The notes under the pieces are model-generated. The model saw only the letters and a list, made by a program, of their open reading frames with translations, was not told where the DNA came from and did not search any database. A DNA stretch of 64,000 nt from Branchiostoma floridae (taxonomy: Eukaryota > Chordata > Leptocardii > Amphioxiformes > Branchiostomatidae). Below, piece after piece: positions 1-64,000 of this stretch. Each line of letters begins with the position of its first letter. Position 1 is the first letter of the stretch. The stretch covers positions 14,476,587-14,540,586 of the forward strand of contig NC_049985.1 of the NCBI RefSeq assembly GCF_000003815.2, in the 5' to 3' direction. The translations under genes were made by a program, and so were the position numbers.

Positions 1-600
1 ATTCTTCTGTTGAGTATAGAGGTAAATAGTTTTCCGAGACAACTAGAAATAGAAATGCCGCGGTAGTTGTTAGTGTCGTCTTTTCTTCCTGATTTGTATA
101 TGGGCACTATGAAGCTGTTTGACCAGGTTTTTGGGAATATTCCGTTTGAAAAAGTGTGATTGAGTAATTTAAAAGAGGTCGTAATAGTATGTAGTGTCCT
201 GCTTTAAGCATTTCGTTAATTATCATGTCTTCGCCGCTCGCCTTTTTATTTTTGAGAGCCATTATTGAACAACTAATTTCTGACTCTGTGATTGGGTAAT
301 CTATAGGCCCTTGCTTAGTGTTGCGTTCATCTAATACCTTTAGTTTGTCAATACTTTTCTTCTCAAATGTCGTGTCAAAATTCTGTTTCTCAATCCTGCG
401 TTTCTCATGCAACGCTTTGAAATGATTTACCCAGGAGTCGGGTGGGATTTCTTCTTGGGAAGTGGAGTTGGTGTTCTTTAGTTGTTTGAGCAGATTCCAG
501 AAGGCGGTTGGGTTACTTTCCTGAAGATTTTGGAGCTGCATTAAACAGTCAGTTTCATAGTCTTTTTTGCGCTTTCGTATTAGTTTGTTGTATTCTTTTT
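1..600 (-). pseudogene. LINE reverse transcriptase, N-terminal part, broken
   Basis: On the minus strand this encodes the linker and the first RT blocks. It opens with a lysine-rich stretch (FRKKKEYNKLIRKRKKDYE), then LQNLQESNPTAFWNLLKQL, then LKNKKASGEDMIINEMLK (RT block 1), then PIYKSGRKDDTNNYRGISIS (block 2). The catalytic palm with the YADD box would lie beyond the left edge of the window. A frameshift at about 600-660 separates it from the endonuclease. The same family (CGIDFISNEMLK) is seen again at 8453-8760. Confidence 0.8.
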
Positions 601-760
601 TCTTCCTAAAGTAGCTACTTCTAATAAAGGGGTTCTTTGGGTTTCGTTGCAGTAAATATTTCGGAGCTCATTCCGGGCCTCATAGCAGTTTTTGTTGAAC
701 CACTTTTTATTCGTTCTTAATGTTTTCCGCTTCTTGCTATGTTTTACCTGTAGTGACATA

Positions 761-1693
761 TTACCTGCTATTTATTTTAAGAATATCTTGGAATTTGTAG
801 ACTTCTTTCTCAATGTCTAATTCTGGGGTTTGGTGGGTTGACAATATAGAATTTTCAAGTTTGTGCGATATTACATGGCTGCGTAAAGCATTTGTAAACT
901 TCTCGCGCGAGTCCGGTCCCCAGACAAACTTGTCTGGGAAAGGTCGCGTGTTAGTTTTTGCCTTTGTTGTTGTTGTTGTTGTTTCGTTTTGGGGTTCATG
1001 AATAAGTGTTTTGAGATTTAGCGAGATCATGCAATGGTCGGAAAATTCTGTTAATGGATGTACTTTAAATATATCAATGTTGTGGAAGAGGTTACTGCTA
1101 GCTATGGCATAGTCCACCATGCTACAGCCATTGGGCTGGTAGCAGGTAAATCGGCCGCTTAGATCTCCTATGACTCGCCCATTTAGAATTCGTAGGTCGG
1201 ATTGGCAGCATAAATCAATCAGATCTTTGCCGAAAGTGTTGGGCGAGTTTTTATCGGAAAAAATTCTAGGGATGTCAAGATTTTGTAGGAGTTGTTGTGG
1301 TTCAAATTCAGAATCGATTGGGGCTTTGTCAGAGAAATCTTTTAGAGAGCCTAATCGGCTATTAAAATCCCCACCGAGGATCACATATCCTCTGGACGTG
1401 AAACGCGCCACGTCCTGTTCTAATATATCAAAGATAGAGCTGATAGACTCTTCGGCTCTTTTGTGAATTGTGGAGTGTATAGGACTATATATGAATACAT
1501 CTCTGGACAGGCCAAGCAGTTCCCTGGCCACACGGATCCAGAGAATATCCTTGCAATCCGAAGTGCTATTCTCTCTCTTTATAAATTTTGCTAATTCGTT
1601 TCTGAAATAGAAAATGACTCCGCTTGAATTACGCCTGGCTTTAGTCTGTTTTTTTCCTGAGAGATGAAAAATGTTGATAATTTGAAAGGTCAA
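761..1693 (-). pseudogene. LINE endonuclease (EEP/AP-endonuclease-like) domain, broken
   Basis: This 310-codon open stretch encodes most of the endonuclease that nicks target DNA to prime retrotransposition. Visible family signatures are GGDFNSR at residues 107-113, NGR at 171-173, MVDYAI at 192-197 and FSDHCMI at 217-223, which holds the terminal catalytic SDH. The N-terminal strand with the catalytic glutamate (text LETWSS) is in a different frame just upstream, around 1700-1760, so a frameshift separates it from the body. The start methionine of the open stretch is therefore not a real start. A run of threonines near residue 240 comes from a trinucleotide microsatellite at about 962-985. 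It lies directly upstream, on the minus strand, of the RT fragment at 1-600. Confidence 0.8.
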
Positions 1694-1992
1694 TTTCTGA
1701 AGTTTCGCTACTCCATGTTTCGAGAAAAGAGAATAGATGCAATTTTTCTAAGCTACGTCTAAAGCTATTTTCTTCAAGTTTCTTTCCCAAACCATAATGG
1801 GATATTGAGATAATCTATAATCTAAAATTCATCAACGTTGGTTCCAAGTCAAGTAAAACGGAGCACCCGAAGACATCCTGTTGTGGCAACTTGTGTAGAT
1901 AAGACGGTGTACTCTGTCATGGTAGGAGGTTAGTTCCTTGATACGCCAGTACAATATGTTGTATAAACATGAATGGTAGATTCAATTGTAAG

Positions 1993-2233
1993 GCCCCCTT
2001 TCCACTAGGACGGCGATCGTGCTGCGCTCTCACTGCGACCTAAAAAACATATGTGAAACCTTCGCTTTCACACTGGGTATATCATACAAAACGTAAAAGT
2101 GTGATTGAGAAGACAACAAAACACACAAAGTGTAACAAGATTCGTTTATTTTCGATGCAATTCGTTGAACGATGTGTCAAACTGTAGGTCGCAGAGAGAG
2201 CGCGGCGAGAGCGCCATCCTAGTGGAAAGGGGG
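1993..2233. mobile_element. Non-autonomous TIR element (MITE), about 241 bp
   Basis: The two ends are inverted repeats of about 48 bp. The left arm 1993-2041 begins GCCCCCTTTCCACTAGGA, and the right arm 2185-2233 is its near-perfect reverse complement, ending TCCTAGTGGAAAGGGGG. The arms contain short GCGCTCTC-like repeats. There is no coding capacity. The flanks read GTAAG on the left and TATAAG on the right, so a short TA-containing target duplication is possible but not resolved. Its terminal style (CCCCCTT next to TAAG, with TATAAG at the other side) resembles the element at 36767-37356. Confidence 0.8.
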
Positions 2234-2610
2234 TATAAGTAACATAGATGGCATTAATATGGAAATGAATTGTCACTTCATAATGTTTGTGCTTGTCTTG
2301 AGGGCATATAGTAAGTGTGTGAATCCTCTGTGCCTTTTTGATCACGGGCTTAATACTGGCAGCTTTTAGTCTTTAGTGCAGCTGTCCCTTCTGTATTTTG
2401 ACTATATCGACCGATATTTCCTAGATCATTTTTTTGAATGTTACAAAGTTTTAATCTTGTCCCGTAGCTGGAAGGGATATCAAGCAGTATTGTAGTTATA
2501 TAAATCCAATCAAATCATATAGTTGAATAAGTTAATTTCAAACTCCAAACATTTTTACTGAGTGGATTTATATAGTATTCAGTTAGCACCGAGTGAGGCA
2601 GGGTACTTTG

Positions 2611-2737
2611 TTGTACCATACTCTTATGGATTTAACCATTTCGAGGCTCTAGATATAACGTTAAGTGTTGTAAATGTTACCTTTCTATTGTACCATACCT
2701 TCATGGATTCAACCATGTCGATGCTCTAGATATACGT
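2611..2737. repeat. Two diverged direct repeats of about 48 bp
   Basis: The text TTGTACCATAC..TTATGGATTTAACCAT..CGA.GCTCTAGATATA occurs at about 2611-2658 and again at about 2688-2735, separated by some 30 bp. No gene is associated. Confidence 0.7.
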
Positions 2738-2740
2738 GTC

Positions 2741-4090
2741 GCCTATCTATGGTAAAAGAAATACTAAAAAATTTAGTACTCTCTTTTCTGTAGTGATAGC
2801 ATGATAATAAGCGACAAACCCGTATACTTGTATGTATGAAAAAGGCAGTCAAACACTTGGATTAATGTACGGCTACAAAAGAAGTATCTATCTTTGGTTC
2901 CATCTATAGTCTTCCTGGGAACTGTCATCGCCCGAAAACAATGTAGTATCTATATCACACCTATCGTGGACAGATAAGTCTCCGCTGGGCCAAAATGAAT
3001 GCTTTCTTGTCACCCTAAAATACCAGCCTGCCCTATTGACAATTACCGACGTTGGGAATGTTGATTGTTGACTATAAAAATATTGTCTCCTCAAGCCCTC
3101 CGTTTAAGAAAGAAACACACCGATATCAACAGATAAATTTGATGTTTACAACATAAATTCATTGATTCTGATTTTAACCCCAATTAATAGAATCATTATA
3201 GAGACAAAAATACTAGCAAAGAACTGTAAATTGAGGAAACATACAAAAGTGGAATGAAAAAAGCAAAAACCACGCAAGTTATTCTGGTGTTGAATCATTT
3301 TATATTAATAAAAGACTCCAACTGTGATATTTTGATTTGCTATCTCGCACTCCTCACCTCACCTCACCTCACCTCACCTCACCTAGTCCCATCCTCATTA
3401 GGAGGGTCGGGGACCATGGTTGCCTCTAGCACAAATGTCCTCCATCCATCCCTGTTCTTAGCCTTCTGTGTGCAGTCAGCTAGAGAACTGCAGTAAACAA
3501 TAGCCAGGCCTTTGCCTTTGATATGCAGCCGACATGTCATGTGGAAGTTCATAGTTCAATACGTAGTGCCTCACAAAAAGTAAACATTCCGGTTAGACCC
3601 ATTTTCATGCAGAAGTGTGTGACCCAACATTATCCTGCATATTCTGAATGCTGGTTTCATGCAGTGTGTGATCTCACAATATCACTCATATTCTTAATAA
3701 TTATTCTAAAAGCAAAGTTTAGATGCTTTTGCCCGACTTTCACGTTAACTTTCTAAAAATCACAAGCATTAACGATAAAGTTCAGCCGACATGTGATTGA
3801 GATTTGCATAATGCGGAAAGAGGCTTGCTCAATTTACCATAGTATGTAGGCAGTTTTTCGGAATCAAGCTTTATTTTACACATGGTATTGTCGAGCCCTT
3901 TACGTAGAGCATGTGGATTCACTTGCAGAGTTGCAATTGCCAGCGAGTACTCTCAGGCGAAAGACAACCATGACTTTGAGTACACAGGGTTTGGCAGATG
4001 ACCCTTTTCCCCCAAGTGACGCCTCGAACTTAATTTAAGACTGATAGTGAGGGCATTTTATAGCCGTCTTTTTACTGTTACTGCTATATA
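2741..4090. other. Non-coding stretch without a recognised gene
   Basis: AT-rich sequence with only short open frames that have no family signatures. It contains a small (CTCAC)n microsatellite at about 3350-3385. I see no convincing splice-flanked coding exon. Confidence 0.5.
3350..3385. repeat. (CTCAC)n pentanucleotide microsatellite
   Basis: About seven consecutive CTCAC units. Confidence 0.9.
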
Positions 4091-4239
4091 TGTATGTATA
4101 AATCCGATGAGTTGAAACTCATTCAATGTTCACCAGAAGTGTTGAGGATACATTGACTTTGATTCTAGCGACTGATCGTGGTGTTGTGGTGTTTGTAGAC
4201 GTGTTCGTTGAAACGACCTTTCAGGGAAACGTCATTAAG

Positions 4240-4640
4240 ATTTTTTTTTATCTGCACTCTGATCTTACTCTTAATACCTTAACTGGAACTTGAAAAGACA
4301 ACAACAAACTTTTGTTGGTTCGATTTTTTCTGGTTAGGCGTAGGTCCCAATTGCACTGGAACCCGCAGTGGATGTAGCCCCGGCCGGGCTCCGAAGACAC
4401 AAATTTGCGCCGGTGGACTGCCGGACACCCCTCGGTGTAGCCCACAGGTAGATCACGGCGTCTATTTGTTACAGGGTGCCGGCCCAATTTTAACTCGGTT
4501 TAAAAAAAACCGGTACTCAAATTTATCCGCCCGAAAGTGCCATAAAGCAGCCCGTGAACTATCCGGCGTGGCCCCTTTTTCCAATTGGGATCTAAGCCTT
4601 AGGACGTTTCCGAAGCTAGGCTATATGTGAAATTCACTGT
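4240..4640. other. GC-richer non-coding patch
   Basis: A locally GC-rich block (about 4340-4600) inside the AT-rich array that does not recur elsewhere in the window. No coding or RNA signature was recognised. Confidence 0.3.
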
Positions 4641-4944
4641 CCCTTCATGAAGTTCATTGTCTCATTCTAATGTCTATGTGTGAACCTACGAGTATTAAGC
4701 TGATGGTCTAAAAATTACAGGCAAACACAATATTCACGAATGGGAGTCACAAAAAGGATAGAAATACACGATCGTAGTGCATTGGCAACTTGTGCTGGAA
4801 GATTGCCGTGTTTTGAGATTTGTTTTACCTTCATAAAGACCATAAGAGCAGAAGAATTAAAACTGAAAAAATATTTTCTGGATTCAGTTGCTCTCGGACA
4901 AGTCTCCAGGAAAATTCTGAAGCTGAGATTTCTGTCTAGGTCAT

Positions 4945-5105
4945 TGTCCCTTAGTAAAGCCTTACCCTCTTTGTCTGAATCGTATGACGCTACGCGTTTG
5001 AAGCTGATTGGCTTAAGTTGTAACACACCCAATGTTCACGTGAATGATTTCATAATCAGTGTTTGTTTGCAGATTGACATGTGTTAGAAAAAACGGCCAT
5101 TTAGG
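4945..5105 (+). promoter_or_regulatory. Upstream module, copy 1 (diverged)
   Basis: Carries the module landmarks in order: TAAAGCC, ATGACGCTACGCG, CTGATTGGCTT (inverted CCAAT), CCAATGTTCACGTGAA (CCAAT plus the CACGTG E-box), then TTGACATGTG and AACGGCC. The composite ATTGCATCATCAG found in the other left-hand copies has decayed here to ATTTCATAATCAG. Confidence 0.45.
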
Positions 5106-5819
5106 GGAATATTATTCAATTTTTGAAAAGAACAGTTAATCACAAAGACAAAAACTGTATAAACGCAAACGAACAGACACGTGCACATGCATTGATTGGG
5201 TTCTTGAATGGAAAGAAGTTTAGAGATACTACAATGTATCAACAATACTGCAACGTGCCGGACCAAAGGCCAACAATTCGGGGTTGTCTATTGTAAGGAG
5301 GAAAAGGGGAGTGAGGAAATTAGATTATTCGATGCTAGTTGAAAACATTTGGATTAACAAACCCACGTGATTGAATAACTCACTCAACAAACTAGATCTA
5401 TTACCAAATCAATTTTTGAAATATCAAGTGGATTTTCCCTATTTCCCTAGTGTCTATTCTTTATCTTGTCCCTCGGTGGTTTCCAATGGACAAAGTTCAG
5501 ACTACTTGGTTCGTGCAGAATACACTTTAAATGCGCATGCACAGCCTTAGGCGTCTGTAGAGGTGAATACGTGAGGTCATCGTCACAGTGGCATCGCAAA
5601 ATGGAACGTTTAAACAACACCTTCTTTGACCTTTCATGTAACCGCATGGTGCACAGAACCTCATGTATCAAACTTTACTGAACTTGCCTTAAGTTTGATA
5701 CAAGTATCTCATCCGAACAAGCTTTAGCTAGGGACGCGCGTGGCGTTTCTTTCTGGCGGCTCTGTCCAATCATTTTGTTTGTCTTTTAACTAAACATGTG
5801 CATTATTCAAGAAGGGTAC

Positions 5820-6248
5820 CACAAGACTAAGGATTAGCTGCCATCAACTTCATAATGAAACAGGAAGACATACCCGCACCCCTCTGGAACAAAAACTATG
5901 CAAATATTGTAATTTAGACAGAATAGAGGACGAACGTCATTTTGTAGTAGAATGTAGATTGTATACCGCAGAGAAAAATGAACTATATAAGGTTATACAA
6001 AACCAATTTCCTTATTTCATACACCTAAGTTCTGTAGAAAAATTCATATTCCTAATGCAACTAGACAAACCATCGATCATAAAACATATCTGCTCTTTTA
6101 TCTCCACTATAACAGAAAAGCGAGAAGTTTAATTTATCCAGCAATAGTCTCATTTTGTATCTATGAACTGTATCTTTTCAACATGTCTTCTTTTGACCTG
6201 TACTGAGCCCGGTGTGGCAAAAATGTGCAATAAAGGTCTTCATTCATA
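5820..6248 (+). mobile_element. 5'-truncated LINE 3' end, inserted in the array
   Basis: A dead-on-arrival LINE copy holding only the last 103 codons and the 3' UTR. Its tail is AATAAAGGTCTTCATTCAT-like. The surrounding array module is interrupted between GAAGGGTAC and ACATGTGGATATTCC. Uninterrupted copies of that junction exist at about 8975 and 10228, so the boundaries are well placed. The same 3' tail occurs in inverse orientation at about 15009 and, more diverged, at about 7290. Confidence 0.85.
5821..6132 (+). pseudogene. LINE ORF2 C-terminus with CCHC-type knuckle
   Basis: An open frame with no start of its own ends at TAA 6130-6132. It encodes TRLRISCHQLHNETGRH, then the cysteine/histidine knuckle KLCKYCNLDRIEDERHFVVE followed by CRLY, and then a helical tail ending ITEKREV. 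The C-x2-C-x8-H-x4-C pattern is typical of the extreme C-terminus of CR1/L2-like ORF2 proteins. The copy is 5'-truncated by incomplete reverse transcription and non-functional. Confidence 0.85.
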
Positions 6249-6869
6249 CATGTGGATATTCCCGGAAAACTCGCTGTTGTCAAGGGACTAGGCCCTGAAG
6301 GTTTACATGTCTGTAATATTGTATCAAGCGAACGGGGTTGCAAACATCGAGTCCTCGGATAAATCGTACATCTAAATAAACTTGTACACACATGTACACA
6401 AAGTACGTTTCGTCATGGTATAAGTTTGTCAAAACACGCAGTCAGAAGACAGACAGGAAATGTTGTTGATTTTCATGTTTTGAAATCGTTCGGAGAAGCC
6501 ATTTTTTTTCTATTTGCCGTCAATGGCTGAAACCAGTCGTTGATAATTTTAGACTAAGGCTAGTCACTGAGGATAGCTGAAAGAAGGGAAATAATCTCAG
6601 ACTAAACCGAGAGTGAAGCAAAGATTACCAAGGCTCAAAACCAACTTTATTTTTGGTATCCATGAACTTTTCATTATAACATCGAATGCACGCAAGATAA
6701 TCAAGTCCAATGCTTAATTTTTCTACTGTTGTACAACACCGTTTTTGCCAGTCGCTCAAAGCCGCTATCTCAAATACAGACAAATATCTTATTTCCATAT
6801 ATTTTGAAAATTTGGGGATTGTTGGACTTTTGTAAGACTTTTTCAAGCTTAGATTTCTGTGGGGTTCAT

Positions 6870-7050
6870 TTTTTCTTGGTAAAGTTCATTGCGTCTTCGT
6901 CTTAATTACATGACGCTACACGCCTACAGCTGATTGGTTGAAGTTGTATCACACCCAATGTTCACGCGAAGGATTGCATCATCAGCTTGTGTTTGTAGAT
7001 TGACATGTGTTTAGAAAAACGACCTTTTTCGGGAAATATCATACAATTTT
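6870..7050 (+). promoter_or_regulatory. Upstream module, copy 2
   Basis: Contains AAAGTTCATTGCGTCTTCGT, ATGACGCTACACG, AGCTGATTGGTTGAAG, CCAATGTTCACGCGAAGG (the E-box is mutated to CACGCG), GATTGCATCATCAG (an exact C/EBP-ATF composite TGATGCAAT on the other strand) and TTGACATGTGTTTAGAAAAA. The binding-site reading is from motif knowledge; function is inferred. Confidence 0.45.
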
Positions 7051-7506
7051 TTTTAATGTTCTACTTTTACATGGACCCGAAGAAAACGAAATTTATCAAA
7101 ATGAAAAACTTTTGTGGATTTAACGTCTCCTGCATAAGTCGCACCTGATTTAGTCACAAACCGACGGAACCGAACATAATCCAAGTTTCAAACCACGGCT
7201 TTTCGAGTTGTGCAGTCAAACCAACTCAAATGCTTATGATAACTCAACGATACCAATCGAACGAAATATACCATAACAAAACCTGTTGATGGAATTAATG
7301 ACAATGGAGTTTATTGCATATTGATGCCTCATTGGGGCTAAATGCAGTCAGTTTGGTGCAAAGAGAGTGAACAGAAAGCTATACATATACTACAGTTTTC
7401 AATTCTTCTCTCTTCTGAAAGCATGTGTAGACGAACTTACAGAGTTTTTCCAGTACATCGTAGTTAGATGTTGACATAAGGTATTTTAGATCTTCCTTCG
7501 TTATAA

Positions 7507-7941
7507 TTAGTGCGCATATTTTTTATCTACATGTGTAGCATTAACAAAGCGTACTTCGTTTTCTACATACATGAAACTCTTATCGCAAAATATACATAGT
7601 CTATCATCAGGAGGAGTTCGGTTATATCTACCAGCTTCAATTTCCAGTGGATGATCGCTTATCCTTAGTTTGGTCATGGCCCGGCGATAGCTAAAATTTG
7701 CTATATCCAGGTATTTTTCTCTTTCATACGAATGCTTAAATTTTCTGTAAGTTCTTAACTTATTTCCTTGATTTTCCTTCGTGCCAGGAGAGTTAAGATC
7801 TGAGTAGAAGTTTTGAACAAAATTGTCTTTTAGTCTTTGTTTTACTTTGGACTGAGCGAATGATGTGTTGTGCTCACTGTTAAGCGATAGGTAGGCAAAA
7901 CCTGACTCCTCCAGGATTTTACTAACATTGGATAGCCACAT
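7507..7941 (-). pseudogene. LINE ORF2 C-terminal domain
   Basis: On the minus strand this frame continues the post-RT region after a frameshift at about 7938 (WLSNVSKILEESGFAYLS). It ends with a degenerate knuckle around RLCIFCDKSF and NEVRFVNATH. It is homologous in position to the C-terminus at 5821-6132 but well diverged. The final cysteine of the knuckle is absent, consistent with decay. Confidence 0.75.
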
Positions 7942-8366
7942 GGTATGTTGCGTTTGTGCAAGTCCTGTTGTACACGGAGAGCTTCAAATTGTAGGCTACT
8001 TGTTGGTACTTCTTTAACTAATATTTTGTAATGCGAATACAATCTTGTATACACTTCGATCCACAGGGGGTACCTTCCAAGTTCTGCCCTTGTTGCAAGG
8101 TTACTCGCATTTTTTCTTACCCCTGATATTGATTTGCAAAACTTAAGATGAAGTTGTTCAATAGGCGACTTGTCATTTAATCCACTCTTTCCCCATACCT
8201 CTGCACCATAAGTTAATATTGGGACTATGCAGGCATCAAATAGTTTACAATATAATGACACTGAAGGATTGCTGTCACCCAGGGTTGTTTTGATGCTGAA
8301 CAGAGCCCTGCTTTCGTTGATGTGGTGAAATTGCACCCGGCTGTAAACACCACTCCTAAATAGCAC
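7842..8366 (-). pseudogene. LINE post-RT region
   Basis: Encodes the characteristic LFDACIVPILTYGAEVWG motif found after the RT thumb of CR1/L2-like LINEs. It is preceded by the RT-end text (YLGVVFTAGCNF in an adjoining frame near 8340) and followed by HLKFCKSISGVRKNASN and a basic helical stretch. Frameshifts bound it on both sides. Confidence 0.8.
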
Positions 8367-8452
8367 TACGAAGAAATCATTTCTATGTCACTCTTTGTTG
8401 AGTAAATGGAATTTGAGATTTGGAAACATGTGTCACTTTTTGTTAAATACAA

Positions 8453-8765
8453 TTATCCATTAGATTTGTCAGCAGATTTGAAAATTGATGTAAGGATACT
8501 TGTGTTCCATTTAGATGGAAACTTGTTCTTGGAGAGAATTGTATTAAAGAGAATGACCAGTGGTTCGCATATCTTTTCTGCCCCATTTTTTAACATCTCG
8601 TTCGAAATAAAGTCAATGCCACATGCTTTTCCAGATTTTAGTGATTTCAAACCATTCATAATTTCTGGTGTCGTAAAAGGGTAATCTAATGAATTTGAGG
8701 TGTTTTTATCTAGGCGTTTAAGAAAAGCAGTGATGCCTTTTCCAAAAGTACTGTCAATTAATACG
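8453..8765 (-). pseudogene. LINE RT block 1 fragment
   Basis: The minus-strand frame reads GKGITAFLKRLDKN, then YPFTTPEIMNGLKSLKSGKA, then CGIDFISNEMLKNGAEKI, and ends near FKSADKSNG. After this the element jumps within about 100 bp to the end of the RT domain. The palm, including the YADD catalytic box, has therefore been deleted. Confidence 0.8.
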
Positions 8766-9344
8766 TGAGGTCGTCGTCACAAAAGGGAGGGTTTAATCCA
8801 CACCTTCTTTGACCCTTCGTGTAACCTCATGGTGTACAGAACCTCACGTATCTAACTTTTTTTTCGATACAAGTATCCCATCCGAACGAGACAGAGACGC
8901 GCGTGGAGTTTCTTTCTTCGGTTCTGCCAAATCATTTTGTTGACTTTTAACTAAACATGTACATTATTCAAGAAGGGTACTACATGTGGATATTCCGTGG
9001 AAGCATGTTATTGCCAAGACAAAAAATACAGTGACTGGGCTCTGAAGCTTTCCATGTGTGTAGGATTATAGTATGTGAACGGCAATACAAACATCGACTC
9101 CTGGGATAAATCGTACATCTAAATAACCTTGTACATATGTACAAAATGCACTTCTCACCATGGTACATGTATACAGGTGACACTGTGTTGTACGACACCG
9201 TTGTTGCAAGTCGCACAAAGCTATCCCCAATACATAGAAATATTATGTTTCGATCTTGAAAAACTTGAATCATTTGGGGATTGTAGGACTTTGAATAAAT
9301 TTGAGAGTTTCTCTCGGATAAGACTTTTTGAAGGCATTTCTGTT

Positions 9345-9520
9345 GGGATCATTGTCCCTTAGTAAAGTTCATTGCTCTTCGTCTTAATTACATGACGCTA
9401 CGCGTCTACAGCTGATTGGTTGAAGCTGCATCACACCCAATGTTCACGTGAAGGATTGCATCATCAGCTTGTGTTTGTAGATTGACATGTGTTTAGAAAA
9501 ACGGCCATTTAGGGGAATAT
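9345..9520 (+). promoter_or_regulatory. Upstream module, copy 3
   Basis: Complete module. It has AAAGTTCATTGC, ATGACGCTACGCG, CTGATTGGTTGAAG, CCAATGTTCACGTGAAGG with an intact CACGTG E-box, GATTGCATCATCAG (C/EBP-ATF-like composite) and TTGACATGTGTTTAGAAAAA. Confidence 0.45.
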
Positions 9521-10719
9521 CAATCAGTTTTCGAAAAGTTAATCAGACAAAAATATATAAACGCAAACGAACAGACACTTGCACATGCATTGATTGGGTT
9601 CTGTAATGGAGAAGCTTAGCGATACTACAATGTATAAAAAATATACCGAAACGTGCCAGACCAAAGGCCAACGATTCGGGGTTGTCTATTGTAAGGGAGA
9701 AAGGGGGAGGGGAAAATTACATTATTCGATGCTAGTTGAAAACTTTTAAATCAACAAATCCTCATGTTTGAACAACTCACTCACTCAATCAAGTCAACAA
9801 ACTAGATCTAATACCAGATTTAGCCTCTTGAAATATCAAATATATCTTTCCGTGTTTCCCTAGTCTCTCTTCTTTATCTTGTCCCTCGGTGGTTTCCAAT
9901 TGACAAAGTTCAGACTACTTGGTTCGTGCAGAATACACTTCAAATGCGCATGCACAGCCTAAGGCGTCTGTACAGGTGAATACGTGAGGTCATCGTCACA
10001 GTAGCATAGCAAAATGGAGTGTTTAAACCACACCTTCTTTGATCATGACCTCTCGTGTAACCGCATGGTGCACAGAACCTCACGTATCAAACTTTACTGA
10101 ACTTGTCTGAAGTTTGATACAAGTATCTCATCCGAACGAGCTAGGGACGCGCGTGGCGTTTCTTTCGTGTGGCTCTGTCTAATCATTTTGTTTGTCTCTT
10201 ATCTAAACATGCACATTATTCAAGAAATGTACTACATGTGGATATTCCCAGAAAACGTGCTGTTGTCAAGACAAAAAAACGCAAAGGGATTAGGCTCTTA
10301 AGCTTTCCATGTTGTTATAGTGATGTCAAAACACGCAGTCAGAAGACTGCCGTCAACTAATGGCTGAAACCAGTCGTTGATACTTTTAGACTAAGGCTAG
10401 TCATCGAGGATAGCTGAAAGAAGGGAAATAACCTCAGACTAAACCGAGAGTAACGAAAAGTTTACCAAGGCTCAAAACCAACTTTATTTTTGGTATCCAT
10501 GAACTTTTCATCATAACATTGTATGCACGAGAGTTAACCAAATGCAATGTTTAATTTTTCCACTGTTGTACAACACCGTTGTTGCCAGTCGCTCAAAGCC
10601 GCTATCCCAAATACAAAAAAAATATCTTATTTCCACATATTTTGAAAACTTGAGTCATTTGGGGATTGTAGGACTTTTGTAAGACTTTTTGAAGCTTGGA
10701 TTTCTGTGGGGTTCATTTT

Positions 10720-10890
10720 TCCTTGGTAAAGTTCATTGCGTCTTCGTCTTAATTACATGACGCTACGCGCCTACAGCTGATTGGTTGAAGCTGTATCACA
10801 CCCAATGTTCACGTGATGGATTGCATCATCAGCTTGTGTTTGCAGATTGACATGTGTTTAGAAAAACGACATTTTTTGGAAATATCATAC
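10720..10890 (+). promoter_or_regulatory. Upstream module, copy 4
   Basis: Complete module with CTGATTGGTTGAAG, CCAATGTTCACGTGATGG (intact E-box), GATTGCATCATCAG and TTGACATGTGTTTAGAAAAA. Confidence 0.45.
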
Positions 10891-11989
10891 AATTTTTTTA
10901 ATTTTCTACTTTTACATGGACCCGAAAAAAAAAAGAAATTTATCAAAATGAAAAAAAAAAAACTTTTGTGGATTTAACGTCTCCTGCATAAGTCACACCT
11001 GATTTAGTCACTTGAAATACAGTGGACAAAGTTCAGTCTACTTGGTTCGTGCAGAATACACTTCAAATGCGCATGCACAGCCTTAGGCGTCTGTACAGGT
11101 GAATACGTGAGGTCATCGTCAAAGTAGCATCGCAAAATGGAGCATTTAAACCACACCTTCTTTGACCTCTCGTGTGCACAGAACCTCGCGTATCAAACTT
11201 TACTGAAGTTTGCTACAAGTGATATCCGAAGGAGATATGGATTTGCGCCGCGTTTCTTTCGTGTGGCTCTGTTCCATCATTTTGTTTGCCTTTTAACTAA
11301 ACATGTACATTATTCAATAAGGGCATGCGTACTACATGTGGATATTAGCAGAAAATCTGTTATTGTCAAGAAAAAATACAGGGACTAGACTCTGATGTTT
11401 TCCATGTGTAGGATTGTATCAAGCGAACGGGTGTAAGTATCGACTACTGGGATAAATCGTACATCTAAATAATTATATAAACTTGTACACACATGTAAAC
11501 ACATGTACTTTTCGTCATGGTATAGGTGTGTCAAAACACGCAGTCAGAAGACAGACAGGATTTTCGTGTTTTGAAACTGTTTGGAGAAGCCATTTTCTAT
11601 TTGCTATGGATGGCTGAAATCAGTTGTTGATACCTTTAAACAAAGGCTAGTCACCGAGGATAGCCAAAAGAACGCAATAAGCTCAAACTAAACCAAGAGT
11701 GAAAAAAAGATTATCCAAGATAAAAATCACACGGAGTGAAACCATATGTAGGTGTGGTATCCATAAACTTTTCATGTATAACACGTTAACATCGAATGCA
11801 CGCAATGCTTCATTTTCCACTGTGCTGTACAACAACGTTGTTGCAAGCCTTTCAAAGCCTCTATCTCAGATACATTAAGATATTTTATTTCCATAGATTT
11901 TGAAAAACTTAAGTCATTGGGGGATTGCAAGATAAATTTGAGATTTTATCTGGGATAAAACCAGCAGCTAAGATTTCTGTGGGGATCAT

Positions 11990-12165
11990 TGTCCCTTAGT
12001 AAAGTTCATTGCGTCTTCGTCTTAATTACATGACGCTACGGGCTTACAGCTGATTGGTTGAAGCTGTATCACACCCAATGTTCACGTGAAGGATTGCATC
12101 ATCAGCTTGTGTTTGTAGATTGACATGTGTTTAGAAAAACGGCCTTTTTATGGAAATATCATACA
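11990..12165 (+). promoter_or_regulatory. Upstream module, copy 5, nearest to promoter copy 1
   Basis: Complete module with CTGATTGGTTGAAG, CCAATGTTCACGTGAAGG, GATTGCATCATCAG and TTGACATGTGTTTAGAAAAA. It lies about 125 bp upstream of the region shared by all three promoter copies. Confidence 0.5.
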
Positions 12166-12289
12166 GTTTTTGAAATTTTCTACCCTTTTATAAACAAAAC
12201 ACAACCTTTGTGGATTAAACGTCTTCTGCATAAGTCTCTGTTAAAACCGACCTGTTGTTAAGTTCATTGTTCCTTCGTAAAATTGCCCA

Positions 12290-12549
12290 GTGTCCACGTG
12301 GATACTTTGATTATAGATACGTGCCTGATCGTGATGCACAAGTTGATCATGCACTACTACCATCCATGAGCATGTGTTAGCCATGATTTCTGCGCGTGAA
12401 TAGGGGGCGTACCTATAATTTTCTGACAGCTTTGACCAATCCGCTAGTTCATTTCTCTCGATGAATTTGCATAACAATATCTGGCTGTCAATCATTTCAA
12501 ACACGCCACACTGTTCAGCGGCTTTAAAGTCTGGACAAATCCCGCACAA
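12290..12549 (+). promoter_or_regulatory. Promoter copy 1 of a three-copy promoter family
   Basis: Shares ordered blocks with 29890-30170 and, inverted, with 55985-56175. These are GTCCACGTG, a GGGGGCGT GC-box, CCAAT-like text (GACCAATCCGC), an octamer-like ATTTGCAT at about 12465, CAATCATTTCAAACACGCCA, and a TATA-like CTTTAAA at 12522-12528. Placement of the box about 25-30 bp before the conserved exon block suggests a start near 12550. The start site itself is inferred. Confidence 0.6.
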
Positions 12550-12669
12550 ACCCCAGTTTCTCCGGAACTCCGAAGCTATCCAGACTGCGGACCGTCATCC
12601 CAGACTCGACAGCAGACAACCTCAGCGTCACCCTGGTCGATATCATCCTTACTACTGTTTCCAGAACTT
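12550..12669 (+). other. Predicted non-coding first exon, copy 1
   Basis: Begins around CAAACCCCAGTTTCTCC and ends at CCAGAACTT with donor GTAAGT at 12670. It contains no ATG that opens a meaningful frame. The block from CACAAACCCC to CTATCCAGACT (about 41 nt) is identical in all three copies. The nearest downstream exon with a suitable acceptor just before an ATG is that of the lectin (acceptor at 16304-16305), so it may be the lectin 5'UTR. That link is unproven. Confidence 0.5.
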
Positions 12670-14400
12670 GTAAGTTGCATTTTTTGTCAGTTAACGGTTG
12701 GAACTACTTGTTTAATGAAGAAACGTACTCGTATGTTGCCTTCTTAGGTTATTTTTTGTTTGGGCAGAGTCAGGAATTGAAACGATTTGCTATCACAACG
12801 GCTTGTGCGAGGGATGGATTTGAGTTGAAAAACACGTTTTTGTCACTCTATCTTTGACTTGCTAAGACTGACGACTACCAGTCATATCTTTGTCAATGTG
12901 TCACATATAATAAAGTGTCGCTCGATTGCCAGAGGGTGCAAAACCGGTACCGCGGTCGACGTCCCCAACGGGTCGGGATTGCGGGGAGCGGTCCACACGG
13001 TCCGCCGACGCCCAATCGCGTGGCCTGTCCGAAAGACATAGGGATCTATCGCAAACGTCTCTGGCAGCAAGAACGGTAAAATCCTGCTCTTTTGGAAACG
13101 AAAATTCACCAATATTTGTTACTATCAGCTTCGACCGCTCTACCACGACCAATACCACAAGGGCGCTTGCAGCGTACAGCGCGGAACGGGTCGGGCCGGC
13201 GGGTGCTCCTGGTCCCGTCCCCGCTTCAACATCTGTATGCCGTGGAGCTGACGTAAAAGCAACGAAGTCATAGCGCCTTAGCCACGAAGAGTTACGAAAT
13301 TGCCATGCCTCCTATGAATAAAGAAAGTGCGCGCCTTGTTGTTTTCTCTTTACGGCATGAAATACATTATGTTTTTGTCTTGCTTATTATCTGTCTCGTT
13401 CTTTTATCGTTCTCTTGTGAACACACATTTGCTTTCTTTTGATACGTGAAGAGTCAAACCCATTTCCCAGATGACTTGCCTCCTGAAACATGAAGTTGAA
13501 TATTTGAATAGAATGATTTAAAAAGTAATTGCAAGGTCTGGAATTGCGTGAACGCTTTCACAAAAAAAAAACAGCCAAGTGGAAGAACAGGCCACCCGTC
13601 CGCTGACCTGAGACTACAACTCCGCGCCGCGCCGGGGAAGACTTCGCCGCCCTGGCCCCGCTCACGGTCGACCACAATCCGTACATACCACTGACGCGAA
13701 ACCCATGCCATTAAGTTCAGGGGCTTGCTCGACTGTTCATCGGGTACATTGCTATTTTTTGTCCGGGCTTCTCAGCGCGGGTCTTTTCAACGTCGATCAT
13801 TGAAAAAATAAGGGCGCTGCCAGATTCCATCGCACAGCGAGTCGGCCTCGGTGCTTTGATCCGCCGTGTCCGCTTGACTATCTACCGCGAAGCTCACGCA
13901 AAGATAACGAAGTCAAACAGCCCCAGCCACAGTTGTGAAACCACCATGCCTCCTATGAACCAAGAACAGAACTGCGCGCCTGTTTATTTCCGTACGGCGT
14001 ATTGAGATTTTGATTACAATGTGTTTTTTTTTTTTTTTGTCTTGCTCATTTTCTGTCGCATTCTTTTATCTTTCTCTTCAGAACATGTTTTGTTTTCTTT
14101 ATATTTGAAGTCTTGTAAGAATTAAACGCAATTCCAGATGGCTTCATGCATCTTGTAACATGATTTTGAAGTTGAATACTTGAATGAGATAATTTAAAAA
14201 GGATTGCAAGGTCTGGAATTGCGAGAACGCTTTTAGAAAACCAACACCCAAAGCAACATGGAAGAATAGGCCACTCGTCCGCAGGCCGGCTTCCAGTCTG
14301 AGACTGGAACTTTGCGCCGCGCCGGGAAAGACTTCGGCGTCCCTGCCACACCCACGCTCTACCACACTCCGTACATAGCCCTGCCCTTAAGTTCAGGTGG
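12670..14400 (+). repeat. Duplicated non-coding blocks downstream of promoter copy 1
   Basis: 12670-13340 matches 30273-30900 in order, with shared landmarks GTCACAT.TAATAAAG.TG, GGCCTGTCCGAAAG, CGGTAAAATCCT and AACGAAGTCATAGCGC. A second block, TTGCAAGGTCTGGAATTGCG plus flanks, occurs at about 13491-13640, 14165-14340 and 31041-31200, so it is tandemly duplicated here. The open frames in these blocks are conserved on both strands alike, which is what plain DNA homology gives. I do not call them genes. Confidence 0.65.
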
Positions 14401-14599
14401 CTTGCTCGGCTTTTTACCAGTGACGTCGCATTTTTCCTTGTCTGAACAACTGGCAGCGGGTCTTTTATTAACCTCAACGTCGACTACTGAAAGGATAGGT
14501 TCTCTTAAGGGCGCTGCCAGGCCAGGTCGGCCTGGGTGCTCCCGGCACCCACCGCGGAGTTGACGCAGGACCAACAACGTAGTGGTAGTGCCGCCGCTT

Positions 14600-15725
14600 G
14601 TCCGTAACAGCGCCGGTCAGAGGTTGTCCCTCTAATTATCGAAAACAAAGACAAATTGTCAACTTTTTAAAACCAAAAACAGCGATCTCTGTAAACACCG
14701 AAACAAACAGTTTTCATTTTGCTTTTGCCATTTTTTTTGCATTATATGGACGCTGCCATATTAACTTGTTTAACATTTGTTTTGGCCAGGGCGGTGTCAA
14801 TATGTTTTCAACATTGTGTCTACAGCTTTCGTTAATAGAACTGGTTGGTTGACTAATTGATTGATTGATTACAAATAGTCATGAAAAATTGTTCTATGGA
14901 GCTCATCTTGTTGTGATCTAGAAACTTCATCAGCATCCCTGTACAATTACACCGTTCGTATCTCGTGGTCATTACCTAAATTACGTAGAAGTAATAAGGT
15001 CTCTATTATATGAATGAAGACCTTTATTGCATATTTTTGCCCCACTGGGCTAGGTACAGGTCACATGGTAACAATAATATATATGTAACAATGGAAACAA
15101 TCATAAATATCTATATATGTAGATATGCGTATATATTTAACTTTATGTCAGTGTATTCAGGTGCCATGCCTGCTTTGAAAGATTCTACTATTGTCAAAAA
15201 TAAACTTAACATTCCGACAAAAGCGACTTAACTATAGCTATGATCAACAAGAAGAATTCGGTGGCAAAGGCCGGAACATTAACCTGGTAATTGAGCTGAA
15301 ATTGCTGCGGCAACTCGCACGAGGTTAAGAATGTTAGATCAGTCCTAATAGATTTAAGGTTTTGAATTGAATTCACTCAAATTAAGTGGCATTGAACAAC
15401 AATTCCGCCTTTCAGGATGTCATGCCCTTAGACTGCAGCTAGATAATCGACCGGATCTTCATGCAAAAAATCCATCTATACTGCTATTTTTTTTCATGTT
15501 GACGTGTTAATGCAAAAACACGACAGACATGCCAAAAATGATAATTCAATCCCCTGTGGTGAACTATTACCAACTGTACCATGATTGCATATGAGATCAT
15601 CAACATTAGCATATACAAAAATGACAACCCAGCCTCATCCCGATTGGCAGTGACCAACGTCGTTGTTGCTTCATACCGCGCGGCCCTCACTCACAGGCAC
15701 TGTCAAGCAGGAACCGTCATTGTAT
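14600..15725. other. Non-coding stretch
   Basis: No recognised coding exon. It contains the short LINE 3' tail at about 15009-15085. Confidence 0.4.
15009..15085 (-). mobile_element. LINE 3'-end scrap
   Basis: The plus strand reads ATGAATGAAGACCTTTATTG, then TTTTGCCCCACTGGGCTA and TACAGGTCA. This is the reverse complement of the 3' tail of the LINE at 5820-6248. Only about 75 bp is retained. Confidence 0.75.
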
Positions 15726-15800
15726 GTTTCGCTCCTTCTGATTGGTCAATGTCCTGTATAACTCCCATTCTGATTGGTCAATTCCAGTTCTCATCGCTTT
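15725..15800. promoter_or_regulatory. Paired inverted-CCAAT element
   Basis: Two copies of CTGATTGGTCAAT separated by about 36 bp. The same paired arrangement (TGATTGGTCAATG.CC, then a second ATTGG or TTTGG box) recurs inside the minus-strand gene at about 53475-53560 and 53945-53990. This suggests a dispersed NF-Y-type element; function is inferred. Confidence 0.35.
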
Positions 15801-16054
15801 TGAGGCCGTGCCAACTTTCATCTCGCATAACGCCAGAACGGCTTACGCTAGAGCCACCAAATTTGTTTTCCTAAAATTTTGTTGGTAACAAAATTTTCCT
15901 TTTTTTCGTGTACGATGAAGAATAACGAGATTATTACCTATCAAATTTGTACCTGTATTTTTTTATCAAGAAATGTTTACATGAAACGTTTTTAGTCTAT
16001 ATTCATTATCGTTTGTCTTAATTTGCTTAAAGAATGTATTTTTGACAATTCAAG

Positions 16055-16150
16055 GTGGTGGATATAAGATGGCGGAGCCCAACTAGTATCTTAGTTATCT
16101 CGCGAGTTTACGTTCTGAAGTGATTGGTCATCAGTGATGAAGAAGGCGAC
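16055..16150 (+). promoter_or_regulatory. Possible TATA-less proximal promoter of the lectin gene
   Basis: Contains AAGATGGCGGAG (YY1-type site), ATCTCGCGAGTT (TCTCGCGAGA-type element) and GATTGGTC (inverted CCAAT) within 90 bp. These motifs are typical of TATA-less animal promoters. It lies about 200 bp upstream of the lectin ATG, and a splice acceptor at 16304-16305 implies an intron between. It is an alternative to the distant promoter copy 1. Confidence 0.4.
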
Positions 16151-16329
16151 AGTGGTCGTTGAAAATTTGATCCGTGTGTACTTTTGTGTTGGAAGAAAGT
16201 ATAGCATTGTACTATGGTTACTACCAACACAAATGAGCTTCCATGATCAAATCTTATCTGGTAACTGATTAATGACATCACTTTTTGTGTTTATTTTTCA
16301 TATAGAAAACGAAGTGACCCAATCCAGAA

Positions 16330-19300
16330 ATGTCAAAGGTGCGTTATTCTTTGTTTTATTTATATTATGTATTTGGCATATATGCTTAAGTAAAGTTAGC
16401 TAACTTTTTTTTTACAAAAGTCACTGGCCAAAAAAGCTAAACCGAAGTCAGTCGTTATTATCAGCTAAAACGCGGCGGTGGCAAGTTCTGTCCGACAAAC
16501 GCTGTTTTTGAGGAAGGTGTTCGAAATAGAACATAATCGAACAAGGGGCGGGGCTTCTGGATCGGTCCATTTCCTTTGCACATTATTTTGGACCTCCTAG
16601 GAGCCAAGAGTAGGAGCCAGGATAATAATTGTTTCGTATCATAACTTGGAAGACTGATATCATTTTTTCTTTAACACTGCCACTTTCTTCCCTCTGATGA
16701 GATTGAGTCATTTCTAACCTTTATGTGAACCGGTGGCTTGCATTAATTATTTCCTTGGTTACTGACATTTTCACCCTCCTTGCTATTGGAATGTAATTTA
16801 GGGAAAGCAGAATATTTTCCTTACTGCTACGGGTACCGCTACGGTGGTATGTACCAAAGTGCTGTACTTTCTCGTAGAAAAAATTATAGGGGCAATAAAA
16901 CATGATGACGTCATCCATATGACCCCCAAAATCAGATTAAGAATTCTTTACGGCTTCATTCTTTCTTCATTCAATAAGAAAACAATGGAAGGTCATAATG
17001 CCAATTTAGCCAGGTGAAATACCTTGAGTTTTCTGGAGGATGATGTGAAATTACCATTTTCTTCATTCCTGCCAGTTCTGAAATACTTGTCCTCTAGGGA
17101 CAACTTGTTCTCTGGTTGGCTATCTCAAACCATTTTGGAATATCATTCACCCTAATAGCTACATGTACAGTATGGCCAAGGATTCATATTCACCACCCCA
17201 AAAAAAACTGTGGAAGACTTTAGCCATCAAATATATATATTTTATGTAAAGGCTGTGAAACACAATATTAATATTCAAACTTTACGAATTTGAAGTCTGT
17301 GTAACTCTCAAGTCTGCACATGCACGAGAGGCCTTTATTGAAAGGCATTATCTCAGGCTAAGGATTTGCAGCATGCAGTTGACCCCTTTAATGTATAAAA
17401 TTATATCAAAGTGAACAAGTAATAGTCTAAGCATGTTCCTGCCAAGCAGGGTTTGGAAAGAATGTAGGTTTTGAAGCAATTTTTTATCAGGAAGGAGTGT
17501 AAAACATCTCATTGGCCCAAAACACTGCATTGGAATAGCTTTGATAATCAGAATGACCTGTTGAAAAAGTATGATGAACAGGTATTATCTTCGCCATGCT
17601 TTGCAAGAAGGTTGTTTTTAGCTGCGCCATGGCGTGGTGGTTCTGTTTGTAGGTCAACAGTATATAACTCGAGAAACTACGGATGGATCTTGATGCTGTT
17701 TGGTGGGTGTGTAGCGGTTATGAAAAGGGAGGTCAAATTCGAAAACGGTTTACCTGGCGTTTTTCTACGGATCTACAGCGGGCTTTGTATTTTTGTGTGA
17801 TTGTTTGCGGACGACTCGAGAAGCTGTGAATTGATGTCCATGATATTATTTAGGTAGGTAGAAGTTGTAGAAAGAAAGGTCAAGTTCGAAAATGGTTTAC
17901 CCGGCGTTTTCCTACAGTACTGCAGTGGGCTGTGTATCAAAATGTTTTTTGCCTGTGCAAAACATAGCTCGAGAAGCTGTGAGTTGATCTTCATGATGTA
18001 TGGTTGGCATCAGTTTTGGAAGCAAAGGTCAAGTTCGTAAATGGTTCACCTGGCGTTTCCCTACCGTACTGTAGTGGGCTGTGTATGTATGCGTGTTTGG
18101 TTGTGCACAACATAACTCGAGAAGCTATAGATGGTTGTGTATGCCATTGTATTTAGGGGATGGGTAGGGGTCGTGAGAAGGAAGGTCAAGGGCGATAACG
18201 GGCCTCCTATCGGTTAGCGACTGCACTGCAGCGGAGCCACAGTAACCACAGTACTGCACTGCCCTCAGTATCTTCTCGATTTATGTATATATATGAACAA
18301 TGATTCTAAAAATTGAAGATAAGCTAGTGCGATATGCTCAGTAAATTTTGAATAGATTTGTTGCAAATGTTCGGATACAATGTGTATTACCTTCTGCAGA
18401 GAATATCTATTTCGACTACTAGTATGTACTATGTGCGTACATCAGTGTTGCAATTTCTTCTTATTGTCACATGCGTGCTGTACTATGAATACCACAATAT
18501 GTATTAACAAGTTCACTATTCTCCAGTTCATCAAAAGCAAGGAAGATGGAGAACTTCTGATGACCGTCAAGGATTTCAAACCCAACGGTGGCACTCAAAT
18601 TGTTGTCAAAAAACTTGACCCGGCAAACGATGGGTTCCAAAAATGGTTTTTTAAGAGACAGGTAACGACGTCATGCTAGGTCTAACTGTTTACGAAAACC
18701 CCATCTAGAATATGCTAGGTCTAACTGTTTACGAAAACCCCATCTAGAATATATGCATCTGCTGAGGGCTCACATCTGGACAAATGTGTCAACTTTACCC
18801 CCCCCCCCCCCGCCAAATGCAATGTTGATGCACGATGTTTCACAAGTGCGTGAATCAGTAAGCTGAAGTTATCCAGATGTCCAGATGTATGCACAGGTGG
18901 AGATTGATTACGTGTTCATTTTAATCCAATTAGCTGAGAGTTAACATTCTGGTTAAGTGGTACAAAGTACTCTATCCAGTCCCTCCATCCTAGAGTTATT
19001 GCAGTTAAGTTTATAATTTGGACTCACGATATTAGATTGGTTTATGTAGCTACAATAATCACACTAGTACATTCATAACTGGTTAAAGCACACTCTCAGA
19101 CAGAATTCCTTTCAGATACACTTCTGGTTCAATCATGTACGACTTCTCTATCTAATGTTATACCTGTTCTACTTGGCAATCTCAGGGCTCAGGATACGTA
19201 TCCATAGAAGCTGAGAGTACTCCACCGCTAGCAATGAGTATTGATGAAAAACCAGCTACAAATGTGAAGTAAGTTTCATTCCATGAACTTGAATCAATGA

Positions 19301-19815
19301 TTGACTTAGAAGTTGGACTTGGAATAACAACTGCTTTTTTTGCAACATGCATGCTGTTAATGGTAGTGGATGCTTGTCTAAAATAACATTACATTGGGAG
19401 AAAAGTAACAGTAGTATCTTGGACCTGTTACTGAACATGGTATTCCTTAATCGCAAACATTTGAGGAACCATATGCATACACAAAAGTTTTACTGAGATA
19501 GATCACTGATCCTGAATAGACTTAAATCACAGGTATAGTGTGATAGTGTGATAAGTAGATAGGTAACAAAACATATTGTTTTGTTATCCTAGGGTCATCA
19601 ACAAACAGTGGACAGGAAGTGACTATCAGCTGTGGAAGATTGAGGAGCGAGGTGAAGGATATAGTATCATTTCCCCGAAGCTAAACAAAGGTGGTGAAAC
19701 TTTTGTTATGACACTGGAAAATCAAAGTACCGTCCCTAACACCAATGTGGTTCTGGTTCAATTCCAAGCTGGTATTCCTACTAAAGCACAACTGTGGAAA
19801 GCTGACACCAATTAA
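16330..19815 (+). CDS. Single-domain ricin-B-like (R-type, beta-trefoil) lectin, 4 coding exons
   Basis: Exons are 16330-16338, 18527-18661, 19186-19268 and 19593-19815 (9+135+83+223 = 450 nt, 149 aa plus TAA). All introns are GT-AG with phases 0, 0 and 2. The protein runs MSKFIKSKEDGELLMTVKDF to AQLWKADTN. Q-x-W motifs at residues 41-43 (QKW), 88-90 (QLW) and 142-144 (QLW) are spaced about 50 apart, the hallmark of the three lobes of a beta-trefoil sugar-binding fold. There is no signal peptide, so a cytosolic protein or non-classical secretion is expected. The first coding exon is only nine coding bases (M-S-K). It is preceded by a strong acceptor (TTTATTTTTCATATAG), so a separate 5'UTR exon exists. 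The carbohydrate ligand cannot be read from sequence. A role in innate recognition is a family-level possibility only. Confidence 0.8.
17600..18245 (+). repeat. About 155-bp tandem repeat, four diverged units, in lectin intron 1
   Basis: Units share AAGGTCAAGTTCGAAAATGG, a CTGGCGTTTTCCTAC-like block, CAGTGGGCTGTGTAT and ACTCGAGAAGCTGTGA. The unit starts fall near 17620, 17765, 17930 and 18085. A related array in the opposite orientation lies at 42885-43330. Some of the wording (ATGATATTTGGTA-like) echoes single copies at about 33950, 35570 and 41415. Confidence 0.7.
18672..18750 (+). repeat. 39-bp perfect tandem duplication in lectin intron 2
   Basis: ATGCTAGGTCTAACTGTTTA..AACCCCATCTAGAAT occurs twice back to back, starting 11 bp after the exon 2 donor. 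A C homopolymer follows at about 18797-18811. Confidence 0.9.
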
Positions 19816-22640
19816 TTCCATTGGGTTGGCACAGTATAGGATGCTGGAGTTTAATATTTTCCACATTCAATGTAGTCTTACATGTTGATGTTTTGATGTC
19901 TATCAGATATCTTCTATCGGAGCTTCTGAATGCAGTGCTTCTTCTCGCCGTTATGTGTGTAGACGATTTAGGTGGCGATTGGGGATTGTGTTCTGGCCGT
20001 TAAAGCCCTAATTGCAACTAAACTCACATTGGTTACATATAGCAGTGATAAGTAGCACTCCAGTCAGAAGCTCTGGGGAAGGTGTCTGACAGATACTGAA
20101 ACGTCAGCAGGAAAAGCTACACTGGTTGTGAAAAGAAAACTCCAATACCTATGAAAATTCATGTAAAACACTTAACATGCACTTCATGTCATGATTTAAT
20201 CAACAATCATAATAGTGCATGTTTTGTGTCCTCATCCATATCCAATGTCAGTGATATAGCTGGGGGGTGAACATTACTTCTTTTATAGACACAACTACAT
20301 ACTATACATAGGGTCTAAACAATAGCTTCTTGGAAAGAATTTAAATGTGAAACGACTGAAGTGGTTGCCCCTCTTGTAGAAGATTATGATGAAATGATGA
20401 CATTATGTATGGGTCATCTATGTTCTGTTCTGTCACCATTGTCACGAGTCAGTTGAAATACCATATGATTTTCATATAACATAGACATGTAATACGTCTT
20501 CATCTGAATATGATTGCATGGAAAAGTTAAAGATCAATGACACATTGCAACACCAACCTTTTACCATTTTCATTACTTAATGCAGCCCCAAATCCAAAAT
20601 ATACATTTATGAGCTAAAATAGCCCGAAGTCCCAAAATGAAATGATGGCGCCAATTCAAAATTGGGAATGAAGACTTAGGTATACATGTAAATGTACTGA
20701 AAAGTTCTGACTTGATACAACACAAACACACAAAAAAAGAAATCTTGAGTTGCCTTCTTTGCGTTGGACCATGTTAAAACATATCAATTATTACCGTATT
20801 AGCACAGACGATTCTTCATTCTACAGTGAGTTCTTTAAAGTCCTTTTTGAGATACTTGAGGTTTCTTGAGGTGACACACCAGCCTTTGTACTAAAGGACT
20901 CTTACAAAGGCTGTTCAGACTGAAGTTATGGGGTTACAAGGTAGTACATAATCCTTTGGACCTATTTACCACGATTCCCTTTCCTTTATCATGATATTGT
21001 TTGAGGTGTTTACAAATTCCATTTTCGTACATGTAACCCCTGACTTCAGTCACAGTGTTTTTTTTTCATTTTACCATTACTTATTTAGAAACAGGCACAC
21101 AATGTCCCTCTAGAGACAGATAACAAGTTGGCAACATCCAGAGTGTGAATAGTCCTGAATTTTGGGAAGATAGTAAGTCTACAGGGATGTGAATCTTGTC
21201 ATAGGGGTAGACGCTGTGCCAACATATCTTATTGCTTTTTATTACCATTTATCTAGATACAAGCACACAATGTCCTTCTGATGACAGATATCATACCAAG
21301 TTTACTTGGTGAAAAGTGAGAAACATTCAGATTGTGAGTTTTCCTGAAATTGAGGAATGCATAAGGTCTTATAAGAAATTGAATTTGATTCGGTCATAGA
21401 AGTAGACGCTGTGCTGATAGAGTATGCATAGTTTTATTGTTTTTATTACTACTTATTTAGATACAGGCACACAATGTCCTTCTGATAGCATATGTCATAC
21501 CAAGTTTACCTGGTGAAAAATGAGAAACCATCAGATTGTGAATTTTTATGAAATTATGTAACACCACAAGTCCAATGGAATGGTGACTTTGTTTTAGAAG
21601 TAGACGCTGTGCTAATAGATACTTAATTGCTTTTTTTATAATCATTTATTGGTAAGCAGGTACACAATGTCCTTCTGATGACAAATCATACTAAGTTTAC
21701 TTGGTGAAAAGTGATCAACATTCAGATTATGAGTTTTCCTATATGTTTGAAGGCGTTAAGCCTTAAGAAATTGTGGTTCTGTCATAGAAGTAGACGCTGT
21801 GCCAATAGTTTTTGTTTTTCATTGCCAGTGTTTTCGATACAAGCACCTCATGTTGAGACCGATGCTACATCCATATTAGCAAACAGGCTGTTAGTCAACT
21901 GCAGCAGTCTAAAAACATGTGTAAAACTATCTACACATAGAGGTGCTGTATCTATATCATTGACACCTTTTTTTATAGGAAACGATAAGTAAAATTTAGA
22001 CCCCAGTCTATACAGTTGGAAGTCTAACACTGCAAAGTAAGAACCGCTTTGTTCCATCTAAAGCCAAAGGAAAGCATATACTCTGGTCTCAGAGTTTGCA
22101 CTTATATGGAAGATCCGTGAAACTTGTGTGAATGTAGTTTTTAAGATAAGAAACTGCATTGCTTTCCTTTGTCACAGGTATGACTTTCATCTGTACATCA
22201 ATAATGACGTCAGCAGATTTTAATGTCATGTTATCCTAAGATGAATGGTTGATGGGAATGTTAAAGAACTTGTAACATGTTAAGAACTTGAGACCCAAAA
22301 TGTATAATAACGAATAAGAAGACAAAGAGTTACCATTATCTTATGGTCTTTTATAGGCTTGAACAAGATATGAACTGACTGGGGAAAGCGCATTGTAGCT
22401 AAAGAATTATCATGGCAAGGAAAACAGCTGCAAAAAGTGCCTTGTGTTACATCTAGTTTGTTACAGTCCCCCAGAAAAAAACAATACAATCTATTGTTAA
22501 TATCAAGTCTTTTAACACACGTACAGTTACCAACACTATTGTATCTGCTGTCTGACATTGAGACTGGCATGTTAAGGAAGTTGAAGATTTTGTACTTCTG
22601 GCTTTTTTATTAATCAAAATAAAGCTTAACTGCTTGCAGT
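19816..22640 (+). other. Possible long 3'UTR or flank of the lectin gene
   Basis: No early AATAAA follows the lectin stop. The first well-placed AATAAA (in CAAAATAAAGCTTAAC, about 22618) is conserved in all three duplicated segments A, B and C. Whether the lectin transcript really extends that far is unknown. Confidence 0.3.
21080..21835 (+). repeat. About 195-bp tandem repeat, four units (copy A)
   Basis: GTAGACGCTGTGC marks each unit and ends near 21220, 21415, 21612 and 21803. Each unit also holds GCACACAATGTCC, CAAGTTTACTTGGTGAAAA and CAGATTGTGA.TTTTC. Copy B has a single chimeric unit and copy C about six. Confidence 0.85.
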
Positions 22641-22812
22641 TTGCGATTCTGTGATTTTGTCCTTGTTTGTCAGTGTGATGGAATGGTTGTATGGGATGTG
22701 TTAGTATGAGACACATAAACATACATCAAGCACACATTGTTTCTGGCTTATTATACAAAGTAAAATGTAACAAAAACATTTAAAAAAGCAAAATAAGCAA
22801 AACGTGCCATCA

Positions 22813-22816
22813 AGGT

Positions 22817-22859
<43 letters not shown>

Positions 22860-22860
22860 C
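22813..22860 (+). repeat. (TG)n microsatellite, copy A
   Basis: About 20 TG units. The positional counterpart in copy B (39404-39520) is much longer. Confidence 0.95.
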
Positions 22861-22936
22861 GTGTGTTTTAGTATGAGGCATAGAAATACGTCTGTTCCAA
22901 TGGAAATTGGATATTGTAATATTAAATCTCCCTATA

Positions 22937-23329
22937 CACCTTTCTCACGCGGCGGCCATGATGGATTAAAGACGAGGTCAATGAGGCAAACAGACAAAAC
23001 TTATTTCTAAAATCAGCTCCCATTTAGTTTTTTCCCCAGACCACACAATTTTTTACAATACAAGATCAAATAATAAATATTATAACTAGTGTTATGCAGC
23101 GAAATATGTAGCAATTTAGACTCGAGTACTGATCCCATAAGTCCCTTAAGAGATGCAAAATAAAAGCATAATAATGCAAATATTTGACGGACATGCAGCC
23201 ATTCTCTTATTGGTCAATTTTCTAATTTCCATGCTATCATTGGTTGAACTATTAATTATGATGGACAGTCTTTTGTTTGCCTCATTGAACTCGTTTTAGA
23301 TCTATCATGGCCGCCGCGTGAGAAAGGTG
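22937..23329. mobile_element. TIR element (MITE), about 393 bp
   Basis: Inverted ends of about 60 bp. The left begins CACCTTTCTCACGCGGCGGC and the right ends GCCGCCGCGTGAGAAAGGTG; arms also share GAGGCAAACA and TGTTTGCCTC. It is absent from the equivalent position in copy B (about 39580-39612), where the flanks ATCTCCC and GACCAATCAATATTG are nearly joined. It therefore inserted after the A/B duplication or was lost from B. No coding capacity. Confidence 0.85.
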
Positions 23330-23860
23330 ACCAATCAATATTGATGAGATTGATATAATTCACCGCGATATAATTGACTATCAAACTAGCGAGTGAGTAT
23401 TCTAATAATAGAATACATCCTATCAATAATTCTTGGTCAGTTTAAGAATGGTTTTGATCAAAAACAAAGTATGCCTGATTATACGGGAATGGGCTATATG
23501 ATGATGACGTCAACGTACAAGAATGGTTCCCTCGTTACAGATGGTGACCGTCATATTTAGACCTAGTTGGTTCTTATAACAAACTTTCTGAATTATTCAA
23601 TGGTTGAAAGAAACATTCATGCTTGTGATAACAGTATATATAATCCATGGTGTAGTATCAGTACTTCAATTGCAATAACCGTTTTACAATCAAAATTTGT
23701 AGCTGCCCACCTGAATGTAAAACGTAGGTAAAGGTAGTCATATTGCCTTTTTAAGGCTGTAAAGGGCAGCTGTTTGTTATCCACACCAGAACAAAGATTC
23801 ACCAAATAATATACTGTGATGAATTTGCTACAAGCTGTCACTTCTGGTGTTTTACTAGCA

Positions 23861-24044
23861 TCTACCAGGCTCCGTGGATCGGTGGTCTAATTGTAGAAAT
23901 TGGACAAATATAAAGGTAATAGAACGCCCCAAATTTGTGGACCGGAGAGTGTTTAAATACTGGCCGGCCGACTCCCTTAGCGTACTATTGACTCTATTTG
24001 TCAAATTTCAACAATTAGACCACCGATCCACGGAGCCTGGTAGA
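23861..24044. mobile_element. TIR element (MITE), about 184 bp
   Basis: Inverted ends of 50 bp with only two mismatches. The left begins TCTACCAGGCTCCGTGGATC and the right ends GATCCACGGAGCCTGGTAGA. The centre is about 85 bp without coding capacity. It is missing from copy B at 39858-39875. Flanks read ACTAGCA and GGCTAGT, so a target duplication around CTAG is possible. Confidence 0.9.
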
Positions 24045-24540
24045 GGCTAGTGTTTGAGTGTCAAGAACAATAAGGTGGGAATTTTCAAAAAGACTTGTAT
24101 GGGTAATACTTAGTCTATTAAAATATTCCGAAAGTCTCTGGCCAGAACTTCTAAGTGTTTGCTCGTGATTTATTGAATCTACGAATACACTATCTTATGT
24201 TTTAATCCACACATATAGATCAAGTTCCTAAGACCAAATATTTGCGGAAGGAGCACGCAACTGTAGTACCTAGTGATGAACGCCACCTATCTGTATGTGA
24301 GAGAATTGTACCGAAATATTTGGACAGTTTTTAACTATTATGCAGTAAGTGTGTTTATGGTCTCAAAAAGCAATTCCACTGTAACATTGGAAATATGCAC
24401 CTTTTATAGCTGTCTAGCCGGTAAATAACAAATTTTCTTGAGATGTATTTCTGTGTTTTTTAGGCAACGAAAATGTCCCGACCGATCAAACGACAGTTTT
24501 GGACATCTACAACTGTAATTATTCACTATCTGCAAGAGGT

Positions 24541-24910
24541 AATTTTTTTTTTACCAATGGGTGATTCTGAACCTCTCTTTAGGGACAACACACCCGCTAA
24601 CCCATTATTTTTCCAATAGATATTCCTTGAACCTCTCTTTGGTATAATAAAGGGATAACACCCCCGCTAAACCATTATTTTACCAATAGGTAGTTCTTGA
24701 ACCTCTCTTTAGTATAATAAAGGTAAAACACCTCTTTAGTATAATAAAGAGATAACACTCCCGCTATCCCATTCTTTTACCAATAGGTAGTTCTTGAACC
24801 TCTCTTTGGTATAATAAAGGGATAACACCCCCGCTAAACCATTATTTTACCAATAGGTATTTCTTGTACCTCTCTTTAGTATAATAAAGGGATAACACCC
24901 CCGCTATCAA
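24541..24910 (+). repeat. About 70-bp minisatellite, five to six units
   Basis: The unit runs ATTATTTTACCAATAGGTAG, TTCTTGAACCTCTCTTTGGT, ATAATAAAGGGATAACACCC, CCGCTAAACC. It starts exactly where copies A and B lose similarity. Each full unit contains an ATAATAAAG sequence, resembling a poly(A) signal. Confidence 0.9.
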
Positions 24911-24914
24911 GTCT

Positions 24915-25665
24915 GGCTACCAAAGTCGCTAAACCCACCGAAAGCAATTTATATCACTCGGAAGGAACAAAATGCTCTCAAGGATTTGGCCACTTATGAA
25001 GACAGTGATTCTACCTGCTGACAAGGAGTGTCCCAATTTTCGATCACGAAATTCACGAAGTCAAATGGTTTATTTGAAAGGTTCCCTTTATAATAGGAAG
25101 TTTATTTGCAAGTTCTTGCCCGAGGGCTAATTGCAACATGAAACATACAGAAAATATAATAAACATGTATAAAATGAAATACTTTGGTATAGATAACAAT
25201 GGTGACAAGTGTAAACGAGTGACTATTCTATCAATGGTATGGACTGCTGAGAGCTACAGTCTACGTATTTAGGGTTTGACTTCTTTTCTGGAAGCAGTGG
25301 AAGACGAAGTGTCCCACTTGTATATATGGTATACAATGGTGAAATAGCCAGTTTTAAAGTTTGAACGAGGAACTTTAGATATAGGTTACTTGATTTACAG
25401 TATTGTCGAATCGGCTATTAACAAAACATATGCTAGCTTCTATAAAGACTGTTGTCATAGCTGTCTTTGCTGCCAAATAATTGCCCTTCCCCTGCAGTGC
25501 TCAGCCTCAGTACCTGATCTCTCACGCATTTGGCAGCTCAAGGATTTGGCGTAACACCGGACAGAAGCGCTCTGGTGTTCAGTGGCTAGTCTAACGAATT
25601 TATAGCAGTACGTATGCAAATTTCTGCCCGTCATCGATAACATGCCTTTAAAGAAAAGAATGTTT
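24915..25665 (+). repeat. Segment A', continuation homologous to 43885-44345
   Basis: Shared landmarks are ATACAATGGTGAAATAGCCA, ACAGTATTGTCGAATCGGCT, AAAACATATGCTAGCTTCTA, CTGCAGTGCTCAGCCTCAGT and GCTCTGGTGTTCAG. It ends with ATGCCTTTAAAGAAAAG, the counterpart of the intact frame starting at 44321. Here a one-base difference brings a stop after 11 codons. Confidence 0.8.
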
Positions 25666-28600
25666 TCGCCACACTAATTCGTAAGGAGGGAACGCGCTTC
25701 TTTGATTGGCGAAGGTGACGTGGGGTAGAATTTCACTGGAGGATCTGTGGAAAATTCCATCATCAAGTAATAACGCGAACACGATTACTAAAAAAATAAT
25801 TAGCTGTAAAACACGATCTACCGTCAGTTTACCGTCTACTTCACAACAATGGAACAGAACAACCGTGAATCCCGCCTTTTTAACCAATACATACCAATGA
25901 CTAGCTATGCTAAACACCTGCAAATGGCGGGTGTTGGTTCGCCGCCGTCAACTTCAAACTGTGGGGCAATTGACCGCCAGGTGTGAAATGTTGAAGCCAG
26001 AAAACATAACAGGGAGCGACTTATCTCCAAGCAGATCCTACGGTAGCATAAGATAGTATCAAAAGCTGGCAGAGGAGTGAAGGTGGCTTAGGAGTGTGTT
26101 TCGCTACCGTGGATCTGCCTCCACTGAAACAAGGAGGAGCATTTCTATTCAACAAGTTGGTGTTGCTGCCCCTCCCTGTAGCCATGTGGTAATGATTTTA
26201 CGAGCGACTTACACTGGGACAAAGTCAGTGACCAGCACGGCAACAAAATTTGGCTATGTTTGGCATTAAATATGATCCCGCAGTCCCCAGAATTGTCTCA
26301 GAGACTGCGGTACACGTGTTGAAAATTCGGTCACACGAGCTCTAGATTTGCTGACGCCGCGTCTGTGACGGGAACGCTAGTTCCAACCGCCAATTTGCTC
26401 TTGTTTCACTGACAAAGCTATAGCAAAGAGATATCTCTGTATATTTCTGTGAATGTGATTGAATCCGACCGGACAGCCGGAGAGTCACAGTATTGACTGT
26501 GGAACTATAACGTTAACGTTGTTTTACTCTGAGCATTGTAGACGATATCGATCTAAATTTTTACATTACCGAAAGAAGAAAATACCGTGTGAACCAACCA
26601 ACACACAAACGCACCCGACGCTTTTGTCACCAGAAGACGCAAATTTATTTCTCTTACAAATGAGTTAATGTGATAGCATTTTCTCTTCGAAATTTCGCTC
26701 CACAAATTTGATAATCGAGTCTCGACCAAAGATTTGAAAGATCCCTCAATGAATTTCATAGCCAAAGAACTTTGTTGAGCGTATTGGCTTTTGATCATAC
26801 TTTTACATCTTACTTCATATTTCATATTTCAATCATGAAATCAAGAGACATGTAAATTCGATCATCCCGTTGACCGTTTTATTCCGAATACGTCGGTCAA
26901 AACTAGCTCTAGTAGGACAGAAATGGCCAAAGAAAAAGGCTATGCCTTCTTTGCTGTGAAATATACTTGAACTGGAGATTTCTTGTAGTTGACTTTGGAC
27001 GAGGCGACTTGAACTGGTGTCGGAAATTTCCATCACATGAGTGTTGTGTTCGGAGTTGGCTTCAGCATTGACGTCTAAGTAACCGCAACTAATTAGTTTG
27101 TGGCGACAAGCAAAGATCATTTACTGAATGGTGTATATTGTCAGGGTCAAACTCTAAACGTACTGAAGTGAAGTAAATCACCCTTCTGTAAATTTGAACT
27201 TCCAGTTGCCGAAAAGCAGTGTGAATGCTCATCCAGAGCCTGTCAAAGACTGCAAACATGTGTGTGACCGGAGGTCACTCAAAGTAAACAAGGTATTTCC
27301 AAGGGTAGAAAACACTTTTGAACTCCCACACAAAGGCTCTTGTGCATTTGCTATGTATATAAAAGATTGATGTCACGACACAAATGTGTGGAGCACAGGT
27401 TTCCTCTCTTCATGAAACATATTTTTTCGTCAAATCGTATTTTGACTATTTGTATTTGTATTTTAATCTATACAGCCGGTATAACCACCCTTCGGCGTAA
27501 CACACTAGCTTTGCAGGCACACTGCGCGGCAGCAGCTGGTTATATTACACTGAACGACCTATCACACCTAACTTGTGTACATCTATCTGCAAGCGTTTTT
27601 TAAAACTATCCAGATAAGATGCTCCTACTGTGCTTCTGGGAAAATACGAATTTTTAAACACATCAATCCTAGGTTGGTACTTCAAGGCATGTTTGTTTCT
27701 AGTTCATTTTTGAGCTGGTATTAGATACTTGTCAGTCGGTTCGTCCAGCAGTTTATTGATCATTTGGTACATCATGCAAAGTCTGGACATTTTCATTCAT
27801 TTTAGTAACACTAGCATCCCTGATGTAGTTGTTTGTACAGAATCTGGCAGATTGGTTCATCGTCATACACAGAAGACGTTTCAAACAGTCTATGTTTGCA
27901 ATGGTACATGAGTAATAAGTTGCCGTACTTGCTGTAAATGTAAACGTAACAGTAAAGGCTAATTTTCCTCGTATAACTTCATCATGTTTGTAAATTATGC
28001 TAGAATTTATAGAATAGCTTGTACACAACCAAGATTTTGACCAAATTTCTAATTTGAGTGTAGGTTATAGTAGCTTAATGTAATGAGCCACTTAGGTTAG
28101 TTGAAGTCCTTCCCGCACAGAATGGTGCATATCGGGCGGCGCCCATCTCCGTTTCTGTCTCCCTGGGCCACACAGCTTTGTGCAAACACTACAGCTGGAG
28201 GCAAGTTTTACTGGTAGTTGTGTGTGCCTTACTGCAAGCCTTAGAAAAATCTCTGACAACTCACCCCCAACCGAAGTGACTACTACCAGAACGTGGGTGA
28301 ATCACCCCGACCTTCACCAGAACAAAACAAAAAAAGATCCATAAAAGCCACGTTGAAGCTTAGATTGTGGTCCGAATTTGATACCTCAGTGATGTTAACA
28401 ACATAGACGAATGGACTATTTTTGATAGAAATAAAAAAATGACCGCTTTTTTTTACTGATTATGTCCATTTCAATTCGTGAGAGGGTTAGCATTAGGTTG
28501 GGTGTCAGTCAGGAGATATTCGGCAGTCTGCGGCTAGAGGTCGGGATAGTTGGGAGTAGGTAAGATAGCATTCGGGGCTTAGTCGGCAGTAAGTTATTTA

Positions 28601-29095
28601 CTGGTCGAGACATCTTCGCGCATGTTTGGCGTTAAAATATAGGCGTGTCTAAATCTGTTCCAACTGCTCCTGAACTACCGACGGGTATACCCATAGTGAT
28701 AGGGTTTGGGAGCCATGTTCGGCGATGTCATAGTGTAACCTGGGCTTTACACGTCGTGCCAATCAGAGGTAAAATAAGGAGTTGGAGTCAAGCTCACAAA
28801 CGATTTGCACGAATGCATATTTCACAAATGACTTGTTGCAGTTAAGACTTCTCAAAGCTGTTTTATTTGTACAGTTAATGGAAGTCTGCGCTAGCCCACG
28901 CTAACGTCAAGGTGGTGGAACTTGTCTTTGATAAGCCTGACGTCGGCCCCCGCAAAATCATTTGTCAGAGTGCTGAGCGCAACGTAGTTTTTCAGCTAAA
29001 CCAAGCGAGCCACAACAACAAGGGAGTGGCGTTTATTCAATCACACATGTTGTTAAAGAATTATCAACCGGGCGTTCAGTAACAGCGGAAAGGCA
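25665..29095. other. Long stretch without a supported gene
   Basis: Only short open frames; none combines splice signals with a recognisable protein motif. Two adjacent minus-strand frames (26553-26825 and 26833-27120) are the longest but show no family signature. It contains the small inverted repeat at 26031-26118. Confidence 0.4.
26031..26118. repeat. Foldback of 16-17 bp arms
   Basis: GCAGATCCTACGGTAGC at 26031-26047 pairs with GCTACCGTGGATCTGC at 26103-26118, enclosing about 55 bp. It could be a tiny MITE or a hairpin. Confidence 0.7.
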
Positions 29096-29247
29096 CAAAT
29101 TGGCGTCTTTCAAAGAATACAAACCTTTAACCTGACGCTACTAAATCAATCAAGACTTGCTGACTTCTTCTCAAATTGGCGTCTTTTAAAGAATACAAAC
29201 CTTTAACCTGACGCTACTAAATCAATCAAGACTTGCTGACTTCTTCT
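29096..29247 (+). repeat. 76-bp recent tandem duplication
   Basis: Two copies starting CAAATTGGCGTCTTT and ending GACTTGCTGACTTCTTCT differ at a single base (TTTC/TTTT). Confidence 0.95.
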
Positions 29248-29689
29248 CAACTTACATGTCTAGTACCTCGAAGTTAGCGTAGGTGTTGTGACTCGTAAAA
29301 CATGTATGATCGTCTTTGTTTCCCTAAACAAGTCCTTTTAAGCTGCAAGAACTTCTCCTGAGGGTTGTAGTAGTCTATAGAACGGAAGTCTAACGTAGAA
29401 TGAATCCAACGCTAACGTGCCGATCACATTTGCTCTGTAATAGGTTTGCAACTGACATTTAAGGTGCATTCTTGGACAGTCGTGGTTGTGTGATACAGTA
29501 TTAAATGATTGTCGATGTTCCTTGACTGTGCTATAGTCTTGTTAAGAATCATACGACCAAAAAGATCCAACAACGAATATTAGAGTTCCACGACCCCATA
29601 CCTTAGCAAAATGATTTTAACTTTTACAACTGATGTATTATGTGTGTTTTGTCATTATGCGGATAAAGTCCTCATTTGCATAACTTAAT

Positions 29690-29790
29690 AGTTGGTTCGA
29701 ATTCTCCTAATGAAGACGTGTTTGTAAATTGACATGTACGTTAAAAAAACGGCATTTTTATTTATTTTTTTTTTCAAAAGGACTCTAAGC
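29690..29790 (+). repeat. Partial upstream module before promoter copy 2
   Basis: TTTGTAAATTGACATGTACG followed by AAAAAACGGCATTTTTA matches the end of the modules at 4945-12165. The CCAAT/E-box part is not recognisable. Confidence 0.6.
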
Positions 29791-29884
29791 AAAGGAAGTT
29801 AATCGAAACGAAAAAAAAATACTAGTGGATTTAACCTCTCCTGCATAAGACGTTTCTAACGCTGAGCTTTCTGTGGAGTTCACT

Positions 29885-30174
29885 GTTCCTTCGTAAAAAA
29901 TACCCAGTGTCCACGTGAAGTACTCATGATACTCTGATGACAGATACATGATCGTGGTGCACAACTTGACCATGCACCTGTACCACCCACATGCACGTGT
30001 CAGTCATGATTTCTACACGTGAACAGGGGGCGTGCCTATAACTTTCTGATAGTATAACCAATGCGAGAGTTCCTTTCTCCTGATGTATTTGCATTACAAT
30101 ACCTGACTGCCAATCATTTCAAACACGCCACGCTGTTCAGCGGCTATAAATTTCGGGCAAGACCCGCACAAACC
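29885..30174 (+). promoter_or_regulatory. Promoter copy 2
   Basis: Collinear with promoter copy 1. It has CAGTGTCCACGTGAAG, CACGTGTCAGTCATGATTTC, AGGGGGCGTGCCTATAA, ATAACCAATGCG (CCAAT), an exact octamer ATTTGCAT at about 30088, CCAATCATTTCAAACACGCC, and the best TATA box of the three, CTATAAA at 30144-30150. A start near 30175 is inferred. It lies upstream of the repeat-peptide gene on the same strand. Confidence 0.65.
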
Positions 30175-30272
30175 CCAGTTTCTCCGGAACTCCGAAGCTA
30201 TCCAGACTCGACAGCAGAAAGCCTCAGCGCCTTCTTCGTTGATCTCATCCTCACTTCAGTTCACCAGAACTT
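30175..30272 (+). other. Predicted non-coding first exon, copy 2
   Basis: Shares the invariant 41-nt block and ends CACCAGAACTT with donor GTAAGT at 30273. Relative to copies 1 and 3 it lacks about 20 nt between two CAGACT direct repeats. The next acceptor immediately before an ATG on this strand is CTTTCCACAG at 32661-32670, 13 nt before the ATG of the repeat-peptide gene. The joined intron would span 30273-32670 and contain an antisense LINE. Confidence 0.55.
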
Positions 30273-31204
30273 GTAAGTTTCATTTTTTGTCAGTTACCGG
30301 TTGGAACTATTCATTCAATGTAGAACTTTTGTTGCGCTCTTAGCTTATTCTGGGTTTGGGATTCTCCGATTGATGTATTTGAGGTAAAAAATAGTTTTTA
30401 TCATTCTGTCTTGGACGTGCGAAAATAGATCAGTATCAGACATCTCTTTGCCAATATGTCACATGCAATAAAGGTGTTGCTCGATTGTCAGACGGTACAA
30501 TCCCGGCACTGCGGTCCCCAACAAACCCTGTGGGTATGCGGGGAGCATTCCACATCCTTCCAGTCGCGAAGCGTGGCCTGTCCGAAAGGTACAGGGATCG
30601 AACGCAAACCTCGCTGGCAGTGAAAACGGTAAAATCCTTCTCGTTTGGGAATGAAAGTTCACCAATAATTGTTACTGTTAGCTTCGGCTATTCTACCATG
30701 AGGGCACAAGGACGCTTGCAGATTGCACCGCGCAACGGGTGCTCCTAGTCCTTCATCCTCGCTTGAGCACCTATCCACCGTGGAGCTGACCCAAAAGCAA
30801 CGAAGTCATAGCGCTTTGGCCACGAAAAGTTTTAAAATTGCCATGCCTTTTATGTACGAAACAATAATGGAACTGCGCGCCACTTCATTTCTGTACAGCA
30901 TGAATTAAAATACAATATGTTTTTGTCTTGCCAATTTTCTGTCTCGTTCTTTTGTCGTTTTCTTGAGAATTGCTTTCTTTTGACATGTGCAGAGTCTCGT
31001 TAGCATCAAACGCAATTCCAGGTGACTTGCCTCCTGAAAGATGAATACTTGAATAGAATAATTTTAACAGGATTGCAAGGTCTGGAATTGCGTAAAAGCT
31101 TTCAGAAAACCCACAACCAAAGCAACATGGAATAATAGGCCACTCGTCCGCAGACCTTCCAGTCTGAGTCTACGACTCAGTGCCGTGAAGACTTCGCCGC
31201 CGCA

Positions 31205-32225
31205 AATTTCCGTCTCGTAAACTCACTCATCCTCGCAAGCTGGCAAGGGCGTGGCGCCTCCAGTTGGTTCTGTCCTTGGTAGCTAGCTAGGCTGTGTGGA
31301 GGTTGGGTCCGGCCTTCCTCAGGTCTGCATTAAGCTGGTCATGCCACCTGGCCGGGGTCTTTCTCGGGGGCGGGGCCAGTGGGGTGGGGCTGATCAGGTT
31401 GACCAGCTCGAGAACTGGTGTTGTTCTGGCGGTGTGGCCGAATAGACGGAGGCGGGCTGATCGGATTAGTCTGGAGAATGGTGGCTGGTTGGTCAGTTGA
31501 CGTCAGCATAGTCCATATCAGAAATAGTCACGTTGCTAAATCTCGCTTCACAGACAGTCTCTGAGCAACGGTGCGTCCCATCACATGGTCTATGGCGGTG
31601 TTGAAGATGGTAGGTGCCAAAACGCATCCTTGCCAGACGCCGCTGTTTCACGAAGGTGTTCGACAGTATCCCGTTCACTCTTAGTCTTACAGGAGACGGA
31701 GTGTTGGAGTAACGAAGGGACAACAGGTCCAGCAGTTTTGCAGGGACTCCAAAGATCTTGACGATCTTCCACAAAGACTCCTGTCCACGGAGTCAAAGGC
31801 TTGCTTTAGGTCCACATAGGCATCCCAGAGAGGCTTCCTGTACTCCCGTCTCATCTCTGCTAGGAGCCTAATTGTCAGGATCCTGTCGACTGTGGAGCGG
31901 CATGGGGTGAATCCACTCTGTTCAGTTCGTTGCTTTCGGAGAAGAAGCGGTCCCAGTCTGGTTAGGATGATGTGGACAAGCACTTTCCCGTGGACGCTCA
32001 ACAAGGTTATGCCCCTGTAGTTCCTGCAGTTTTCCTTGAGGCCCTTCTTCCAAGAATGATTCCATGGCGCCAGTCAGCAGGGATGGTCGCAGAGTTCCAG
32101 ACGCAGCAGACATGGCAGATCAGAGAGTGGAGTTGTTCCACCACGGGTAGGCCGCCGTGTATACGTAGCAGCAGTTCTGGATGAATTTCATCAGCACCAG
32201 CAGCCCGTCCAGGCCATCGTTACTA
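31205..32225 (-). mobile_element. LINE remnant, antisense in the intron of the repeat-peptide gene
   Basis: A minus-strand RT belonging to a different LINE lineage from the copies at 1-1830 and 7290-8765. It enters within RT block 1 (DEIHPELLLRIHGGLP), runs through the palm and ends near 31205 with a C-terminus of the type DRTNWRRHALA. Several frameshifts break it. The 5' part with the endonuclease is missing. Confidence 0.8.
31493..32004 (-). pseudogene. LINE reverse transcriptase core, frameshifted
   Basis: Two overlapping minus-strand frames together carry RT blocks 2-5. The sequence includes LLRKQRTEQSGFTPCRSTVD, DAYVDLKQAFDSVDRSL (catalytic aspartate block), WKIVKIFGVPAKLLDLLSLR and RLRVNGILSNTF. 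The frame then reaches SDMDYADVN, where the catalytic YADD has become YADV. The altered second aspartate and the frameshifts make it inactive. Confidence 0.8.
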
Positions 32226-32683
32226 ATCCACGTCATGTAGTGTATTTTCATGTGAGGGAATAAAGACCATTCAGTGCGAAGGTTGTAACTAAAGCAGAAC
32301 TCCAGGTGTCTTCTGCCGTTGCCATTGCAGGCGCCTGTTCCATGAGGTTCAAGTTACCTCTCAAATCCCTGTCTGTCAGTGCCTGGTGTGGCATTCCGGT
32401 CCCTTATAACCCAAATGATGTCATGCCTAGAGATCCCGACTGTGAGGTCTGACACACAGCCTTGTGTGTGTTCACTGAATACAATCAAAAAGTGATATTC
32501 GTCTTCAATTAGCTCTGGACAGAATGGAGCCAGTTTGAGATTTGGTGATCCAAGGGAAAGGGGTACAGTACTTTGTTGCGAAGTCCACAGCCATGCATTG
32601 CGATTTTCGCGATTGCTTAAGCTTCACATGGTGAACCATCCAACTAACCATGGATGTTTCCTTTCCACAGTTGAAGATACATC

Positions 32684-35600
32684 ATGAAGCTGTTTGTCTG
32701 CACGCTGGCTGTGACGATGGTTGTCGTCGCAATGATGATTGAAGACTCCGAGGGAGCACGGTACCGGCGGCTTACGCGGCGCTTCCGTGACACAGATGAA
32801 GTACTGAGTACGGTTGTGGAGAAGGCGAGGGCGCTCCTGGACGACCTGGATGAACTGCAGCACTTGCAGGTTGAGGGTACCGGTGGCGGCGTGCACGTGA
32901 CCGGGGGTACACGGGGTCGGGAGGTAGAGGATCTGGAGGAGGATGACTGTAAGAAATTCCACTTATTTTGCTCGTAACACTCATCCACATCCGGTAACAC
33001 TCATACTTCAAGAAGTGTAAGTTAGTAAGTTAAATATATACATTATCATGCATAGATTCTGTAAATGTGATAGTTATAAATATATATAGTTTTGTATAAT
33101 TAATTATAAAATGGAATACTGCTAAAGGACTTTCACATACCATATATTCTATTCTGGCAGAGAAGACAACCGTTTAAAATAGACTACGCTAATGTTTGTA
33201 TAATGAATAGTTCAAGACAAAAGAACAAGATCTAAAAAAAACTCCGTATATATTCATGCAAGACAGTATGAGGTCTCCGAACTCTTGTTTAAACTTGCGT
33301 CGCTACAAATTGAGGCCTGTTGCAAGGCATAGATTCTTGCAAAGACATTCTGCTTCGACCCTTTATTCATTTGCCCTTGCCTATTGTCATGCAAGTACCT
33401 GAATTCGATTTTTTACTTCGGTATCTTCGTGCGTATCAAAAGGAAAAATATTTGATAAAAGTTTGTGGTGCTTTTTGTACAGCAAATCCGCGCATAGTCA
33501 TAGAAAATTGCTTCTATATGAACTGCGACTTATTCCTAGTCTCTCCTTGGGAGGAAGTAGTTAACTAGTAGTTGTGCCATTCAAAATGTCCTGTCGGTAA
33601 GAGTAATCGATGTCCTTACTTCCAGACGTGCGGGGGCGACGTACGCCTACAGGCTTCAGGACGGTTGAGGGTACCGGCGGCGTGCACGTGACCGGGGGTA
33701 CGCGGGGTCGGGAGGTAGAGGATCTGGAGGAGGATGACTGTAAGAAATTCCACTTATGTTGCTCGTTTTCATCCGGTAACACTCTAGAATGTAACAATGT
33801 CTCTTTATTCGTCCAGTGGGACATTGTCCACGTATTCAGCATGCCACGTTGAAATTATTAATAGAGTATGAAGTTTTCAGTAGCATGTGAGTGTGTGGAA
33901 GGGGCGTTTCCGGCGCTATATCTCCAAAACGAAACGTGCGGTCGCGATGATATTTGGTACATGGGTTGGGGGTGGTGGCCTGAAGCTCAGGTTGGATTTT
34001 GGCGAAACCCGTTGATATTTTTCAGCTTTTTCGGACCAGTCCAAGAAGTAATTAAAAAATTAAAAAGCGGGTTTGTACTGATATTATGTACTGGTCCCTA
34101 CACCTAATTGTTGATATACCATGCTATGTGTGTTTATAGTCCTATGTTCAACTTTCTTGATAAGGTTTCATACTGAAGGCAATTTTTTTTTTTTGGGGGG
34201 GGGGCACTTTTTTATTCGCTCGCTCGCATCAGTTTTGGGGTTCATCCATATAATCAAATCAACATGACCTTTTAGAGTTTGTGGGTAGGTTTTGGGAAGA
34301 TGAAGGGCAAAGTCAATTTTGGCCCCCCTCACAGCTTGCTCTGAAACTGAAAAAGCATGGTTTTCATTTTTTCCCAAGAGAATATCTGTACAAAGGAACC
34401 ATGTCTGTCGATGATATTTGGCATGCAGATATTTTCGAGATGCAAATATCATCATCATCATCATCAATGAGGAAAGTCTATAATTCCAATGTTTTCCATA
34501 ATAAGAGTTTTAAAACATGTAATATTTGAATTCCATGGCAGGTGGAACATTTACAGGTATAAATTATTCAAATTAGAGTCTAATTTGCATAGTTAATGTG
34601 AATGTGCCATAATTTCTTGCTACGTTATATGTATTTCATACTTCAACAGGTATAAGTTAGTAAGTTAATTTTTTACATTATCATGCATAGATTATGTAAA
34701 TTTGATAGTTATTTGTATAATTCATTATAAAATGGAATACTGCCAAAGGAAATTCATACATATCATATATTCTATTCTGGTAGAGAATACAATCATTTAA
34801 TAAAATGGACTACGCTAATGTCTTTATAATCAATAGGACAAGACAAAACAAAAAGATCGCAAAAACTTCGTATATTTCATGCAGGTATGAGGTCTCCGAA
34901 CTCTTGTTTAAATTTGCGTCGCTGCAAATTGAGGCCTGTTGCAAGGCATAGATTCTTGCAAAGACATTCGGCTTCAGCCCTTTATTCATTTTCCATTGCC
35001 CTTTGCCATGCAAGTACGTGAATCCGATTCTTTACTTAGGTATCTTGGCGTGTATCAAAAGGAAAAATATTTGATAAAAGTTTGTGGTGCTTTTTGTACA
35101 GCAAATCCGCGCATAGTCATAGAAAATTGATTCTACATGAACTGCAACTTATTCTAGTCTCTCCTTGGGAGGAACTAGTTAACTAGTAGTTGTGCCATTC
35201 AAAATGTCCTGTCGGTAAGAGTGATCGATGTCCTTACTTCCAGACGTGCGGGGGCGACGCACGACTACAGGCTTCAGGACGGTTGAGGGTACCGGTGTGC
35301 ACGTGACCGGGGGTACACGGGGTCGGGAGGTAGAGGATCTGGAGGAGGATGACTGTAAGAAATTCCACTTATTTTGCTCGTTTTCATCCGGTAACACTCT
35401 AGTATGTAAAGATGTTTCTTTATTCGTCCAGTGGGACATTGTCCACGTATTCAGCATGCCACGTTGAAATTATTAATAGAGTATGAAGTTTTCAGTAGCA
35501 CGTGAGTGTGTGGAAGGGGCGTTTCCGGCGCTATGTCTCCAGAACGAACCGTGCACGTGCGATCGCGATGATATTTGGTACATGGGTTGGGGATGGTGGC

Positions 35601-37491
35601 CTGACGCTCAGGTTTGATTTTGGCGAAACCCGTTCCAGTTTTTTTAGGGATCGGTCCAAGACGGGTTTGTACCGGTACGATGTACGAAAATTTGTATTAT
35701 AGACCTAATTGCTGGTATACCATACTATGTGTGTGTGTGTGTGTTTTTCTGACGACTCAGGTTTCATACTGAAGGAATTTTGTTTGCCAAATTTTTTTTA
35801 TTCGGGCGCTCGCATCAGTCTTGGAATTCCCAGAGGATGTCATCCATATAATCAAATCAACATGGCCTTATCGAGTATGTGGATAGGTTTGGGGAAGATG
35901 AAGGCCAAAGTCAATTTTGACCCCTAGCAGCTTGCAGAACTGCAGATCTGGAACTGCAATAATGTAAGATGGGATACGCTAATTACAGCTTTGTTTGAAT
36001 AATCAATAGGACAGGACAAAACAAAAAAGATCACAAAAACTCATGTATATTTCATGCAGGTATGAGGTCTCCGATCTCTTGTTTAAACTTGCGTCGCTGC
36101 AAATTGAGGCCTGTTGCAAAGCAAAGATTCTTGCAAAGACATTCTGCTTCAGCCGTTTATTCATTTGGCCTTGCCCTTTGTCATGCAAGTACGTGAATTC
36201 GATTCTTTACTTAGGAAAAATATTTGATAAAAGTTTGTGGTGCTTTTTGTACAGCAAATCCGCGCATAGTCATAGAAAATTGCTTCTACATGAACTGCGA
36301 CTTATTCCCAGTCTCTCCTTGGGAGGAAGTAGTTAACTAGTAGTTGTGCCATTCAAAATGTCCTGTCGGTAAGAGTGATCGATGTCCTTACTTCCAGACG
36401 TGCGGGGACGACGCACGTCTACAGGCTTCAGGACGGTTGAGGGTACCGGTGGCGGCGTGCACGTGACCGGGGGTACGCGGGGTCGGGAGGTAGAGGATCT
36501 GGAGGAGGATGACTGTAAGAAATTCCACTTATGTTGCTCGTTTTCATCCGGTAACACTCAAGTATGTAAACATGTTTCTTTATTCGTCCAGTGGGACATT
36601 GTCCACGTATTCAGCACGCCAGATTGAAATTATTAATAGAGTATGAAGTTTTCAGTAGCATGTGAGTGTGTGGAAGGGGTGTTTCCGGCGCTGTATCTCC
36701 AGAACGAAGCGTGCGATCGCGTTGATGTTTGGTACATGGGTTGGGGATGGTGACCTGGCGCTTAAGCCCCCTTCACACGAGAGCACGAATGAGCCGGAAT
36801 GACGTCCGAATAAATTTTTTTTTCTATTCGTGGCAATTCCTCGCAATTCGTACCGTATTCTAAATATTCTTACTGCATTCGAGATATTCGTCCCCGTTCT
36901 TTTGGCTGGCTCGAAAGTTTTTGACATGTTAAAAACCGTCGAGGTGCATTCGAAGTGGAGGAATATTGAATGGCATTCGTAGTGGATTCTTAGTGTATTC
37001 TAACTATTCTGACTGCAGTCTGACCGCATTCTACGGCATTCTAACATTATTCGAAACATTCTTATCTCATTCGATGGAGAACCGAAACGGCAAGCCACCT
37101 CGAATCCTGCCAGAATGTGGCCGAAAGAATATTTCGAATGCCGTAAGAACGTCTAGAATGCCCTACGAATTCACAGGAATAGACAAGAATTTTCATTCTG
37201 ACGGCATTCCGGCTCATTCCTTCTCGCGTGAAGGGGATTTAAGGCCCATTTGGAATTCCCACCCGAATGGCCCCGAATGTGACATGAAGTTTGCAAATAC
37301 TTCATTCTGTCTGGTTCGGCTTGATTCCTGCTAATTCGATTTCCGTGTGAAGGCCCTATAAGGTTTGATTTTGGCGTTCCAGTGTTTTTTTAGGGACTGG
37401 CCCAAGAAGTAAAAAACGGTACGAGTAATCGATGTCCTTACTTCCAGACGTGCGGGGGCGACGCACGCCTACAGGCTTCAGGACGGTCTGA
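32684..37491 (+). CDS. Secreted repeat protein / candidate peptide precursor, 5 coding exons
   Basis: Exons are 32684-32948 (UTR from 32671), 33626-33739, 35244-35354, 36398-36514 and 37448-37491 (TGA), totalling 651 nt or 216 aa. Each internal exon follows TTACTTCCAG and ends GAGGATGACT before GTAAGA. They measure 114, 111 and 117 nt, all multiples of three with phase 1 at both sides, so any number stays in frame. Residues 1-24 form a signal peptide (MKLFVCTLAVTMVVVAMM..). Residues 63-88 are VEGTGGGVHVTGGTRGR plus EVEDLEEDD. Each added exon then gives YVRGRRTPTGFRT plus that block again. RGRR and TRGR resemble prohormone cleavage sites, and EEDDY resembles a tyrosine-sulfation site. AATAAA at 37553 is 62 bp after the stop. 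I recognise no family; the peptide-precursor role is inferred. Unspliced, exon 1 would read through to a stop at 32975. Confidence 0.6.
33012..34650 (+). repeat. Tandem genomic unit 1 carrying repeat exon 2
   Basis: Starts at GTAAGTTAGTAAGTTAA and holds TTATCATGCATAGATT, GAGGTCTCCGAACTCTTGTT, AAATTGAGGCCTGTTGCAA, TTTGTGGTGCTTTTTGTACA, the exon at 33626-33739 and GTGTGTGGAAGGGGCGTTTC. It is the longest of the three units. Extra material includes a G/T homopolymer region near 34185 and a (TCA)n run near 34450. Confidence 0.8.
34651..35965 (+). repeat. Tandem genomic unit 2 carrying repeat exon 3
   Basis: Same landmark order as unit 1, with the exon at 35244-35354. A short (TG)n run lies at about 35730. 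Confidence 0.8.
35966..37447 (+). repeat. Tandem genomic unit 3 carrying repeat exon 4
   Basis: 5'-shortened unit with the exon at 36398-36514. It is interrupted by a foldback element (36767-37356) inside the text that reads GGCCTGACGCTCAGGTTTGA in unit 2. The unit sequence resumes at AGGTTTGATTTTGGCG and leads to the terminal exon. Confidence 0.8.
36767..37356. mobile_element. Foldback element, about 590 bp
   Basis: The left end CCCCCTTCACACGAGAGCAC is mirrored at 37200-37236 (GAGCCGGAATG on the left against CATTCCGGCTCATTC on the right, then GAAGGGG). A second, outer copy of the end (CGTGTGAAGGCCC) lies at 37344-37356. The left half is rich in ATTC and the right half in GAAT, as expected for long inverted arms. 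It is flanked by TTAAG and TATAAGG. Unit 2 provides the uninterrupted site. No coding capacity. Confidence 0.8.
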
Positions 37492-37734
37492 AGACCAGAG
37501 GCTGAAGACCAGCGACGCCAACAGCAGGCCATGACGAAACGCTCGGTTGATGAATAAAGATGGTGAAAATGCAGTCTTGCTATGATCCTTATCCGCATTC
37601 TGTTGTACTTCTCGCTTTCACGTAATTGCTGTGAAGTTTTTTCTCATTATCTTGACACTACATCAATTGCTCCATACATAAAGTAGCATCTTCAGAAAAA
37701 TGTTATATTCACCAAGACAAGTCATTTGGTTTCC

Positions 37735-39431
37735 GTACCAGCCCAAATAATACATTTATGGTCTAAACATAAGCCAAATCCCAAAATGAAATCTTTCTAA
37801 GGGCACCAAGTTGAAATTGTGAAGTCTTGAGCATATATATGTACTTAAACGTTCTGACTTGATACAACACAAAAACGCAAAAAAGACAAAACATCTTGAG
37901 TTGTCTTCTTTGCGTTGGATCAGGTTAAAACCTTTCAATGATTACCGTCTCAACACACATGATTTCGTATTCTACAGTAGGTTCTTTTGTGTCCTTTTTG
38001 AGATCCTTGAGAGTGTGTTGAGGTAACTCTCCTGCCTTTGTTCTAAAGAACTCTTGCAAAGGCTGATCAGACTGAAGTCATGTGGTTATAACTTACATAA
38101 TCCTTTTGAGCTTTTAAACACAATTTCCTTTTTCCTTTTAAACACTATTTAATCATGATATTGTTTAAGCCGTTTACAAATTTTTCCTTTGCACATGTAA
38201 CCCGACTTCAGCCATAACTCGTTTTTCTATCGCCTATCTAGATACAGGAACACAATGTCCCTCTAGAGACAGATAACACATTGCTAACATTCAGAGTGTG
38301 TGAGTAGTCTTGAATTTTGGGAAGATAGACAGGCTATTGATATGGATCTTGTCATAGGGGTAGACGCTGTGCCAATGCCAATAGTTTTTGTTTTTCATTG
38401 CCAATGTTTGCGATACAAGCACCTCATGTTGAGACCGATGCTACATCCATATTAGCAGACAGGCTGTTAGTCAACTACAGCAGTCTGAAAACATGTGTAA
38501 AACTATCTACACATAGAGGTGCTGTATCTATAGCATTGAGACAATTTCTTCAAGTATACATTATCTATAGGAAACGATAAGTGAAAGATAGACCCCAGTC
38601 TATACAGTTGAAAGTCTAACACTGCAAAAGTAAGAACCGCTTTGTTCCATCTAAAGCCAAAGGAAAGCATATACTCTGGTCTCAGAGTTAACACTTATAT
38701 GGAAGACCCGTGAAACTTGTGTGAATGTAGTTTAAGATAAGAAAAAACTGCATTGCTTACCTTTGTCACAGGTATAACTTTCATGACTGTACATCAATGA
38801 CGTCAGCAGATTTTTATGTTATGTTATCCTAAGATGAATGGTTGATGGGAATGTTAAAGAACTTGTGACATGTTAAGAACTTGAGACCCAAAATGTATAA
38901 TAACGAATAAGAAGACAAAATGTTACCATTTTCTTATGATCTGTTATAGGCTTGAACAAAATATGAACTAACTGGGGAAAGCGCATTGTAGCTAAAGAAT
39001 TATCATGTCAAGGAAAACAGCTGCAAATAGCGAATTGTGTTACATCTAGTTTGTTACAGTCCCCAGAAAAAAATGAAAACTTTTGTTGATATCGAGTCTT
39101 TTAACACGCGTACAGTTACCAACACTTCTGTATCTGCTGTCTGACATTGAGACTGGCGATGTTAAGGAAGTTGAAGATTTTGTACTTCTGGCTTTTTTAT
39201 TAATCAAAATAAAGCTTAACTGCTTGCAGTTTGCGATTCTGTGATTTTTACTTGTTTGTCAGTGTGATGGAATGGCTGTATGGGATGTGTTAGTATGAGA
39301 TACATAAACATACATCAAGCACACATTGTTTCTGGCTTATTATACGAAGTAAAATGTAACAAAAATATTTAAAAAAGCAAAATAAGCAAAACGTGCCATC
39401 AAGGTGTGTGTGTGTATGTGTGTGTGTGTAT

Positions 39432-39490
<59 letters not shown>

Positions 39491-40340
39491 TGTGTGTGTG
39501 TGTGTACGTGTGTTCGTGTGTTTTAGTATGAGGCATAGAAATACGCCCGTTCCCATGGAAATTGGATATTGTAACGTTATATCTCCCACTAGCCAAGGCC
39601 CTTTGACCAATCAATATTGATGAGATTGACATAATTTACCGCGATATAATTGATTATCAAACTAGGGAGTGAGTGTTCTTATAATGCAATACATCCTATC
39701 AAAAATTCTAAGTCAGATTAAGAATGATTTTGATTTACAAACAATATATGCCTGATTATATTGGAATGAGCTTTATGAGGATGACCTGAACAAAGATTCA
39801 GCAAATAAAAGATCTATACTGTGAGGAATTTCCTGCAAGCCGTCACTTCTGGTGTTTTACTCGACGAGTGACCAGAACAATAAGGTGGGAATTTTCAAAA
39901 GACTTGTATGGGTAATATTATTAAAATATTCCGAAAGTCTCTGGCCAGAACTTCTAAGTGTTTGCTCGTGATTTATTGAATCGACGAATACACTATCTTA
40001 TGCTTTAATCCACACATATGGATCAAGTTCCTAAAACCACATTTTTGCGGAAGGAGCATGCAACTGTAGCACCTGGTGATGAACGCCACCTATCTGTTTG
40101 TGAGAGAATTGTACCGACATATTTGGACAGTTTTTAACTCAGTCAGTGTGTTTATGGTCTCAAAAAGCAATTCCACTGTAAAATTGAAAATATGCACATT
40201 TTGTAGCTGTCTAGCCAGGAAAGAAACAGATTTTCTTGAGATGTATTTCTGTGTATCTTTATGCAACGAAAATGTCCCGGCCGATCAAAATAAACATTTT
40301 TGACACCTACAACAGCAGTTATCCACTATCTGCAAGGGGC
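37735..40340 (+). repeat. Segmental duplication, copy B
   Basis: Collinear with copy A (20575-24540), but shorter. The 195-bp array is reduced to one chimeric unit (about 38225-38395) and both MITEs are missing. Similarity to A stops at CACTATCTGCAAG and resumes only at 43885, so about 3.5 kb lies between where A has the 70-bp minisatellite. Confidence 0.85.
39404..39520 (+). repeat. Long (TG)n microsatellite, copy B
   Basis: About 117 bp of TG with occasional TA and CG interruptions. It is the expanded counterpart of 22813-22860. Open frames of Cys-Val or Thr-His repeats over it are artefacts. Confidence 0.95.
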
Positions 40341-42880
40341 TCTGTTCGGCCCCAAACGCATGACCGCAGCAGTAAAAAAATTACACTTCCGCGCAACAAT
40401 TGCTTGACTGCCAAAATTTTCCTATAAGCAAGCTTTCATCTCGAATACTTTTTATTCAAGAAGGGGAAGCTGAAAGGGGATTTATACATACATACACAGA
40501 TGTGTGTATTTACACATATTATATTCATGTACGCAAAACGCGGACAACTCTCCCAAGACGAGATGGGGAAACCCAAACTTGGATACAGTACTTTTTTCAG
40601 TCCATTAGCTATCCTACATAATTTGTATGTGTAATCTTCCTGGACTTAGGGACATTAAAACATGAGGTACAAATTACATGGAATTTTAAAAAACTGGTAT
40701 TTACAGACTATGATACATTTACTTTAATGCATACATAGGAACCTCCTATCTAAACTTGTACTTACGTGCTAGCTAACTGATGTTCTGTGGCAGACTGTAT
40801 CATATGGATATAGTCTGGTGTGAATATAAAGGTCAGGAGTCAGCAAGTTGAACTGTTGTTTGTTGTGTGATAAGAATTCTCCGGAACTGACAGATGGTGT
40901 TCACTAACAGACTGCCATAACAAAGTTGTATTTATGTAGAAGCTGTACTGGGGTCTCGCCGGAGAATCAAGCGAGCAGCTTTAAGTTTTGTATGACTTTT
41001 AGTTGAATATTCTTCTGATATATAACTAGAGTTCCTCGAACACATATCTTCGCCAAATAAACAATTTCTATGGAAGATAGTTCTTTTTGAATGATTAATG
41101 TGTATAAGTCCATATGTTATCTAGTCACATCATGTAGTGGTTGGTTGGATTATGAACATTGTGAGTAGATTAGTCTATTCTGTCGGTGTACATAATGCAG
41201 CAAATGTTTTGGCGATGTGAATGAATGTCTTTGCATAATCAGAACAATTTGTACAGGTATGAGGTTACTGTTCTATTTTGTGTTGTCATAATTACTTTCG
41301 GAGAGCTGGTTATGTTTTGGGTAGCGTTTGTATGTATGTATGTATGTATGTATGTATGTATGTATGTAGAAACCAGCAAATTGAAGACCGGCTGAATGGA
41401 TTGAACTTGAAGTGATATTTGGTATGTGGGTAGGTCTTGGAAACCTGGAAACCACAGGAAGTCACGCCGATAATTGCATTCGTCACTCACCAAACCCCGG
41501 CCACTGTAACAGTTGTTCCTTCCAATTTACGGAACTTTTTAACTCACCAAGGGTCATCTAAGGGCCATATGTAAGGATTGCTACGACCCCCGCCTTGGTG
41601 AACGTTTGTTTCAATCTCATGAAAATAGAAAGTAAAGTTTTGCAGTCGCGAGTTAAGTCAGAGGTATTTTACAGAGTCCAAGGTTATGATTTCTGCCACT
41701 GTCCGATGACAGCCGCCTGTCACCTTTGGCGATTTGTATTTCTCGCAATGATGTCAGTTCTTTCTAGCCGACCTTTCCCTTACAACATGACATCTCTGTT
41801 AAGAGTTGAGGAATGCGTGGATAATTGACGGTGACCCTTTTGACCTAAGTGCTGTTCTTCAACATGTTGGGTTTGTCTTGTCCCAGCACTTGGTCACTTG
41901 TTGTTTTAACCTAGTTCACAGATGTAAGTACTATGTGTTACAAGCCGTCATTGTTCAATTATGTTATATTACTGACTTTACATAGTACTTATTCGTTTGT
42001 TTAGACCCATGTAGTGTTACTGGCACATGGAACACCAAGTTTCCTTGCAGTCCATCATAAGAAAATACACCTGAAGTGTCTCGTAGATATTAGCTCTACA
42101 TCTTTATATCAAGTGATATTCGTCAAGTTCCCTCTACTACATTTTTACCGTTCCCATGATATAGTGTTGCTTTTATTGTTGATCTGTATATAGATATAAG
42201 CAACACTTGTATATAGATATGTTATATTTCAACTGCTATGAATCCTTTGCTGTGTGCCGTCGTATTGACATCAATTCAGCAAGCTATTTAATTGCTTAAT
42301 TTTATAGATACGTGTTGGACACGGTCAGGCTTTGTATTTTGCTAACATGAACCATGACCATTTATAGGCATTTTTCAGCCAGTAGTCTCTACCAGACTCC
42401 ATCCTGGCGGAATAGTACACGGATGACCTAGTAACATCCCTGGTCAATCAGAATTTCATGCTTCCAAGACAACGTCTGTTTATCAGGGAGCCCCTGCTTC
42501 CACTGGCTCCTTTGACCTACTTTTTCTCTATTTTTAGACATCTATGGGTCGATTCAAGTCCTTTCAGGTGACTCCGTCACAAGTATTTTTCAACCGTTAT
42601 AGAAGTTTCCCTAAGTAATTATATTAAATACAGAGTGATTTATATAATTTGCATCTCATTATGTTGATAATCATCCAAAGTACCTACCTACCAAAAACAA
42701 AAAATATCCATCAATCCCCTCAGGAGTTATCCATCTAAAAAGTTACGAAATATAACACCCACTGCAATTCCAAACAAGCTGCTAGGGGGCCCAAAATTAG
42801 ACCATTGACTCCTAGTACCAACAGCTATCCACCAGTAAAAAACACGAACCTGGCACTTCTGGAAAATTTAGGCGCAAACT
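40340..42880. other. Insert of non-coding sequence within segment B
   Basis: AT-rich, with no recognised exon. It contains a (TATG)n microsatellite at 41329-41368 and one copy of text related to the lectin-intron repeats (TGATATTTGGTATGTGGGTA) near 41415. Confidence 0.45.
41329..41368. repeat. (TATG)n microsatellite
   Basis: About ten tetranucleotide units. Confidence 0.95.
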
Positions 42881-42884
42881 TTGA

Positions 42885-43330
42885 TGCTCACTTGCAGTAC
42901 CAAAACAATTTGCCAGGAGGCCCATTATCGAACTTGACCTTCCTTTCTGTGTCCCCTACCTATCAACCAAATATCATTAACATCCATCAAGAACATCTCG
43001 AGTTATCTTGCTTACAGACAAACGCACTTACATACAAAGCCAGCTACAGCACCATAGGTAAAAGGTAGCTAAACCATTCTCGCACATGGCAATCCTTTCC
43101 ACAGCCGCTACAGACCTGCCAAATATCGTGGAAATCGCCCAGCTACATTTTGACTTATGCCTCCCGAAAAAACACCAAAAAAAATACCAAGCTCGCTAAT
43201 GTACCATAGGAAAACGCCAGGTAACCCATTTTCGAACTAGGCATGCCTTTAAACAACCGCTACACACCTGCAAAAAATAAAAAAGTTCCATCCACAATTT
43301 CTCGAGTTATATCCTGTTGACCTACATACA
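42885..43330 (-). repeat. Diverged inverted copies of the 155-bp repeat
   Basis: CGAACTTGACCTTCCTTTCT, ATCTCGAGTTAT and CCAGGAGGCCCATTATCGAA are reverse complements of landmarks in the lectin intron array at 17600-18245. Two to three degraded units are visible. Confidence 0.6.
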
Positions 43331-43339
43331 GACCCAAGT

Positions 43340-43885
43340 CGGCAAAAACATAAGCTTCTTGGCGAAGCTAATAAGGACCAGACGGTGAACAGTAATCACG
43401 ATACCACAAGGTGAGGGATTCTGTTATGGGTTTAGCAGTGGAGGGTCTAGATAGATGGCACATTTTCTGATCATAACCCTGTGTGTGAGCGCGCCATTTT
43501 TTCGCAGTCACTTTGGTATGACTGTCCCAGGTGAAGCATTTATCCTATGTACCACCTAAAGAGCTTCATTTCCTATACTTGCTGAATGGAGTTGCCGTTG
43601 GAGTGTAAGGTGACTATACAGAAGAACAGATTTTAACGCCAGGTTACAAAAAGAAGTGAATAGCAGAGCAGACAGCGATCCTATATTGGAGATCGAACAG
43701 TGCCAAAACCACGACTCAAACTAGAACGGACCAGAGATGGGTGCAAAACCTAAGCAGTCACACTCTTACAGAACCAGAGGGATCCCTACTCTGTAAAGGC
43801 CTGAATTTTACAGTAACGCCTAACAAGATCCCCAGCACTGACATTGCCACAGAAACTGCGTCGGCCAGTCATCGGACCCGAATTC
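43340..43885. other. Non-coding stretch
   Basis: No recognised gene or repeat. Confidence 0.35.
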
Positions 43886-44345
43886 TCTAGTCCAAAGTCG
43901 CTAAACAGCAATATTGATCACTCGGGAGGAATTCAAACAAAATGCTGTCAAGGATTTGGTCACTTATGAAGGCATATTGATTCTTCCTGCTGACAAGGAG
44001 TCAAATTTTTGTATACATGGTATACAATGGTGAAATAGCCAGTTTGAACTAGGAACTTTAAATATAGGTTATTTGATTTACAGTATTGTCGAATCGGCTA
44101 TTAACAAAACATATGCTAGCTTCTATAATGTCTGTTGTCATAGCTGTCTTTGCTGCCAAATAATTGCCCCTCCCCTGCAGTGCTCAGCCTCAGTACCTGA
44201 TCTCTCACGCATTTTAGCTCAAGGATTTTGCGTAACACCGGGACGGATCGCTCTGGTGTTCAGCGGCTAGTCTAACGAATCTCTAGCAGTGCGCATGAAA
44301 ATCTGGCCATCATCAATAATATGCCTCTTAAGAAAACTGCTTTCT
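43885..44345 (+). repeat. Segment B', homologous to 24915-25665
   Basis: Shares the landmarks listed for segment A' in the same order and leads directly into the open frame starting at 44321. Confidence 0.8.
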
Positions 44346-44492
44346 CCACACTAATGCGTAAGGAGGGAATTGTCCAGGCCCAGACAGTTAAGGCCTCCGG
44401 GTTAGCCACCTTGCCTTGGCCCGCACCCCCACTCCGTCCCCTCAGTGATACCAGGAGTGGTTCGAGGGTATTTAAGATGAAGAACATTCCAG
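44321..44492 (+). CDS. Candidate first coding exon, unknown protein
   Basis: ATG at 44321 opens MPLKKTAFSTLMRKEGIVQA and continues for 57 codons of proline- and basic-rich sequence to MKNIP. A strong donor, CCAG|GTAAGA, lies at 44493. It sits at the end of a duplicated segment. The counterpart in segment A' (from about 25641) has a one-base shift and a stop after 11 codons, so at most this copy could be coding. No downstream exon was identified before the inverted segment C. I recognise no family; the call rests on the open frame and the donor alone. Confidence 0.25.
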
Positions 44493-44974
44493 GTAAGACG
44501 ACCATCTTACTAGTGTACAAGCTATCCTATCATTCCACTAAGCGACCTAAATGTTTACCCAATCCTGTGGTTAGGCTGTCAAAACAGCAAATAGGGCGGC
44601 CATATTGTTTGTCATTCAACTGCTGAATGATTGGTAAGGCCCAGTTATGTGATTAAGATAATGTAAAAGAAAGGTCTTAAAGTGTGCTGAGCTCAGTTTG
44701 TAGAAAGAGACATGTGAAGCTATTCTTTGAGTAAAACATGCGACATTTTAAATAATAAAAACAGAAGATACTATCGGGTGTAGACGACTACACTCAGTAA
44801 ACCTAAGTCAATTTTCGGCCTTTCAGCCTAATTAACTGCTGTCCTTACTTTTATTGTTGTACAACAATTACTTGCTGTTTTTGTCTGGGATTGCTGACAT
44901 GTTTTGAAGCTACATATTGATTAGATGCAATCTGACTATATTTATTTCACATATACCTTTTGCATATCTCAATA

Positions 44975-45400
44975 TAAAGTGCTCTGCATGCGAGAGTGAA
45001 GTTTAACGTTCTCGCCGTATGTCGGAGAGAAATATTCTCTTTCTCAGCTGAGTTTACTCTCACTCAAAGAATGGATTTTTACTCTCATGTAGGGACTGAC
45101 GTGACCTTGTACGTGCGAGAGCGCGAGCATAAAGTGCTCTGTATGCGAGAGTAAACTTTCTCGCCTGCATGTTGGAGAGAAACATATGTTTGTCCTTTTT
45201 AACATGTGTGGCAGAGAATAATGTGTGAGACTCTATGAGAGAACAAAATCCCTATATGTGTGAGATGCCATAAGAATTGTGAGGGAAAGAAAAGTCTGTG
45301 CGAGACCTAAAAACTGCTCTATATGCGAGAAAAAGATCTATGTGCGATAACAGGAAAATACTTCTCTAAGTGTGAGACCTTCCAATTCAACACTTATGTG
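44975..45400. repeat. Degenerate TGCGAGAG / GTGTGAGA repeats
   Basis: Many short copies of ATGCGAGAG, TGTGAGAC and GGAGAGAAA. They include a direct duplication of AAAGTGCTCTG.ATGCGAGAGT, followed by GTTCTCGCC-like text, at about 44980-45035 and 45130-45185. No coding role is seen. Confidence 0.6.
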
Positions 45401-45439
45401 AGAGACATTGCTATGTATATGTCTATAATTTTCCAACAC

Positions 45440-47670
45440 AACCATTCCGTCACACTGACAAACAAGGGAAAAATTACAGAGTCGCAAACTGCAATGCAAG
45501 CAGTTACGCTTTATTTTAAGGAATAAAAAAGCCACAACTAAACAAATCTCAAACTTCCTTAACATCGCCAGTCTCAATGTCAGACAGCAGATACAGTAGA
45601 GTTGGTAACTGTACGGGTGTTAAAAGACTTGATATTAACAATAGCTTTCAATGTTTTCTGGGGACTGTAACAAACTAGATGTAACACAATGCACTATTTG
45701 CAGCTGTTTTCCTTGCCATGATAAATCTTAAGCTACAATGGGCTTCCCCCTGTCAGTTCATATCTTGATGAAACCTATAACAGATCATAAGATGATGGTA
45801 ACACTTTGTCTTGCTTCGTTACATTTTGGGTCTCAAGTTCTTAACATGTCACAAGTTGTTCTACATACCCATTAAACATTCAACTTAGGATAACATGACA
45901 TTAAAATCTGCTTACGTCATTGATGTACAGATGAAAGTTATACCTGTGACAAAGAAAAGCAATGCAGTTTTTTTATCTTAAAAACTACATTCACACAAGT
46001 TTCACGAGTCTTCCATATAAGTGTTAACTCTGAGACCAGAGTATATGCTTTCCTTTGGCTTTAGATGGAACAAAGCGGTTCTTTCTTTTGCAGTGTTAGA
46101 CTTTCAACAGTGTAGACTGGGGTCTAACTTTTACTTATCGTTTCCTATGGACAATGTATACTTGAAAAAATGTCTCAATGATATAGATACAGCACCTCTA
46201 TGTGTAGATAGTTTTACACATGTTTTTAGACTGCTGTAGTTGACTAACAGTCTGCGTTGTTATATGGATGTAACATCGGTCTCAACATGAGGTGCTTGTA
46301 TCTAAAACATTGGCAATGAAAAACAAAAACTATTGGCACAGCGTCTACTTCTATGACAGAACCACAATTTCCTAAGGCTTAACGCCTTCAAACGTTCAGG
46401 AAAACTCACAATCTGAATATTTCTCACTTTTCACCAAGTAAACTTAGTATGATTTGTCATCAGAAGGACATTGTGTACGTACCTGCTTACCAATAAATGA
46501 TTACAAAAAAAGCAATAAAGTATCTATAAGCACAGCGTCTACTTCTATAACAAAGCCACCATTCCTTTGGACTTGTGGTGTTACATAATTTTATAAACAT
46601 TCACAAGCTGATGGTTTCTCATTTTTCACCAGGTAAACTTGGTATGACATATGCTATCAGAAGGACATTGTGTGCCTGTATCTAAGTAATAAAAACAATA
46701 AAACTATGCATACTCTATCAGCACAACGTCTACTTCTATGACAGAATCAAAATTTCAGCAAAACTCACAATCTGAATGTTTCTCACTTTTCACCAAGTAA
46801 ACTTGGTATGATATCTGTCATCAGAAGGACATTTTGTGCTTGTATCTAAATAAATGGTAATAAAAAAGCGATAAATTATTCAAGATCTATTAGCACAGCG
46901 TCTACTTCTATAACAAAGTCATCATTCCTTTGGACTTGTGGTGTTAGATGATTACATGAAAATTCACAATCTGATTGTTTCTCACTTTTCACCAGGTAAA
47001 CTTGGTATGACGTATGCGATATCAAGAGGACATTGTGTGCCTGTGTCTATATAAGCGGTAATAAAAAGCAATAAAACTATGCAAACTCTATCAGCACAGC
47101 ATCTACCGAATCAATTTAATTTCTTATGAGACCTGTTGCACTTCTGAAGTTCAGGAAAACTCACAATCTGAATGTTTCTCACTTTTCACCAAGTAAACTT
47201 GGTATGATAGCTGTCATCAGAAGGACATTGAATGTGTGCTTGTATCTAAATAAATGGTAATAAAAAAGCAGTAAGATATGTTGGCACAGCGTCTACCCAT
47301 ATGACAAGATTCACATCCCTGTAGAATTACTATCTTCCCAAAATTCAGGACTATTCTCACTCTGGATGTTGCCAACTTGTTATCTGTCTCTAGATGGACA
47401 TTGTGTGCCTGTATCTAAATAAGTAATGGCAAAATGAGAAAAACAACAACACTGTGACTGAAGTCAGGGGTTACATGTGCATGTATGAAAGTGAAATTTG
47501 AAGACGCATTAAACAATATGATAAAGGAAAGGTAAGGGGAATTGTCAGTGAAAAAGAGGTCCAAAGGATTATGTTGTAACCGCATGACTTCAGTCTGATC
47601 AGCCTTCGTAAGAGTTCTTTAGTACAAAGGCAGGAGAGTTACCTGAACACACTCTCAAGGATATCCTTAT
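45440..47670 (-). repeat. Segmental duplication, copy C (inverted)
   Basis: Reverse complement of about 20840-22710 of copy A. It starts at ACCATTCCGTCACACTGACA and ends near AAGGCAGGAGAGTTACCTGA. The (TG)n tract and everything beyond it are not included. Confidence 0.85.
46300..47430 (-). repeat. About 195-bp tandem repeat, six units (copy C)
   Basis: GCACAGCGTCTAC or close variants occur near 46337, 46530, 46723, 46895, 47095 and 47287. This is the expanded, inverted version of the array at 21080-21835. Confidence 0.85.
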
Positions 47671-48280
47671 AAATCTTTCACCTTTCCATGCAACTTAACA
47701 CATACTACATATACATGTATTATGTATGTATATGTAATATGAAAATCACATAGAATTAGATACATGTATTCAAACTGGTGACAGAACATATAGTTGATAA
47801 ACATAATGCTTCTGTTATGGTACCAAATGGATGGAACCTCTGTTTACTTCCTCGTAAGAAACTGGTTAACAGTGATGTGAAGATATGCCGTCCAGCAAGT
47901 AGATCATGAATTCTGGAGGTGTTCTATTGTAAATGGAAGGAAAATAAAAATGGAGTTCACGCCGGAATATCCTTCGGCTTGCAACTATAATAACATGGAG
48001 AAGCACGCGTCGTCTGTGTCACAGAATAGACTTATGCGCATTAAAAAAAGGTAAATGTACCCATTGAAAAGAAGCCTTAACAATGCACAAAAGCAGGTGT
48101 CATCGTTACAAAGAATTCTTTCTTACCACTTTACGGTAGATGCTGAATCAGGTGGCTTCTTCTGCTTCTGAAATCAATGTGCCATGTAAACAACAGATTA
48201 TTTAGATGGTTAAATCACACGAATTGCAGACAGCCAATTATTCGATCACTGCTGGAAGTACATACAGATTCATTCAATTT
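47670..48280. other. Short intergenic stretch at the end of the minus-strand gene
   Basis: No recognised gene. TTTATT at about 48283 is an AATAAA on the minus strand, 20 bp beyond the stop at 48308. Confidence 0.5.
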
Positions 48281-48307
48281 GGTTTATTGTTATGAAACCT
48301 TGTGCTT

Positions 48308-51300
48308 TTAACCTTCAAAACGAAATGTTGCCAAAGTAAGAATATGCTGTAACAGTAACTGCCACCATGAATTTAAAAAGTGAATTCTTATACCAATGGA
48401 AACTTCAACAGAAGTTTTTGATGAAGTTGTTGATGAACTTGTCGCTGATGAAGTTGCAATTGTCGATGATGTTGATGTTGATGAAGTTGTTTCCTTCCTG
48501 ATCGGGTGACTCGGAATTTCGTTCGCAAATCTTAAACAAAAAGGAACAACTTTAAGTCGGAATTGCAATAGATAGATTATATGCATTAGATCTTGTATAT
48601 CATAACAACATTAGGCAAACACAAATTTGTGATGAAGTTTGTGCAAAGCTGGCTTGAGAATATGCGATAATATCTGTATGAATCCAAAGAAAGGATGGAA
48701 GCTTTGTGTTTGAAATAAAGTTTTAATTCCAAAAGTGTTTGTCCCATAGCCAATGTTGGACGTCTATGCTAATTAACGGACTTAAAATTGTATTAACTAA
48801 AGTATAATTTAAAGATCCTGCGGGCTCTGTAGCATGTTTTAACTTACGTCGTTCACATGTATTAAATGAAAATAAATTGGTATCTTTTGTCTCCATGCAA
48901 GAAAAACAACTGAAGCTTTTAAAAGTCAAGGGAAGCAAAATCTATGAACCCTCAGAAAGACCCGATTAAATTTTGTTCTCATAGGAAAACGTAGAAATAA
49001 GGTAAGAAGTAGAAATGCATACATGATGGGCATGTGAACCCTCATCTATATAGAGGCATTTTCAATTATCTCGAAAAGTTATAGATTTGCATGATTATCT
49101 TTATTTGCACATTTAAGAAAGGTGATAATTCTGCTTACCCGACCAACAACTTGTTGTATTGCTGAATTTCCTCCATCATAAACAGACCGGTTGTTTCCAC
49201 GATTGTCTTCTCGTGCATCTCCATGATTTGCCTCACCTGTAATAGTTCATGTCAAGAGCATGATGAAATAAATGCAGCATTGTCTCTATTCTTGTCAGAG
49301 GCTGATATTATGTCGATTTGAGTCTGCTTTTTAAAAAGTGGGAAAATAATAATATATTCAAATTCTTGCCAGTCAGGGCTAATTGCAGGTAACAAATAGT
49401 CGGACAAATAGGGCGGACATATAGTCTAGAACAATATAGCATGTGCCCACTTTAGTTTAACAGCTGTAAATATTTGAGCTATGTCCTCGTCTTGTGAACA
49501 AAAACAGACGTGACACGGTTCCTATACCTGGTATGCGCAACACAATACTTTCTATGCTAAAATCTATAGTATTACCATAATGATTATGACTTTTGATTTT
49601 AAGACTGTATGCGAATGATAAGGATGAGGATTTACATGTTGTGTCCATTGCGCCCTCATTAACTTCTGAACTTCCAATTGTTTCAATCGAACTTCCTTCA
49701 TGAAGGCGAGTAAGTCCGGAATACATTTCAAACAACTCTCCCGTATGATCTGGATGTCCTGGGGAAAACAGAGTGAAAATATGATCAGAAAATATGAGCA
49801 AATACATGGGATCATGTTCTACTTTCAGTTGTCACATCTACCAACATCTCCAGTTCTCAAAATGTTGACACCAGGCACAGTGTGAATGTCCAGTGTGAAA
49901 ACTCTTCCTTGCCCATACCCTACTTTCTAAACCAGTGTCTATGTTGCTCCTGTACCTCTTGACGAATGAGTTGACGATGAATGACTGATAATGAAACGTT
50001 CTATTTTACTCGACATGTTTTTACTTTGATGGACATGGTACATGTATTTGCATACAGTGTCTTTGACTTGAGCCTGTCGTTCATTAGATAAGAGCCGCTT
50101 TGTCAGAAAAGATATGTCATCTGATCAAAGTTTAACATTTCGACGACTGCTTGACGTACCTTTCCCTCAGTTGCCTCATATGTCAAATCAGATTCCTCGA
50201 GTGATTCCATCAGTCGTTTGGCTTCCTGCTTCACGCCGGAGATAGTTCCCACTTTCTGCAAGACAAATCACCTTCTGTTAGCAATGGAATATGTAGCAAC
50301 TTGATATAACTAATTCTAGCTAACATCAACGTTGCAGCGTTATACCCATTCCTTAATCAACAAGAGTTCAGAGACCTCATATCTCCATGAAATATGCAAA
50401 GTTTTATCTTGTCTCATCACTAAGGCTGTAATTAGCATAATGTATGCATCATGGTGTACACCTTAACCTAACTTACACATGTCTCAAGTAGGTAATTTCT
50501 ACCATTTACCACAAAGGAATGATAACACCCTTGTGTTAATTGTGCAAATTAATTCTCAATTGCATAATTGAGATCTGTGGATGTTCCACATTAAAGTCAC
50601 GTATGTATCTGTCACATTTTTTCTGTTTTCAAAGAGGTTTGATAAGCATTAAATTAGTTCAATGTCAACTTAAAACATTCAAGAGAACAATGTTACCGTC
50701 TGAATAGAAGTTAGCCTTTCCTGAATGCCACCTAGTTCCTTTTGAATGTTCTGTATCCTGCAGGAGATGACAAATATAATACCAATGATGAGATTTTCAT
50801 AGTTAGGACAACGTTGACATAGTAAATAGTAAATGGTTTGCATAATTAACAAGAAATTGCTTTTAAAAAATTCGAATGAGGCTGAGAGGACGCTCAATAT
50901 TTGCATTCGGGTGGAGGAGAAAGAGGTTGATTCAGATCATACCAATTATGACCATTTTGGAATAAGAAATGGGAAAAAAAGATTAAAGATTATTGAATGT
51001 GGTATCTGATGGGATTTCGTACTTGTGACACATGTTATTTAAAAGAGATGAACATCAATACAAAATTATTCAAATTAGGACATCATTCGCATATTTTGAT
51101 TAGAACGTATTAGTTGTCAGAGGCATGGCATCCATGAATTGCATTGTACATGTATTATGAAACTGTGTAACAACTTTGTAATATTTCTCATAAACTACTG
51201 CTGAAATGCAATGCTGCCAATTATGCAAAATTTTGTCCATCTATCTTTTTTCTTTGCATCGTGTTGTCCCCAGGCCACTCAAAAGTACCAAAAATGAAGA

Positions 51301-54237
51301 TGCAAAATCTTACTCTACCTTCAGAGAAGGAAAAGGACAACATGCTTATAGTGTTGTATAGCATACCCTACAGCAGTAGGAAGCAGTTTAGCCATGAACC
51401 GTTTTGCATAGTGGGTTCGTGTGCCGCAATCGGCAAAGTGTTCGATTCATAACCCAGAGGTTCTGGGTTCGAATCCTTTGATGTGCCATCGTGTGCTTGG
51501 GAAAGGCACTTAACACGACTTTCCTCACTTTACTTAGGTGAAAGTGAGTACCTAGCTTCGGCTAGGGCCGTTCCTCGGGTAGGACGTTAAATGGACGTCC
51601 CGTGTTTGAGGAGAGCCACACCCCAAGCACGTTAAAGAACCCACCGCACTTATCTAAAAGATTAAGGGTCCTTCTCGGTCTGAATGATTCAAAAACCTAC
51701 AGTCCTATGGCCGCACCTGGGGCAATTACTGTCGTATTTAGGTCAGCAGAGTTAGTGCCGAATGGCAGCTCGCTCCAGACCCTTGCGAATAGCCCCTCCT
51801 ATTGTAAACTCCTCACAATTCAGCCCCTGGTTGCAAAGAAAAATGTAGTCGGCCCTCCCAATAACAATAACAATCCTTATATTACTTATTTCGCACTGAC
51901 CTTTCAACTGCCTGGTCAACTTCCTGTTTGACTTCCTCTTCGAAGCTAAGTCGCCCCTCGAAGTCCAATGCTTTTATTGCTTCCAGCACAGAAACTTTCT
52001 TACCTGACTTCAACTTCATCTGGATTTGTTTGAAGTCATGAACCGTTATTGTGATTTTTTCTCCTTCCTATTAAAGGCGAAAACGTTGCAAATTCAAATA
52101 GATGTAGAAGCTTATGATAGTGATAACACAGCTGTCGCGTAGGCTATGTGGCACAAATTCTTACTGTTCTCTGTGAAGATCCTTAGCTGCCAGAGATTGT
52201 TGCCGTTCACGTCTAAGCCAGGTCAAAGATTTCTAATACTAGAAACATCAAGAGCTCTGAGTATCACGAAGGGGCCCAATTACAGAATACGTTGACCAAC
52301 AGTTAGCATATTTATGTATTCATGAAGCAACAGGATTGTCGGTGTTGGACATGGGTCTGCCCAAACACCTCAAGAGACCTCAAACGTTTCTAATATGCGG
52401 TGTACATGTGGCATCAACCTTGTGTGGCGCTCTGGATACATTGTTTATGCATTTATGAATTAAAACAAAGCAGATCGAAGGTTGAGGTCGTTTGAGGTGT
52501 TTAATACGCAGACCTGATGGACATCAGGCCTAGGCTTTTAGAGGTCTCAACAGTAGAAGGACCATACAATTGGTTTGCTACATAAAAATAACTCTTAATT
52601 GATGAATAAGAAAAAAATTAGAGGTTGGGTTTAGTTTACCCTTGATTCTGTCATTCCTTTAATCAGCTTTTCCAGAACTTCGTTGAGGATTTGCATCTCA
52701 GCTTTTCCCTTTGGGACTAAAAACAATCATTTTTAAAAGATTTTTTTAAAGAATAAGCGAGATAAACCTGTACACATACTAATACAGACAAACAAATAAA
52801 CCTAAAACAACACTATCGTATTCATGTAGGCGACCAGGAACTATTTGTATCAACATCATGTAAAACAATTATCCAAGGGTACGAAAAAAGTCAGGCTGGA
52901 CTGAGAAAGCCATTCGGAACTTATGTACAAGTATTAAAGATGCAAAACACTATAGATTTTATGCAGCACTCGGATAATAATATAACTGGCACTTTAGGAT
53001 AGTGGACTATTTGAATACATTTTTTGCACAAAAGTCAATGATGATTTGTATATATCCATCTTAAATACTGTTTCCCACTTCAGCCCTTTGCCACATCAAT
53101 TATATCAACAGCACGTCCTCCAGTCACTAAGGAGATAACATAACTCTACTGTTCCGATATCAAGTTAAAAGCAACTGAACCTTGTCTAGTACAATGATAA
53201 TTTAGCTCTGAAAGTATGTGCATATATGTTTGGCCCTCCCCTCGCCAAACTGTTTCGCTACTCACTGTCCATGAGCTTCTCACAATCCGGTCCATCCTGA
53301 AAAACAAATCGACACATACACTTACTTACTTACTTACTAAGTTAAACTTACTTGGGCCCTTTTACCCCATACGGAGCATAGGCCACCGATGACCATACAC
53401 ATACACCTAAAGTGTAATAATTACTTCATCAAATCTACTTAACTCTCCTCATTCCCTCTGATCTGTATCTCTCCTGCTGATTGGTCAATGCCCTGTGTAG
53501 CTCTTCTTTTGATTGGCCAATTTCCGGTGTGTCTATCTGGTTGCCAATTGGTCAATTTTATTATTCACCACTTGAGATTTATAATTCAGTCACCACTTGA
53601 GAATTGGTATTCACCACTTGTGGCACTTCTCATAAGACGTCACAACCAATATGAAATGGTGACTTTATGATAAATCTAAATGTACAATTTGAGCTTGCCT
53701 TCGTGAAGCTGGCGCCGTCGGCAGTTGGACGTGGGTTGTCCGTCGTGTCAGCCATGTTACCTCCCTCGACCTAAAAGAATGAATGAGAACCTGAGGTTAC
53801 ACAAAATCTTATAAGATCAGAGATTTCATTTTGAGACCAAAATTTCCGAAGACAATATTTTGTAACATTGCAGTCTTGGAATATCAAATATTTTCAATAC
53901 CTCCTTAACTATACTCATTCCTTAAGCTTCAGCATATGTATCTCTCCTGATTGGTCAATGTCCGGCGTGGCTCTCATTCTGTTTGGTCAATCTTATTATT
54001 CACCACTTGAGATTTATCATTCACCACTTGAGATTTATCATTCACCACTTGAGAATTAGTATTCACCGCTTGTGGCACTTCTTTAATGTTAAGGCGTCAC
54101 AACCAGTATGAAATGGTGAGTTCTGATTGGTCGACGTCGTATCACTTAATGATAAATCTAAATGTACAATTTGAGCTTGCCTTCGTGAAGCTGGCGCCGT
54201 CGGCAGTTGGAAGTGGGTTGTCCGTGGTGTCAGCCAT
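48308..54237 (-). CDS. Unrecognised helical, probably coiled-coil protein, 9 coding exons
   Basis: Exons (minus): 54237-54181, 53296-53266, 52716-52640, 52067-51901, 50757-50697, 50255-50160, 49758-49636, 49236-49139 and 48530-48308. Lengths sum to 933 nt (310 aa), and all phases join without a stop. The start is MADTTDNPLPTADGASFTK, the first exon ending at a GC donor (AAG|GCAAGC). A second copy of that exon at 53755-53699 could replace it or be added in frame. The middle is helical, glutamate/lysine-rich and lacks known catalytic motifs (VLEAIKALDFEGRLSFEEEV, RIQNIQKELGGIQERLTSIQ). The last exon encodes a Ser/Thr-rich run from a TCA/ACA microsatellite, then a hydrophobic end (FLNSWWQLLLQHILTLATF). 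TAA at 48308-48310 is followed 20 bp later by AATAAA. Promoter copy 3 lies upstream. A scaffold or immune-adaptor role would be a guess. Confidence 0.75.
51410..51885 (+). mobile_element. tRNA-derived SINE
   Basis: The tRNA-like head has an A-box-like GGCAAAGTGTTCG near 51432 and an exact B box GGTTCGAATCC at 51466-51476. Next comes a body with GGGAAAGGCACTTAACACGA, CTTTCCTCACTTTACTTAGG and AGTGAGTACCTAGCTTCGGC, wording I associate with deuterostome SINE bodies. It ends in an AATAACAATAACAAT-type tail. It lies in the intron just downstream of exon 4 of the minus-strand gene, in opposite orientation. Confidence 0.75.
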
Positions 54238-54260
54238 GTTACCTCCCTCGACCTACAATA
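53440..54260 (-). repeat. Tandem duplication containing the first coding exon
   Basis: Two units of about 340-480 bp (53440-53770 and 53920-54255) each hold the paired CTGATTGGTCAATG/CCAAT boxes, several CACCACTTGAGA.TT repeats, TAAATCTAAATGTACAATTT and the MADTTDNP exon. Each exon copy has its own acceptor (TTTTAG or TTGTAG) and GC donor. The predicted peptides differ only at residue 9 (L or R). Confidence 0.85.
53699..53770 (-). CDS. Second copy of the first coding exon (alternative or additional)
   Basis: Encodes MADTTDNPRPTADGASFTK from 53755 to 53699. With its 15-nt leader (GTCGAGGGAGGTAAC, read V-E-G-G-N) it is 72 nt long, so inclusion after the first copy adds 24 residues in frame. 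It can also serve as the sole start exon. Like the first copy it ends at AAG|GCAAGC, a GC-AG intron. The near identity of the two copies points to recent duplication. Confidence 0.65.
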
Positions 54261-54359
54261 ATGAATGAGACCCCGGAGTTACTCAAATTCTCAGAAACAA
54301 TCAATTTTTGTATTGTAGGAAATATCTAGAAAAAAACCTTCACAAAAAAAAACCTTCAC

Positions 54360-54890
54360 AAAAAAACTCCTATCTTTCTTTTAATCGCAATCGTCATTAT
54401 TGCATTTGTATAAATTCCTTTCTTTTAATCACAATCGTCATTATAACATTTGTATAAATCAACTTTCTTTTAATCACAATCGTCATTATTGCATTGGTAT
54501 GAATTCCTATCTTTCCTTTAATCACTATCGTTATAATTACATCTACATAAATTACAAACTTTTCTTTCATCACAATCCTCATAATTATTATATTTGTATA
54601 AATTCCCACCTTTCTTTTAATCACAATCGTCATAACTGTGTTTGTGTAAATTCCTACCTTTCTTTTGATTACAATGGTCATAGTAATTGCAACTGCATAA
54701 ATTCCCACCTCTCTTTTAATTACATTCGTCATAATTGCATTCGTATAAATTCCTGCCTTTCTTTGAATTAAAATCGTCATAATTGCATTTGTATAAATTC
54801 CCATGTTTCGTTTGATTACAATCGTCATAATTGCATTTGTAGAAGGATGAATGTCTTTCATTTCCAATCGTCATAATTGCATTTTATAAA
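54360..54890. repeat. About 60-bp minisatellite in intron 1 of the minus-strand gene
   Basis: About nine diverged units of CTTTCTTTTAATCACAATCG, TCATAATTGCATTTGTATAA, ATTCCTACC. Because units are near 60 bp, long frames stay open on both strands: on minus IYTNAIMTIVIKRKVG-like repeats (54867-54397), on plus INSHLSFNHNRHN-like repeats. No start context, splice evidence or family resemblance supports translation. Confidence 0.85.
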
Positions 54891-55238
54891 ATCCCGCCTT
54901 TCTTTCATATCTTGGCTGTCAATCGTGCCCAAAGATGCATCCTCCTTTCATCTGTTGTGCACTCGCAAGTGGCTCAGGAGTCCTGCCTTTCTTTCCCTCG
55001 CAATCGTCATAATTACATTCATATATATCTATCAAATAACATACAAGCCTCGAAAACGACGGTCCAAATCAAAACGATGGTTGATGTACAAATGGTGGAA
55101 AGCCGATACGATTGTGTTGTACATTCATTCTGTATGCAAGCAGTAGTAACATTGTCTTCAATTGACATCTACTAGTAAAAGAATCGGTAATATGTTTTTT
55201 TTACAGAAGCGATTCAATCGGACATTTGGCCGACATTA

Positions 55239-55550
55239 TCAATAGTCTTTCCCCCAGATTTCACATCCGTAGAGCATAAGTGATTTAATGCAAACATCAA
55301 AGATCCATAATAAAGCTTTCACGGATATCTGCGAGCTGATAAGGTATTTGATACTGAAAATTGCTTTGCGCGCTTTCAGGGCGAACTGTTTCTTTGCTGG
55401 GAGTAGCTGCCAGATGGGGGTAGTTATAAATAGGAGCATAAAGTAGCGATTTCTATATTTTCAGAACCGTGTAGAAATTTTAACTTTTTAAATGTGCGTC
55501 CTGTTTTCTTAAAAATCATAACCTTCGTTTTCTTACATTACTGGTACATA
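55239..55550 (-). pseudogene. LINE RT C-terminal scrap
   Basis: On the minus strand it reads KKTKVMIFKKTGRTFKKLKF, then after a frameshift FALKARKAIFSIK and WIFDVCIKSLMLYGCEIWG, the post-RT motif of the CR1/L2-like family. Only about 310 bp is present, in the intron between exon 0 and the first coding exon of the minus-strand gene. Confidence 0.8.
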
Positions 55551-55858
55551 TTTCAAGTATTGGGCTGACCGGCACCGCGGGGAGAGCAACCCTGACCAAA
55601 GTTTGTTACGGGCCACGGTACACCCTAGCGACGCGCTTCCTTCTGTTATGTATTACTTGTTGACAGATAGTAATAAGTCCTTGCAAGTCAAAGGAAGAAT
55701 GAAAAAAAAACTATAGTGTACCTCAAATGCACCCCTCGCACCGACCGTAGAAATGGCAAATCATTTTAATCCCTAACTTTGTCCACAATACGCCAAGAAA
55801 GCGACAAAAGTGTATCCATTAATTAGGTAATTCGGTAACTCACAAAAATGAAGCTTAC

Positions 55859-55980
55859 TTCTGGCAAACTGAAATAAGGATGATATCGACCAGGGTGATG
55901 CTGAGGTTGTCTGCTGTCGAGTCTGGGATAACGGTCCGCAGTCTGGATAGCTTCGGAGTTCCGGAGAAACTGGGGTTTGT
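55859..55980 (-). other. Predicted non-coding first exon, copy 3
   Basis: On the minus strand it runs from about CACACAAACCCCAGTTTCTC to TTTGCCAGAA, with donor GTAAGC at 55858-55853. It shares the invariant block with copies 1 and 2, and nearly the whole exon with copy 1. It would splice to the acceptor before the MADTTDNP exon (54253 or 53771), giving a 5'UTR of about 135 nt. Confidence 0.65.
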
Positions 55981-56175
55981 GTGGGACTCGCCTGAAATAT
56001 AAAGCTCCTCAACAGAAGTTGATGTGCTTGAAATGATTGACAGTCAGTTATTGCAATGCAAACACATCAGGAGAAAGGAACGCCCGCATTGGTTAAAGCT
56101 ATCATAAATCATGGGTACGCCCCCTATTCACGCGAAGAAATCAAAGTTGGTACGTGAGTATGGACGGTAGTTGCG
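55981..56175 (-). promoter_or_regulatory. Promoter copy 3, driving the minus-strand gene
   Basis: The minus strand carries TACGTACCAACTTTGATTTC-like upstream text, AGGGGGCGTACCC, an octamer-like GTTTGCAT near 56060, ACTGTCAATCATTTCAAGCA and a TATA-like TTTATATTT at about 55995-56004. The same order is seen in copies 1 and 2 on the plus strand. Confidence 0.65.
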
Positions 56176-56194
56176 CATGCTCAAAATTACCACA

Positions 56195-56870
56195 ATCGTC
56201 AACACTGGGTGCGCCTACTCTTAACCAATCAGCTGTCTGCGCTTAGCGTCATATAATCAAAAGGAAGAGGCAATGAACTTTACTAAGAGACAACAACACC
56301 ACAGAAATATCAACTTCAGGAAACTTTTAAATTGGACAAGTGGAATCCACACTAGTATATTATTTCGTTTGGATTAACTTCTTTTGTGTTCTGAGTCCCT
56401 ATTGAGGCAAAAACATCACAACTTTGATCACATTTTCCTAAAAAGGCCGTTTCTCTAAATACGTCAGTCTACAAACACGCATTGATCATGCGGTCCTCCA
56501 CGTCAACACTGGGTGCGCCTACAAGTAACCAATCAGCTTTTTGCCCGTAGCCTTGGACCTTGGACCTTGGTCCCTTAACCCTGTATTCCAGGGTCATGTA
56601 ATTAAAACGAAGAGGCAATGAACTTGACTAAGACACAACGCACCCACAGAAAGATCAGCTACAGAAAAGTCTTATCTGGGAAAGTTGGATCTACAAGAGT
56701 ATTTTGATTAACTTTTTTTTCTTGCGAGTTCATAATGATGTAGAAAAGGTAAAAAAAATTGGTTTTCCTTAAAAGTTCGTTTTTTCCAAACACATGTTAA
56801 TCAAACACAAGTTGATCATGTACTACGATTAGATACAACCTTAACTAATCAGCTTTGAGCGCAAAGCAGT
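56195..56870 (-). repeat. Inverted upstream modules next to promoter copy 3
   Basis: Two to three copies of the upstream module in minus orientation: ACCAATCAGCT.TCTGCGC, GCGTCAT.TAAT.AAA.GAAG, AGGCAATGAACTT and GGCCGTTTCTCTAAATA. The CARE-like core of the left-hand modules is replaced by TTGATCATGCGG. One copy is interrupted by a short CCTTGGA repeat near 56560. Confidence 0.75.
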
Positions 56871-57099
56871 AACAACAAATATTGCAAAACTTTACAATGT
56901 TCTCATTGTCAGTCAGGAATTAATTTCAAATGGTAACTTCGTGAGAAAAAGTCACAAAACACTGTCACTGCGTATTAGATCATTATAAAAGCCACAGTTG
57001 TTTTTTAAAGTCGACTGTAAATCCTGCCAATACGACATGTGTCTCTGCTGAAAGCTGAAAAAGTGTTCAAAGTTCTGTTGTGTTATACTGATTATGGAT

Positions 57100-58960
57100 A
57101 GGGTGTCACAAATAATCTGTCCACAAAATAAAGTGTTTTGAAGTGTCGCTTTTTCGTATAGTTTCTCAGCGAAGCCTCGGTCTTAGTGACCCCGTATGCG
57201 TAGGTGGTGTACGCCAGTATGGCACGGCTGTCAGCCAGTTGCAGCCGGTTTGTAGTAGACTCCTCGGAGCGCCGGTGTCTATTTTGTGGGAGGGGAGCAC
57301 TGATAAATTATTTTCAACAAGCGCGAATGTTCTCTAATGCTGCGGGAGACCATTTCGCCGTACCGAGAGGTCTGCGAAAGAGGGTAGTTTGTAGTGCAAC
57401 CATGTTCACAAAAAGCGGCACATTTGCCGATTAAAATATATGAAATATGCGCACTGGTTTTCCCCAGAATGTCGTTAATTTTCTCAGTTTTAGAGTTCAT
57501 TTTCATTTCGCATCCTGGTCCTATCATTTGGGACTGCAACCAGCATGTATTTATGTTGATAACATCATCTCAGACTGCTCATATCCTGTTTTTTGTTTCT
57601 TTACTTAACGAGGCAATTTTTTGTAGTCATGAACTAGAATCCCTGACGTAAAAGGGCAACTGAAGTCTATAATTGTCAATGGCAGTTTTCTTGGGCGACA
57701 ACGAAGCATTCAGGTTGATCCGTCGGAGACCAATCCGGTCATGGTAGCTGTGAAATAATGCTACATTCGGGCGATGAAAGTTCCGCAACAGACTATAGAA
57801 AAACGAAATAACTAGTTCTTTTGTAGATCTAAGTGTTCCAATACCCTTTGGATGTATACAGTTTTGTATGCATATTTGCCGATACTATCAGTTTACAGAA
57901 AAGATACTATTACCAAATCAAGATACGGTATGTTAGAATGTTTGAGTTACCTGGAAATCGTGTTTGGTTTGATCATGAGTGCACTTGTTTTATTTCAACA
58001 TTCTACCAATTGAAAGAAAGGAGACGCTGGCGCAACACCAATATCTAGAGAGTTGAAAAGGTATGCCACAGTAGGATACTCGATGCTAATCTGAATACCT
58101 AAATTCTACGGGTAAATTGCGTCCTGCATGCAACAATACATTCCCTCCAGCCACGGGGACAGAAAATAGACATATGCGACATTATGGATGAAAAGCTGTC
58201 AGGGCCGTGATAAAACAACGCAGAGGCGATTTACATACTTTATAGATGCCCTCAGTATATGCAATGAAATCATAAAATGTCTTCCAAGAAATCTGTAGTG
58301 TAACATTACAATTATTCCAATGATTTTGGTTGTGGTGTTTTTGTGTGTCTGCTTTACACACAATGCACAAGAAAATCACACCCCTTCGTTTATATGAAGG
58401 GACACTTTAATTGACCTCGCACAGTTAGCTGTGATTTTATGATTATATATGTTGAGATTGTTCTCGCCAGCGAAAGTGACAGTTAAAGCTGAGTCTGTTC
58501 GAGTTTCTCAAAGTAACTGGATACATGGTATTTTGACTAAATCACCATATCAAATTTAACTGTCCGGTTTCGGTGGTATAAAATGGGCTTAACATACACC
58601 AGACCGAGCTGCGCTGGTAAAGTTTGGTCATTATTTTCTTTCTTACAGACACCAGGCTTATGAAATTACAATAAAGGACGACAAAAACAACGTCATGGCG
58701 TCCAGTATAATAACAGCTCATACCTTTAGCGCTCCTTTGCCTTTACGGACAGCTTATTAATTCCAATAATTCCAGGAAAGGCTTATGTTCTGTGCTCTGT
58801 TGTATTTTGTTCTGTTCCGTTTGGTTCGTTTGTGTGTGGGCGGTGGGAGTCGTTTAGAGGCATAAGCGGTTGAGCTGGTACGACCACAAAAGTAGGGGCG
58901 GGGGTCGTAGAGTAATCACAGGTGATTGCCAACTCGAGAAACTGTGGATGATTTTTCTTT
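57100..58960. other. Stretch without a supported gene
   Basis: A GC-richer patch at 57150-57440 has an arginine-rich plus-strand frame (ATG 57219, MARLSASCSRF) resembling a targeting peptide, but no following exon could be found. The rest is AT-rich with nothing recognised. Confidence 0.35.
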
Positions 58961-58964
58961 ATTT

Positions 58965-60230
58965 GATAACGTCATATAATTAAAAAGAAGAGGCAATGAA
59001 CTTAACTAAGAGACGATGACACCACAGAAAGATCAACTTCAAGAAACTTTTAAACTGGACAACTGGAATCCACAATAGTATATCATTTTGTTTGGATGAA
59101 CGTCTTTTGTTCTGAGTCCCTATTGAGGCAAAAAAAATCACAATAGTTAAAAACTTTAATCACATTTTCCTAAAAGGCCGTTTCTCTAAAAACGCCAGTC
59201 TACCAACAAACACTGATCATGCGGCCATACACGTGAGACTTTGAGACTTTGAGACTGGGTGTGTCTAAAACTGACCAATCAGCTGTCTGCGCTTAGCGTC
59301 ATGTAATAAAACGAAGACGCAATGAACTTTACTACGGGACAACGAACCCACAGAAAGATCAACTTCAGAAACGTTTTAAGAAGGACAAGTGGAATCCACA
59401 ATAGTATTTGATTTCGTCTGGATTAACTTCCTTTGCCTTGAGTCCGTGTACAGGCAGAAAATTTCACAACTTTACTAACATTTTCCTAAGAAGGCCGTTT
59501 CCCTAAATACACCAGTCTACAAACACACATTGATCATGCGGTCCTGCGCGTCAGCACTGGGTGCGCCTACAACTAACCAATCAGCTGTCTGCGCTTAGCG
59601 TCATGTAATTAAAACGAAGAGGCAATGAACTTTACTAAGAGACAACAAACCCACAGAAAGACCAGATTCAGAAAAGTTTTCAGCAGGACAAGTGGAATCC
59701 ACAACAGTGCATGTTTTCGTTTAGATTAAAATCTTTTGCCTTGAGTTCGTGTTGAGGCAGAAAATTTGATAACTTAAATCACATTTTTTTTAAGCCGTTT
59801 CTCTAAATAAGTCAGTCTACAAACACACATTGATCATGCGGTCCTGCACGTCAGCACTGGGTGCGCCTACAACTGACCAATCAGCTGTCTGCGCTTAGCG
59901 TCATGCAATAAAACGAAGAGGCAATGAACTTTACTAAGACACGATGAACCCACAGAAAGATCAGCTTTAGAAATTCTTATCTGGGGAAAGTTGGATCTAC
60001 AAAAGTATTTTGATTAACTTTTTGTTTTGGTTGCGAGTCCAAGTTGAAAAGGTCAAAAACTTAATTTCATTTTCCTGAAAAGGCCGTTTTTCCAAACACA
60101 TGTTAATTAAACACAAGTTGATCATGTACTACGATTAGATAGAACCATTATGATAACTAATCACCTTTGTGCGCAAAGCAGTAACAACAAATATTGCAAA
60201 ACAATGTTCTTACTGTCAGTCAGGAATTCA
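58965..60230 (-). repeat. Tandem array of about 300-bp inverted upstream modules
   Basis: GAGGCAATGAACTT or variants occur near 58998, 59323, 59628 and 59923. Each is preceded by ACCAATCAGCTGTCTGCGCT and GCACTGGGTGCGCCTACAAC, and each is followed by CCCACAGAAAGATCA. Spacing is about 295-325 bp. A last partial copy lies at 60070-60200. Confidence 0.85.
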
Positions 60231-60392
60231 TTTCAAATAAACTCGGCACAAAACGTTTGGAATATCAACTTTACTATATCATATTTCCACTTTTTCTGCA
60301 TACATTTCAATGCATTATATATCAATTGAAAGCTTGTGTGATTCTCTTTCCTATGGTATCAATTTTATTATGACTGTAAAGTCATGAAACGA

Positions 60393-60736
60393 GCGTAAAG
60401 TATTTTTCCCCGGTTTCGACACTAAGCCGTTGGGGTGTAAAGTATTGTTTCCCGGTTTCGACACTAAGTCGTTGGGGGGGTGTAAAGTATTGTTCCCCGG
60501 TTTCGACATTAAGTCGTTGGGGGAGTACATTATTGTTCCCCGGTTTCGACACTAAGTCGTTGGGGGTGTAAAGTATTGTTCCCCGGTTTCGACACTAAGT
60601 CGTTGGGGGTGTAAAGTATTTGTTCCCCGTTTTCGACACTAAGTCGTTGGGGGTGTAAAGTATTGTTCCCCGGTCTCGACACTAAGTTGTTGAGGGTGTA
60701 AAGTATTCTTCCCCGGTTTCGACACTAAGTCGTTAC
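60393..60736 (+). repeat. About 41-bp hairpin-forming minisatellite, eight to nine units
   Basis: The unit is TGTAAAGTATTGTTCCCCGG, TTTCGACACTAAGTCGTTGG, GGG. Within each unit CGAC pairs with GTCG around ACTAA, and flanking CCCC with GGGG. Units differ by single bases and by the length of the G run. Confidence 0.95.
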
Positions 60737-60739
60737 GGG

Positions 60740-63540
60740 TTGAGATGTGTAGCATTTGTGGAAGTATCGATGTTTGTTTTGATGCTAAAACTCTTGGTCG
60801 ATGTGAAGAGGTGAATTAACTTGTGAGGTAAAAAGAAAAGAAAAAAAAGAAGAAATATTTGTGTGTGGCATGTTTCTGACAGGAATTGCAAGCTCTGTTC
60901 CAGCACAGAGATATGGAGTGACAAGGGACAGACCAGGCTACGGAGCTTCTGCTGTTTAAATAGAAGCCCAGACGAACGTCACAAGATGAAGCCCGGAATT
61001 CCGACCCCTGTTACATTGCTCTCTGACGTCAGGAGCAGGGGCTCTCGTACAGGGGCCAGCGAGGCATCGTCTGGGTTTTGGATATTGTTGTAAAGAAGAT
61101 GTTGTTTGGTTTGATATGAATAGATTTAGGATATAAAATGGGACTGTTCCGGATTTCCAGCTTTGTGTAATGCAAAAGTTCTCTACATTTTCATTAAAGG
61201 GAAAGAGGATTGTATAAGCTTTAATAAATTTGGATAGGCATATGACATAATATTTATCTTTTGTATAGGCGTGAATTCACCTTATGTCTTCAGGTTATGA
61301 TTAAAGAATTTTGTTGTGTGGGGCGTCTCATTTTGTATTTTAGATTCATAGTCTCAGCTTATCTAGTTTATAGGACGCGTTGTGGTAAAAGTGTAGTTAA
61401 ATTTAGTTCAGTTCCGCTTAGTTACGTTCCCCGCCTTATACGTAGTAGAAAGATTCATCTTTCAGCCTCGTACGCGTGTGCCTCTTTGATGTTAAGTTGA
61501 ACGTTCGAATGGCCATGTTGGATAATAAGCTGCTCTATCTGTCTATCTCCACACAGCTGTGTGTTGCACGTGGTGGACCCGTACGTGAAAAGAAGTTTTT
61601 GGCGGACGCCTCAGGGGCTCCGCCTAACATTATAGTGTGCGTCCGTTTGACAAGAATTCCCAGAATTCCGCAGGCATCTGTGGAATTTTTACACAGGCAT
61701 GCGAAGGGGATTCCCAAGTAGCGGGGATGTAACTGATACTCCGGCCAGGGCAAAGATTACATCTGGAATCCATCAACCAGTCTTGGCACACACATCCTTT
61801 ATACCCTGTGCCGGGTCAGATCGTGTGTCTTACTTTTTGTGGCACAACATTGCCAAGATAAATTTGTACTGCTTTACGATGTCAAAAATGATCGCCAAAA
61901 TTGACTACATTTTTTAGCTGGTGATTTTGGGCCATCGGGAAGAGAAGTTACTTCTAACATTCAAAATATACAATGTCTGTGCTGAACGTTGAAAACTTGA
62001 AAGACAGGTTAACCGGTTAGGCAGCATCTACAGACAGAGTGTGACACGGGCAGGGCAGCACTGCAAGCTTGAGGATCTCTGACATTGTCACCAACTTTGT
62101 CTCACAGGTGGGAATATATTTACTGTGCAGATTCTAGTTGAAGAAATGAAGGTTGTCTTCTGTCGCTGTGAACAGGGTTTAAAAAGCTTAAAAGCATGCA
62201 AGTTACCACACATTTGCGTAGCTATTATTATAGAAAACACGTACCGATGTTTCCTCCTGATTAATATGTATAAAACGCCCAAACATTACCCTTAGGGAAT
62301 TCTTCTGGTTTTTATAATAGCGAAACGCTCGAATGTTGCTCGAATTTGTTCTTAGTTTAGCGCATTGGGGGGGGGGGGGGGGGTAGAATACAATAACGTT
62401 TCGTTGTCAAGGTGATGTACAAATTGGTGGGGTAAGACGTTGTAGTCCAACTTTGTCGCAGTATGGCTGAAAATATGTAGTTTGGGTTATTACATTTTGC
62501 ACTAGACGTGTTTACACGATCTCTCACTGGCCGGGTTTAATGAGGGGCGGTAACTGTCGGGGTAGGAGAGCGATTTTAGTCAGGCTATGGTTACTTATTT
62601 ACGACGTAGTTGAGTCAGACAAACTGATGGAAGAAATGCATGAAGTGTTTTCCTGCTGATTCACCCTCTTGGCTGAAGTGACTAAAATATGTTCATTTCA
62701 ACATTATATATTGCTATTGGCACTAGTGGTCCCTATCATCGCTACTTTTTACAACTAAAAGCAATTGCATTTTGTAAATGATGTTACAGTATTAATAAAC
62801 ACTCCATTACCATTTTAGACATGTTTAACACACTGTACATGTATAAGAAAGTCTCAACAATGGGGATGGGCAGATGCAGTGGCACACATTGTGTCCTGTA
62901 CAAAGCCATGTAGCTTTGATCAAGGATAGTCTCACTTTTGACAACTAGGTCATCCTGATGGCATAGAACTGCCTTTATTAGGTCTTTTGGACCTAAATTT
63001 CAGGGACTTTTAGCTCATATCCCTCAGGAATCTATGATTGTGTGTGTACAGTGTATACATGTTGGATTTGAAAAATAATTAACCATTTTTCTCTTCAAAT
63101 ACTTTAGTGTTTGAAAATCTGTTAATTGTTAATCAACACAACCCAAGCTGACTATTACGACAACCCAAGCTGACTGTCTGGTATGCCAGGTAAAGGTTAC
63201 AGTGACAAGCAGGCTCTGGCAAGCTGTGAACTTTTCATTGTTCTCCTAGGGTAGTCTGGTAGGAGACTAAGTCAACAAATGGATTGGCCATATTGTTCCT
63301 CTGTCCAAGAGAAAACATTTCATCATGGGAATGGCAGTCCAATTTTCACCACTCTGTCAGGCTGCCATATGAATGTTTTACGTATGCCATAATTGATATT
63401 TGGTTTTGTGATTTTAAGAGGAAAGTGGCTTTCTGTTCGTCCGTAAATGTGGGAAAGCTGGGGAATGTAACTGTAATTGTAAATTCACTCTTGCAGTATT
63501 AGCTAAGGTCATGCACCAATGTTATACGTGTAGGGTTTGT
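60740..63540. other. Right-hand stretch without a supported gene
   Basis: Several short plus-strand frames (60863, 61261, 61476) lie in a row but share no frame, splice logic or recognisable motif. A G homopolymer lies at about 62366-62383. Confidence 0.35.
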
Positions 63541-64000
63541 TTTCAGGTGAGTCGCCATTCAATCAGACAGTATTTGAAGCTTTTAGGCACCCCAGATTTC
63601 CGACCAATGAAGAATTATTGGTTTGATGTATATACACAAAATTTCTTATTCCAACAGACAAAGGGCCATCAGGTGATAGACTCGCATAGTTTGATGAACA
63701 TGTCTATCTGTTCACTCACCTTGCGCTTCTACAAAAGTAAGGATGACTTGGGAAGTTGAAAAAACTTTTTTTATTAATAAATCAGCACAACTTGAAGATG
63801 GCTGCCTGACTGCGGTCTGACAAGAGACTTAAACTCAAGCAACAAATTTTACTTTCTATGACCAGTTACAAAATTCTAGAGTTAATTTCATGGTGACTCC
63901 AGCAAAATAAAGCTTGACGAAATGACTACAATATCAAAATCTGTTTCCATTTCTGCAAGTACTGTATATGATCCTTTGTGTCCATAATTTCTTTGTGTCC

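Follow-up and report, generated by a model that had tools for sequence, protein, structure and literature searches.

A lancelet repeat-peptide gene likely built by stop-codon loss and exon-to-exon duplication

The window, that is, the whole 64 kb stretch of lancelet DNA analysed here (C7:14476587-14540586), contains a repeat-peptide gene whose internal exons are fusions of its last and first exons. It is likely a coding gene that belongs, in derived form, to a dispersed family; loss of its stop codon was probably followed by an exon-to-exon duplication and then by amplification into a repeat array. A single genome thereby offers a readable record of how a one-unit peptide gene becomes a repeat-peptide gene, with the single-unit relatives as the picture before the change. 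The gene also leads to a large family of lancelet peptides that carry a leader and are rich in arginine.

Gene structure and coding signal

The gene model comprises five exons on the forward strand, separated by four introns that all have GT-AG boundaries and all interrupt the frame in phase 1. The spliced reading frame is open over 216 codons, with neither a stop nor a frameshift, and all eight splice sites are intact. Exon 1 (32671..32948) begins with 13 nt of 5′-UTR, and its coding part (32684-32948, with the ATG at 32684) specifies, in order, a leader, a basic stretch of the form RYRR..RR, a helix and an acidic tail, VEGTGGGVHVTGGTRGREVEDLEEDD. This tail (32869-32947, forward strand) supplies half A of the repeated unit, and the exon closes on the phase-1 donor GACT/gtaaga. 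Exons 2 (33626..33739), 3 (35244..35354) and 4 (36398..36514) are the internal fusion exons, measuring 114, 111 and 117 nt and joined at the GGT triplets 33663-33665, 35281-35283 and 36435-36437, respectively. The last exon, exon 5 (37448..37560, its end being approximate), encodes (Y)VRGRRTPTGFRTV in the coding part 37448-37491 and terminates with a TGA at 37489-37491. Its 3′-UTR carries an AATAAA at 37553-37558.

The introns retain traces of a common history. The 3′ part of intron 1 (32949..33625; 677 nt) is homologous to introns 2 (33740..35243; 1504 nt) and 3 (35355..36397; 1043 nt), and the 5′ part of intron 4 (36515..37447; 933 nt) is held in common with the same two introns. Of the shared 3′ part, intron 4 retains no more than the final 31 nt or so, and it holds an inverted-repeat insertion. 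This insertion (window 36761-37243) has inverted arms at 36761-36889 and 37127-37243 that are 73.6% alike, with TTAA near both outer ends as judged by eye. It is taken here to resemble a short non-autonomous DNA transposon, and no copy was found in the relatives' loci L009-L039 that were searched.

The first-pass annotation of this DNA had proposed much of this architecture. Its four splice junctions (32948-33626, 33739-35244, 35354-36398 and 36514-37448) are exact, its internal exon lengths and conserved phase 1 hold within the open frame of 216 codons, and its stop exon followed by AATAAA is located as described above. Its view of copy number is also supported: the internal exons are in frame and symmetric (phase 1-1), so copies can be gained or lost without breaking the frame. 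The genomic repeat spacing of 1.3-1.6 kb that it gave has to be revised, as the exon start-to-start distances are 1618, 1154 and 1050 nt. The exon array itself is confirmed, and the earlier reading of it is partly supported as a whole. The fusion nature of the internal exons, the most likely 3′-UTR origin of the last-exon half and the dispersed family were absent from it.

Several properties of the locus bear on whether it is a gene at all. The start of exon 1 at 32671 fits an acceptor, tttccacag/TTGAAG, lying 13 nt 5′ of the ATG, and 30 of the 31 fetched relatives likewise have a YAG within the 25 nt that precede their assigned start, L039 being the exception. GC content is 0.60-0.71 in the exons, 0.35-0.44 in the introns and 0.397 in the window. 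By a codon-position composition score, the exon 1 frame ranks first among 577 stop-to-stop open reading frames of at least 45 codons, a rank that supports coding but is no blind test, since the score was picked after the composition of exon 1 was partly known. The GC contrast, this rank and the matching exon 1 ends of five relatives indicate that the repeat-exon gene is more than a product of chance.

A dispersed lancelet family

The genome assembly searched comprises 513,431,437 bases in 431 contigs. A search with exons 1 and 5 returned 32 matches, made up of four exons of the window gene and 28 other loci. A second query, an 86-residue composite of relatives applied at a threshold of E <= 0.01, returned 65 matches, namely 41 first exons on 16 contigs (the window gene included) and 24 second exons; two of the 41 first-exon matches have E values above 0.001. 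These counts are lower bounds, and duplication in the assembly may explain some of the copies. L018 and L019 have 1604 bases in common at 99.75%, bordered by N runs.

Of the 40 first exons besides that of the window gene, 31 were fetched. The relatives have the leader, the helix and the place and phase of the intron in common with the window gene. Over residues 1-60, the leader exon of the window gene is 56-60% identical to loci on C2, C4 and C9. All 31 fetched relatives carry a run of at least three basic residues soon after the leader, 27 of the 31 carry an R-X-[KR]-R motif after it, and many read MKLFVCMMLVTMVVMATLIDDSEGWRRRRRRRRGR. In the window gene no run of three basic residues follows the leader, where RYRR and RR only are present. 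Descent is judged here by sequence and gene structure; the basic run is a common family trait and not one that descent requires. The pooled nonsynonymous/synonymous ratio of exon 1 is 0.16 over 15 relatives, which indicates that the leader exon is constrained in the family. None of the four family members tested reaches any Pfam cut-off. The window gene is a member of a large and dispersed lancelet family that combines a leader, an arginine-rich stretch and an acidic helix, and that has apparently not been described before.

Duplicated segments occur around several members of the family. L040:3304-8572 and L041:3308-8640 (with L030, L031 and L032) mark a segment of about 5.3 kb on C5 and C9 that is 97.9% alike, and a further copy on C18 is more than 99.5% alike in the 2.4 kb of it that were retrieved. 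One left edge of this segment is an N run, so both recent dispersal and assembly duplication would account for it. Downstream of the family gene at L010, a 1887-base tandem duplication with 99.9% identity lies at reverse-strand coordinates 3479-7250.

Probable loss of the stop codon

Among the fetched relatives, L009-L011 stand closest to the window gene. They have two exons parted by the same phase-1 intron, and they end in (Y/N)ARRRR followed by the stop. In all five of L009-L013 the helix lies in exon 1, and exon 1 ends in phase 1 at the same place, after an acidic tail that in L009 reads LEDLGQEEDD. The second exon then adds, before the stop, NARRRR in L009, YARRRR in L010 and L011 and DAMRRR in L012, the first residue of each addition being split by the intron; the second exon of L013 ends differently, in DAP. 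Basic terminal exons were found in 4 of the 30 relatives examined (L039 left out), so that the basic C-terminus is a feature shown for near relatives only. L009 and L011 align with the window gene by BLAST in the start of the intron and in the terminal exon, including the 3′-UTR, and L010 was placed alongside by MAFFT.

In codon register, L009-L011 read CGC TAA CTC CTA and then nine codons closing with TGA; the window gene reads CGC and then directly nine codons closing with TGA. Across these nine codons, TGA included, 18 or 19 of 27 nt match between the window gene and each of L009-L011. L012 reads CGC TGA CTC CT at the same codon, where TGA is its stop, and the MAFFT alignment opens a 9-nt gap in the window gene at the position of the lost stop. 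The window gene lacks the stop codon of these relatives, the state expected after a 9-nt in-frame deletion. Such a deletion, which the alignment fits, would be the simplest account of the loss, with the exact mutation uncertain because the aligned stretch is short. The last-exon codons after CGC (37463-37488) align with the 3′-UTR of L009-L011. The TPTGFRTV that they encode is most likely former 3′-UTR, and the TGA that now ends the frame is present in L009-L011 too.

Fusion exons and probable growth of the array

Each internal exon follows the last exon through GGT with one or two differences and, from GGT onward, follows exon 1 apart from a few differences and Gly indels. The junction GGT is common to exon 1 (32869-32871), to exon 5 (37485-37487, where it forms the junction overlap) and to all three fusion exons. 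Read against their two parents, the internal exons each join the opening part of the last exon and the closing part of exon 1 across a 3-nt overlap. A tandem duplication broken in both of these exons would yield exactly this structure, and a short overlap is a usual trace of such joints.

The array was probably assembled in three steps. Loss of the stop would have opened the last exon as far as the breakpoint; it is placed first because the old stop would otherwise cut a fused exon short. Next, a tandem duplication whose two ends fell within exon 1 and within the last exon would have created a symmetric phase 1-1 fusion exon. Finally, recombination among the repeated introns, by unequal exchange or by gene conversion, would have brought the number of fusion exons to three.

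The growth of the array seems to be recent. Compared pairwise, the copies show 3-4 differences among 111-114 exon sites, and in the flanks, which span some 350 nt on the 5′ side and 240 nt on the 3′ side, 4-7% of sites differ. The synonymous distance from the window gene to the five relatives L009-L013 is 0.42-0.94, and next to this distance the copies differ little, so the array is young and far younger than the gene. The repeat peptide, which the first-pass annotation had put forward as a search query, matched this locus alone when run on the genome: no second locus was found in 513 Mb, the next best match having E = 0.12. Within the 64 kb window no further unit copy was convincing (other matches, E >= 0.78).

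The direction of change is read from relatives within one genome, which gives some room for an ancestral array that the two-exon relatives lost while regaining a stop. That order of events is very improbable, however, in view of two diverged groups, L009-L011 on one side and L012 on the other, whose stop falls at one and the same codon, the youth of the copies and a repeat found at no other locus. Growth from a two-exon gene is therefore retained as the preferred account.

Selection on the exons

Variable columns number 5 of 111 in the exons and 44 of 567 in the flanking introns (p = 0.32), so that no extra exon conservation is seen. Exon 1 of the window gene, compared with L009-L011, gives a dN of 0.36-0.39 and a dS of 0.42-0.58, which amounts to fast evolution. 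Because the exons are not clearly conserved over the introns and exon 1 changes fast, the locus could be decaying or unexpressed, with a frame that stays open through youth alone, an idea that the lost stop and the element inserted in intron 4 would also suit. We nevertheless consider such a decaying or silent copy unlikely. The 216 codons run without a stop or frameshift between eight intact splice sites. Two further signs are weak: the exon indels measure 3 and 6 nt only, and synonymous third positions make up four of the five variable exon columns, an outcome with a chance of about 0.03-0.07 in a simple model.

The product and its possible mode of action

The leader is hydrophobic over approximately residues 3-19, with a mean hydropathy of 1.8-2.7 in windows over residues 1-18, in keeping with the signal peptide of the first-pass annotation. 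The basic cleavage-like sites named there are present as well, with one RGRR per unit (residues 91, 129, 166 and 205), each fitting both R-X-[KR]-R and Gly-Arg-Arg. The repeated EVEDLEEDDYV blocks are likewise real, but they number four, because exon 1 itself carries one. A computed cut after RGRR gives three peptides of 34-36 residues after removal of the basic residues and Gly, each with a charge of -4, and also leaves an N-terminal piece and an 8-residue end.

Secretion of the product and its cleavage at the four RGRR sites are probable. It would enter the secretory pathway, and furin-type convertases would then cut after each RGRR, which would release three copies of a peptide ending in EEDDYVR along with the end pieces. 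With three peptide copies per precursor, one transcript would yield more peptide. Secretory-pathway entry followed by furin-type convertase cutting into several copies is the likeliest way of working, although it is proposed tentatively. Host defence or mucosal secretion is the likeliest role, and is offered more tentatively still. An acidic tail beside a basic end, split by an intron, is a trait of the near relatives that the array has multiplied. Tyr is present in two and the amidation Gly in none of the five close relatives (L009-L013), so sulfation and amidation are weak readings; the sulfation-like EEDDY noted in the earlier reading loses weight, its Tyr being found in only 2/5 of the closest fetched relatives.

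The repeat protein could instead be secreted and left uncut, as a loose chain of alternating acidic and arginine-rich blocks that acts as one piece, for instance within mucus or matrix, with binding that would strengthen as repeats are added. Its origin would be the same as in the preferred account. Such a chain would suit the pairing of EEDD with RGRR in each unit and the absence of the Gly of the amidation-like GRR from the relatives. An AlphaFold model of exon 1 alone, from a single sequence (mean pLDDT 66.2, pTM 0.29), consists of one long helix (2-62) and a loose tail, which from residue 63 has a pLDDT of about 47-57 and looks unfolded in the prediction, as an uncut chain might be. The uncut chain is nonetheless somewhat unlikely, given that RGRR matches R-X-[KR]-R in all four units and that such a motif follows the leader in 27 of 31 relatives.

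Alternatively, the leader could remain uncleaved as a membrane anchor, with the arginine-rich part in the cytosol and a product neither secreted nor cut by convertases. In the relatives as many as 8-10 arginines come after a long hydrophobic stretch, and the positive-inside rule could hold the C-terminal side of an anchored product inside. The acidic DDSEG between the hydrophobic core and the arginines, and the small residues near the likely cut site, would suit a signal peptide, and anchoring is improbable.

The array might further act as a peptide accordion, in which unequal exchange between introns would vary the number of acidic, Tyr-bearing peptides between individuals, with a linker of 3′-UTR origin gained by stop loss and perhaps under pathogen pressure. 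This extension is doubtful. Lancelet individuals have already been resequenced according to the excerpt available of one report (PMC12373286), so copy number is directly testable.

Comparison with known systems

The following comparisons draw on excerpts of the published sources. The caerulein and magainin genes of Xenopus laevis are described as containing tandem repeated peptide exons, with unequal crossing-over as the proposed driver (PMC3731216). The window gene resembles them in having tandem peptide exons in one gene, near-identical copies and basic cut sites. As excerpted, the caerulein and magainin genes descend from the cck gene and can be likened to the window gene by their working only, whereas the repeat unit of the window gene is a last-exon/exon-1 fusion that a lost stop would have enabled.

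Apidaecin is a proline-rich antibacterial peptide. In the honeybee it is made from a multi-copy precursor whose units lie on separate exons (PMC3415428, as excerpted). The likeness to the window gene is that several exons each contribute one unit to a precursor. The comparison is made by description, and it differs in concerning an insect gene with no known stop-loss origin.

BjAMP1 is a short lancelet precursor that carries a leader and an anionic part together with basic residues and a dibasic site (PMC4683396, in the part available), all of which recall the window gene. The 21-residue mBjAMP1 given there for Branchiostoma japonicum (PMC4683396) matches C11:7847867 at 100% (E = 2e-8), a locus that was not among the matches of the genome-wide family searches. 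This exact match establishes that the genome is that of a lancelet. BjAMP1 differs in having cysteines, a C-terminal cationic part and, as this match indicates, a separate locus.

In bivalent spider toxins the linker comes from a former C-terminal tail through an intra-exon duplication (PMC13172734, as excerpted). There, too, repeat units are linked by sequence that was once a C-terminal tail, but the duplication lies in a single exon, no intron separates the units and the domains are cysteine-rich. The micro-exon genes of Schistosoma encode secreted products from exons of 6-81 bp (PMC10526429, in the part available), and share with the window gene short exons, mostly of a multiple of three, between long introns. 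The internal tandem copies of the window gene, at 111-117 nt, miss this micro-exon size.

Given the precedents of caerulein/magainin, apidaecin and the bivalent spider toxins, the repeat-peptide kind of gene is already known. Neither the lancelet family nor the lost-stop route was found in the literature searched, which covers few subscription papers, and none of EVEDLEEDD, VEDLEEDDY and EDLEEDDYV occurs in it. The family and the stop-loss route to repeats look new, though tandem peptide exons are known.

Rejected identities and other features of the window

An AXH domain (Pfam PF08517) was considered for the product and rejected, as the spliced protein scores 19.8 bits against a cut-off of 33 and none of four single exons matches. 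A PDB sequence search with the product gave one match only, with E = 0.92, Rfam and tRNA scans gave no hits, and no relative of exon 1 was confirmed in viral contigs.

Two of the 19 distinct window ORFs compared with Pfam score above its cut-off: an endonuclease (PF03372) at 761-1744 and a reverse transcriptase (PF00078) at 31687-32070, both on the reverse strand. They are probably retrotransposon remnants, and the latter (31687-32070, reverse strand) sits just upstream of the repeat-peptide gene. The ORFs 50106-50267 (reverse), 51885-52067 (reverse) and 28879-29079 (forward) have good codon-position scores. None of the three has a Pfam match, and 51885-52067 and 28879-29079 gave no useful PDB match; all are possible exons of further genes. 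Large tandem repeats occupy 46388-47271 (unit of about 363 nt), 54364-54905 (about 48 nt), 59254-59973 (about 303 nt) and 60395-60734 (about 43 nt) of the window.
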